42,321 nt of DNA from an uncultured Spirochaetaceae bacterium. Lineage in GTDB: Bacteria; Spirochaetota; Spirochaetia; Sphaerochaetales; Sphaerochaetaceae. Below, one piece after another: positions 1 to 42,321 of this stretch (positions are counted from its first letter, which is position 1; every line of letters starts with the position of its first letter). The stretch covers positions 1 to 42,321 of the forward strand of contig OMYY01000025.1 in the NCBI GenBank assembly GCA_900315435.1. Direction: 5' to 3'. The position numbers and the translations under genes were made by a program. The notes under the pieces are model-generated. The model saw only the letters and a list, made by a program, of their open reading frames with translations. It was not told the DNA's origin and ran no database searches.

Positions 1-92
1 TCTCCGATGGAAAGTGATTTTTAGGTGGCTCCGTTTGTCCGGACAGGTGGCTCGCGCCACCCCGGACAGGCGGCTCCGCCGCACCGTAATAT
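1..92. repeat. GC-rich intergenic repeat with short palindromes
   Basis: This stretch is built from variants of a roughly 22-base unit ending in GAGCCACCTGTCCGG on the minus strand. It contains small palindromes such as GGTGGC-tcgc-GCCACC and TGTCCGGACA. It begins exactly where the reading frame of the adjacent Ppx/GppA-like gene ends. That suggests a repetitive intergenic element has displaced, or follows, the gene's 3' end. No second copy was found elsewhere in the window, and the left boundary may lie outside it. Confidence 0.45.
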
Positions 93-308
93 TCACCTGG
101 CAAAGTTCGCGACGCTCTGGGCGTTGCGCTCCAAGGCCTCTTCTCCGATCCTCTGGGTATCCTTCAGCCCTTCGCCAAGACGGACGATATCATTGGCGTC
201 CTGCAGGATGGTGTATCCGTAGCTGCTTTTTCCACCCGCTTCCGCCAGACAGAACTTGATGGAATTGGTACCAATATCGATGACTGCTTTCTTTTCTGCC
301 ATACTCAC
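93..308 (-). pseudogene. Truncated Ppx/GppA phosphatase N-terminus
   Basis: The 71-residue product has the start of an exopolyphosphatase/pppGpp phosphatase: AVIDIGTNSIKFCLAEAGG matches the first nucleotide-binding strand and phosphate loop of the actin-like Ppx/GppA fold. Full-length members run to about 300-500 residues, so only the first quarter is present before a TGA directly abutting the repeat at 1-92. A GTG start (308) overlaps the stop of the upstream CYTH-like gene; ATG at 302 is the alternative. The linkage to a CYTH protein fits polyphosphate metabolism. A fragment this short is unlikely to be an active enzyme. I infer a gene remnant, unless the rest continues in another frame to the left of the window. 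Confidence 0.6.
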
Positions 309-892
309 GCAAGCCCTACCGACTTCTTCATCGCCTGGATGTAGTTCATGTTCGCCGCATCTTCCATGCCGAGCTTTCTGACGATTGCAATCACCAAGGC
401 AGGATCCTCATGCTCGACGCAGATGGTACGCCACTCGACGCCATTGAAACTGGTCTTCGCGATCTCGGCGGTGGCTCCGTCGATCTTGTAGATGTCGCGA
501 TCCTTCTTGACCTGCACGACCACCAGGTCCTTGTGCGGCTTGACGATCTCGTCGATGAACTCATCGTGGGTGTAGTTCTCCCGCTTCAACTCGGGCACCT
601 CGACCTTCAGGATGCCGAACAACTTCTTGATGTTCTCATGGTCGATGGGGAAACCCGTCTTCAGGACCGGCAGCCACTGCTCGAGCTTGTCCGCGTTGAC
701 CTTCTGCAGGGACTTCACGTCCACCAGGTCAAAGCGGATCTTCACGTTCTCGTCGCTCTTGCGGGAAAGAATGTACTCTTCATCCGTCTTCTTGTTGGAT
801 TCCATGGGAAGTGCACGGAGCGCGATCTCGCCCTTGCCGAAATTTCCCTTGCCGAACGTTCTCCACTCCCAACGCGGAATAATGACACCCAT
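305..892 (-). CDS. CYTH-like domain protein, possibly polyphosphate related
   Basis: This 195-residue protein starts at an ATG preceded by GAGGAGG at good spacing; the in-frame extension upstream to 970 lacks such a site. Its C-terminal half has the alternating basic strands and closing region of CYTH/triphosphate-tunnel proteins: a VVVQVKKDRDIYKIDG strand, then TAEIAKT, then VEWRTICVEHEDP followed by an alpha-helix ending in KLGM. The classic N-terminal ExExK motif is only weakly represented (WEWRTF). CYTH enzymes hydrolyse triphosphates or polyphosphate, or make cAMP, in the cytoplasm. Overlap with a Ppx/GppA start codon suggests a polyphosphate-linked operon. Family assignment is moderate and the exact substrate is unknown. 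Confidence 0.55.
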   Translation of the reverse strand: MGVIIPRWEWRTFGKGNFGKGEIALRALPMESNKKTDEEYILSRKSDENVKIRFDLVDVKSLQKVNADKLEQWLPVLKTGFPIDHENIKKLFGILKVEVPELKRENYTHDEFIDEIVKPHKDLVVVQVKKDRDIYKIDGATAEIAKTSFNGVEWRTICVEHEDPALVIAIVRKLGMEDAANMNYIQAMKKSVGLA

Positions 893-1076
893 TGCTGCCT
901 CCTCGAGTAGGGATCCTACTCGTTTTAGATTTTGGAAGGACAAGAACAGAAAACCGTAAGTTTTCCCCACGCTCTTGCTTCATTCATATTGTGAGAATTG
1001 GTTATGGATTGTCGTCAAATCTATTCAATCCAGGCATAATGAGTCTTGATAGCAGCACTTTTCACATAACGAAAAA

Positions 1077-1089
1077 TTATAGATTGTAA
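1077..1089 (+). promoter_or_regulatory. Possible LysR box upstream of the LysR gene
   Basis: TTATAGATTGTAA fits the T-N11-A pattern with partial dyad symmetry (TTA...TAA). It lies 43 bases upstream of the LysR start, in the region divergent to the CYTH-like gene, where a LysR protein typically autoregulates. The motif is short and common in AT-rich DNA, so this is only suggestive. Confidence 0.25.
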
Positions 1090-1131
1090 CAAAATCCATC
1101 TGATACAATTGATACGAACAGGAGAAAACCC

Positions 1132-2016
1132 ATGACATTACATCATCTCCAGGTCTTTTGCTCGGTGTGCGAAGAAGGTTCCATGACCAAGGCTGCAGTC
1201 AAGCTGAACATGACCCAGCCGGGGGTAAGCCGCATCATCAGCGAACTGGAGGGTCACTACAAGGTCATCCTCTTCCTGCGCAAAGGCAGAAGCCTTATGC
1301 CCACCCCGCAAGGCAGTCAGTTCTATCATGACAGCAAGCTGGTCCTCCAGGAATTCCACAGGCAGGAGATGAACATCCGTCAGGGGCAACGGCTCAGCTC
1401 GGTGGTCTTCGGATGTACGACGGGCCTCGGATTTGCCATCGGCAGTGTCCTTGCCAATGACTTCAAGAAGAAGTTTCCGGCATGCCGCCTCTCCTTTTGC
1501 GACAACACCTCCCGCAACATCCAGCACATGGTGGTCAAGGGAGAATGCAACCTGGCCATGGTGCAAAATGTCTGGGATGACGACAAGCTGATCGAAGAGG
1601 CCTTCTACACCGACAGGCTGATTGCCGTAGCCAGCCCCTCCTACCAGCCACGCAACTCATTGAAAGAACCGCTGGGCATCAAGGACCTTGCCCGGGAAGA
1701 CCTCCTCTTGATGGAGAAAGGAAGAACCACCCGCAACATGATCGAGAAGATTGCCGTAGACAAGAAGGTGACCCTCGACCCCATCTGGACCAGTGCGGCA
1801 GTAGCCAACCTGAAGGAACTCGCCTTGCAGAACAGGGGCATCACCGTCATCTTCGAGATCATGGTACGCAGGGAGTTGCGAAACGGAATGCTGGTGCGGA
1901 TCCCCACCACCTTCTCCCCCACCAAGACCTTCTACCTGATCCGCAGGAAAGACACCTGGATCAGCGAGGAAGTCGAATACCTGCTCTCCCTTTGCAGGCA
2001 GTACGTACATTCATGA
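1132..2016 (+). CDS. LysR-family transcriptional regulator
   Basis: The 294-residue protein is a standard-length LysR regulator. Residues 1-60 form the winged helix-turn-helix (FCSVCEEGSMTKAAVKLNMT then QPGVSRIISELE). From about residue 88 the periplasmic-binding-protein-like effector domain follows, beginning SSVVFGCTTGLGFAIGSVLA. An AGGAG ribosome site lies just upstream of the ATG. It is transcribed away from the CYTH/Ppx pair, so those genes are candidate targets, as is self-repression. No co-inducer can be predicted from the sequence. Confidence 0.9.
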   Translation: MTLHHLQVFCSVCEEGSMTKAAVKLNMTQPGVSRIISELEGHYKVILFLRKGRSLMPTPQGSQFYHDSKLVLQEFHRQEMNIRQGQRLSSVVFGCTTGLGFAIGSVLANDFKKKFPACRLSFCDNTSRNIQHMVVKGECNLAMVQNVWDDDKLIEEAFYTDRLIAVASPSYQPRNSLKEPLGIKDLAREDLLLMEKGRTTRNMIEKIAVDKKVTLDPIWTSAAVANLKELALQNRGITVIFEIMVRRELRNGMLVRIPTTFSPTKTFYLIRRKDTWISEEVEYLLSLCRQYVHS

Positions 2017-2373
2017 AAGCCCACATGCTTTCCGGAGGAACACGTGTTGCTTGTCATGGGTCATTCCTTTCACAAAAAAGAGTTGCATCCTACAAAAACG
2101 ACAAGAAACCGAACGGCAGTCAATGCATGGCAGAATTTGCAACAGATGGAAGTTCTGCACATTACAATTCTCAACCCGCTTCATGATACTCTCTCGCCCA
2201 GTATCTCGAAGATTTGCCAGCACAGCCGGAACTGTGCCGGCAAATCTTCCCCGCCACAAGACCATACTCTTCTGGGGAAAGGCGCGGATGTCCTGGCCAG
2301 GAAGCGATTCTTAGGCGCATAGCCTTGTTCTTCCGCTTCCAGTGGAAATGCACCTAACCACAGAAGATATGAT
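2017..2373. other. Gene-free interval after the LysR gene
   Basis: No convincing coding region was seen on either strand in these 357 bases. The notable content is a near-perfect hairpin (listed separately at 2208-2249). A weak GAAAGC/GCTTTC stem just after the LysR stop is too short to call a terminator. Confidence 0.5.
2208..2249. repeat. Near-perfect 18-bp inverted repeat
   Basis: The two arms, GAAGATTTGCCAGCACAG and its complement, match at 17 of 18 positions around a 6-base loop. Neither side is followed by a T-run, so it is not a typical intrinsic terminator. It sits between the LysR gene and the convergent secreted-protein gene. It may be a transcriptional pause or barrier, or a palindromic repeat element. 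Confidence 0.6.
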
Positions 2374-4344
2374 TTATTCTTTGTTTTGAAAGCTTTTAAG
2401 CATCTGGCTAGGATTATCTACTACAGCTATGATTGGATTCTCTTTCTGCATAGAATTCGAAACAAAATAGATATTTAATGAAAGACTCTGTGCCTCTCCC
2501 TCTGCACTATCCTTTGATTTCTCTTGTTCTTTTAGAATTTTGATTATGCTTTCTATCGCTAGTTTTGTAGGATATATACCTGAAATGACATCTACAACCT
2601 TTTCAACAATCTCTCCCTTATCTATGGGAACATCCTCTACCTTACAGGTAAATACAATGTTCACATTATCCAAATTGTTGCCAGCTCTCTGGACCTCATA
2701 GGTATATGAAGAGAAATCATATTTTTTATTTGCAATTTCAAGAGATAGCTTATCCTTTTTAGGCTCAAATAGCCCTGATGTAAATACAAAGTATGTTGCG
2801 GGAATCGAGATTTTCAGCTCATCATTATTATTCCAAAAAGAGGAATGCTTATTATACGAAACAGTCGCCTGTTTTATGTCTGACCTTGAACCAAACAAAC
2901 TATTCTGGGAATAAATGTCACACAACAAACGTGAACATTTTTCCATCAAAGTCTTATCTTCAGGAACAGAAGCATCACACATATCTTTATATCGTTTGAC
3001 TACCGAATACAACAAACTCGAGTTCGGAGGAAGAATCTGCAGCTCAGTTCTCTCTGCGGTTTCTTTGTTTTTCCTCAAAGTTTTTATTTCGCCTTTTAAT
3101 TTTTTAATTTCATCTTTATTTTCTTTTTTTGTTGTTTTTCCTACGAGCTCTAAATTTGCATTTTCATATTTTTTTATTTGGTCTTTTAAATTCTCAATAT
3201 GGTTTTCTATTCCTTCCTTTGTCTGTTCTAAAAATTTACCAGATAGGTAGTTATCAAGATTTTCTTTATATTCATCCGCAACCTCATTAACAATCTGTTT
3301 CATAAGAACAATTTGCTGCTCTCTTCTTGTGTTGGAATACTGTAATTTATTCATTTCCTCGTATAACTCAACACAGAAATACAAATCTTCCCATCTCGCT
3401 CCTGAATTAAAATTGCAAATGTCATCTGCAATGTGACATAATTTATCAGCAATAGTGATATCTACAGCATTTTCCTGCAACAAACAAAATGCTTTTATTT
3501 TTAGAATCAGGGAACGGTTATCGTCATGATACATAGTCTGTACATAGTTGTGCTCAAATTGGTCAATGTACTGTAGACTTTTGTTATACTCTTCAGCTCC
3601 ATACGCTGCTTTTGCCTTTTCGGCCCAATATTCCGGGAACTCTGCCAACTCTTTGTTAAATTGAGGTGTGTCAAGTTTCAATAAAAGCTCTTTTGCTTCT
3701 TCTTTTGTGTTGTAATCATACTCATTACATAGCTTTACAAATTTTCTAAGCGTTTTGATTGAGGCAAGCTGCTCGTTTGAGATGCCATACTTACTGCATT
3801 GCTGCGCAAGATATGTCCTCAACTCCGCGCTCAGATGCTCGAACAATTTGACCTGTAAGTCATCGAATTTCCATTGCTTTTGAATTAAGTCAAGGTCCTG
3901 TTGCTGTTTTTCTGAAAGGAAATTACTAAAAGAAGAGAGCGTTGCCCCGCCTATTGCTATCATAGCTTTTAAGGGGTTTTCCGCATTCATCGCGATGTTT
4001 ACAAAATGAAGCGCATTTGGAACCAAAGCAGATACAAGACTAGCTTTTTCTTGGTTATATAGATAGTTAAGCCTTATTCTCTGTTGGTCTATTAACTTAT
4101 TTTCCGTTAATGTATTGTTAAATGTGTTTATATACGGGGACGTCGTACCCACATCATTGCCCCAATACCAGTCATAGTTAGATATTTCATCAACAACGAC
4201 CATATTGTTTTTCGATTCTAGAATTCTTGCTGTTTCATAAAGCAGTTTTTTAGCATAGCCCATTTCTTGGTTGGCTTTCTCTTCTGCAAAAACTATAGAA
4301 ATAGAAAACAAAAGCAAGAATACACACATGAATTTCTTTTTCAT
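2374..4344 (-). CDS. Secreted hypothetical protein with central coiled coil
   Basis: Of unknown family. The ATG at 4344 is preceded by GAGAGG and begins a clear signal peptide: MKKKF, then a hydrophobic core ending SIVFA with likely cleavage before EEK. The mature protein of about 635 residues is rich in Lys, Glu, Asn and Tyr. It has a helical first half and a charged coiled coil at roughly residues 370-445 (runs such as KDEIKKLKGEIKTLRKNKE). A more beta-like C-terminal region follows. The gene is much more AT-rich than its surroundings, which suggests recent acquisition. It lies 145 bases downstream of the secreted-protein gene at 4490-5353 on the same strand and may belong to the same unit. 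It probably acts in the periplasm. Confidence 0.75.
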   Translation of the reverse strand: MKKKFMCVFLLLFSISIVFAEEKANQEMGYAKKLLYETARILESKNNMVVVDEISNYDWYWGNDVGTTSPYINTFNNTLTENKLIDQQRIRLNYLYNQEKASLVSALVPNALHFVNIAMNAENPLKAMIAIGGATLSSFSNFLSEKQQQDLDLIQKQWKFDDLQVKLFEHLSAELRTYLAQQCSKYGISNEQLASIKTLRKFVKLCNEYDYNTKEEAKELLLKLDTPQFNKELAEFPEYWAEKAKAAYGAEEYNKSLQYIDQFEHNYVQTMYHDDNRSLILKIKAFCLLQENAVDITIADKLCHIADDICNFNSGARWEDLYFCVELYEEMNKLQYSNTRREQQIVLMKQIVNEVADEYKENLDNYLSGKFLEQTKEGIENHIENLKDQIKKYENANLELVGKTTKKENKDEIKKLKGEIKTLRKNKETAERTELQILPPNSSLLYSVVKRYKDMCDASVPEDKTLMEKCSRLLCDIYSQNSLFGSRSDIKQATVSYNKHSSFWNNNDELKISIPATYFVFTSGLFEPKKDKLSLEIANKKYDFSSYTYEVQRAGNNLDNVNIVFTCKVEDVPIDKGEIVEKVVDVISGIYPTKLAIESIIKILKEQEKSKDSAEGEAQSLSLNIYFVSNSMQKENPIIAVVDNPSQMLKSFQNKE

Positions 4345-4489
4345 CTTTTTACCTCTCAATTTAAAATGTCTATGGAAGTGTTTTGTGACTTTCAGACCCC
4401 ATACCATCTTTCCTTCCTGGAACAATCTCGAGATTCTCTCCGTCCCCAGCTAAGGAACAGGCGGCTTTTCAGAAAGTCCTTCATAAAGC

Positions 4490-5353
4490 TCAACGTCTGT
4501 CAATGTTAAGAGTATTTATTCCTGAACCTAATATTTTTTCTATAATAACAGGCATCTCTCTATTCATGAAATTTCTTGTGAAATGATATGCACTAGAACG
4601 GCTTCTACAACTTCTCACACTTCGCCTAATTTTTCTAAATTGGTCGTTCATTCGTAATTCTTCCAAATAGGCAAAAGCATCTCCGCCCACTCGTTTCAAA
4701 CAATCATAAAGATCTGATTCTAATTCCATTAGCATGAAATAAAAATTTGCAATATGGCCAAGTTGGTTTACAGATCTTTCGCTCCCCTCATACAAATCTC
4801 CTAAAATATGAGAATAATATACAATAATTGCAATTGCTTCTGCCTTAACTATTTGCTGCTCATTTCTTTCAATGCCAAAAGCAGCAGCAACCGCCGGAAT
4901 CAGCACTTTATCACGACCAAGTTCCCACCTATCAAGGTACTTGTTTGTTTCAATACCATCTTCACCTTTCATTGTCCTATCTCTATAGTCGTAATAAAAT
5001 CCTTGATGATTGTAAGCTCTGTGACTTCCTCCGCCTATTGAAAGAAATTCAGAATATGCTGGAAAGCTGTAATCAAAGCCTGTCCTCGTTTTTTTTACAT
5101 TATCCTGTAAATCTTTATATTTCTTTTGATCCTTGTTCATGCCTTGTTCATCAATTGCAAAAGCAGAAGCATCTGAAACTATCCAATAAGAATGGAGGAC
5201 ATCAGGACTGCTTTTTTTTGCAAATGAATAATAATCCGAACTGTCATAAATGATATAAAGGATGTCTTCATTGTGACCTTCTGCGTTCTTTGCAAAACAC
5301 GTAAAGGATAATCCAAGAATGATACAAAACAGGGATAGTTTTTTTAAAAGCAT
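4490..5353 (-). CDS. Secreted protein with conserved His/Asp motifs, possible metal-dependent enzyme
   Basis: The 287-residue product starts with a signal peptide (MLLKKLSLFCIILGLSFTCFA, cleavage near residue 21). Two motifs stand out: SHRAYNHQGFYYDYRD (His111, His116, tyrosines) and YYSHILGD (His182, Asp186). An RWELGRDKVLIPAV helix lies between them. An H...HxxGD arrangement is reminiscent of helical zinc-dependent phospholipase C/S1-nuclease-like folds, but I cannot assign a family with certainty. The ATG overlaps the end of the small membrane-protein gene upstream by 10 bases, which suggests translational coupling with it and with the FtsK-like gene. The gene is AT-rich. The function is unassigned; the motif-based enzymatic guess is inference. 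Confidence 0.7.
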   Translation of the reverse strand: MLLKKLSLFCIILGLSFTCFAKNAEGHNEDILYIIYDSSDYYSFAKKSSPDVLHSYWIVSDASAFAIDEQGMNKDQKKYKDLQDNVKKTRTGFDYSFPAYSEFLSIGGGSHRAYNHQGFYYDYRDRTMKGEDGIETNKYLDRWELGRDKVLIPAVAAAFGIERNEQQIVKAEAIAIIVYYSHILGDLYEGSERSVNQLGHIANFYFMLMELESDLYDCLKRVGGDAFAYLEELRMNDQFRKIRRSVRSCRSRSSAYHFTRNFMNREMPVIIEKILGSGINTLNIDRR

Positions 5354-5604
5354 TGACTCTTCTCCAATAATCCATATCTTTCCGACTCTGACACCACCTG
5401 TTCCTGCTGTGCGATTACTTCTTTCTGCTGCGTAATACGCTGGAAAAGGAATCTGCTTCCGAAACCTCCTATCGCTACTCCCCCCATCAACAAAGCCACC
5501 CCTACTGCCACGGCTCCAAGCATTCTCACCATCCTCCAAACATCGGGAATTTGGGACATAAAGCGTAGCCACATTCCGATTCGATGCACATTATACCATT
5601 TCAT
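5344..5604 (-). CDS. Small single-TM protein coupled to FtsK-like gene
   Basis: The 86-residue protein starts at the ATG that forms an ATGA overlap with the stop of the FtsK-like gene; an upstream in-frame start at 5640 is less likely. It has a basic N-terminus (about 25 residues), one strong transmembrane segment (MLGAVAVGVALLMGGVAIGG) and a short helical tail (FLFQRITQQKEVIAQQEQVV) that could form a coiled coil outside or inside the membrane. Overlaps on both sides tie it into a three-gene unit with the FtsK-like protein and the secreted protein. It could be the membrane adaptor for either. No family recognised. Confidence 0.65.
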   Translation of the reverse strand: MKWYNVHRIGMWLRFMSQIPDVWRMVRMLGAVAVGVALLMGGVAIGGFGSRFLFQRITQQKEVIAQQEQVVSESERYGLLEKSQCF

Positions 5605-6272
5605 CGACTTTCCGGTATGACTTTTATCACCTTTCCCCAATTATTGCGGTAATACATCTCCCCTTTCCCCAGGTGTTCTGCTCCCTCCAGGTCCAGAAGC
5701 AACATGCTCTCCCATGGAGCAGAGACCTTGCAGGTGATTGTAGTGGGAATATTGGTGCGGATGTCGGAGAGGGGATCCTCGCCGATCCAGCTGGTGGCAA
5801 GCACCATGTGGATTCCGACGGAGCGGCCCATACTGGTGATGGTCCGGATCAAAGTCCCAAAGCGCGCCCTGTCGGCTTCCACCAGCCTCATGAAATCGTC
5901 GATGACCACCACGAGGAAGGGCAACTGCGTTCCGCTTTGCTTCCGATAATCCTGGATGTTCCTCGCATGTACCTCTTCAAGCTGCCGGTATCGGTTTTCC
6001 AACTCCCGCGCCATTGCATCAAGCACCCGGAACGACAGGTCGATGCCAAGCACGGATGGCAACGCCATTTGCGCTCGGCCGTCGAACTCCTTGAATCGCT
6101 TTCCCAGCAGAACGAGGTGTATCGGTGTCTTTTCAGCGAGCATGGCATTTGCGAACACTGTCATGAAATTGCACGAATCCGGTACGCACACCAGCACATG
6201 GGGTGCTTTCGCCACATCAAGGACGACCTCACGTCCTTGGACGTCCTTACCCAAGCACACGGGAAGAGACAT
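5601..6272 (-). CDS. FtsK/SpoIIIE-like core protein with degenerate Walker A (copy 1)
   Basis: This 223-residue protein aligns along its whole length with the RecA-like motor core of FtsK/SpoIIIE. LPVCLGKDVQGREVVLDVAK matches the LGKD-G-PVV entry strand, and LPFLVVVIDDF (118-127) matches Walker B. SVGIHMVLAT (151-160) and the GAEHLGKGEMYY region (197-208) match the end of the core. The P-loop, however, reads PHVLVCVPDSCNFM (24-37), where FtsK has GxxGxGKS. The lysine and glycines are gone, so ordinary ATP hydrolysis is doubtful. There is no N-terminal membrane region and no DNA-orienting gamma domain. The start at 6272 matches the layout of the paralogue at 11120-11803, where the purine-rich EEE-coding stretch serves as ribosome site. 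The next gene overlaps by ATGA. Confidence 0.75.
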   Translation of the reverse strand: MSLPVCLGKDVQGREVVLDVAKAPHVLVCVPDSCNFMTVFANAMLAEKTPIHLVLLGKRFKEFDGRAQMALPSVLGIDLSFRVLDAMARELENRYRQLEEVHARNIQDYRKQSGTQLPFLVVVIDDFMRLVEADRARFGTLIRTITSMGRSVGIHMVLATSWIGEDPLSDIRTNIPTTITCKVSAPWESMLLLDLEGAEHLGKGEMYYRNNWGKVIKVIPESR

Positions 6273-6470
6273 TTCCTCTTCCTTGCGCTCCTCTTCCCGC
6301 GTCGTGGCCCCATATGTGCCACGAGGATTTCCAAGCAACCCCAATCCTTCGATCATCATCTCCTCCTCATGCATGAATCTGTCGCTCTTCAGAGATGGAA
6401 CCACAAAATATGGTGGGGAAACCCCACCTTTTCCGTAGTCAGGAATCGCAAACTCCGCATGGTTACATTC

Positions 6471-6499
6471 TTGACAGTCGAAAATGGACAAGGGACAAT
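6471..6499 (+). promoter_or_regulatory. Possible promoter just ahead of the xanthine dehydrogenase gene
   Basis: TTGACA (6471-6476) and GACAAT (6494-6499) are 17 bases apart. The start codon at 6505 lies at about the expected transcription start, which would make the messenger nearly leaderless. The -10 is imperfect and an AAGG at 6490 could serve as a distant ribosome site on a longer transcript, so the call is tentative. Confidence 0.3.
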
Positions 6500-6504
6500 A
6501 AGTC

Positions 6505-9060
6505 ATGACCTGTATCATCAACGGTAAGCCGGTCTCCTACGAGGGGCCGGACATGAAGTTATTGCCGTTCCTACGGGATCACCTGCTGCTGACCGGAACG
6601 AAAGACGGCTGCAGCGAAGGCGCTTGTGGTGCGTGCACAGTATTGGTAGACGGAAAGCCGGCAAAGGCCTGCGTCTTCTCGTTATCTCGGCTGGAAGGCA
6701 AACGGATCACCACCATCGAAGGCCTTTCTGAAAAAGAGAAAGAAGTCTACGCCTACTGCTTTGCGGCCAGCGGAGCCGTGCAGTGCGGATTCTGCATCCC
6801 CGGCATGGTGCTCTGCGCCAAGAGCCTGCTTGACCAGGACCTGAACCCAAGCCGGGAGATGATCAAGAAGGCAATCCGGGGCAACATCTGCCGTTGTACC
6901 GGATACCAGAAGATCGAGGACGCGATCCTGATGAGCGCGACCTATTTCCGCGAACACATCCAGGTACCTGAGCACATACCGCTTCCCGGCGTGGGCGGGA
7001 ACATGCTTCGCGTCGATGCAAAAGAAAAGGTGCTTGGCACAGGGCAGTATCCCGACGACCTGCACCTGCCCGGTATGGCCTACGGAAAGGCATTGCGCAG
7101 TCTCCATCCTCGAGCCAGAGTGCTGGGTATCGATGTTTCCAAAGCGCTTGCCCATCCGGATTGCGTCACGGTGCTGACGGCAAGCGATGTCCCGGAAAAC
7201 ATGATAGGGCACCTGGTCCATGACTGGCCGGTCATGATTCCCGTGGGGGGAATCACCCGCTATATCGGCGACGCCGTCGCGCTGGCGGTCAGCCGCAGGC
7301 AGGAATCGCTCAAGGAAATCCTCGACCTGATCCAGGTGGAATACGAGGTCCTCCCGGGGGTCTACACTCCTGAAGAGGCGCTCCGGGAAGGAGCCCCTCT
7401 GGTCCACGAGAGCGGGAACCTGCTGGATACCGAAGTCATCAAACGCGGGAATGCGGAAGAGCAGCTGAAAGATTGCGCCCATGTGGTGCACCAAGTGTTC
7501 CATACTCCATACACCGAGCATGCATTCATGGAACCAGAGTGCGCCGTCGCCCTGCCGGAAGGGGACGGAATACAGGTGTTCACCGCAGGACAGAGCGTCT
7601 ACGACGAGCAGAGGGAAATCAGCCGTATGCTTCGCCTGCCGCCAGAGAAGGTCCACTGCCATTCCATGCTGGTGGGAGGCGGCTTCGGAGGCAAAGAGGA
7701 CATGAGCGTCCAGCACCATGCGGCGCTCGCGGCCTGGAAATGTAAGATGCCGGTCAAGGTCAAGCTGACCAGACAGGAGAGCATCAACATCCATCCGAAA
7801 CGGCACCCGATGGACATCGACCTGACCATCGGCTGTGACAAGGACGGGTTCCTCAAGGCCTGCAAGGTGAGGATCATCGCCAACACCGGCGCCTATGCTT
7901 CCCTTGGCGGGCCTGTCCTGCAGAGGGCCTGTACCCACGCCGCAGGACCCTACAACTATCAGGACATCGACATCATCGGCAAGGCGGTCTACACCAACAA
8001 CGTGCCGGCAGGAGCCTTCCGCGGGTTCGGTGTCACCCAGAGCTGCTTCGCCGTCGAGAGCGCGATCAACCTGCTTGCCAAGGAGTGCGGCATCGATCCC
8101 TTCGTCTTCCGGATGCAGAACGCTCTGAAACCGGGGGACACCATGCCCAACGGACAGATTGCCGGCCCGGACACCGCCGTGCGCGAGTGTCTGGAGGCGG
8201 TCAAGGAAGCATACTACGCCAACAAGTACACCGGCATCGCTTGCGCCCTGAAGAACAGCGGTCTCGGTGTCGGCGTCCCTGACTGGGGACGCACCATCCT
8301 TGATGTGGAGGGTGGCGTGGTCCATGTCCGGACCTCCGCGGCATGTATGGGCCAAGGGGTGGCGACGGTCGCCACCCAGATTGTCCGCGAGACCCTGTGG
8401 CCCTACGAAGCCCCGATTGTCGTCGAGAGACCTGATACCGTACGCACCCCGGATTGCGGCACCAGCACGGCAAGCCGCCAGACGGTCTTCTGCGGTGAGG
8501 CCACTCGGCGTGCCGCCGAACGGCTGAAGGAGGCGATGGACAGCCATGAGCTCGACGAGCTCGAGGGCAAGGAGTTCCTCGGAGAGTTTTTCGGCAAGAC
8601 CGACCCGCTCGGATCGCCCAAACCTCATCCGGTCAGCCATGTCGCCTACTCCTATTCCGCCCAAGTGGTCACCCTGGACGAGGAGACGGGAAAGGTAGCG
8701 TGCGTCACCGCCGCCTGCGATGTGGGAAAGGTAATCAATCCGCTTTCCTGCAACGGACAAATCGACGGGGGTGTCGTCATGGGTCTCGGTTACGCGCTGA
8801 CCGAGCGCTTCCCTGTCAAGGAAGGAGTACCCCAGGTCAAGTATGGCACACTCGGACTGCTCAGGGCTCCCGATGTGCCGCCGATCCATACCATCACCGT
8901 CCATGGAAGCGGCTCCTATGGCTTCGCCTATGGGGCAAAGGGGGTCGGCGAGCTGTGCACGATTCCCACCGCCCCGGCCTGCCAGCACGCCTACTGGAAA
9001 TGGGACGGGAAGTTCCGCACCTCCCTTCCCCTCGAGGAAACCCCGTATTCCAAGAAATAG
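6505..9060 (+). CDS. Fused xanthine-dehydrogenase-type molybdoenzyme
   Basis: The 851-residue protein joins an N-terminal ferredoxin-like [2Fe-2S] module to the large molybdopterin subunit. Cluster cysteines are visible at 36, 41, 44 and 56 (first cluster) and 94, 97, 129 and 131 (second). The Mo-cofactor region carries VGGGFGGKED, GAFRGFGVTQ and ACMGQG, and the catalytic Glu sits in GAKGVGE near the C-terminus. This one-chain layout and length fit the selenium-dependent xanthine dehydrogenase type of anaerobes, which hydroxylates purines or related N-heterocycles in the cytoplasm. No FAD subunit or Mo-insertion genes are nearby. It is on the opposite strand to both neighbouring FtsK/J-domain arms and ends 8 bases from the convergent J-domain gene. 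The exact substrate is not certain. Confidence 0.85.
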   Translation: MTCIINGKPVSYEGPDMKLLPFLRDHLLLTGTKDGCSEGACGACTVLVDGKPAKACVFSLSRLEGKRITTIEGLSEKEKEVYAYCFAASGAVQCGFCIPGMVLCAKSLLDQDLNPSREMIKKAIRGNICRCTGYQKIEDAILMSATYFREHIQVPEHIPLPGVGGNMLRVDAKEKVLGTGQYPDDLHLPGMAYGKALRSLHPRARVLGIDVSKALAHPDCVTVLTASDVPENMIGHLVHDWPVMIPVGGITRYIGDAVALAVSRRQESLKEILDLIQVEYEVLPGVYTPEEALREGAPLVHESGNLLDTEVIKRGNAEEQLKDCAHVVHQVFHTPYTEHAFMEPECAVALPEGDGIQVFTAGQSVYDEQREISRMLRLPPEKVHCHSMLVGGGFGGKEDMSVQHHAALAAWKCKMPVKVKLTRQESINIHPKRHPMDIDLTIGCDKDGFLKACKVRIIANTGAYASLGGPVLQRACTHAAGPYNYQDIDIIGKAVYTNNVPAGAFRGFGVTQSCFAVESAINLLAKECGIDPFVFRMQNALKPGDTMPNGQIAGPDTAVRECLEAVKEAYYANKYTGIACALKNSGLGVGVPDWGRTILDVEGGVVHVRTSAACMGQGVATVATQIVRETLWPYEAPIVVERPDTVRTPDCGTSTASRQTVFCGEATRRAAERLKEAMDSHELDELEGKEFLGEFFGKTDPLGSPKPHPVSHVAYSYSAQVVTLDEETGKVACVTAACDVGKVINPLSCNGQIDGGVVMGLGYALTERFPVKEGVPQVKYGTLGLLRAPDVPPIHTITVHGSGSYGFAYGAKGVGELCTIPTAPACQHAYWKWDGKFRTSLPLEETPYSKK

Positions 9061-9068
9061 GGGTGTGT

Positions 9069-9488
9069 TTACCTCCCGTAATACTTCTTGAGCATATCGA
9101 AGGCATCGTTGACGAGCTTCATCTGCTCCTGGGCATACTCCTGTTTCTTTTCGTTCGAGACATAGTTGTCGGGATGCCAGAAGCGGACCATGTTCCGGTA
9201 TGCTGCGTTCACCTCCTCCCATGTGACACCGGGCTTGATGCCCAGGATTCCATAGTAGTAGGGGTCAGGACCCGTGTGCGCTTCTTGCTTGGGCTCCTCC
9301 TGTCGGGATGCATCTTCTTGTGCATCCGAAAACCCATCGCCATGTGGTAATTGCTGGGGTCTCGAGGCTTGTTGCGCATCCTTGTACAATCGATATGCGC
9401 CGTACGCAGCCGCACCGATTCCTGCGAGAATGCCAAGCCCTGTCAGCAGTCCTCCGAGCCCATCGTCATCATCGTCATAGCGTCCCAT
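9069..9488 (-). CDS. Membrane-anchored J-domain protein
   Basis: The 139-residue protein has an acidic N-terminus (MGRYDDDDDG), then a Gly/Ala-rich hydrophobic segment at 11-34 that is probably membrane-inserted. A polar Gln/Glu-rich linker follows, then a complete J domain at 75-139. The domain begins DPYYYGILGIKPGVTWEEV, carries the HPD tripeptide at 105-107 and ends with helix IV. J domains stimulate the ATPase of Hsp70 (DnaK). This one lacks the zinc and substrate-binding parts of DnaJ, so it would recruit Hsp70 to a specific site at the membrane. ATG at 9488 follows GGGAGG; a GTG one codon upstream is possible. It is the last gene of the leftward WYL/FtsK/J unit, and no Hsp70 gene is encoded nearby. 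Confidence 0.8.
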   Translation of the reverse strand: MGRYDDDDDGLGGLLTGLGILAGIGAAAYGAYRLYKDAQQASRPQQLPHGDGFSDAQEDASRQEEPKQEAHTGPDPYYYGILGIKPGVTWEEVNAAYRNMVRFWHPDNYVSNEKKQEYAQEQMKLVNDAFDMLKKYYGR

Positions 9489-9518
9489 CACTTTTCCCTC
9501 CCGTCACGAAACAATCAG

Positions 9519-10514
9519 TCAACAACGATGAAATTCAGACAGCATATTGAATGCGTCATTGATACGAATCAGTTGCGTTTCGGCAAACGACCGCATCTTC
9601 GGATTCCTCGAATAATGATCAGGATGCCAGAAACGGACCAGGTTCTTGTAGTACGAGACAACCTTGTTCCAATCTTTGTCCCAATTCGCATCCAATTCCC
9701 TAGCTGGAAAAGAGTTGATATCGAAAAGCCCACTGTAAGAAAGCCTACGCATCCCATCAATGAGATCAGTCCTCCGCTTCAGGAACTCTTTACGGCTTGC
9801 TTCATTCGGAAGCTTTTCGAGAAAATCGAAATTCGATGAAAGGAAAGCCCATGCTTTATCGATGCGCGCCATTTGCGCTTCTGCCATCTTCTGAAACCAT
9901 TTGTCCTCGAAATGTTGGGGAGACAAGAAACGGACAAAGGCTTTGTAACTCGCAAGACATTCTCGCTTGATGTCCTCTGTTGCATCCGTCCCGCCCAACT
10001 TTGCACAATCGACTCCCAGGACCCCTCCATGCCAAATCAAATCCATCAACGTCGGTATGGCGTCAGCTATCGCATCGTCATCCTCTTTTCCCTCGCCCTC
10101 TCGTGCAGTTCCACACTTGATGATCTGCTTGTAGGAAAAAGGAATGGGAGAGCCCTCCAAATCGCGATACGAAATCTGCTTCTCGGTATGGGCAAGCAAC
10201 TCTTCCACCAATTCCATATCGAATATGAATCCGTATGGAGCGAAAGAGGAAAACAGCCGCTCGAACTCATTCCTTCGCAAATCCTTCCCTTCCGGGAGAG
10301 GAAAGACAATACGATCTCCTTTCCCATTCGAGAGTTCCATATGGAGATTTGTTACCCTTCCTTGTAGTCTGGAATAGTAACTTGTATCATAATCTCCATA
10401 GAGAAACAGCTTCACGCTGCCCGAGAACAAACGCATATACAATTTCTCTGAATTGTCTTGCGTGCGCACTTCACCATTCCATTTCAAGGTCGTATGCTCC
10501 TCTTTCCCACGCAC
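9519..10514 (-). CDS. Protein with two C-terminal J-like modules, one HPD and one SPQ
   Basis: The first 170 residues (beta-rich, acidic) match nothing I recognise. The C-terminal half contains two similar segments. One is YKAFVRFLSPQHF with AEAQMARIDKAWAFL. The other is YKNLVRFWHPDHY with AETQLIRINDAFNML. The second is the helix II-loop-helix III part of a J domain with intact HPD at 297-299. In the first the tripeptide is SPQ (198-200), which should not activate Hsp70. A typical helix I is missing in both. The start is uncertain: GTG at 10514 overlaps the preceding gene, and a TTG at 10487 has a better-placed GAGGAG. It lies 30 bases upstream of the membrane J-protein gene and was probably derived from a relative of it. 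Confidence 0.7.
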   Translation of the reverse strand: MRGKEEHTTLKWNGEVRTQDNSEKLYMRLFSGSVKLFLYGDYDTSYYSRLQGRVTNLHMELSNGKGDRIVFPLPEGKDLRRNEFERLFSSFAPYGFIFDMELVEELLAHTEKQISYRDLEGSPIPFSYKQIIKCGTAREGEGKEDDDAIADAIPTLMDLIWHGGVLGVDCAKLGGTDATEDIKRECLASYKAFVRFLSPQHFEDKWFQKMAEAQMARIDKAWAFLSSNFDFLEKLPNEASRKEFLKRRTDLIDGMRRLSYSGLFDINSFPARELDANWDKDWNKVVSYYKNLVRFWHPDHYSRNPKMRSFAETQLIRINDAFNMLSEFHRC

Positions 10515-11100
10515 TCACCATCCTGATGATCCGGCTTGCATATTCCTGGTCCCTCCATTTGCGTACTCCGGGGTGCGGCATTTCGAGGAACAGGGGCCCC
10601 TCATCATCCGCATCCTGGTATGCCCTTTCATCGAGTGATTCGTCATGAAAGTGCAAATGCTGGAGGTGGTAGGAAAAGTATCCTCCGACAAGGTCGTTCC
10701 AAAGGAGGGAACAGGTTCCGCCGAAGATGACGATATCGGGCTTTGCAGCTTCCATTTCCGCCAATACGCGAATTCGGTTCTGGGCATACAACATCTCCAG
10801 TCGTGACCAGGAAGTACTCGATCCTCCCGGATGCTCTCCGATATTGATCCAGGCGATGTCACGCAAGGAGGCTTTCACCTCGTCGTCATAGGCATCGAGG
10901 TCTTCGGCGTCTTCCGCTCCCTGCAGGATGCCATACGAGGACAACGCAATTCTCCGGGGGACTTTCTTGTCCACCGGAAGATAGGTATCCACCCATCTCT
11001 GTACGTGGAAAGATTCATCTCTCGAATTGGATTCTTTCAGCACCCAACAAATCTGATATGATGCGTTCCAATACCGCTTTTGATTGACAATACTGTACAT
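10471..11100 (-). CDS. Uncharacterised protein, possible uracil-DNA-glycosylase-like fold
   Basis: The 209-residue protein starts at an ATG with a strong GGGGGAGGAG site, 19 bases after the FtsK-like gene. Features suggestive of the uracil-DNA-glycosylase superfamily are an N-terminal RRIALSSYG segment, LRDIAWINIGEHPGG (a strand like those ending in an active-site Asn), AKPDIVIFGGTCSLLW (a PD-hydrophobic-GG strand) and LFLEMPHPGVRKW (a late HP motif). The canonical GEAPG motif is absent. The fold is therefore a guess from motif order; a nucleotide-processing or nucleic-acid-binding role would follow if it is right. Its 3' end overlaps the tandem J-protein gene. Confidence 0.6.
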   Translation of the reverse strand: MYSIVNQKRYWNASYQICWVLKESNSRDESFHVQRWVDTYLPVDKKVPRRIALSSYGILQGAEDAEDLDAYDDEVKASLRDIAWINIGEHPGGSSTSWSRLEMLYAQNRIRVLAEMEAAKPDIVIFGGTCSLLWNDLVGGYFSYHLQHLHFHDESLDERAYQDADDEGPLFLEMPHPGVRKWRDQEYASRIIRMVSAWERGAYDLEMEW

Positions 11101-11119
11101 GTACTCCTCCCCCAGGCAC

Positions 11120-11803
11120 TCATGCCGTGGGTTGCAATAGCTGACGCAGACCGTGTTCCATTCGCAACTTCACGGGTTCTCCCCACCATCTTTCGCTGTA
11201 GAGCAGCGCTTCGTCACCCATGCGGGTGGGAACGTCAAGGATGATGCATGAGGGAATGACAGCCCGCAACGCATGGGAGAAACTCTCAACGGTGATGCGG
11301 GATGTGCGGAGCACGATATGGATTCCGCACATCCGGCCGTCAAGGGCAAGGTGGCGGATCTGTCTCTCGAATCTGCTCCTGTCCGCTTCCCACAGCCAAA
11401 GGAACTCATCGACGACCACGAGCAATCTTGCCATCACGTTTCCCGTCTTCTTCTGGTACTCCACGCAATCCCGACTCCTCGTCGACAAGATCGCGTCCCT
11501 CCTTGAGGGAATCTCCCGTTCATTCACGTAATCGATGGCGGTAAATGCATCGCAGAGGTCCAGGTCGGAAGTCCAGAGGCTCTGGGGATTTCCGTCAAAA
11601 CGGGAGAAACGCGCTCCGATGAGCAAGGCCATGTTCGTAGCATCGACCCCCCATGCGCAATGCACCAGATACTCCATGAAATCCGAATCTTCCGGTGCAT
11701 ACACCATCACGCCGGGCGTGCGTCCCAAATCCATCACTTCGTCTTTCCCCTCCTCGGTCTTTCCGAGCCATACGGGGATGGATTCGACAGGGGAATGATC
11801 CAT
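11120..11803 (-). CDS. FtsK/SpoIIIE-like core protein with degenerate Walker A (copy 2)
   Basis: A 227-residue paralogue of the protein at 5601-6272. The layout is the same: IPVWLGKTEEGKDEVMDLG entry strand, a P-loop position reading PGVMVYAPEDSDFM (30-43) with no Lys or GKS, Walker B ARLLVVVDEF (125-134) and MCGIHIVLRTSR (158-169) late in the core. Both copies keep P-[D/E]-x3-FM in place of the P-loop, so the loss is shared and conserved rather than random decay. The ATG at 11803 follows AGAGGAGG at good spacing, which fixes the start. It lies between the WYL regulator and the UDG-like gene, probably co-transcribed with both. A scaffold or non-hydrolysing partner role is inferred. Confidence 0.75.
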   Translation of the reverse strand: MDHSPVESIPVWLGKTEEGKDEVMDLGRTPGVMVYAPEDSDFMEYLVHCAWGVDATNMALLIGARFSRFDGNPQSLWTSDLDLCDAFTAIDYVNEREIPSRRDAILSTRSRDCVEYQKKTGNVMARLLVVVDEFLWLWEADRSRFERQIRHLALDGRMCGIHIVLRTSRITVESFSHALRAVIPSCIILDVPTRMGDEALLYSERWWGEPVKLRMEHGLRQLLQPTA

Positions 11804-11878
11804 TCTTTCCTCCTCTTTTGAGGTAACCATACCTCCCAAAAGGTGGAGTAACCCTCACCCATCCATGAAAAAGTGAAA

Positions 11879-12844
11879 TTAATGCCACGTTTCTTCCGGG
11901 GGCCAGTCGGAAGAGACCAGCGTGCAATGGTTGCTCTCTTTCCTGATCCATTCCTTTGCGCCGTACAGACATCGGGTTCTTCCGGTAAAGAGAATCTCGC
12001 CGTCGGGCAGCTTTGTGATGGTGACGCTCTTCGGCCATTGCTGCTGCATGCGGTACCATCCCTGCCAGGAATCGAATCGCACGGTGAACGCATACTCCTT
12101 TTCTTCCCAGAAGGGGCCGAACGGATCCTCGAGCCTTCCATCATAAGGAAGCTTTTCGGGCGGGTTGGCGACTTCCAGTACCTGAGGAACATCCATGATC
12201 CGCTCAAGCGCATAGGTCCTGAGCGCTCCATCTTCCACCTTCTGGGCGTTGAGATAGATTCCTCCGTCATAGAAGAAGAGATAGAGGGGAAGCACCTCCC
12301 TCCGCCCTTGTTTGGTGTTCCCCGCATTGACGTAGTCAAAGGCAAGGCACTGGTTCTTTCTGATGGCGGCAAGGATGGCCTCCAGAGCCGGTTTCGCCGA
12401 GGGAGGAAGGATCTTCTCGACGGAAAGCGCATTGTGGACCATGCACGCACACGAAGGGTTCCTGACCCAGTTCACCTTCTTCCACAACCCCTCCGCCGCA
12501 TCCTTGAGCACGGGCACCTGCCTGGACAGGTCCATCATCAGCGCGAAAAGAAAACTCTCCTCCTCGCTCAACCCGAGCGAGGGAAGCTGGAGGTTCCACA
12601 GGCTGTCCGGAGAGATGCGGTAAATCGTCCGCCTATGGTCATTGGGATCCTTGTCCTCATCTACGCACAGCACACTCCCATTGGCATTGAAAGCCTCCAG
12701 GCTGTCAATCAAGCTCTTCATGGTCCATCGGTCCAGACCCATCTCCCTTGCAAGCTCGGTCACCGTCACACCTTCCGGCCTCGCCATCTTTTGAATGACC
12801 TGCAGCAGCAAGGAAAGACTCTCCATCATGTTGTGTTTCCCCAT
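11879..12844 (-). CDS. WYL-domain transcriptional regulator
   Basis: The 321-residue protein has an N-terminal helix-turn-helix (GVTVTELAREMGLDRWTMKS then LIDSLEAF). A central WYL domain follows, recognisable around CLAFDYVNAG and REVLPLYLFFYDGGIYLNAQ with ALERI. It ends with a WCX-like C-terminal domain. WYL regulators bind ligands, often nucleic acids or nucleotides, and frequently control defence or stress loci. A GGAGG lies 8 bases before the chosen ATG at 12844. It heads the leftward FtsK/UDG-like/J-domain gene row with a 75-base gap, and diverges from the AlbA_2 ATPase gene. That position suggests it controls the row. Confidence 0.85.
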   Translation of the reverse strand: MGKHNMMESLSLLLQVIQKMARPEGVTVTELAREMGLDRWTMKSLIDSLEAFNANGSVLCVDEDKDPNDHRRTIYRISPDSLWNLQLPSLGLSEEESFLFALMMDLSRQVPVLKDAAEGLWKKVNWVRNPSCACMVHNALSVEKILPPSAKPALEAILAAIRKNQCLAFDYVNAGNTKQGRREVLPLYLFFYDGGIYLNAQKVEDGALRTYALERIMDVPQVLEVANPPEKLPYDGRLEDPFGPFWEEKEYAFTVRFDSWQGWYRMQQQWPKSVTITKLPDGEILFTGRTRCLYGAKEWIRKESNHCTLVSSDWPPEETWH

Positions 12845-13020
12845 TTCCGGCCTCCGCTTCCACCATAGCACACGATAGGTGGTGTTTTATTCACATATTT
12901 TGTCAAAACCAAGACACTGGTCGTACCGCGAACAATGGGGTACATTTATCTTGATTTCTCTTTTCTCTGTATACGGGAATTGGCAGGAGCAGTAATTACC
13001 ATACCAAGGGAGACATACTC

Positions 13021-14496
13021 ATGACATTGGACGCCATCAGAATGGGAGAGCATGAAACTATAGAATACAAAAAAGACATCCCTGCAGAAAAAGAAAAATT
13101 TCTGAAAACTGCTGTCGCTTTTGCCAATGGCAATGGAGGCAAACTGGTCTTTGGAGTGCAAGACACCACATGGGATGTCATTGGTTTCCCGAATGAAGAG
13201 CTGTTTGTGAAAATGGATGCAATCACCAATAGCATCTATGATTCCTGTACGCCGAAAATCGTTCCTCAAGTGGAAATTCAAGAGGTGGAAGGAAAACATA
13301 TTATTGTGGCAACCATTCATCCCGGAATGGAAAAACCGTATTACCTGACTTCTCAAGGCATGATGGATGGAACGTATATCCGAATTTCCGGAACCACCAG
13401 AAAAGCCGACCCTCAAACAATCCAAGAGCTTTGTTTGGATGGATCCAACCGGAGTTTCGACCAAATGAGGACAGGCGTTGTGGTGTCCGACCAACGCATC
13501 CGAAAGCTCTGCAACCGGATGTACCAACATGCATTGTCCAATGACCTCGGCAAAACTGGCATCCGCAAGATTACCAAGAACCAGATGCTTTCCTGGAAAC
13601 TACTTGTCGCGGAAGGAAACGATCTCTACGCAACAAACGGATTTCTTCTTCTGGAGGGAGACGAAAAGGCTTTTCCTGAAGCATGCATCCAATGCGCAGA
13701 ATTCAAAGGAACCGACAGGTCAGTCTTTCTTGACCGAAAGGAAATCAATGGACCTCTTGATGTCCAGGTGGAAGACGCCACAAATTTCGTAATGCAGCAT
13801 ATCCGCATGGGCTCCCGTATTGATGGAGTCTATCGGAAAGATATCTACGAACTCCCCATAGACAGTGTCAGGGAAATGATTGCGAATGCCGTCTGCCATC
13901 GATCCTACGTGCGGCATGGGAAAATCCAAGTTGCCCTGTATGAGAATCGGCTCGAAGTCACTTCCCCAGGAAGACTCAGTGACGAGTTGTCCATAGAAGA
14001 TCTGAAGAAAGGAAATTCCCTCATCCGCAACAAAGCAATTGCGACGGCTTTTGCCTACATGCATGTGATAGAATCCTGGGGAACTGGTATCCCTCGCATT
14101 ATGCAAGAAGCCAAGGACTACGGCTTGGGAGAGGTACAGTTTGACAACATGGGAGTATCGTTTCGGATTACGCTGGCCAGAAAACCATTTGCTACAGATC
14201 AGTATGGCGTAGTGAATCCCACCCAGTCCACCCAGTCCACCCAGTCCACCCAGTCCACCCAGTCCACCCAGTCCTCACAGTCCACCCAGTCCACCCAGTC
14301 CTCACAGTTCTCTCAGGAAGAACGTCAGATACTGGAACTCCTGAAGAACGAACCGGAAATCGGGCAATCCCAAATCGCATGCAGGTTGCAATGGAACGTG
14401 AACAAGGTGAAATACTATCTGCACAAGTTCAGATTGAAGGGAATCTTGCAACGGACCGGGACCAACCGTCAGGGAAGTTGGGTTTTGACGCTCTAG
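13021..14496 (+). CDS. Schlafen AlbA_2 / HATPase regulator with TQS repeat linker
   Basis: The 491-residue protein starts with an AlbA_2 (Schlafen-type) nucleic-acid-binding domain (ETIEYKKDIPAEKEKF, then AFANGNGGKLVFGVQD). A GHKL-type ATPase domain follows, with its N-box at IANAVCHRSY, a G1-like ENRLEVTSPGRL and an ESWGTGIPRI motif. A low-complexity linker of six TQS, one SQS, two TQS and one SQF triplets (about residues 401-430) leads to a C-terminal winged helix (IGQSQIACRLQWNVNKVKYY). The GGGAGA ribosome site supports the ATG at 13021. Proteins of this build are cytoplasmic transcriptional regulators, often near mobile or defence genes. It diverges from the WYL gene. The linker DNA is a 9-bp tandem repeat able to change length in frame. 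Confidence 0.85.
   Translation: MTLDAIRMGEHETIEYKKDIPAEKEKFLKTAVAFANGNGGKLVFGVQDTTWDVIGFPNEELFVKMDAITNSIYDSCTPKIVPQVEIQEVEGKHIIVATIHPGMEKPYYLTSQGMMDGTYIRISGTTRKADPQTIQELCLDGSNRSFDQMRTGVVVSDQRIRKLCNRMYQHALSNDLGKTGIRKITKNQMLSWKLLVAEGNDLYATNGFLLLEGDEKAFPEACIQCAEFKGTDRSVFLDRKEINGPLDVQVEDATNFVMQHIRMGSRIDGVYRKDIYELPIDSVREMIANAVCHRSYVRHGKIQVALYENRLEVTSPGRLSDELSIEDLKKGNSLIRNKAIATAFAYMHVIESWGTGIPRIMQEAKDYGLGEVQFDNMGVSFRITLARKPFATDQYGVVNPTQSTQSTQSTQSTQSTQSSQSTQSTQSSQFSQEERQILELLKNEPEIGQSQIACRLQWNVNKVKYYLHKFRLKGILQRTGTNRQGSWVLTL
14221..14310 (+). repeat. 9-bp tandem repeat inside the AlbA_2/ATPase gene
   Basis: Ten copies of a 9-base unit lie head to tail. Eight are exactly ACCCAGTCC, and two are variants beginning TCACAG, the last ending TTC. 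Each codes for Thr-Gln-Ser or Ser-Gln-Ser/Phe. Because the unit is a multiple of three, slippage would lengthen or shorten the linker without breaking the frame. Confidence 0.95.
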
Positions 14497-14549
14497 CATC
14501 TTTCTCTCAGCTCTCGAAAAAGCAGGCGTCTTGTGCTACCCTCACGGGT

Positions 14550-15506
14550 ATGGAAATCAGGAATGTCGCCATTATCGGTGTCGGTGCGGTCGGTTGCCTT
14601 TTCGGGGCAAGCATCAATGACGCGCTCGGGAAGGATCACGTACAGGTCGTCGCTTCAGGTTCCCGGCTTGCACGTTACCGTTCACAGGGTATGTTCCTCA
14701 ACGGGAAACTTGTGGACTTCGACTATGTCGAGCCGGAACATCTCCGGGTCGCGGACTTGGTCATCCTCGCCACCAAGAACCTCCAGCTCGAAGAGGCGAA
14801 AGAACAGATCGCCAAGGCAGTCGGTCCTGATACGGCAATCCTCAGCCTGCTCAACGGTACCGACAGCGAGGAGATCCTCGCTAGACGGTACGGGGCGGAG
14901 CATGTGCTCTATGCCTTTGCTGTCGGCATGAGCTCCGAGCACAGTGGCAACCATATCGATTTCACCAGCGCAGGACAGATCGTGTTCGGAGAAAAGGACA
15001 ACTCGAAGAGCCCGCGCGTGCTCGCCATCGAGGACCTGTTCGGACGTAGCGGCATCGCTTACACCGTGCCTGCCGATATCCGCCAGGCCCAATGGAAGAA
15101 ATTCATGCTGAACACCGCTTTCAACACCCTCAGTGCCATCACCTGGTCGGGCTACGGGGATTTCACGCAACCCGCCCTCCTGCAACTGGTACGGGACGTC
15201 TCAAGCGAGGTGATTGCCGTCGCCAAAGCCGAGGGGGTGGAACTGACAGAGGCGATGTGCGAGGAAAACATCAAAACCATCGGCTCTCTGGACCGGAACG
15301 GCATGACCAGCATGTTCCAGGACATGGTCGCCGGCAGGAAAACGGAGAACGAATATTTCACCGGAACCGTCGTCCGACTTGGGGAAAAGCATCGGATCCC
15401 GACGCCCGTGTGCCGGGTGTTGCATCTGGTGGCACAGGCCTGCGAGGGTTCCCGTTCCCGTGCCGTCAGGGAAAAAATCGTGCGCGATTCCGAAACCAAG
15501 CGGTAA
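14550..15506 (+). CDS. panE: 2-dehydropantoate 2-reductase (ketopantoate reductase)
   Basis: The 318-residue protein has an N-terminal Rossmann motif for NADPH (VAIIGVGAVGCLFGA), then LVILATKNLQLEEA and the SLLNGTDSEE region. The C-terminal helical domain carries the expected lysine (QAQWKKFMLNTAFN) and a late TSMFQDMVAGRKTENE motif with the substrate-binding Glu. The enzyme reduces ketopantoate to pantoate for coenzyme A synthesis. Length is normal. The start at ATG 14550 is chosen because the Rossmann strand begins there; the ribosome site is weak. It lies 53 bases after the AlbA_2 gene and ends 4 bases from the convergent RNase D-like gene. Other ApbA/PanE-family reductases with different 2-keto substrates cannot be ruled out. 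Confidence 0.85.
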   Translation: MEIRNVAIIGVGAVGCLFGASINDALGKDHVQVVASGSRLARYRSQGMFLNGKLVDFDYVEPEHLRVADLVILATKNLQLEEAKEQIAKAVGPDTAILSLLNGTDSEEILARRYGAEHVLYAFAVGMSSEHSGNHIDFTSAGQIVFGEKDNSKSPRVLAIEDLFGRSGIAYTVPADIRQAQWKKFMLNTAFNTLSAITWSGYGDFTQPALLQLVRDVSSEVIAVAKAEGVELTEAMCEENIKTIGSLDRNGMTSMFQDMVAGRKTENEYFTGTVVRLGEKHRIPTPVCRVLHLVAQACEGSRSRAVREKIVRDSETKR

Positions 15507-15510
15507 GAAG

Positions 15511-16362
15511 TCAGCGACCTTTCCTTGCCTCAGAAAGTTGATGCTTCAATGACGCAAGCACCTCGGGGTCGCGCGTCACCTTTGTATACGCTTGGGAATC
15601 CCGTACCGATTTCTTGACGAGGTCGGTCAAAACCCGTTTGTCCAGGATCCTCGAAGCTGGGATATTGCGCCTGCGTGCGACCTCATCACGGGCGATAAAA
15701 AGATATTTCGCATAGTGTTGCTCGACCGGGCTCATGAATCGGTAGCCAGGAAGCTTCGTCCACCCCGGCTGTTCAGGATGCTTGGCCTCGGCACAGGCCT
15801 TCATCTGGTTCTCCACCTGTCTGGAGAGATGCTTTTCGGACACCTGTTCCCACAGTATTTCCTTCAGCGCCAAGAGCTGCGCCACATCACCCAGCGCGTA
15901 CTGCACCTGATGCTCGTCCAGCGGACGGCGCATCCAGTTGGTCATCTGGTTTTTCTTCTTGTTCTCCAACACATGCTCCAGCCCGTACATGTCCATCAGC
16001 CCGCTCAGATTGCCTGTGTAGCCAAGGGCCAGGGCCGGCACCCGCACATCCCAGACACATGCCAGCTGGATGCCATAGACCTTGCGGACCAAGGCGGCAT
16101 CGCTCTCGCAGGAGAACATCACCTTCTCCAGCTCCCCGTCGGTGAAGAACGGCCCGAGCGCCTCCTTGGAGACTTTGAAAGGGTCGACCAGAAAGAAAGC
16201 CTTTCCATCAAACAACTGGATCAGACAAAGATGTTCCCCATAGACATGCAGGTTGAACTCACCCTCGAAATCCATGGCAACAGAGGAAACTCCCCCCTGC
16301 TTCCATGCCTGATATTGGTCTGTGAACGCCTTATCACTGGCGAGCAAGGTATAACGATACAT
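15511..16362 (-). CDS. rnd: RNase D-like 3'-5' exonuclease
   Basis: The 283-residue protein has the DEDDy nuclease domain: AMDFEGEFN supplies the first Asp and Glu (31, 33), FSCESDAALV the second Asp, and YALGDVAQLLAL the Tyr/Asp pair. The C-terminal part (FIARDEVARRRNIPASRILD and after) is an HRDC domain. RNase D trims tRNA and other RNA 3' ends in the cytoplasm. It is a little shorter than E. coli RNase D (375 residues), consistent with a single HRDC domain. Divergent from the rhamnose mutarotase gene; convergent with panE with only 4 bases between stops. Confidence 0.85.
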   Translation of the reverse strand: MYRYTLLASDKAFTDQYQAWKQGGVSSVAMDFEGEFNLHVYGEHLCLIQLFDGKAFFLVDPFKVSKEALGPFFTDGELEKVMFSCESDAALVRKVYGIQLACVWDVRVPALALGYTGNLSGLMDMYGLEHVLENKKKNQMTNWMRRPLDEHQVQYALGDVAQLLALKEILWEQVSEKHLSRQVENQMKACAEAKHPEQPGWTKLPGYRFMSPVEQHYAKYLFIARDEVARRRNIPASRILDKRVLTDLVKKSVRDSQAYTKVTRDPEVLASLKHQLSEARKGR

Positions 16363-16432
16363 AACGCTTCGACTCTACCCGAAAGCGATAGGAAAGGTAC
16401 AGACGCATTTCTCCATTCGAATGCATGGAATT

Positions 16433-16441
16433 TGCTATACT
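16433..16441 (+). promoter_or_regulatory. Extended -10 promoter for the mutarotase gene
   Basis: TTTGCTATACT contains TGnTATACT, an extended -10 element with TATACT at 16436-16441. It lies 19 bases before the rhamnose mutarotase ATG, with AAGGAG between. No good -35 is visible, which is acceptable for extended -10 promoters. Confidence 0.4.
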
Positions 16442-16460
16442 TGCCACAAGGAGTCAATGC

Positions 16461-16775
16461 ATGGACAAGCGTGAAGCGTTCAAGATGTATCTGAAGCCGG
16501 GCATGAAGGAAGAATATAAGAGACGTCATGCCAAAATCTGGCCCGAGGTGGTCAAGTTGCTCAAGGACAGTGGTGTCAGTGACTACGGCATTTACCTTGA
16601 CGAGGAAACCAATACCCTCTTTGCCTTCCAGCACACCCAAGGAACGGGAAGCCAGGCCACCGGAGCTGCCGAAGCGACCAAGCGATGGTGGCATTACATG
16701 AAGGACCTGATGGAGACCAATCCAGACGAGTCTCCCGTCTCGATTCCGCTGGAGGAGATGTTCTACCTTCCCTGA
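16461..16775 (+). CDS. rhaM: L-rhamnose mutarotase
   Basis: The 104-residue protein matches RhaM in length and motifs: MYLKPGMKEEYKRRHAKIWP near the N-terminus (Tyr19, His23 as the likely catalytic pair), YGIYLDEETNTLFAF in the middle, RWWHYMKDLME, and the C-terminal LEEMFYLP tail. The enzyme interconverts the alpha and beta anomers of L-rhamnose (or related deoxysugars) in the cytoplasm. ATG at 16461 follows AAGGAG at 7 bases. It stands alone here, with no other rhamnose genes in the window, and is followed by a hairpin shared with the convergent permease gene. Confidence 0.88.
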   Translation: MDKREAFKMYLKPGMKEEYKRRHAKIWPEVVKLLKDSGVSDYGIYLDEETNTLFAFQHTQGTGSQATGAAEATKRWWHYMKDLMETNPDESPVSIPLEEMFYLP

Positions 16776-16795
16776 ATCAGCAAGCACGAAAGAAA

Positions 16796-16830
16796 CTACC
16801 CCCACGGTTGCTTCCAACCCGTGAGGGTAG
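16796..16830 (-). terminator. Intrinsic terminator of the NCS2 permease gene
   Basis: CTACCCCCACGG pairs with CCGTGAGGGTAG at 11 of 12 positions. On the minus strand the stem is followed by TTTCTTTC, so it fits an intrinsic terminator for the leftward permease gene. It lies between the convergent mutarotase and permease genes and may also block read-through from the other side. Confidence 0.75.
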
Positions 16831-16851
16831 TCTGTGCCCAGGCGTATCAGC

Positions 16852-18138
16852 TTACTTGCCTTCCTTGGGAACAGGCAGGGCCAAGTTCAGGACGATGCCG
16901 ACCAAGGTGGCCAGCGCGACGGAACCAAGGCTGAAGGTCAGGGACCCGCCGAGGGCGAACTGCAGCATGCCGCCACCGATACCGATGGTGAGGATGACGC
17001 TGCTGATGGTCAGGTTCCTCTTGTCCTGATAGTCGACGCCGCTCTCGACCAGCGTGCGCAGGCCGCTGGAAGCGATGATACCGAAGAAGAGCATCGAGAT
17101 GCCGCCAAGGACCGGGCTCGGGATGGTATGGATCAGGGCACCGAACTTCGGGAAGAAGGAGAGCAGGATCGCGAAGACCGCGGCGCCGCCGGTCACGTAG
17201 ACGGAGTAGACGCCCGTGATGGCGAGCACGCCGATGTTCTCGCCATACGTGGTATTCGGAGGGCCACCCCAAAGCGCGGCCCACGCGGTGGCGAGACCGT
17301 CGCCGGACAGGGTCCTGTGCAGGCCCGGATCCTCGTAGAAGTTCTTGCCGACGACCTTGCTGACCGTCAGGGTGTCACCGAGGTGCTCGCAGATGGTGGC
17401 AAAGCTGACGATGACGAACGTCAGGATGGCGACCAGGTTGAACTTCGGCATATGCATGCGCGGCAACCCGAACCAAGCGGCATCCTTCACCCCCTGGAAA
17501 TCAATCAGGTGGTAGGCGGGGAAGAAATTGCCCATGACCAAGGTGAAGATATAGCCGGCGGCCAGACCGAAGAGCACCGGAATGACGCTGATGAACCCCT
17601 TGCCGTAGATATTGACGATGACCGTGACGGCCAGAGTGACCATGGCGACCGAGAAGAGCACCAGGGAGTAGCCCTGCGAAGCATCAGAATTCGGGTACAT
17701 GGCCATGTTCAAGGCGGAGGGGGCCAGGCTCATGCCGATGACCACGATCACGCTGCCGATGACGACTGGCGGCAAGGCCTTCCTCAACCATCCGGTTCCC
17801 GTCTTCTTGATGATGGCGGCGACCACCAGATAGGTGATGCCGCTAAAGACCGCACCGCCCATCGCATAGGGAAGTCCGTACGCGGAACTGATGGTGACCA
17901 AGGCGGGAATGAACGCAAAGGAAGAACCGAGGAACACCGGCACCTTCGCTCCTGTGCACAGGATGTAGATCAACGTACCGGTACCTGCGGTGAACAGGGC
18001 GGTGTTGATATCCATTCCCGTGAGAATCGGAACCAGGATGGTCGCGCCAAACATGGCGAACACATGCTGGATACTCAGCGGAATCCACTTCGAGAGAGGC
18101 GGTTTGTCCGCAGGACCGTACAGCATCTTCGTACTCAT
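16852..18138 (-). CDS. uraA: NCS2 uracil/xanthine permease
   Basis: The 428-residue protein is a multi-spanning inner-membrane nucleobase:cation symporter of the NCS2 family. Many hydrophobic segments are visible. The family signature is intact in FATICEHLGDTLTVSKVVGK (with the substrate-binding Glu), then the LHRTLSGDGLATAWAAL and GGPPNTTYGENIGV stretches. The ICEHLGD and GGPPNTTYGEN sequences favour uracil permease (UraA) over purine permeases, though xanthine or uric acid cannot be excluded. The ATG has AAGGAG upstream at 9 bases. It is monocistronic, ending at a good terminator. It diverges from the U32 protease-family gene. Confidence 0.85.
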   Translation of the reverse strand: MSTKMLYGPADKPPLSKWIPLSIQHVFAMFGATILVPILTGMDINTALFTAGTGTLIYILCTGAKVPVFLGSSFAFIPALVTISSAYGLPYAMGGAVFSGITYLVVAAIIKKTGTGWLRKALPPVVIGSVIVVIGMSLAPSALNMAMYPNSDASQGYSLVLFSVAMVTLAVTVIVNIYGKGFISVIPVLFGLAAGYIFTLVMGNFFPAYHLIDFQGVKDAAWFGLPRMHMPKFNLVAILTFVIVSFATICEHLGDTLTVSKVVGKNFYEDPGLHRTLSGDGLATAWAALWGGPPNTTYGENIGVLAITGVYSVYVTGGAAVFAILLSFFPKFGALIHTIPSPVLGGISMLFFGIIASSGLRTLVESGVDYQDKRNLTISSVILTIGIGGGMLQFALGGSLTFSLGSVALATLVGIVLNLALPVPKEGK

Positions 18139-18334
18139 GATGAAGAGCTCCTTAAGGAATGCAAAATATGACTTTTCTAGGGAAGTCCCTTTATTCTATC
18201 GAAAATCCCCCCGTCGTGGAAAGGGGGAGACTTCCCTCCTCTACGGACGTATCCAATAGGTTGAAGGGAAAATACAAGATTGCGGCATTACCGCTTCCGT
18301 TGCTTTTTCCCGGTTCTTGGTCTAGGGTTGAGGC

Positions 18335-20566
18335 ATGACAGAATTGTTACTTCCCGCCGGCAGCATGCAGGCCGGCCTTGCCGCGTTCGAAGGCGGCGCA
18401 GACGCCATTTATCTCGGATTCACCCGTTTCTCCGCCCGCAAGGAAGCGAAGAACTTCACCTTCGATGAATTCAGACGGATCACCACCTACGCTCGCGAGC
18501 ACCGGAAGCAGGTCATCATCGCCCTGAACACCCTGCTGAAGGATGATGATATCCAGGACGCCTACGACCTGCTCAAGCAAGCTTCGTTCATCGGCTGCGA
18601 CGGCATCATCATCCAGGATCTCGGACTTGCACGTCTCTGCCGACGGGACTTCCCCAACCTCGAGCTGCACGCCTCCACCCAACTCGCCGTCCACACGGCC
18701 GAAGGAGTGAGGGAAATGCAGAGTCTCGGCTTCAAGCAGGTGGTGCTCAGCCGGGAGCTGACCATCGAGGAAATCGGGCGTATCAGGAAATCCTGCCCGG
18801 ACGTAAAGCTCGAAGTCTTCATCCACGGAGCCCTCTGCTATGGCTTCAGCGGCCTGTGCATGGCCAGCGCAAAGCTTTGCGGACGAAGCGCCAACGGTGG
18901 AGCCTGCGCCCAAATCTGCCGCTCCTGGTTTGAAATCGAGAAGGATCCCCTGCGTCCCGCCGAGCTCAGTCCGAAACCGATCCAGAGAAAGGCCTGGTGG
19001 CTCAGCATGAGCGACCTTGATGGCACCAAGGCCGTGAAGCGTCTGCAGGATATGGGCATCGACATGCTGAAAGTCGAGGGCCGCATGAAGGCACCTGCCT
19101 ACACGCTCGCGGCCGCCAAGTACTATCGCGCGTTGCTTGACGGACAGGAAGATACCTCCCAATTGAAGAAGGATCTGGAAACCGTCTTCGCACGTCGCAT
19201 GACCGGCGGCTGGCTGACCGATTACGGCCGTACCGAGCAGGATTTCACTCCCCGTACCGTCACGCTCGGTTCGACAAGCTACCCGCGCCACCGCGGCATC
19301 AAGATCGGCAAGGTGCAGGAGCTGACCCGCTATGGAGCGGTGGTGACGCTGACCGAGCCGGTCGCGCTCCGTGACGGCATCTCCTATTTCACGGCGGGCG
19401 ACAAGGAGCCGGTCGGGGTCGTCCAGTTCGGATTGTCGACCATGCGCGACGCCTACCGGAAGTACATCCAGGAGGCAATCCCGTCCCAGACCGTCATCAT
19501 CCAGATTCCAGAGGGACAGCCGGAGCCGAAAGTCGGACAAGAAGTCTACTGCATCAGCCGCCATGACCAGACCCTCCCGGTCATCGGCAAGGAACTCACG
19601 CCCGCCACGGCCGGACTGGAGACAATCCTGCATCTCGAACAGGACAAGCTCAGCGTCGAGACCCGTCTCGGCTTTCTCGGCAAGAAGGTCGTCAAGCGCT
19701 ATCCGATCGCCGCCTCCCGGGCGCAGAAGTCAAGAGAGCTGCAGAAGGAGATGACCGAGCTGTTCAGCCAGAATGACAAGAGCTACTTCTCCCTGAAGTC
19801 CCTGACCATCGACAACCAGACCGGCCTCCAAGACGACAACCTCTTCTATCCGCTCTCGCAGATGAAGACAATGCGGAGGGACTGGTACAAGACCTTGGAC
19901 ATGCTCCTCGAGAAATACCTTGCCGAGCCGCTTGAGCGGAAGACGGGGACGATGGAGACCAAGGAACTGCTCCCGTTGAGGAACCTGTTGAGCGACCGGA
20001 GCCAAGTGCCTTGGCTGGACGTGATGGAAATCGCCAAGGAGGAGGAACCTGAGAAACGGATGTACATGGTTCTCTCCAGGTATTACCTTCCCCTTGCCCC
20101 GGTGATGTTCAAGGAAGCGGAATACTACCAGGCGCTGGATGGCATCGTACAGAAGCTGCAGAACAGCGGCAATCTGGACAAGGTCCGCTTCGGTCTGAAC
20201 AACATCGCCCAGGTGCGGTGGGCGAAGCGGCACCCCGAATGCAAGGTCTTCTGCGACATCTACCTGTACCTGGCGAACAGCTTCACCGCCGAGTCGATGC
20301 AGGAGGAATTGGGGGACAGTCTGGTTGGCGGTTACCTCTGGCTGGAGACCCAGTCCTTCACCAAAGGCTACTGGCCCTTCATCCCGACACCCGTTCCGGC
20401 CTCGTTCAACATTCCCCTCTTCATCAGTCGTTCCTGCTTCCGGCATGACTCGCTGCTGCTCGAGTGCGAGAACTGCCCGCATCGTGGTTCCTGGTATCTG
20501 GAACAGATGGACCGCAGGCTGCACGTGATGGTGAAGGACTGCATCACCATCATCACCCAAGTCTGA
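18335..20566 (+). CDS. U32 peptidase-family protein (RlhA/TrhP-like)
   Basis: The 743-residue protein begins with the U32 TIM-barrel-like domain (ELLLPAGSMQAGLAAFEGGA then DAIYLGFTRFSARKEA). It carries the family signature cysteines in FIHGALCYGFSGLCMAS and GGACAQICR, and a late CENCPHRGSWYLEQ motif. Modern members such as RlhA (23S rRNA C2501 hydroxylation) and TrhP (tRNA U34 hydroxylation) are RNA hydroxylation factors with an iron-sulfur cluster rather than proteases. The length of about 740 includes the long C-terminal extension seen in RlhA-type proteins. The gene is followed by a terminator and appears to be monocistronic. Which RNA it modifies cannot be told from this sequence. Confidence 0.8.
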   Translation: MTELLLPAGSMQAGLAAFEGGADAIYLGFTRFSARKEAKNFTFDEFRRITTYAREHRKQVIIALNTLLKDDDIQDAYDLLKQASFIGCDGIIIQDLGLARLCRRDFPNLELHASTQLAVHTAEGVREMQSLGFKQVVLSRELTIEEIGRIRKSCPDVKLEVFIHGALCYGFSGLCMASAKLCGRSANGGACAQICRSWFEIEKDPLRPAELSPKPIQRKAWWLSMSDLDGTKAVKRLQDMGIDMLKVEGRMKAPAYTLAAAKYYRALLDGQEDTSQLKKDLETVFARRMTGGWLTDYGRTEQDFTPRTVTLGSTSYPRHRGIKIGKVQELTRYGAVVTLTEPVALRDGISYFTAGDKEPVGVVQFGLSTMRDAYRKYIQEAIPSQTVIIQIPEGQPEPKVGQEVYCISRHDQTLPVIGKELTPATAGLETILHLEQDKLSVETRLGFLGKKVVKRYPIAASRAQKSRELQKEMTELFSQNDKSYFSLKSLTIDNQTGLQDDNLFYPLSQMKTMRRDWYKTLDMLLEKYLAEPLERKTGTMETKELLPLRNLLSDRSQVPWLDVMEIAKEEEPEKRMYMVLSRYYLPLAPVMFKEAEYYQALDGIVQKLQNSGNLDKVRFGLNNIAQVRWAKRHPECKVFCDIYLYLANSFTAESMQEELGDSLVGGYLWLETQSFTKGYWPFIPTPVPASFNIPLFISRSCFRHDSLLLECENCPHRGSWYLEQMDRRLHVMVKDCITIITQV

Positions 20567-20578
20567 ACCAACGGACAA

Positions 20579-20616
20579 GGGGGTCTGCCCGCAAAGGACA
20601 GACCCCCTCTTCTTTG
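20579..20616. terminator. Bidirectional intrinsic terminator
   Basis: GGGGGTCTG pairs perfectly with CAGACCCCC around an 11-base loop, followed by TCTTCTTTG on the plus strand. It ends the U32 gene. It lies between that gene and the convergent nagB-like gene, whose transcript would also form the hairpin. Confidence 0.8.
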
Positions 20617-20638
20617 TCCGTATTCCTTTCCCTCTGAT

Positions 20639-21403
20639 TCAGAAGTCCAGAATCTCCTTGCCACTCTCGTTGTCAAGGAACAGCCGGGCATCCGCGTGCA
20701 GGCGAAGAATCGAGCTCGGGCAACTCTCCGCTACCGGGCCAAGGACCGCCATGCGGGCGGCATGGGCCTTCGTCGCCGCGGGGACCGTGCAGACGATATG
20801 GTTGGCGGAGAAAAGCATGGGCACCGTCAGCGTCACCGCCTGGCTTGGCACATCCTCCAGCTTCTTGAAGCAACCGTCATGCACCTGCTGGTTCCGGCAC
20901 ACCTCGTCCAGTCCGACCACCTTCACCACTTTCGGATCCTTGAAGTCGGCCACCGCAGGATCGTTGAAGGCGATATGGCCGTTCTCGCCGATTCCCATCA
21001 GGCAGATATCGATCGGGGCAGCCTTCAGGAGTCCGGCATAGTTCTCCAGGCTCCGCCCGACATCTCCTTGCGGACGCAGATAGTGGATCTTCGCGAACGG
21101 GACCTTCTGGAAGATATGGGCGTCAAGGAAATTGCCGAATCCCTGTGGGGCGTCCTTGTCCAGCCCGATGTACTCGTCCATGTGGAAGGCCTCGATGCGG
21201 GACCAGTCGATCTTCTTGCTCGCGGCAAGGTAGGCGAGAATCTCATTCTGGCTTGGAGCGGCAGCGAAGATCATGCGGACCAAGCGGTCCTTGACCTGGT
21301 CCAGCGCCTGCAGGATCAAGCTCTCGGCAGCCTGGCCGGCCGCCCTTCCCATAGCCTCGCGGCTATCCAGAATCTCACACGTAAAACCAAGATGTCTTGC
21401 CAT
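20639..21403 (-). CDS. nagB: Glucosamine-6-phosphate deaminase-like protein (copy 1)
   Basis: The 254-residue protein is of NagB length and fold: RIEAFHMDEYIGLDKD holds the enolising Asp, LMGIGENGHIAFNDPA the active-site His loop, and SQAVTLTVPMLFSA the late helix. Relative to E. coli NagB the loop has Asn for Asp141 and Asp for Glu148; Asn is common in other NagB proteins. The reaction converts glucosamine-6-phosphate to fructose-6-phosphate and ammonia in the cytoplasm. It begins 2 bases after the stop of the second copy, in the row with the LacI regulator and TRAP genes. The first copy is more divergent and might act on a related amino sugar. Confidence 0.8.
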   Translation of the reverse strand: MARHLGFTCEILDSREAMGRAAGQAAESLILQALDQVKDRLVRMIFAAAPSQNEILAYLAASKKIDWSRIEAFHMDEYIGLDKDAPQGFGNFLDAHIFQKVPFAKIHYLRPQGDVGRSLENYAGLLKAAPIDICLMGIGENGHIAFNDPAVADFKDPKVVKVVGLDEVCRNQQVHDGCFKKLEDVPSQAVTLTVPMLFSANHIVCTVPAATKAHAARMAVLGPVAESCPSSILRLHADARLFLDNESGKEILDF

Positions 21404-21404
21404 G

Positions 21405-22145
21405 TCATCTCACCGGGAATGCTTTCGCACTTGAGTCATCATCGATGAAGAGATACCACTCGGGGTGGCTCTTCAGGATTGTCGCGGGAACCAGATTGGT
21501 CACCGGCTTCTCCATTGTCATCTGGATCGCATCGGCCTTCACCGCGTGCGGCGCGGCCGTGACGATCACCTTGCAGCTCATGATCTGGGATACGGTCATG
21601 CTGACAGCCTGCTTGGGCACGTCATCCACCGTCTTGAACCACCCCTCATGCACCTGCTGCATGCGGCATTTCCGGTCCAAGTCGACCACGATATAGCTTG
21701 CTTTGGTCTGGAAGTCCGCAGGAGGGTCATTAAAGGCGACATGGCCGTTCTCGCCGATTCCGATGACCCCGACATCGATCGGCTTCTCGGTGATCCGCTT
21801 GGTCAGTTCGGCGATATGCCCACGCACATCACCTTCCCCGTTGACAAAAACCGCCTCTTTCGGGTGGACGATATCGACGAACCGCTCCTTCAGGTACTTG
21901 CGGAAGCTGGCGGCGTGCGTCTCGGGAAGATCCACATACTCGTCCAGGTGGAACATGGTCACCTTGCTCCAGTCGACATCCAGCTTGACCAACGCTTTCA
22001 GCGTCTCGAACTGGCTTGCGCCCGTGCTGAGCGCGATGCGGCAATATCCCTGCCGGGCGATGGCCTTGTTGATCTCACAGGCGATCCGTCCGGCAGCCGC
22101 GACTCCCAACTCTTCGGGAGTATGGAACACGTTCACGGAAAACAT
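21405..22145 (-). CDS. nagB: Glucosamine-6-phosphate deaminase (copy 2)
   Basis: The 246-residue protein is a second NagB: CRIALSTGASQFETLKAL (phosphate loop), VTMFHLDEYVDLPETHAASF, VIGIGENGHVAFNDPPADF and KQAVSMTVSQIMSCKVIVTA. It shares the Asn/Asp substitutions in the active loop with its neighbour. ATG at 22145 follows AAGGAGGG and gives the normal N-terminus. It converts glucosamine-6-phosphate, the product of NagA, to fructose-6-phosphate. It is followed directly by copy 1 and preceded by the LacI-family gene, all in one row. Confidence 0.85.
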   Translation of the reverse strand: MFSVNVFHTPEELGVAAAGRIACEINKAIARQGYCRIALSTGASQFETLKALVKLDVDWSKVTMFHLDEYVDLPETHAASFRKYLKERFVDIVHPKEAVFVNGEGDVRGHIAELTKRITEKPIDVGVIGIGENGHVAFNDPPADFQTKASYIVVDLDRKCRMQQVHEGWFKTVDDVPKQAVSMTVSQIMSCKVIVTAAPHAVKADAIQMTMEKPVTNLVPATILKSHPEWYLFIDDDSSAKAFPVR

Positions 22146-22161
22146 CTGTTTCCCTCCTTGT

Positions 22162-23256
22162 TTACACTGATGACGAAACGTAGATGCCCGGTCCCATGCG
22201 GCCGACGTAGAACGGGAGGTTGCTCCTGAGCACAATCGAGACGGGGACCGAGAGCACTTTCGCTTTCGGCATTTCTTTTTTCAACAGGTACTCGAACAAG
22301 AGATGCATGCCCAAATACCCTCTCTGGAACGGATTCTTGTCGATGATGCCCGAGACCAGCCCCCGTTCCAGATTGGAGACATTTTCCGGGCAAAGTTCGG
22401 TGACCAGCACCTCGGTCTTCCGTTCGGGATGCCTGAGCGCCACGCGGGTGATCGCCTGGCAGTTCTTCTCCCGGACCGAGTAGAAGGCGACAGTCTCCGG
22501 ATGGGCAAGCAACGCCTGTTCCAACCGCTGCTCCAGCAACGGCTCGTCGTACGGGTCGTCAACCACCAGCGTAGTGAATGGCAGGCGGTTCTTCTCGATG
22601 TAGGAGGAAAACCCCCGCACGTTCTCCTGGTGGGTCTTGCTGGTCGTATCCCCCATGGCGATGATGATCAACCCTGGATCGCACACCTTACACAGGTACT
22701 CCGCTCCCAAACGGCCAATCAGGTCGCTTCGCGGGGAAATGCAGCAAAGGCTGTCCAGTTGGGGAATCCGTTCGTCCACCAGGACGACGGGGATTCCCTT
22801 TGCAATCAGCTTTCCCAACCGGTACTCCAATTCAGATCCGGTATTGGCCGGGAGCACGACGATGCCGTCATAAGGATGCGGGTCGTCATACAGCTTGTCC
22901 AGCACCTTGCACTCGGCTGCCGCGGCACCATGCCCATAGGGGACCACCAGGTCATCGCAGCTGCAGTTCAGGCCGGCGAACTCGTCGAAAGCCGTGTGCA
23001 CTCCCTCCAGCATGCAGGCGTGGTATTCTCCCGCAGAACGTGCCGCCTCGCCGATATACGCCACCCTGATGGGATTGCGTTTCAATGCGGAAGCCGCAAA
23101 GTTCACCTCATAGCCCATGGCCTTGACAGCCTCGAGGATTTTCGTCCTGGTCTCCTCGCTCAGGCCATCCTTGTTGTGGATGGCCCGATGGATGGAAATC
23201 AGGGAATATCCCGTCGCTTGCGCAATGTCTTTCAGGGTGATGTTGTTGGCAGCCAT
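22162..23256 (-). CDS. LacI-family transcriptional regulator
   Basis: The 364-residue protein starts with the LacI helix-turn-helix and hinge (ITLKDIAQATGYSLISIHRA, then IHNKDGLSEETRTKILEAVK). A periplasmic-binding-protein-like effector domain follows (VAYIGEAARSAGEYHACMLE and on; IVVLPANTGSELEYRLGKLI mid-domain). It lies 5 bases downstream of dctM and ahead of the two nagB genes. The obvious target is the AACGTTAACGTT palindrome between dctP and nagA. The effector is presumably a phosphorylated or free amino sugar. Confidence 0.88.
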   Translation of the reverse strand: MAANNITLKDIAQATGYSLISIHRAIHNKDGLSEETRTKILEAVKAMGYEVNFAASALKRNPIRVAYIGEAARSAGEYHACMLEGVHTAFDEFAGLNCSCDDLVVPYGHGAAAAECKVLDKLYDDPHPYDGIVVLPANTGSELEYRLGKLIAKGIPVVLVDERIPQLDSLCCISPRSDLIGRLGAEYLCKVCDPGLIIIAMGDTTSKTHQENVRGFSSYIEKNRLPFTTLVVDDPYDEPLLEQRLEQALLAHPETVAFYSVREKNCQAITRVALRHPERKTEVLVTELCPENVSNLERGLVSGIIDKNPFQRGYLGMHLLFEYLLKKEMPKAKVLSVPVSIVLRSNLPFYVGRMGPGIYVSSSV

Positions 23257-23261
23257 AGCAA

Positions 23262-24566
23262 TTACGCAATATACCCCAACGCGCGCGGAAGACAAAGCGT
23301 CAGAGCCGGGCAAAGGATGATGACCGCCAACACCGCCATATAGGTGAAGTAGAACGGCAAGAAGCCTTTAATCGACTTCTCGATCGGGATTCCGGCAATC
23401 GAGCATCCGGCCCACAACGAGGTACCGACCGGCGGGGTCAGCAGACCGAGACCGAGGGTCAGGACCATGATCAGGCCGAAATGGTACGGGTTGTAGCCAA
23501 ACTTCATGGCCACCGGATAGAGGATCGGGGTCAGGAGGATCAGGAGGATCCCCATGTCCATGAAGCAGCCGAGGACAACCATCATGATGATCATCAGCAG
23601 CATGGCCACCGCGGGATTGCTGGAGACCGCCATCAAGCTGTTTGCCACACGGGTAGGAACCTTCAGGAACGCGAGCACATAGCTGAAAGCGCTGCTGGTG
23701 GCGATGATGGCCATGATCGTCCCGAGTGTCTTCAAGGACTGGCGCAGGCACTTCATGAATTTCTTGAAGTCCATCGTGTGATAGATACAAGTCGTCACGA
23801 ACAGCGCGTAGACGGCGGCAATGGCCCCCGCCTCGGTCGCGGTGAAGATGCCGGCGAGAATGCCTACGGCGACAATCAGGATGGTGACCAGACCTAGCAA
23901 TGCCTCGCGGATGATCACGATGTTCTCCCTCCAAGGGTGCCGCTCGCTGATCGGGTACTTCTTCTTCACGGCGATGATGAAAGAACAGGCGGACAACGCC
24001 ATCGTCAGGATGAACCCAGGCAGGTATCCGCACATGAACATCGTACTGATCGAGAGTCCGCTTCCCGCGGCGACGATATAGAAGATCATGTTCTGGCTCG
24101 GAGGAATGATGATGCCCTCGACGCTGCTGGTGCAGGTAACAGCGATCGTGTAATCGGCGTCGTATCCTTCCTTGATCATCGCCGGAATCAGGAACGAACC
24201 AATCGAGGAGACATCCGCGATCGAGCTGCCGGAGATTCCTCCGAAGAACATGGAGACCAGGCAGTTCACGATGGCGGTGCCACCCCGCATACGCCCGATC
24301 AGGACATTGCAGAACTTGGTAAGCCGGTCGCTGATACCGCCATCGGTCATGATCTGCGCCATGATGATGAAGAACGGCACGCACATGAAGGTAAAGCTGG
24401 TGATGCCGGTCGACATCTTCTGGAACAAGTTGAAGAACGGAATGCCCAGATAGGCAGCCGTGAACAGCGCGGAGACCCCAAGGCAGAAGGAGATGGGGAA
24501 CCGGAAAATCATCAGGATGACCAATGACGCGAACAAAAGCAAAGTACCCATTGCCATCTGGCTCAT
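23262..24566 (-). CDS. dctM: TRAP transporter large permease (DctM family)
   Basis: The 434-residue inner-membrane protein has about 12 hydrophobic segments and the DctM signatures (FMCVPFFIIMAQIM, then MFFGGISGSSIADVSSIGSF and IIPPSQNMIFYIVAAGSG). TRAP transporters use the sodium or proton gradient to import organic acids, including sialic acids, delivered by a periplasmic binding protein. Its start overlaps the end of dctQ by 4 bases. The neighbours (amino-sugar catabolic genes) suggest an N-acetylated sugar acid or amino sugar as substrate. Confidence 0.92.
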   Translation of the reverse strand: MSQMAMGTLLLFASLVILMIFRFPISFCLGVSALFTAAYLGIPFFNLFQKMSTGITSFTFMCVPFFIIMAQIMTDGGISDRLTKFCNVLIGRMRGGTAIVNCLVSMFFGGISGSSIADVSSIGSFLIPAMIKEGYDADYTIAVTCTSSVEGIIIPPSQNMIFYIVAAGSGLSISTMFMCGYLPGFILTMALSACSFIIAVKKKYPISERHPWRENIVIIREALLGLVTILIVAVGILAGIFTATEAGAIAAVYALFVTTCIYHTMDFKKFMKCLRQSLKTLGTIMAIIATSSAFSYVLAFLKVPTRVANSLMAVSSNPAVAMLLMIIMMVVLGCFMDMGILLILLTPILYPVAMKFGYNPYHFGLIMVLTLGLGLLTPPVGTSLWAGCSIAGIPIEKSIKGFLPFYFTYMAVLAVIILCPALTLCLPRALGYIA

Positions 24567-25126
24567 ACGCTGCCTCCTCTTTCCTTGTTCAGCTCCTCGG
24601 CAGTCTTCGGCTCATCGGAACGGGCATACTCGCTTGCCGGCTTGAGGATGGTATCCACGAAGTTGAAGCCGGCATACACGGCCATCAGCACGCCGCCAAG
24701 GATGAGCGGGGCGAAGAGCCATCCTTGGGAGAAGCCCGTGGCGGGCTGTCGTTTGGGAATGGCGAGACGGGTGATCATGATTCCATATCTGACCATCTCG
24801 ACACTGAACCAGACCAGGATTCCATGGCGGCCCAGGTCGAGCAGTTTCTTTCCTCTCGGGGGGATCTTTCCATACAGGAAATACAACGCCGCGTGAGAGT
24901 CGGTATAGATATCGAGAGGAATGCACAGGTATCCGAACCAGACCAGCAGCATCAGTGTGGCCTCTTCAGACCAACTGAAAGGATGCCCGAGCGTGCGGAG
25001 CACCACCTGGACAAAAGTGATGGCGATCTCGAGTATCAAGTCGTAACAGCACAGAGTGCGTTCGAATTCCGTGGCCTTGTCCAGGAACGAACGCAACCCC
25101 GCCAATCGTTGTGTTTTCATCATCAT
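24563..25126 (-). CDS. dctQ: TRAP transporter small permease (DctQ family)
   Basis: The 187-residue protein has four hydrophobic segments and the DctQ features LEIAITFVQVVLRTL, PFSWSEEATLMLLVWFGYL and the short SHAALYFLY cytoplasmic loop. It partners DctM in the membrane. Its end overlaps the dctM start (ATGA type). It follows dctP after a 66-base gap that contains a hairpin. The first three codons are ATG ATG ATG; any could be used. Confidence 0.88.
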   Translation of the reverse strand: MMMKTQRLAGLRSFLDKATEFERTLCCYDLILEIAITFVQVVLRTLGHPFSWSEEATLMLLVWFGYLCIPLDIYTDSHAALYFLYGKIPPRGKKLLDLGRHGILVWFSVEMVRYGIMITRLAIPKRQPATGFSQGWLFAPLILGGVLMAVYAGFNFVDTILKPASEYARSDEPKTAEELNKERGGSV

Positions 25127-25151
25127 GCACGTATCAGGGATAGGAAATGAA

Positions 25152-25177
25152 GACTGTCCCGCCGAGGCAGGACAGTC
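25152..25177 (-). promoter_or_regulatory. Intercistronic hairpin between dctP and dctQ
   Basis: GACTGTCC and GGACAGTC form an 8-base perfect stem extended by inner GC pairs, placed 16 bases after the dctP stop. On the minus strand only a short T-rich stretch (TTCATTTCC) follows. It fits partial termination or 3' protection of the dctP message, which would let the binding protein be made in excess over the permease. Confidence 0.6.
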
Positions 25178-25192
25178 CCGGAAAGAACAGTC

Positions 25193-26194
25193 TTAGTTGA
25201 CAGCCTTGATCTTCTCGATGACGTCCTTGTACTGGGGATACATGTCGTAGATAGCTCCGACAGCATTCTGGAATTCCTTGGCGTCAACCGTGTAGATCTT
25301 GCTTCCTGCCTTCTCGACAGCGGCGCGGCTTTCGTTCTGGAAGTCGTCCATCGCCTTTCTCTGCCAAGTTGCGGCTTCCTTCGCCGCCTCGCGAACCGCC
25401 TTCTGCTGGTCGCTGGAAAGCTTGTCCCAGGACTTCTTGCTCATCAGCAACATGGCCGGAGGAGCCATATGGCCGTCGAGGGTATAGTTCTTCGCGACCT
25501 CGTAATGGCCGGAGGTATAATAGGAGACGAAATCGTTCTCCGCGGCGTCGATCACGCCGGTCTGCAGACCCTGATAGACCTCACCGTATGCCATCGGGGT
25601 GGCGGCTCCACCGAGAAGCTCGACCATCTTGATGGCGACTTCCGACTGCTGGACACGGACTTTCATGCCTTTCAGGTCGGCGACGCTCTTGATCGGCTTC
25701 TTAGTCGAGTAGAAGTTGCGGCTCCCCGCTTCCCAGTATTCAAGACCGATCATGTTGTACTTCTCAAGCTGCTTGATGATTCCCTGTCCGATCTCTCCAT
25801 CCAGAACCTTGTACTTCTGGTCCATGCCGGTGAAGATGTACGGCAGTGTGAAGACGCCGACCTCGTCAGCCGTCGAGGCAAGGGCAGAAGTGTTGATACG
25901 TGCGAGATCAAGCGTTCCCGCCTGCACCTGGTCGATGGTCTCGTTCTCGGTGCCAAGCTGGGCGTCAAGGTAGACATCAACCTCCACACTTCCGTTGGTC
26001 TTTTCCTTCACCAGATCGGCGAACTTCTGCATGCCCTGGGAAATCGGGTTGTTCGCTGGCTGGTTCTCGGCCAGTCTCAGCTTGATGGTCTTGCCACTCG
26101 CGGCAGAACTGCCGGACTCGCTGGAGCCCTGGGCAAATGCAGCACTTGCTGCGACGACAGACAGCAACGCCAATGCCAATACACTCTTTTTCAT
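25193..26194 (-). CDS. dctP: TRAP transporter substrate-binding protein (DctP family)
   Basis: The 333-residue protein carries a signal peptide (MKKSVLALALLSVVAASAAF, cleavage after AFA before QGSSESG). It then shows DctP features: KLRLAENQPANNPISQGMQK, a mid region with GLEYWEAGSRNFYS, KGMKVRVQQSEVAIKMVELL and the AMAYGEVYQGLQTGVIDAAE-type segment near 190. The conserved Arg in KVRVQ binds the substrate carboxylate in the family. It is the first gene of the leftward row, behind a strong promoter and a LacI-type operator. An AGGAGG site precedes the ATG. A carboxylated amino sugar (such as sialic acid) is a plausible but unproved substrate. Confidence 0.92.
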   Translation of the reverse strand: MKKSVLALALLSVVAASAAFAQGSSESGSSAASGKTIKLRLAENQPANNPISQGMQKFADLVKEKTNGSVEVDVYLDAQLGTENETIDQVQAGTLDLARINTSALASTADEVGVFTLPYIFTGMDQKYKVLDGEIGQGIIKQLEKYNMIGLEYWEAGSRNFYSTKKPIKSVADLKGMKVRVQQSEVAIKMVELLGGAATPMAYGEVYQGLQTGVIDAAENDFVSYYTSGHYEVAKNYTLDGHMAPPAMLLMSKKSWDKLSSDQQKAVREAAKEAATWQRKAMDDFQNESRAAVEKAGSKIYTVDAKEFQNAVGAIYDMYPQYKDVIEKIKAVN

Positions 26195-26213
26195 TGGGAA
26201 AACCTCCTAAGAA

Positions 26214-26231
26214 AACGCTAACGTTAACGTT
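26214..26231. promoter_or_regulatory. LacI-type operator between dctP and nagA
   Basis: AACGCTAACGTTAACGTT contains the perfect palindrome AACGTTAACGTT (26220-26231), with a half-site repeated on its left. It lies just downstream of the dctP -10 and touches the -35 of the nagA promoter. A bound repressor would block both directions. The LacI-family regulator at 22162-23256 is the likely ligand. Confidence 0.7.
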
Positions 26232-26258
26232 TGACTTAATTATAACAAGGTCTATACT
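26231..26258 (+). promoter_or_regulatory. nagA promoter
   Basis: TTGACT (26231-26236) and TATACT (26253-26258) are 16 bases apart. They read toward nagA, 57 bases ahead of its ATG. The element interleaves with the oppositely directed dctP promoter. Confidence 0.6.
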
Positions 26259-26266
26259 GTTGTCAA
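26239..26266 (-). promoter_or_regulatory. dctP promoter
   Basis: On the minus strand TTGACA (26266-26261) and TATAAT (26244-26239) are 16 bases apart, both full consensus. The predicted start falls in or next to the palindromic operator, consistent with repression by a LacI protein. Confidence 0.75.
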
Positions 26267-26314
26267 CGAAGAATCTTGTCCCGTCACAAAGGCAGATTCC
26301 CAGAGGAGTACCAT

Positions 26315-27478
26315 ATGCTGTTTGCCAATGCTCGGCTCGTGCTGGAAAACCATACCGTCAAAGCATCGCTCAGGACTGAAGGCCCCCGCATCGAAGCCTA
26401 CGGAGAGCATCTTTCCGCTCTTCCGGGAGAGGAAGTCGTCGATTGCAAAGGGCTGTACCTGGCCCCAGGTTTCATTGACATCCATTCCCATGGCGGCGGC
26501 GGCCATGACATCATGGATGGAGATGCGGAGGACATCGTGCTGGCGGCCAAAGCGCATCTGAGGCATGGAACCACCACCTACTACCCCACGACCATGACCA
26601 ACACGGACGAGGCGACCATCCATACCTTCGAGTGCTTCCGCGAGGCAAGGAACTACGGAGATGCCATCCCCCATCTGGAAGGCATCCATATGGAAGGGCC
26701 CTACTTCAGCCCTGCCCAAGCCGGGGCCCAGGATCCTTCTTTCATCAAGATCCCGAAGCAAGAACACTACCGTCTGTTCCTCGAGAAGGGAGGTGATGTC
26801 ATCAAGCGGATTTCCTTCGCTCCCGAACTGCCCGGCGCCATCGAGATGGCTGACGCCCTTCGGGACACCGGCATCGTATTGGCCGCCGGCCATACCAACG
26901 CCACCTACCAGGAAATCAGCCGCGCATTCGACCATGGGGTGACCCACCTGACCCACTTCTACTCCGGCATGTCCACCATCCATCGTGAAGGCGGGTTCCG
27001 CATCCTTGGTGCGGTCGAGGCAGGCTACCTGATCGATGGGCTGACCATCGAGCTGATTGCCGACGGCATGCATCTGCCTCCTGAGTTGCTCAAGATGATC
27101 TTGAAATTGAAAGCCCACGACCATATCTCGCTCTGCACGGACAGCATGCGTGGAGCCGACATGCCCGAAGGACCGACAATCCTCGGACCGAAAGTCGGGG
27201 GTGTGAAATGTTTCGTCGAAGGTGGCATCGCCAAGATGCCGGACCATCAGGCCTTCGCCGGCAGCGTGGCGACGACCGACAGGCTGGTCAGAGTCATGCA
27301 CCAAAAGGCAGGGCTCACGATCGCAGAGGCCGTGGCGATGATGACCATCAACCCCGCCCGGGTGATGCACATCGACGGAAAGACCGGTTCAATCGCGGTA
27401 GGAAAGCAGGCTGACTTGGTGCTGTTCGACGAGAACATCCAAGTAAACGAGGTGTACGTGTCCGGCAAACGCGTCTAA
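26315..27478 (+). CDS. nagA: N-acetylglucosamine-6-phosphate deacetylase
   Basis: The 387-residue amidohydrolase has the NagA motifs: APGFIDIHSHGGGGHDIMDG (metal-site histidines), HLEGIHMEGPYFSPAQAGAQ (catalytic-site Glu), AAGHTNATYQE and THLTHFYSGMS (histidines), and DGMHLPPELL. ISLCTDSMRGADMPEG holds the catalytic Asp. It removes the acetyl group from GlcNAc-6-phosphate, feeding the two NagB proteins encoded on the other strand. GAGGAG precedes ATG 26315. It shares a control region with dctP. No sugar kinase is in the window, so the phosphorylated substrate must come from another locus. Confidence 0.9.
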   Translation: MLFANARLVLENHTVKASLRTEGPRIEAYGEHLSALPGEEVVDCKGLYLAPGFIDIHSHGGGGHDIMDGDAEDIVLAAKAHLRHGTTTYYPTTMTNTDEATIHTFECFREARNYGDAIPHLEGIHMEGPYFSPAQAGAQDPSFIKIPKQEHYRLFLEKGGDVIKRISFAPELPGAIEMADALRDTGIVLAAGHTNATYQEISRAFDHGVTHLTHFYSGMSTIHREGGFRILGAVEAGYLIDGLTIELIADGMHLPPELLKMILKLKAHDHISLCTDSMRGADMPEGPTILGPKVGGVKCFVEGGIAKMPDHQAFAGSVATTDRLVRVMHQKAGLTIAEAVAMMTINPARVMHIDGKTGSIAVGKQADLVLFDENIQVNEVYVSGKRV

Positions 27479-27497
27479 GAAATCTTTCGCGACCCCC

Positions 27498-27526
27498 TTG
27501 CAATTATTCTATGGAAAAGGTATTGT
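27498..27526 (+). promoter_or_regulatory. Promoter of the tRNA-Ala gene
   Basis: TTGCAA (27498-27503) and TATTGT (27521-27526) are 17 bases apart and end 12 bases before the tRNA 5' end, the usual placing for a tRNA promoter. Confidence 0.6.
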
Positions 27527-27538
27527 TTCTTCTGCAAC

Positions 27539-27612
27539 GGGGGCTTAGCTCAGTTGGCTAGAGCGTCTGCATGGCATGCAGAAGGTCGTCAGTTCAATTC
27601 TGATAGCCTCCA
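27539..27612 (+). tRNA. tRNA-Ala (anticodon GGC)
   Basis: The 74-base sequence folds into a full cloverleaf. The acceptor GGGGGCT pairs with AGCCTCC, including the G3:U70 wobble that defines alanine tRNAs. The D arm is GCTC...GAGC, the anticodon stem is TCTGC/GCAGA with loop ATGGCAT, and the T arm is GTCAG/CTGAT with TTCAATT. CCA is not encoded. An integrase gene starts just downstream, so the tRNA 3' end is the likely phage attachment site. Confidence 0.95.
27585..27612 (+). other. Probable prophage attachment site (left end)
   Basis: The 3' half of the tRNA-Ala gene is directly followed by a tyrosine-integrase gene and phage genes, the usual layout after integration into a tRNA. The exact core cannot be set because the right-hand copy is outside the window. 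Confidence 0.5.
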
Positions 27613-27708
27613 TACATTAATTCCTTGCGTTATAAAGAAATAACGTCAGTCATCACTGCTTGGTGTGACCAGTTGTGTTCCACCAGGCAGGATGCAAAAG
27701 GAATTTTC

Positions 27709-28836
27709 ATGCGCTACCACGCGCCATTCACCCTCATCAAACGGAAGAAAGTCTGGTATTACCGCGTCTATGACGAATGCGGGGAACGCCACACCTACAC
27801 GACTGCACGCACGAACAAGCTCGAGGCGTACCAGTATTGCTCTGACCTCCAGAGCCAGGGCCTTCTCGGTTTCTCCGCGTCCGGTCTCCCGACAGGAAGG
27901 ATGACTTTCGCGGACTTCGCGGCGGACTGGTGGACGCCTGCCTGCAGGTACGTGCGGGAATCGTCCCTGCTGGGAAGGCGCATCGGCAAGACTTATATGG
28001 AGCAGGCGGCCCGCATCCTCTGGAAGCGGCTCGTCCCCAAATGGGGCAGGTGCCTGCTTTCCGCGATCACCCCGGCCGCAATAGAGCAATGGGAGATGGC
28101 TCTCGTGCAACGCGAGGGCCTTGCCCCGAAGACCGCCAACTTCTACAAGGGAATCCTGAGCACGATGCTCGGGCAGGCCGTGCACGAGGGGCTCATCAAG
28201 GAGAACCCTTGCAAGGCGGCCCGCACGATGAGTGCGAGGGCCACCGAAAGGCGGGGAATCCTCACCCTGGAGGAAGTGGCCAGGCTCTTCGCGTCCCCTG
28301 ACGTCTGGGGCGGCGACCTGGTGGCCATGATCGCGAACATGACCGCCGCATGCACCGGGATGCGCAACAGGGAGGTGGCGGCACTCAAGGGAATGGACAT
28401 ACAGAAAGGTTTCATCCATGTCGCGCATTCGTACAACCGCATCGAGGGAGAGAAATGCACAAAGACCGGTGACGTGCGCAACATCCCCGTACCAGGATGG
28501 TTGGAGAAACGCTTGCGGCAGCTCTACATGGGAGATGACCGGTATCTCTTTTCATATGACGGTGAAAAACCCGCATCCACCCAAACTTTCGTAAGGAACC
28601 TGCATGACGCATGCGACAAGATTGGAGTCGACTGGAAGGCCAGGAACATCGTCTTCCATTCCTGGCGCCACTTCCTCAACTCCCTCCTGATCAACAATGG
28701 AGTTCCGGAAAGCGTGACCCAGCGCATGACGGGACACACGACCGATGCGATGACGGAGCACTACCTGCACTTCGACGCGACCCAGTTCGCCGGGGTGCTC
28801 GACGTCACGTCGGCAATCGTCAAGGATACGAGATGA
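27709..28836 (+). CDS. int: Phage tyrosine integrase
   Basis: The 375-residue protein has an N-terminal Arm-type domain (FTLIKRKKVWYYRVYDECGE) and a SAM-like core-binding domain (FADFAADWW to NPCKAAR). The catalytic domain has the active-site Arg in ACTGMRNREVAAL, HSWRHF (His and Arg), TGHTTDAMTEHYLHF (His and the nucleophilic Tyr). ATG at 27709 follows AAAAGGA; an in-frame extension upstream has no ribosome site. It would integrate and excise the element at the adjacent tRNA-Ala. It is the only recombinase gene visible in the window. Confidence 0.92.
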   Translation: MRYHAPFTLIKRKKVWYYRVYDECGERHTYTTARTNKLEAYQYCSDLQSQGLLGFSASGLPTGRMTFADFAADWWTPACRYVRESSLLGRRIGKTYMEQAARILWKRLVPKWGRCLLSAITPAAIEQWEMALVQREGLAPKTANFYKGILSTMLGQAVHEGLIKENPCKAARTMSARATERRGILTLEEVARLFASPDVWGGDLVAMIANMTAACTGMRNREVAALKGMDIQKGFIHVAHSYNRIEGEKCTKTGDVRNIPVPGWLEKRLRQLYMGDDRYLFSYDGEKPASTQTFVRNLHDACDKIGVDWKARNIVFHSWRHFLNSLLINNGVPESVTQRMTGHTTDAMTEHYLHFDATQFAGVLDVTSAIVKDTR

Positions 28837-28909
28837 TGTAAAAGATGCTTGAAAAGGAGGAAAACAAAACCTGCAAGGGAAAAAAGCTATTGCCACGCTG
28901 TGCTGAAAA

Positions 28910-28938
28910 GTTTACTTTTATGGAAATTTGTTTACTTT
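28910..28938. promoter_or_regulatory. Direct repeats ahead of the Panacea gene, possible operator
   Basis: GTTTACTTT occurs at 28910-28918 and 28930-28938, 20 bases apart (two helical turns). The second copy overlaps the -35 position of the promoter ahead of the Panacea/membrane protein pair. Such spacing suits a dimeric repressor and fits autoregulation of a toxin-antitoxin operon, but this rests on the repeat alone. Confidence 0.35.
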
Positions 28939-28964
28939 GTGGGAAAAAGTTAGGACAATATAAT
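28936..28964 (+). promoter_or_regulatory. Promoter of the Panacea/membrane-protein pair
   Basis: TATAAT (28959-28964) is a perfect -10, with a weak TTTGTG 17 bases upstream. The first gene starts 35 bases further on. Confidence 0.5.
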
Positions 28965-28999
28965 CGTGGTTCCCATGGCGGGGCTCGGGAGAGGACATC

Positions 29000-29527
29000 A
29001 TGGCAGTCCAGATGAAATACGGTGTCGAGGATGTTGCAAGGTACGTGTTGCTGGCATCCGACAAGGCGAACCATCCTGCATCCAATCTAAGGCTTCAGAA
29101 GCTACTCTACTTCACTGACGGTTACTATATGGCAATGCACGGAGAAAAGTCCGATTTGTTTAGAGAAAATTTCTGCGCCTGGAAATATGGTCCTGCCGTG
29201 CGTGAGGCGTACTTCCTTTTCATGCCGAACGGAGCCGACAGGATTCCCAAGGAACAATACGAGAACAAGGAGACTGCCTCTTTCAATGAGGCCACCAGAA
29301 GATACAACTTTATCTCATCGCCGTGGAATCAGGACATTATTTCAGAAAATGATCGGGGCTTCATCGATAATATCGTGAAACTTCTTGCTCGCTACGACGA
29401 CTTCACTCTCGTCGACATTTCCCATGACCCAAAGGGCCCATGGGCTAACCACTTCAACGGAGATTCGCGTTCCATCATTCCGAAGGAAGAAATCCGTCAG
29501 TATTTCAAAGGATTGCTGAGAAAATGA
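29000..29527 (+). CDS. Panacea-domain protein (probable antitoxin)
   Basis: The 175-residue protein has a Panacea (SocA/GepA, DUF4065-type) domain: a VARYVLLAS helix, the signature LRLQKLLYFTDGYYMAMHG, then FCAWKYGPAVREAYFLF. Panacea proteins serve as antitoxins that neutralise many unrelated toxins, and some are adaptors for protease degradation. GAGAGGA precedes ATG 29000. Its stop overlaps the start of a two-TM membrane-protein gene (ATGA), the close coupling expected of a toxin-antitoxin pair. It sits in the integrase region of the prophage, where superinfection or maintenance genes are common. Confidence 0.8.
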   Translation: MAVQMKYGVEDVARYVLLASDKANHPASNLRLQKLLYFTDGYYMAMHGEKSDLFRENFCAWKYGPAVREAYFLFMPNGADRIPKEQYENKETASFNEATRRYNFISSPWNQDIISENDRGFIDNIVKLLARYDDFTLVDISHDPKGPWANHFNGDSRSIIPKEEIRQYFKGLLRK

Positions 29528-30216
29528 AGACGAACGACAAAGGGTCTAGTCTTGCAGCCTCGGTAAAAGACCTTTTCGAGAAAGCTTCTGAGATACCGAA
29601 TCAAGTCGGCAACGAGACTGAGGAGGAGATTACAGAGGGTGATTTTCTCGTGAAATGTCTGCTTGATGACAAGTTCGATCCTTCCGCAATTGCCAACCGT
29701 CTTAAATCAGTCGATGACGAAAAGATCAGAATCCCCTACCATGTCATTTCCGAATTTGTCTACATGCATCAGGACGAGAACAATAAAATTGAATGGCTGA
29801 CAGCACGGATCAGGACTGTCAAACAATCCTGTAAAGAAAAACGCCAGAGGGAAATCCTGGACAAGATGCTCGACCATATCAAGCTTGCAGGCCTCCAGAT
29901 GGTCAAATTCTCTGAAATTCTCTCGACCCAGCGAGAATACATTCAAAAGGAGAAAGAAGACATTGAAGAAGCCAGGCATGACAACAACGCCCAGGTTGTT
30001 TCCATCCTGGCCATCTTCACTGCCGCAGCATTCGTACTTTTCGGAGGGATATCAGGACTCAGTGGGCTTTTCGACCTGCTACGAAGTCCAAGATGTTCCC
30101 TTGGAAAGATTGCTTTCGGGGTAACCGTCTACGGGGTGATGATGCTGATTGTTCTCTTTGTCCTATATTGGTTCGTCAAGAAGCTTGTGAATCCCCCAAA
30201 GCGCCAGGAAAAATAA
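29524..30216 (+). CDS. Two-TM membrane protein paired with Panacea protein (probable toxin)
   Basis: The 230-residue protein has a soluble, charged N-terminal region of about 150 residues with a helical, coiled-coil-like stretch (STQREYIQKEKEDIEEARHD). Two transmembrane segments follow, around AQVVSILAIFTAAAFVLFGG and TVYGVMMLIVLFVLYWFVKK, and a basic tail. The toxin reading is inferred from its ATGA overlap with the Panacea gene; Panacea partners are known to include membrane-damaging proteins. No enzymatic motif is visible. It could also be a membrane sensor for an abortive-infection response. Confidence 0.65.
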   Translation: MKTNDKGSSLAASVKDLFEKASEIPNQVGNETEEEITEGDFLVKCLLDDKFDPSAIANRLKSVDDEKIRIPYHVISEFVYMHQDENNKIEWLTARIRTVKQSCKEKRQREILDKMLDHIKLAGLQMVKFSEILSTQREYIQKEKEDIEEARHDNNAQVVSILAIFTAAAFVLFGGISGLSGLFDLLRSPRCSLGKIAFGVTVYGVMMLIVLFVLYWFVKKLVNPPKRQEK

Positions 30217-30218
30217 TT

Positions 30219-30345
30219 CTACTTCTTCCTCTTTTCCCTTCCGATGTCCCCCATCGTCCACATGAAGCCGATGCTGACCGATAGGCCTGTATCGATGTTG
30301 CCTCCGAGCCCGACCAGCAGTGTATGGATAGTTATCAGAAATGCG
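30219..30345 (-). pseudogene. Remnant of a phage envelope-spanning protein gene
   Basis: Reading leftward, about 40 codons end at TAG (30221-30219) and spell VGLGGNIDTGLSVSIGFMWT, then a basic end (GREKRKK). This resembles the C-terminal beta-strand regions of the genes at 30911-31492 and 31718-32245 (alternating hydrophobic and small residues with aromatic ends). There is no start codon with a ribosome site, and a stop lies just upstream. I take it as the 3' relic of a third member of this family. Confidence 0.4.
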
Positions 30346-30426
30346 AAATGATGCAGTTAATCTTTTCTGTAGTGCATCTGCGATGTAATATGGACACTGT
30401 GTTATCACAAGAAGGGGGATTTGAAT

Positions 30427-30900
30427 ATGGCAAAAAAGTTGTTGGCGGGATTACTCGCCTGCCTGATGCTGGTTCCAGTGCTTGCCGGATGTTCCGACGG
30501 CTCTGAGGATAGCCTACCCGCATGGTCTGAGGCTTCAGCCTACAATAGGGCAGGATTTGAGGTCATATGGACCGGCCTTTCCGACATCATGATCGATTTT
30601 GAAGCCAATGGATCCTATCCGGGAATCACGGGAACAGAAGAATCAGGACTGCTGACATTTTCCGGCGTGCAGAAGACGACGAACGTGGAGGGATATTCAT
30701 TCGACGTCACGATCAATGGCCGTATGCAGATATATGACGGCCAAAACAGTGCCGACATAGTGATTTCTTCCGCGCGTGGAGTCAATGCGACCCTAGGAAC
30801 GTTTTACGTCTCTTGCCACATACGCATGACCAACCAATCCAACACGCCGAAAATTACAATGCTGGTAGTCAATGGCACAGAATACGACCCGTACAAATGA
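30427..30900 (+). CDS. Small lipoprotein of the prophage
   Basis: The 157-residue protein begins MAKKLLAGLLACLMLVPVLA then GCSDGS, a clear lipobox (LAGC) for acylation at Cys22 or so. The mature part is polar and probably beta-rich. AAGGGGG lies 8 bases before ATG 30427; an upstream TTG is possible. It reads in the same direction as the integrase-side genes and opposite to the late genes. Phage-borne lipoproteins often change surface properties or block superinfection, but nothing in the sequence proves this. No family recognised. Confidence 0.7.
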   Translation: MAKKLLAGLLACLMLVPVLAGCSDGSEDSLPAWSEASAYNRAGFEVIWTGLSDIMIDFEANGSYPGITGTEESGLLTFSGVQKTTNVEGYSFDVTINGRMQIYDGQNSADIVISSARGVNATLGTFYVSCHIRMTNQSNTPKITMLVVNGTEYDPYK

Positions 30901-30910
30901 TCACCATTGT

Positions 30911-31492
30911 TCACCACGTGTACTGCACGCCGACCTTGACCGATGGGCTGAAGGAGTCCATGACGTCAAGGTCGACGCCTCCAAGGACTTGCCATCCGCC
31001 TCTGCCTACGCCTACATGCAGCTGGATTTCTGGCGCAAACCCGTCGACAGGATTCGCCAAGAATCCTCCAAAGGAAAAGTGCCACTGGTCCAGCAACCTG
31101 GAGTGTTCGGCAGCCTTGTATGCCTCGAGGTCTGCCTTGGCCTGCTCGGCCTCCTTCTGATAGCCCGGCTGGCTGTCCAGCTGGTCCTTGTACTGGTCGC
31201 GCTGCGCCTTGTAGTCGTCCCTGCTCTTCTCTGCCGCATCCGCGCGGCTCTTCTCGCCGTAGTAAGCCTTCTCGTAGTCGTCAGTCATGGCGACCTGGGC
31301 ATCGTAGTTGGCCTGCAGATCCTCTATCTGCTTGGTCAGCCGGGCGACCTCCTGTGCGTTGTCGATGACCTCGGGATGCGTGAAGAAGACTGCCAGCACC
31401 CCAATTGTGATGACGATTCCCAGGATGATGACCAGCGGCACCATGCCCGTTTTTCGGTCCTGTGACAAGGACGCATCGTCGTATCGGTTCAC
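30911..31492 (-). CDS. Spanin-like protein: TM, coiled coil, terminal beta strands
   Basis: The 193-residue protein begins with GTG, in the GTGA overlap with a 28-codon gene upstream. The order is a short cytoplasmic head, one TM segment (MVPLVIILGIVITIGVLAVF at about 17-36), a long charged coiled coil (about 43-130; AQEVARLTKQIEDLQANYDA and after), then glycine-rich alternating beta strands ending SVKVGVQYTW with a terminal aromatic. An inner-membrane anchor, periplasmic coil and outer-membrane-like beta signal would let it bridge the envelope, like a spanin, in the last step of lysis. It resembles the product of 31718-32245. The lysis role is inferred from build and place at the end of the late row. 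Confidence 0.65.
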   Translation of the reverse strand: MNRYDDASLSQDRKTGMVPLVIILGIVITIGVLAVFFTHPEVIDNAQEVARLTKQIEDLQANYDAQVAMTDDYEKAYYGEKSRADAAEKSRDDYKAQRDQYKDQLDSQPGYQKEAEQAKADLEAYKAAEHSRLLDQWHFSFGGFLANPVDGFAPEIQLHVGVGRGGWQVLGGVDLDVMDSFSPSVKVGVQYTW

Positions 31493-31575
31493 AGCATGTC
31501 CTTCACCACGGGCGCCATCTCCGTCACGATCACAAGCAGGATCTTGACCGCAAACACAATCTTGTCTGACTTCAT
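31489..31575 (-). CDS. 28-residue hydrophobic small protein
   Basis: The frame reads MKSDKIVFAVKILLVIVTEM then APVVKDML and a TGA that overlaps the GTG start of the next gene (GTGA). GGAGA lies 9 bases before the ATG. The centre is one short hydrophobic helix. Coupling to the spanin-like gene suggests a lysis-region membrane peptide, such as a holin-like or regulatory protein. Confidence 0.55.
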   Translation of the reverse strand: MKSDKIVFAVKILLVIVTEMAPVVKDML

Positions 31576-31717
31576 CGTTAAAGTTCTCCATTTAGATTGA
31601 AAAGGAAAAGCCACCCACGGGATGGCGGTCCCGAGGATGGCATGTCTTCACCAGGGAGAATTTCTCCCATCCAATCAAGAAGGAGGAAGCGGCCGCCACC
31701 GCAATCAATCCCAACTG

Positions 31718-32245
31718 TCAGAACTCTACGGCGAGACCGACATGTCCGGTATAGCGCTGCCATCCGTCATACCCGTCTGCAGGAAGGATGGTCACTCCGC
31801 CGATGGCCATGATGTCGCCCTTGCGCAGCGTAGCGAACAAGTCCACCCCAACGCCGATGTTGTCGTCGTTGTGGTTGTAGGCCGCGCCGACTCCGATGCC
31901 AAAGTGGAACTTCTTCTCGTCGGCGATCTGCTTTGCCGCGATGTCGGCGAGGTCGCGCCAGGTCTCAAGATCCTCTTTCGACACCCTTACGGTGTTCTTC
32001 GAGGACTCGGTCAATTCCTTGAGCTGCGCGCTCAAGTCGTCTGCGCCGGAACTCTTCGTTCCTTTCGGTTGCTCGGGCAAGGACGCTTCTCCGGTCTTCT
32101 GGGTCTTCGCCCCAGAATCCACGGTTACGGCCTGAGTCGCCGCCGAGGATCCGGGAGACTTGAGCCACGCCGCGGACAGCGGCAATCCCAGCAACAACGA
32201 GGCGATGATTCCTACATACAAGCGATACAATCTTCCACAGCACAT
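31718..32245 (-). CDS. Second spanin-like protein with terminal beta strands
   Basis: The 175-residue protein has an N-terminal hydrophobic segment (LYVGIIASLLLGLPLSAAW, TM or signal anchor) and a Ser/Thr/Lys-rich low-complexity stretch. A short helix (DDLSAQLKELTESSKN to IAAKQIADEKK) follows, then glycine-rich beta strands (FHFGIGVGAAYN, GVGVDLFATLRKGD, AIGGVTILPADG) ending GHVGLAVEF with a terminal Phe. It shares this layout, not close sequence, with the protein at 30911-31492. GGAGGG precedes the ATG. The upstream TM-protein gene ends 2 bases before the start. A role in envelope bridging or lysis is inferred. Confidence 0.65.
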   Translation of the reverse strand: MCCGRLYRLYVGIIASLLLGLPLSAAWLKSPGSSAATQAVTVDSGAKTQKTGEASLPEQPKGTKSSGADDLSAQLKELTESSKNTVRVSKEDLETWRDLADIAAKQIADEKKFHFGIGVGAAYNHNDDNIGVGVDLFATLRKGDIMAIGGVTILPADGYDGWQRYTGHVGLAVEF

Positions 32246-32247
32246 CT

Positions 32248-32949
32248 TTATCCCTCCAGAATTTTCTTGATGATCATGGTCTGATACGATTCCGCGCTGT
32301 CCGCAGTCGCGAGCAACTCCTTGCGCCGCGCCTTCAGTGCGGGGACAAACGACACAAGCAGGAGCAGCAAAGCGGTACTCCTCATCTCCCTAAGCGACAT
32401 AAACTTGCCGCTATCGTCAAAAGGCTGCTGCCAGTTCGGGCCGCGCGAATAGTCATCCTCAACAAGGTGGTAGTGCATGTACTTAGCAAAGCCATGACGC
32501 ATGCCCTTCTCATCCTTGCCGGCGACGGCAGCCGCGCATTTGTCACGGCCCATCTGCTCGAGCTCGTCTGAGCCCATGACAGATACCCGGTAGACGACGA
32601 AAAACCACAGCAATGCCGCGATGGTGCCCGCACCAGTCAGCGCGAGGGCGACGTACATTGTCGTCTGCGACTCGCAAGCCCATGCCAAGAGGAACGCCAG
32701 GTCAGTTGCGAGCACGATGCCTACCCCGGCATACTCCTGCCAGTTGGCAAGATCGCGGTACAGCTGCACCTTGTAGACCGCATCGTCAATCGCGAGGATG
32801 GCGACGTACGCATAGGCGAGCAGCGTCATCGCATCCACGACCGGCATGACATCCACGTGCAGCAGCCAGCACCCGGCCAGCGAGAACGCCGTCCCGAGGA
32901 CGAAACTGATCACGTTCTCAGATAAAGACAAAAAGGAACGCTTTCTCAT
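32248..32949 (-). CDS. Multi-pass phage membrane protein
   Basis: The 233-residue protein has about five hydrophobic segments: around VISFVLGTAFSLAGCWLLHV, AMTLLAYAYVAILAID, GVGIVLATDLAFLLAWAC, MYVALALTGAGTIAALLWFF and LLLLLVSFVPAL. A charged loop of about 60 residues precedes the last. AAGGAG lies 5 bases before ATG 32949. It sits in the presumed lysis region but is larger than usual holins, so the function is open. The stop is 2 bases before the next start. Confidence 0.6.
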   Translation of the reverse strand: MRKRSFLSLSENVISFVLGTAFSLAGCWLLHVDVMPVVDAMTLLAYAYVAILAIDDAVYKVQLYRDLANWQEYAGVGIVLATDLAFLLAWACESQTTMYVALALTGAGTIAALLWFFVVYRVSVMGSDELEQMGRDKCAAAVAGKDEKGMRHGFAKYMHYHLVEDDYSRGPNWQQPFDDSGKFMSLREMRSTALLLLLVSFVPALKARRKELLATADSAESYQTMIIKKILEG

Positions 32950-33008
32950 AATCACTCCTTATGAAAAGCGTAGATCTTCTCCGAGATTGCCGGCTTGTCA
33001 AAAGTCTG

Positions 33009-33239
33009 TCACATTTCTTGAGGGAGATGCCTCGCACGGAGCTTGTCTGATATCACCCGGATTGCCCTGGCGACAGTAGAGTCGGAGCAATTCAACTTCA
33101 TGGCTATCTGATAGTTGTACAAGCCGTGTAGGATGCGGAGGTTGTAGACCTGGGTCTGGAAGTCCGTCAGGCCTAGAGAGTCTCTGAGTGCCAGCTTGGC
33201 CCTCAGGTCAAGGAAGTCCCTCGCCTGCTTCGCTGTCAT
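33009..33239 (-). CDS. Small HTH protein (sigma region 4-like)
   Basis: The 76-residue protein is almost all helical. DSLGLTDFQTQVYNLRILHG, then LYNYQIAMKLNCSDSTVARA, reads as a helix-turn-helix like region 4 of sigma factors or late-gene activators. ATG at 33239 is preferred to ATG 33254; neither has a strong ribosome site. It lies between tail-fibre and lysis genes on the late strand, which fits a phage transcription regulator. Confidence 0.6.
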   Translation of the reverse strand: MTAKQARDFLDLRAKLALRDSLGLTDFQTQVYNLRILHGLYNYQIAMKLNCSDSTVARAIRVISDKLRARHLPQEM

Positions 33240-33303
33240 GTGACTATGGTACATCTAGTTTCTCTGAATGTAGATGAAACAGGCGAATTCTGGGTTGGTG
33301 AGA

Positions 33304-33786
33304 TTAATTTGGCTCGCTTGGCCACCTTATTTCGTCCGGGAATCCCGCCTGCTCGGGAATGTTTCGCAACTCCTCGAGATACGCAAGCACGGCCCTGTAC
33401 TGGCTTTCCGTGTCCGTGGTCGAGACTCCCAGCGCCGTCTGCGTCTGGTAGCGCTCAACACGCCACATCACGTCCTCGATGAGGCCGTCACGCTTATCCC
33501 GGAGCTCCTCTGCCTTCTGCTCGGCCGTGAGCGCCGCCCATCGTTCTTCTTCGGTAGGAGGCTCTGGGTTTTTCGGCTTCTCCTGGTATTCCCAGCAGGT
33601 ACCGTTCCAGTAGATGTCGAAACCAGCCTTCTTTTCTGGTGGCTCGATTGTGGTGCCGTTGGCTGGCACCGGGAAGAACCGTTTGTCCCCTGCCTTCTCT
33701 GTAGCTACAGGATCGATGGCGGTCACCCGCTCACCCTCCATCAGCCTGCCATTGGCATCATGCTGCCAATACTTTGTTCCTGTCAT
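33304..33786 (-). CDS. Putative tail-fibre assembly protein
   Basis: The 160-residue protein starts at an ATG with AGGAGG 6 bases upstream. It has short beta/turn-rich elements (MTGTKYWQHDANGRLMEGER, FDIYWNGTCWEYQEKP), a Pro/Glu-rich hinge, and a helical C-terminal part (EEERWAALTAEQKAEELRDK, then RDGLIEDVMWRVERYQ). Proteins with this order and place, right after a fibre gene, are commonly tail-fibre chaperones or assembly proteins. It lies directly outside the left inverted repeat of the invertible cassette, as the corresponding genes do in other fibre-switching phages. Confidence 0.55.
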   Translation of the reverse strand: MTGTKYWQHDANGRLMEGERVTAIDPVATEKAGDKRFFPVPANGTTIEPPEKKAGFDIYWNGTCWEYQEKPKNPEPPTEEERWAALTAEQKAEELRDKRDGLIEDVMWRVERYQTQTALGVSTTDTESQYRAVLAYLEELRNIPEQAGFPDEIRWPSEPN

Positions 33787-33822
33787 TTCAATCCTCCTAT
33801 TGTCATATTTTGCTTTATGTCT

Positions 33823-33838
33823 ATAACGGCGATTCTGG
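33823..33838 (+). repeat. Left inverted repeat of the tail-fibre cassette
   Basis: ATAACGGCGATTCTGG is identical to the reverse complement of 34374-34389. Both copies encode Asn-Gly-Asp-Ser-Gly in the same frame of the respective coding strands, so strand exchange here keeps the reading frame. Confidence 0.85.
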
Positions 33839-34121
33839 TAACCTGATTGCTCCTGGATTGCCAGACATATTCGGCTATACGTGGGAGATGGATAGAACGC
33901 GCGGAGGCTGGAACAATGCCAATGCAAACAGTCTCTATTCCGCTGGAAGAGACAACGCCTTTTATCAGACAGACCGCAAATGGTATGGTGACGGCAAAAG
34001 TGGCTCATCGGCGAGCACATGGTACGTCGGGTTCCGCGCAGGCCGCAACCAGCCAATATATGGTGCGTCCGATAATGTGCGTCCCCCATCTGTCTCCCTC
34101 CATCTCGTCATCGGCTACTAA
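33823..34121 (+). other. Silent alternative C-terminus of the tail fibre
   Basis: On the plus strand this segment encodes 98 residues beginning NGDSGNLIAPGLPDIFGYTW and ending PIYGASDNVRPPSVSLHLVI then GY, with a TAA stop. It has no start codon or ribosome site of its own. It aligns with the last 89 residues of the fibre encoded on the opposite strand (NGDSGILLAAGLPDIVGS...TIPLHLIIGY): the ends match while the middle differs strongly. Inversion between the flanking repeats would fuse it to the fibre body in frame. Confidence 0.85.
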
Positions 34122-37012
34122 TATCCAATAATCAGATGGAGGGGAATGGTGCTAGGAGTGACCGATGTTGATCTGCCATAGATTACGTTTGACCTTGACG
34201 CCTTCATCTCCACCGTGCGATGCCCGCCGGTATTGGCGTGCTTGTATCCGCTTTCAGACTCGTAGTAGCCGGTCTTGGCAAACGCTCCAGTTGCAGACTC
34301 TACTAGACCGTCGCCATGTCCAAAGAAGCGCAACGAACCGACAATGTCAGGCAATCCGGCCGCAAGCAGGATTCCAGAATCGCCGTTATTGCTAATGCGC
34401 AGATAGCGTCCCTCTACGTCTGGCGCGATGATCGTATTATTATCGGTGCCATATTGGAATACCTTGCCATTACCAACAATCCCCACTTGCTCGATGAGCG
34501 CGAACAATGCTGCATATGATCCACTCCGTGATATCGAGAAACTGTTGTCAAGCAACAGGAATCCCGTAGGCGGTATCACCGTGCCTTCCGGGTCCTTCTG
34601 ACAAAGGTGCCACAGGATCATGCCGCGAAACAGATTGCGAGACAAATCAACGTCGCCGACGTAGGCATGACTAAAGGGCTTAGACGGATAGCCAATATCC
34701 ACCCCCTCATGTACAGGCGTGATGTTGGATACAAGTATGCCTTCCCGCTCACCAGCCACAAGCAGATGCAAGCAGGGGTTGTCTACGTACCCAGTCCGTG
34801 GATATTGCATGACAGAACCGTCCGAGAGGATAATGGTCATGCTGTTCGTTGTGACATTGACGGAAAAAACAGATTTAAGTCCGTGTTTGCGGTCACTGTA
34901 CACACTTCCGCTATCAGGCGCCGCAACAAATACCCCTGTACCTCCAAATGCATTCCAGATAGAAGACGCAGGAACAGCAGTCGTGAAGTCATTCGAAGAA
35001 ATCACGCTTGGCTTATCGTCAACCTTCGTGAACCTAAATGGGATGTTTGAGTATTCTGGAACAACTAGCGCGAATGCATTCGCATTGGTTGCCTTGCTGT
35101 TATAGAATACAAGCCCTTTGGATTCCACACTTGGCAATTGTGATCTAAACACAAAGAATCTATAATAGGCGTATTCGTTTCCTAGCCAAGCTTCGACAGT
35201 CGACCCAACTGGGATGCCATCGGGGTACTGCAATCCAATATTCTTTAAAACTGTTTCGTTTCCTGCTCCGGAATAGAGCAAAGAGCCATTAGGAGCATAC
35301 AGTTTGATTGTCGGCGTCAGACCGTCCCATCTCTGACCGCCTCTGCCAAAATCTGCAGATATTGACGTAATTCCATAGTACGGGATAGTGAACCGCCTGA
35401 TACCGTAGTATCCATCGGGGGCTTTCTGTATCGTAAGCAGGCTGTTGTCTAAATCATTTCTTTCTACTATTCCTGTTTGCGCGTCTACTTCCAAGAAGGT
35501 ATGGAATCCTATTTCTCCCGGAGTTGTATATATAGCGCCATCATACCCAATGCCATTTGCTATTGCTTCTGCATTGGCTGCCTTGGCATATTTAATACTA
35601 GTGTTAGGCTTTATGGCCATTGCGTCGATAACACTCGATACTAAATAATACTTGTTGTTATTTGGGACGACATAATCTATTTGGTTTACTGCTATCGAAT
35701 CTGCAACCGTTTTGAATACAGTCTCGCCTTTTTTGTTCGCTATTTGAGTTGATCCACCAACAATTGAGACATCTCGGAAAATCCCGCCAACAGCCTGCAT
35801 GTTGGCGGACTTGATGACGTTGTTAGGCCCGTCAAGCTTGTATCCGGCAGTCGGCTGTCCGCTTGCGTCTTCCTCGTAGTTCATCGACTGTATGACTTGC
35901 GACCGCAGGCTCTTGATGAATCCGGTCTTGGCCGCAATCGCGCCAAAGTACGCATTGACCGCCACACACGTGGACTGCACCCCGGAGCCCTGAGCGAGGA
36001 TGTCTGATAGCACGGTGCCCATAATCAGCGCGGTATTCGGATTGCCGGTCTGCATTGCGCTGTAGGTGATGGTGCCGCTTCCAGACACGCTCGCAATCAT
36101 TGGCGTGTTGGTAGATGTGTCGAGGTAGTAGTCGCCGCTCCAGATCGGGTCGTTGTTGTCGCTCCAGCTCTTGCTCGTGTCCCAGTTCGTCCCGAGATAG
36201 ATTGGCATGTACGCATTCCCGGTCTCCGGCTGCACATCCACGCTGACGGTCTTTGTCAGCCCAACCCCGGTCACGGCGCAGGAGACGCGGAACGGCAACA
36301 AGGCGACACGTGCTGCCACGCTGATGGTGCAGGTGGTCTTGTCTGACGACGGCGTGAGCGTGACCTGAGAAGATGTCGAGCTCCAAGTAATCGTGACCGC
36401 GCTCACTGCTACATGTATGAGCGTGCAGGTCGCCACGATTGTCTCCGCCGTCCTCGTGTATCCTCGCGGGCTGACGGAGAACGATTTTGCCGACAAATCG
36501 ATGTCGAAGTCCTTGATGCTTGCGCTGTCGCCGATGTCTCCGTAGATGGCAATCAGCTCTACGCTGGGGCTGGTCGTGCTGTCTGTGTACGTGATGACGG
36601 TCTTGCGCCACAGATACTTCTTGCTTGCGCTCATCGCCGGGATGGTAGTGCTGGTGATAGAGCTGGCGCTTGGAGCGGACTGAGTAGTCGTCGTGGCGTA
36701 GTAGTGGGCTATCGACGAGATTCCCCTGCCGGTAGCTCCTGTAGCGCCTGTTCCGCCAGTCTTCCCTTGTTTGGCATAGGTATATGTGACCGTGTCGGCG
36801 ACAGCATCGCTCGTGTAGTCCGTTATGGTGCGTGTCCAGAGGTACTGCCCCTCGCTTACATCAGGCACCGTGTTCTGCCAGCTGGTCGGCTGGGTGGACG
36901 CGGACGAACTCACGCCGTAGGTGACCGTCACGCTCTTGATGCCGTTGCCGGTAGCTCCCTTGGCTCCGTCGTTCACATTCGCTAGCGTGATGGAAGAACT
37001 CGCTAATGTCAT
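34118..37012 (-). CDS. Phage tail fibre with switchable C-terminus
   Basis: The 964-residue protein has two short Gly-rich linkers (GAKGATGNGIKS and GKTGGTGATGATGRG) between beta-rich repeats. A central region may be part of the tail tip (GSGVQSTCVAVNAYFGAIAA, near residue 340). Near the C-terminus a phage tail-collar domain follows (SGSYAALFALIEQVGIVGNG, then FQYGTDNNTIIAPDVEGRYL), then the variable tip NGDSG...RSNVIYGRSTSVT to HLIIGY. Such tips bind host receptors. The tip-coding 3' end lies in the invertible segment. The stop codon overlaps that of the alternative tip on the other strand. It follows the tail gene at 37014 with one base between. Confidence 0.85.
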   Translation of the reverse strand: MTLASSSITLANVNDGAKGATGNGIKSVTVTYGVSSSASTQPTSWQNTVPDVSEGQYLWTRTITDYTSDAVADTVTYTYAKQGKTGGTGATGATGRGISSIAHYYATTTTQSAPSASSITSTTIPAMSASKKYLWRKTVITYTDSTTSPSVELIAIYGDIGDSASIKDFDIDLSAKSFSVSPRGYTRTAETIVATCTLIHVAVSAVTITWSSTSSQVTLTPSSDKTTCTISVAARVALLPFRVSCAVTGVGLTKTVSVDVQPETGNAYMPIYLGTNWDTSKSWSDNNDPIWSGDYYLDTSTNTPMIASVSGSGTITYSAMQTGNPNTALIMGTVLSDILAQGSGVQSTCVAVNAYFGAIAAKTGFIKSLRSQVIQSMNYEEDASGQPTAGYKLDGPNNVIKSANMQAVGGIFRDVSIVGGSTQIANKKGETVFKTVADSIAVNQIDYVVPNNNKYYLVSSVIDAMAIKPNTSIKYAKAANAEAIANGIGYDGAIYTTPGEIGFHTFLEVDAQTGIVERNDLDNSLLTIQKAPDGYYGIRRFTIPYYGITSISADFGRGGQRWDGLTPTIKLYAPNGSLLYSGAGNETVLKNIGLQYPDGIPVGSTVEAWLGNEYAYYRFFVFRSQLPSVESKGLVFYNSKATNANAFALVVPEYSNIPFRFTKVDDKPSVISSNDFTTAVPASSIWNAFGGTGVFVAAPDSGSVYSDRKHGLKSVFSVNVTTNSMTIILSDGSVMQYPRTGYVDNPCLHLLVAGEREGILVSNITPVHEGVDIGYPSKPFSHAYVGDVDLSRNLFRGMILWHLCQKDPEGTVIPPTGFLLLDNSFSISRSGSYAALFALIEQVGIVGNGKVFQYGTDNNTIIAPDVEGRYLRISNNGDSGILLAAGLPDIVGSLRFFGHGDGLVESATGAFAKTGYYESESGYKHANTGGHRTVEMKASRSNVIYGRSTSVTPSTIPLHLIIGY
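34374..34389 (-). repeat. Right inverted repeat of the tail-fibre cassette
   Basis: This is the matching inverted copy of the repeat at 33823-33838, within the fibre gene at the junction of the collar domain and the variable tip. Similarity continues for about 30 more bases inward with scattered mismatches (CTGGATTGCC against CCGGATTGCC). The pair enclose 567 bases. Confidence 0.85.
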
Positions 37013-37013
37013 C

Positions 37014-38063
37014 TCAGCTCACCTCGCAGAAGAACGTGCCTTTGACATCGACTTGGTCATGCGAGACGCTGATAGCCTTCTTTTTGGACGTGCCTATCGT
37101 TCCGTATGTGACCGCAGTGGGAGAGAACTCGACCGCGTTGCCGTTCTTGTCCGTCATCGTCCATGTATAAGTAAGGGATGAACCTGTGGAATCAACCTCT
37201 ACCCCGTTCCTGTACACCTTGCAGACGAGGATGGTCGAGCCGGTATTGTTCTTGAAGTAGTTCCCCGCCGTACTGATGATGACGGCCTGATATGGGTCGC
37301 TGATGTCGGTAAAGGCGATGCCTTCAGATACAAAAGACTGGTTGTAGGTGTTGCTTGACGAGTCCGTGTCGGTAATAGTGCAGCGGAACATCGCGAACGA
37401 CTCAACCGATGCAGACGTGACCGAATATGTGTCGGATGTCGCTCCCGATATCAGAGACCACGTGGTCCCGTTCGTACTTTTTTCCCATTTGTACGACAAG
37501 TTCGTCGTGTCCTTTGTGGTTCCTCTGATAAGTTCCGCCTTGATCTGCAGGCTTGAAGGCTGGTCGTTTTTGAATTGTGTTCCTCCAGTCGCGTATGCCC
37601 GGCAGATGACAAAAGATGTTCCATTCTGCACTCTGCTGAACGTCACAACGATGGAAACAGGGAAAGTAAGCGAGAGAATCGGATCGAGGTAGTTTCCCTC
37701 GAACTTGTAGTCAATCTGGTTCACGTTCCCGACCAGCTTGTCCTGGCTTACCGAGAGGACGCCTGTCGTTGCGTTGACGCTCTCCCCGTTAGAGCCAGTG
37801 ACCACTTCTGACCATGAAGAGGCGCCTGCGACTCTTCGGTACCATTTGCGGTTCGTCATGCTCTCCACAAGACTGTCTGCCGTTCCCGCCTTGATTACCC
37901 TCGGCGTGAGCTGCAGACTGGTGCTCCCCGCCCAGGAAGGGTTGAGCACCTTGGCCGATACGTCATACAGCGACGTCAACGGCAGATTGCTGTCGATTCC
38001 CGTAATGAGGCTGATGCCGTCGGTGTAGTCCATCAATGTGAAGCTTGCGCTTGTCTTTGCCAT
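37014..38063 (-). CDS. Phage tail protein with Ig-like modules
   Basis: The 349-residue protein is Ser/Thr-rich and beta-rich, with repeated Ig-like motifs (LSYKWEKSTNGTTWSLISGA, then SVESFAMFRCTITDTDSSSN; later LTYTWTMTDKNGNAV and KGTFFCEVS). AAGGAG precedes ATG 38063. It lies between two other tail genes on the late strand. Its role is structural, probably part of the tail tip or fibre stem. No closer family name can be given. Confidence 0.7.
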   Translation of the reverse strand: MAKTSASFTLMDYTDGISLITGIDSNLPLTSLYDVSAKVLNPSWAGSTSLQLTPRVIKAGTADSLVESMTNRKWYRRVAGASSWSEVVTGSNGESVNATTGVLSVSQDKLVGNVNQIDYKFEGNYLDPILSLTFPVSIVVTFSRVQNGTSFVICRAYATGGTQFKNDQPSSLQIKAELIRGTTKDTTNLSYKWEKSTNGTTWSLISGATSDTYSVTSASVESFAMFRCTITDTDSSSNTYNQSFVSEGIAFTDISDPYQAVIISTAGNYFKNNTGSTILVCKVYRNGVEVDSTGSSLTYTWTMTDKNGNAVEFSPTAVTYGTIGTSKKKAISVSHDQVDVKGTFFCEVS

Positions 38064-38078
38064 TTTTTTCTCCTTTGC

Positions 38079-39074
38079 TTAGATTTCCAAATCAACAGAA
38101 CAGTCGAAAACCGTTCGTCCATGGCAGTCATCAGGCGTGATGTCCACCGTCCTGTGTCCTATCGCCTTCGAGGACGAATTCCAACTCTCATCCGACTGTG
38201 CGTCGTCCGTTTTCCGTGTCCACCTGAATGCAGACTCGTCTATCGCGTCCGTGACCTCCCCGCCGTTGACGTACACTCTGCAAAACAAGGTGGTCGAGAC
38301 GTCGGGCATCCGGAAGACAGAACCGTTGGTCGATTCTATTACCACGGTGAACGACTTGCCGTCATCGCCGGTGTCTCCCTTGTCTCCATAAACTGCGAGG
38401 AGAGAGATGTATTCATGCGTCGTCCCGTTCTTGTATGTGATGACCTCTTTCTGCCACAAGTACTTGTTTTCCTCCGACATCGTCGGGATAGTCTGGCTTG
38501 TAACGACATTCGGCTGGTCCTGCGTGGCGGTAACCGCATAGGTATAGTCGATGCTCTTCACGTAGACCGCATCAAGCTTCCCCTCCACGTCGCCGTGGCT
38601 TTTGTTGTAAAGGAGCTTGTTCAACTCCGTGTCCCTGACATAGTAGGTCTGGAAGAGCGCCTGCAATGCCGCTCCATCGATAGTGCTCTGAGAATCCATG
38701 TCGTAGAACAGCTTGTCGACAGCGGCCTTCAATGCATCATATACGGAAAGATATTCCTGATAGGAAGTATGTCCATCATCGCTCTCGTTATCCAAACCCC
38801 ACATCTTGGCCTGCTCGACGAGTGTGCCGTACATGCCCTCGATGGCGAGCCATTGGCGCTGAAGCTCTTTCTTTTCCTTTGGTGTGAGGATATTGTCCGC
38901 CACAGCGTCACTGACACGTTTCTCGAGGTCGGCATACTGCAGCTGCAGCGTCCAGGTTCCTGCAGAAGACCGGACCGCTGTCTTGACGGCTTCCGCCCTG
39001 CTGCGGCTGTCGGCCCCGATCACCTTGAGACCGGAGACGACGAACGATTTCCCTGCAAGGTTCTGTTCCTTCAT
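38079..39074 (-). CDS. Phage tail protein
   Basis: The 331-residue protein has a helical N-terminal part (LEKRVSDAVADNILTPKEKK, then ELQRQWLAIEGMYGTLVEQA) that recalls the helical bundles of tail-tip host-specificity proteins. Beta-rich modules follow: YTYAVTATQDQPNVVTSQTI, then YLWQKEVITYKNGTTHEYIS with AVYGDKGDTGDDGKS. The YLW-K-VITY-NG-T-...-AVYGD motif is also found in the long fibre at 34118-37012 (YLWRKTVITYTDSTTS...AIYGDIGDS), so the two share a module. GGAGG lies 11 bases before the ATG. It is a structural tail component. Confidence 0.7.
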   Translation of the reverse strand: MKEQNLAGKSFVVSGLKVIGADSRSRAEAVKTAVRSSAGTWTLQLQYADLEKRVSDAVADNILTPKEKKELQRQWLAIEGMYGTLVEQAKMWGLDNESDDGHTSYQEYLSVYDALKAAVDKLFYDMDSQSTIDGAALQALFQTYYVRDTELNKLLYNKSHGDVEGKLDAVYVKSIDYTYAVTATQDQPNVVTSQTIPTMSEENKYLWQKEVITYKNGTTHEYISLLAVYGDKGDTGDDGKSFTVVIESTNGSVFRMPDVSTTLFCRVYVNGGEVTDAIDESAFRWTRKTDDAQSDESWNSSSKAIGHRTVDITPDDCHGRTVFDCSVDLEI

Positions 39075-39113
39075 GGATTCGATTATCCTCCGACAATGCG
39101 CCGATTGTAGATG

Positions 39114-42100
39114 TCAGCGCCGATTTTCCTGCCACTCTCCCCAGTTCGGCCCGAGCAGATACATGATCTCGCCCCGGCTGACCGCTTTCGTGACGCGGTT
39201 GATGGCGTTCGTCGGAGTGCCAAGGAAGCTCGATCCCGCGTCCTTTGCCAAGTCGAGGACATCCTTCATCCGCACTGTGCCGTCGGCGATCTTTCTCATC
39301 ATCCGGCCGACATCCGCCAAAAGTCCGCCGTCCCCTCCGTAGAAGCCCCGGACCCCTTCGGACAACGCTCCGCCAGCAAGTGGCACAATCGAGGAAGCCA
39401 GGTTGGCCATGAGCTCCCTGACAATCCGTCTCCGCTTCTTCTCCCCGTCGTCATCGTCCCCCTTCTTTGGGAGCCATACTCCGGAAATCAGCACCATGGC
39501 CGCGGCGTTGCAGGCCAGGTTGGCAATGATCGGCAACGCGCGACGGAACTCCCTCTGCCTGAGGTACATCGGCAGGTCGATGCACGCCATATTCCACAGC
39601 TGGAACGTCTGGTTGGTGAACATGATCGCCGCCCTCCGGATCGGGTCGCGCCACTTGCGCTGGATGTACGAGAGGTCGGTCGGCTGGGTGGTCGGCTGCG
39701 TCTCAGAAATCACCTGGCTTGCCTTGAAGACCGCCTCCCGCTCGCCCATGCCGTCCTCGATGTTTGTCCAATAGGACGCGAGCCACATCTGCGCGACGAC
39801 TGAGCGGTCTACGGCGTTTGCGAGCCACATGCCTTGCCAGGGCTTCTCGCTCTTGCCCGCATTGTCAAGGAACCGTCCAACCTTGTCCTTCCGCCCCTTG
39901 GCCCGCATGACGTCCAGGTCGATGTACCTCTTGGCGATGTCGGGCGCCTTCCTATAGATCATGGCCAGCGTCTGCGCACGCCTGGATGAAGCAAGCATCT
40001 CTCCCGCCTTCATCCAGTTTGCTGCCGACGTGTTGCCGATGGAGGCGGCCGCGGAAGGGGCCTGCTTGGCCGCCGTCACGAGGTTGTACGCAAGCGACCC
40101 TACCGCGCTGTGGCTGAGGAACGAGTTGAGCATCCTCTCGAAGTCGCTCATCTGGTTGAACGTGTAGGCCATGTCGTTGGCATAATCCTGCACCAAGGAC
40201 GCCATGGCCTTGCCGTACTTCTGCCGGATCATCCCCGCAAGCCCGCCGGTCTGGCCGAGCAGGAACTGGGCGTCCTGCACCCACTCATTCCAGGCAAGGA
40301 AGTGCTCCTCCTTCGCCACCTGGCTGTACCACGAACCGGTCACGTCGAGCTTCAGCGGATAGATGGCGTTCTCGTTGGCTTCCTTGGTGAAGTCTCTGTT
40401 GACCCGCGTCCTTTGCTGCTCCCTCTTGATGGCGGTCGGGCCGGCGAGCGTGTCCTCCTCGCCGACGCCGACTTTCGTGCCGTCCCCGACCATGGGGAAG
40501 TACCGGTCACGGCTTCCGAGCTCCTTGTTGAACTGCTCGTAGTACGCCTGCTCGATGCGTCCCCTGTTGCGCGCGAAGTCGCTGATCATCCAGTCGCCCC
40601 AGGCCTTCTCCCCTTCGGTCAGCTTGGAGATCGCGTCCGCCGCTTCCAGCGGGCTGATGCCGTTGCCGGAGATGCTGTAGAGCTTCTTCGCCTCGATCTC
40701 GTTCTGCCCGTAGACATACAGCCCGATCACCTCGCCCCGGGTCAGCTCCACCTTGGTGGCTCCTTTCTCGTAAGTGTACAGCTTCTCGTCAAGCTGTTCG
40801 GCAGTCACCCCGAAACGCCTCATCGCCTCACCGCCATCGGCAAGGCGCGCGTTCACGTTCCGGATCTGCGCGGTGTTGGCGAAGTATGCCTGCCGCACCA
40901 AGAAGTCGTACAGGACCCCTTCCTTGTCACCGTCCAGGATGCGGGCGATGCGCTGCATCTTGGCCCATACGCCGCGGTAGGAGTTCCAGAACTTCTTCAC
41001 CGCGCTGTCGGTGCGGTCGGCCTCCGGAATGGACCTGATGATGTCATCGCGCATGGCGTATGGGTTGAGCTGCTCACCTTTGGGATTGATGTTCCCTTGG
41101 CTGTCGGTCATCGCATAGACGGGAGCGTTCTGCCCGGTGAGCTCCTTGAAGTAGCCGGCAAGCACGCCTTGCCTCCGCCTGCGGGTCTGTGCCTGGCGGG
41201 ATGCAAGCGCCTCCCTCGCGTCTTTCCGCATCGTGCGCACCGCCTCGCGCAACGCAAGCAACTGTTCGACCGTCCATTGGCTCGTACGCACCCGGTCCCT
41301 GATGAGGCCGGCAACCTCCGGGTGGTCCGTCTGCGCAAGGTAAAACTCCAGCTGGCTGAGGCCCTTGGCGCCGTATGTGCCCGCATCCGACTCGATGGCC
41401 GTCTCCTGCCCGACCGCGAGCTTGCTTCCGGTGACCTGCCGCACGATGGAGAGCGCACCGTTGACGTCGGCGTCTATGGAATCCGACGGACCGCTCAGCC
41501 GCTTGATGGATGCGATGAGCGCACGGGCCGCCTGGCGCACACGCGAGGCCGACAGGCGCCGCTCCAGTGACGCGGAATGCTCTTCCAGCTTCCTGGCAGT
41601 CTCGTTCGCCTCCGTCAGCTCCCGGCGCAGCACCCTGACACGCTTCCGCCGGTCTTCCAGGTCCTTCTCCAGGTTCCAGATCTCGGTCTGCTTCTGCGTC
41701 ACCTGCCGGGCTTTCTCCTCTCCGTATGCCTGCAGAAAGTCCGCGTTCTGCTTCAGCCGGTCGTAATCAGGCTTTCGCTCGTTCTCAAGCCACAGCTTTC
41801 TGAGCAGGGCCTGATATTTTGTCTTGTACGCCTTGGCGTCTCGGCCGGCCTTGGCCTTGCCTTTCCCATCCAGCTCCTTGTTTGTCTGGTCCAGGAAGTC
41901 GTCGAGGCTCTTCTTGTACTTCTCGAGCGCCTTCTGTTGCCTGGCGGTTTCCTTCTGCTCCTTCTCCAACTTCGCCTTCGCCTCTTCGGCGGCGGTCTTG
42001 GCCTCGCCTGCCTTCTTGGCCGCAGCTGTTTTCTTTTGACTCAGGGTCTCCTTGGACTCCTTTTCGTCGCCCGTTCCCGCAAGCTGGCCGACCGGCGTGT

Positions 42101-42321
42101 TCCGCTCCTCATCGCTCAGCTGGGCGAGCGTCTTTGCCCCGCTCGCCTCCAGCTTCTTCAGGTCCTCGTCCGACTCGATGGCCGCCGTGCGGGCCTGGTA
42201 GCTGTCCATGATGCCGTCGTCGCCACGGCCCATGCCTTCCATCACGGTCTGGGCATACGCGTTGTTGGACTCGACGAAGTCCAGCACCTGGCGGTAGCGT
42301 CTCGGGTTCTCACGGATCTTG
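39114..42321 (-). CDS. Very large phage protein, partial (polyvalent/virion type)
   Basis: The frame is open to the right end of the window (IRENPRRYRQVLDFVE reads through past the first in-window GTG), so at least 1,068 residues are present and the start lies outside. A long Lys/Glu/Ala coiled coil (roughly the first 250 residues seen) is followed by helical, Gln/Arg-rich regions. The last third contains RDRYFPMVGDGTKVGVGEED, many hydrophobic helices (LACNAAAMVLISGVWL) and a FTNQTFQLWNMACIDLPMYL stretch. This build resembles the huge polyvalent proteins carried into the host by podovirus-like particles. The C-terminal helices may pass the membrane. The exact domain family should be treated as unknown. 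Confidence 0.65.
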   Translation of the reverse strand, partial: KIRENPRRYRQVLDFVESNNAYAQTVMEGMGRGDDGIMDSYQARTAAIESDEDLKKLEASGAKTLAQLSDEERNTPVGQLAGTGDEKESKETLSQKKTAAAKKAGEAKTAAEEAKAKLEKEQKETARQQKALEKYKKSLDDFLDQTNKELDGKGKAKAGRDAKAYKTKYQALLRKLWLENERKPDYDRLKQNADFLQAYGEEKARQVTQKQTEIWNLEKDLEDRRKRVRVLRRELTEANETARKLEEHSASLERRLSASRVRQAARALIASIKRLSGPSDSIDADVNGALSIVRQVTGSKLAVGQETAIESDAGTYGAKGLSQLEFYLAQTDHPEVAGLIRDRVRTSQWTVEQLLALREAVRTMRKDAREALASRQAQTRRRRQGVLAGYFKELTGQNAPVYAMTDSQGNINPKGEQLNPYAMRDDIIRSIPEADRTDSAVKKFWNSYRGVWAKMQRIARILDGDKEGVLYDFLVRQAYFANTAQIRNVNARLADGGEAMRRFGVTAEQLDEKLYTYEKGATKVELTRGEVIGLYVYGQNEIEAKKLYSISGNGISPLEAADAISKLTEGEKAWGDWMISDFARNRGRIEQAYYEQFNKELGSRDRYFPMVGDGTKVGVGEEDTLAGPTAIKREQQRTRVNRDFTKEANENAIYPLKLDVTGSWYSQVAKEEHFLAWNEWVQDAQFLLGQTGGLAGMIRQKYGKAMASLVQDYANDMAYTFNQMSDFERMLNSFLSHSAVGSLAYNLVTAAKQAPSAAASIGNTSAANWMKAGEMLASSRRAQTLAMIYRKAPDIAKRYIDLDVMRAKGRKDKVGRFLDNAGKSEKPWQGMWLANAVDRSVVAQMWLASYWTNIEDGMGEREAVFKASQVISETQPTTQPTDLSYIQRKWRDPIRRAAIMFTNQTFQLWNMACIDLPMYLRQREFRRALPIIANLACNAAAMVLISGVWLPKKGDDDDGEKKRRRIVRELMANLASSIVPLAGGALSEGVRGFYGGDGGLLADVGRMMRKIADGTVRMKDVLDLAKDAGSSFLGTPTNAINRVTKAVSRGEIMYLLGPNWGEWQENRR

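Follow-up and report, generated by a model that had tools for sequence, protein, structure and literature searches.

The window analyzed here, a stretch of 42,321 nucleotides, is a complete contig (C34) of an 85-contig assembly and carries on its minus strand a gene for a 964-residue tail fibre (34118 to 37012), with matches to PHROG tail and host-specificity families. Residues 12 to 164 of the protein correspond to a phage host-specificity module, and its C-terminus, composed of a collar-like region and a variable tip, matches the fibre of MT835830, in which a Tfa-like gene comes next. Upstream of the fibre gene and on the same strand, a tail protein (37014 to 38063; PHROG 3267, 2.1e-61), a tail-fibre-like protein (38079 to 39074; PHROG matches) and a large phage protein cut short by the contig end (39114 to 42320) are encoded. 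Downstream, a tail fibre assembly (Tfa) gene is found at 33304 to 33786 (minus strand; PF16778, 3.5e-12; PF02413, 5.6e-6; PHROG 188). Just past Tfa, positions 33009 to 33254 encode a small protein with weak matches to sigma factors or HTH proteins.

The final 89 residues of the fibre, together with the stop codon (34118 to 34387, minus strand), constitute the expressed tip (tip profile 2e-23). Facing it on the plus strand is a headless, silent alternative tip of 98 residues plus stop (33825 to 34121; tip profile 1e-17), lying in a frame that is open from 33705 to 34121 and has no plausible start codon. The stop codons of the two tips overlap in CTAA at 34118 to 34121. This tail-to-tail arrangement with an alternative tip devoid of its own start had been described in a sequence-only reading of the window, and was verified in the reading frames.

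The two tips are true homologues. They share 37% identity over the full tip length (E 1.8e-8 in a whole-genome search), and their aligned codons differ 46, 36 and 60 times at positions 1, 2 and 3, respectively, which is a coding pattern. Among 33 identical residues, 22 are specified by different codons; outside the repeat described below this amounts to 22 of 28 residues, and within it to none of five, indicating that the silent tip is old and coding-like and that the DNA of the repeat has been kept identical. As an open frame of 297 nt is by itself expected at 7% by chance, the frame taken alone is weak evidence, and it is the homology of the tips that carries weight. Decay of the plus-strand segment, with stop codons, had been put forward as an observation that would speak against an invertible cassette; the silent tip proved intact over its 98 codons and finishes in the conserved end of the tip family. 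Judging from the anatomy of the fibre, the tips would be the parts that bind the receptor, and the two may recognize different receptors. The structures predicted for the two tips had a mean pLDDT of 75 and retrieved no informative PDB entry, possibly owing to their having been modelled as single chains when the fibre is probably a trimer.

Inverted repeats and in silico inversion

Each tip starts at a copy of the 16-bp sequence ATAACGGCGATTCTGG, located at 33823 to 33838 (plus strand, start of the silent tip) and at 34374 to 34389 (minus strand, within the fibre gene, where the expressed tip begins). Base-level inspection upheld the coordinates and identity of these two inverted repeats, which delimit a segment of 567 bp, repeats included (33823 to 34389), and the translations confirmed that both tips open in frame with Asn-Gly-Asp-Ser-Gly (NGDSG). 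No further copy of ATAACGGCGATTCTGG within 3 mismatches exists anywhere in the window, and the 2.8-Mb assembly holds only two look-alikes elsewhere, each with 2 mismatches. Beyond the 16 bp, similarity runs on at 83% to 52 nt (in the left copy to 33874), an imperfect extension that is explained by the similar residues (LxAxGLPDIxG) with which both tips continue. Whichever centre is chosen within the repeat, its arms pair no better than random sequence, i.e., the site shows no dyad symmetry. Of 200 simulated prophages of 14.7 kb, 3 contained an inverted repeat of 16 bp whose arms lay within 2 kb of each other; since the repeats observed here are in frame at homologous points, a chance origin is far less likely than this fraction.

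Inversion of the segment in silico keeps the fibre frame and exchanges the last 89 residues for 98, lengthening the fibre from 964 to 973 residues and thereby reproducing the C-terminal swap predicted beforehand. The Tfa gene falls outside the 567-bp segment and is therefore constant.

Extent of the prophage

The attL core of the prophage coincides with the 3' end of a tRNA-Ala gene (tRNA 27539 to 27612; core 27593 to 27612, plus strand), and the same 20 bp occur on contig C50 at 28314 to 28333. This second occurrence is taken as attR, being an exact copy of the tRNA-Ala end, and the phage genes lie to that side of it where they would be expected. The phage genes of C50 encode tail proteins, a major head protein, a head-tail connector, terminase, and RecT- and RecE-like proteins. 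With attL on C34 and attR on C50, the prophage therefore consists of 27.6 to 42.3 kb of the window, an unassembled gap, and C50 from its first base to 28.3 kb. Both contig ends that border the gap are reached by long minus-strand frames still open there, so that the gap probably falls within one or a few genes; the large phage protein at 39114 to 42320 is probably continued on C50. A tyrosine integrase gene (27625 to 28836, plus strand; PF00589, 3.4e-17) lies next to attL, followed inside the prophage by a SocA/Panacea-domain (antitoxin-like) gene at 29000 to 29527. Near attR, in the C50 locus L116, two genes resemble, to the eye, those of an Abi_2-type protein (10415 to 11314) and an ImmA/IrrE-type protease (12162 to 12836).

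Two other contigs were considered as parts of the prophage. C23, carrying a Gin-like recombinase and a terminase-like gene, was dropped as right arm, given that the attR repeat lies on C50. Positions 42138 to 42321 of the window and 1 to 184 of C3 share 184 bp at 99% and then diverge; as the two contigs terminate at one and the same base and in the same direction, C3 is ruled out as a continuation of the window and represents another, related element of this genome. For the fibre and the prophage alike, IMG/VR, DNA comparison with relatives and, over most of the length, GenBank phages yielded no close relative. A portal search returned solely the C50 contig of the assembly itself.

Proposed switch

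The reading that we favour, with a probability of roughly 0.6, is a two-state tail-fibre switch; the prophage integrase is the leading candidate enzyme, at a markedly lower probability of its own. The constant fibre body and collar would stop at the 16-bp site, with one of two homologous tips beyond it and the second tip stored tail to tail in reverse orientation, lacking a start. Site-specific recombination between the inverted sites, probably by a tyrosine recombinase, would flip the 567 bp and join the other tip in frame, so that virions would carry one tip or the other, both being served by the Tfa gene outside the segment. That the segment inverts in this prophage is suggested by its sequence organization and by the rearranged tips of relatives with the same tip family. 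Weighing against the switch are the results that no recombinase adjoins the cassette and no close relative of the prophage turned up, the shortness of the att-like match and the decayed opposite-strand tip of G291 (see below).

Loci with the same tip family

A scan with the tip profile covered 87 loci fetched by tip alignments (28 viral, 37 genomic and a further 22 viral); in nearly all of them the tips are confined to a single strand, and tandem series of several tips are frequent. L139, for instance, holds a tandem same-strand array of eight short ORFs of this family (1 to 5599), and L046, L062 and L079 each hold five to seven collar-plus-tip genes in tandem on the same strand.

A few loci are arranged differently. 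In L066 (IMG/VR), the fibre is accompanied by two headless tips on the opposite strand, and GGGCGGRGATA is present at all three tip starts; a DUF4376 gene occupies the place of Tfa and is adjoined by an integrase-type recombinase gene. The last bases of this locus, 5164 to 5176 (AGATCGGAAGAGC), resemble an untrimmed Illumina adapter. L141 carries a fibre with five silent tips in alternating orientation and with repeated junctions, and between the tip array and a Tfa-like gene sits a tyrosine recombinase that has an arm-binding domain and is 33% identical to a second, integrase-like gene of the same phage. The recombinase of L167 is 93% identical to that of L141. These loci (L141 5377 to 8134, and L167; IMGVR_UViG_3300037400_005066 and IMGVR_UViG_3300038345_000229, respectively) have the layout of a fibre shufflon of six tips that possesses its own integrase-like tyrosine recombinase. 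L141 and L167 are 97% identical up to base 5472, which is the tip junction, and have different tips beyond; moreover, a tail-to-tail block is inverted between them at 90% identity (L141 5661 to 5781 versus L167 reversed, 2890 to 2770). Comparative evidence thus points to exchange of tips of this family at the junctions.

The headless same-family tips, repeated tip starts and adjoining tyrosine recombinases of L066 and L141 support a switch in the window. The earlier proposal of an alternative-tip cassette is likewise borne out: the anatomy fits, relatives of the tip family repeat this layout with a larger number of tips, and L141 and L167 differ by exchange and inversion of tips at the junction. 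These parallels also bear on a highly improbable alternative, a plain inverted duplication of the tip that never functioned as a switch and in which the repeat is left-over homology. The tandem, non-inverted tip copies common in other phages do show that extra tips accumulate without inversion, but such a duplication accounts neither for the recombinase-bearing loci of parallel layout, with their rearranged tips, nor for the exact in-frame 16-bp repeat, which lies at the same structural point and is identical despite diverged codons.

A third type of layout occurs in genome G291, a distant relative (C1:1218230-1218319; L037 13225 to 13377), where the fibre tip is intact and a truncated opposite-strand tip meets it tail to tail, in the absence of inverted repeats; the cassette is probably decayed or dead. 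Such cassettes can therefore die, and the window could by analogy harbour a locked relic, formerly invertible, that has lost its recombinase and become fixed for one tip. The failure to find a dedicated invertase (see below) is in keeping with this idea, which we nevertheless regard as improbable because the silent tip is intact over its 98 codons with a conserved end, and because the repeats are still identical although comparable codons differ.

Candidate recombinases

Whole-assembly searches for serine and tyrosine recombinases found no recombinase gene flanking the cassette and no dedicated invertase, although the unassembled gap between C34 and C50 could hide such a gene, or one could be missing from the assembly. 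The invertase gene hoped for beyond 42321 is not on the located right prophage arm, C50. Tyrosine recombinases are encoded on several contigs; within the prophage, the integrase at about 5 kb from the cassette is the only site-specific recombinase found. Serine recombinases are present only on C23 and C19, and on neither prophage contig; the C19 enzyme adjoins a TnpB-like gene and is IS607-like. An IS110/Piv-type invertase was absent from the whole-assembly search. The gene at C23:1992-2558 encodes a small serine recombinase whose nearest solved structure is Gin (9e-33). It is oriented divergently from a terminase-small-like gene (C23:1279-2558, L016), and the pair recurs in L145, from another species of the genus.

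Inversion might thus be driven in trans by a recombinase from outside the prophage, such as the Gin-like enzyme of C23 or one of the tyrosine recombinases of other elements that the assembly holds, and trans action was proposed by the authors who described an unflanked inversion of ~500 bp at CAGGGTTA in bifidophages integrated at tRNA-Met (Mavrich et al. 2018, PMC6109161). We consider this unlikely here: the C23 enzyme, whose pairing with the terminase-small-like gene extends to a second species, seems to have a context of its own, the window site lacks the dyad of Gin-type sites, and tyrosine recombinases are what the analogous loci of this tip family employ.

As no dedicated invertase was found, the prophage integrase is the leading candidate enzyme for the two-state switch. 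Tentatively, it could double as tail-fibre invertase by acting on att-like secondary sites. Within the window site, ATTCTGGTAACCT matches ATTCTGATAGCCT of the prophage's own att core at 11 of 13 positions, a post hoc comparison with p of about 0.01. An equal att match was obtained in 0.5%, 1.2%, 2.8% and 10% of random 32-bp prophage windows at word lengths of 13, 12, 11 and 10, respectively; the longest exact run shared by site and core is 6 bp, attained by 22% of random windows. Loci related to the bifidophages were located in IMG/VR through their att core. In L165 the inversion repeat is longer (CACAGGGTTATGAGTCCG) and includes the 10-mer GGGTTATGAG, which is also present, exactly, in the tRNA-Met att region CTCTGGGTTATGAGCCCAG of the same phages. 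Across 18.2 kb of bifidophage sequence outside att, the att region is matched exactly by 7 10-mers, three of which are at the inversion sites. L164 and L165 have common flanks that end at the site and middles that are unlike. All comparisons of att-likeness were drawn with the sequences already known and serve as leads rather than as proof.

Comparison with known inversion systems

The cassette has the general features of fibre C-terminus inversion, namely opposed homologous C-termini with inverted repeats at equivalent in-frame positions. The best-known examples, Gin of Mu, Cin of P1 and Min of p15B, are serine invertases encoded beside the segment that they invert; Gin-type crossover sites are dyads, and in Mu inversion also swaps the assembly gene. 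Like these systems, the window has tail-to-tail alternative fibre ends that would be chosen by inversion, and a fibre assembly gene is involved; unlike them, it has no adjoining serine invertase and no dyad sites, and its Tfa is constant. In the shufflon of plasmid R64, the tyrosine recombinase Rci brings about C-terminal swapping, the same logic as is envisaged here, but R64 switches a plasmid pilus tip adhesin, is multi-segment and has a dedicated rci gene. The arrays of L066 and L141/L167 share with the window the tip family, the place of the junction within the protein, headless tips on the opposite strand and a Tfa-like neighbour, and differ in having two to five silent tips and an adjoining tyrosine recombinase gene.

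The nearest published counterparts are the Rin shufflon and the unflanked bifidophage inversion. The Rin shufflon of Bifidobacterium prophages, which varies the C-terminus of a receptor-binding protein, employs a tyrosine recombinase and a short asymmetric repeat at each junction (PMC6109161). The window resembles it in placing headless variable C-termini by a constant N-terminal part and in having a short asymmetric repeat, without dyad, at both tips; the Rin array, however, has several tips and a dedicated recombinase beside it, whereas the window has one silent tip and no such gene. In bifidophages 689b-1 and Bb423phi2, integrated at tRNA-Met, the unflanked inversion of ~500 bp was seen by comparing the two prophages (PMC6109161). 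There, as in the window (567 bp, 16-bp site), a tRNA-integrated prophage has no recombinase beside the locus, and the 3' end of a structural gene is swapped with a segment of about 500 bp that has a short inverted site and unlike middles. The structural protein and the host group are different, and the inversion documented in the bifidophages is inferred in the window. By the tests applied here, the cassette is not a member of the Gin/Cin/Min group and works like Rin and the unflanked bifidophage systems.

The unflanked design raises the question of which enzyme flips the segment. Two unrelated unflanked cassettes with sites resembling their own att cores suggest a possible answer in the integrase; if this is true, dedicated shufflases such as that of L141 would be duplicated integrases. 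Fibre-tip switches are already known in other phages. To these the window adds a new fibre family and a new host group, and it would represent a compact, two-state case of a phage host-range switch.
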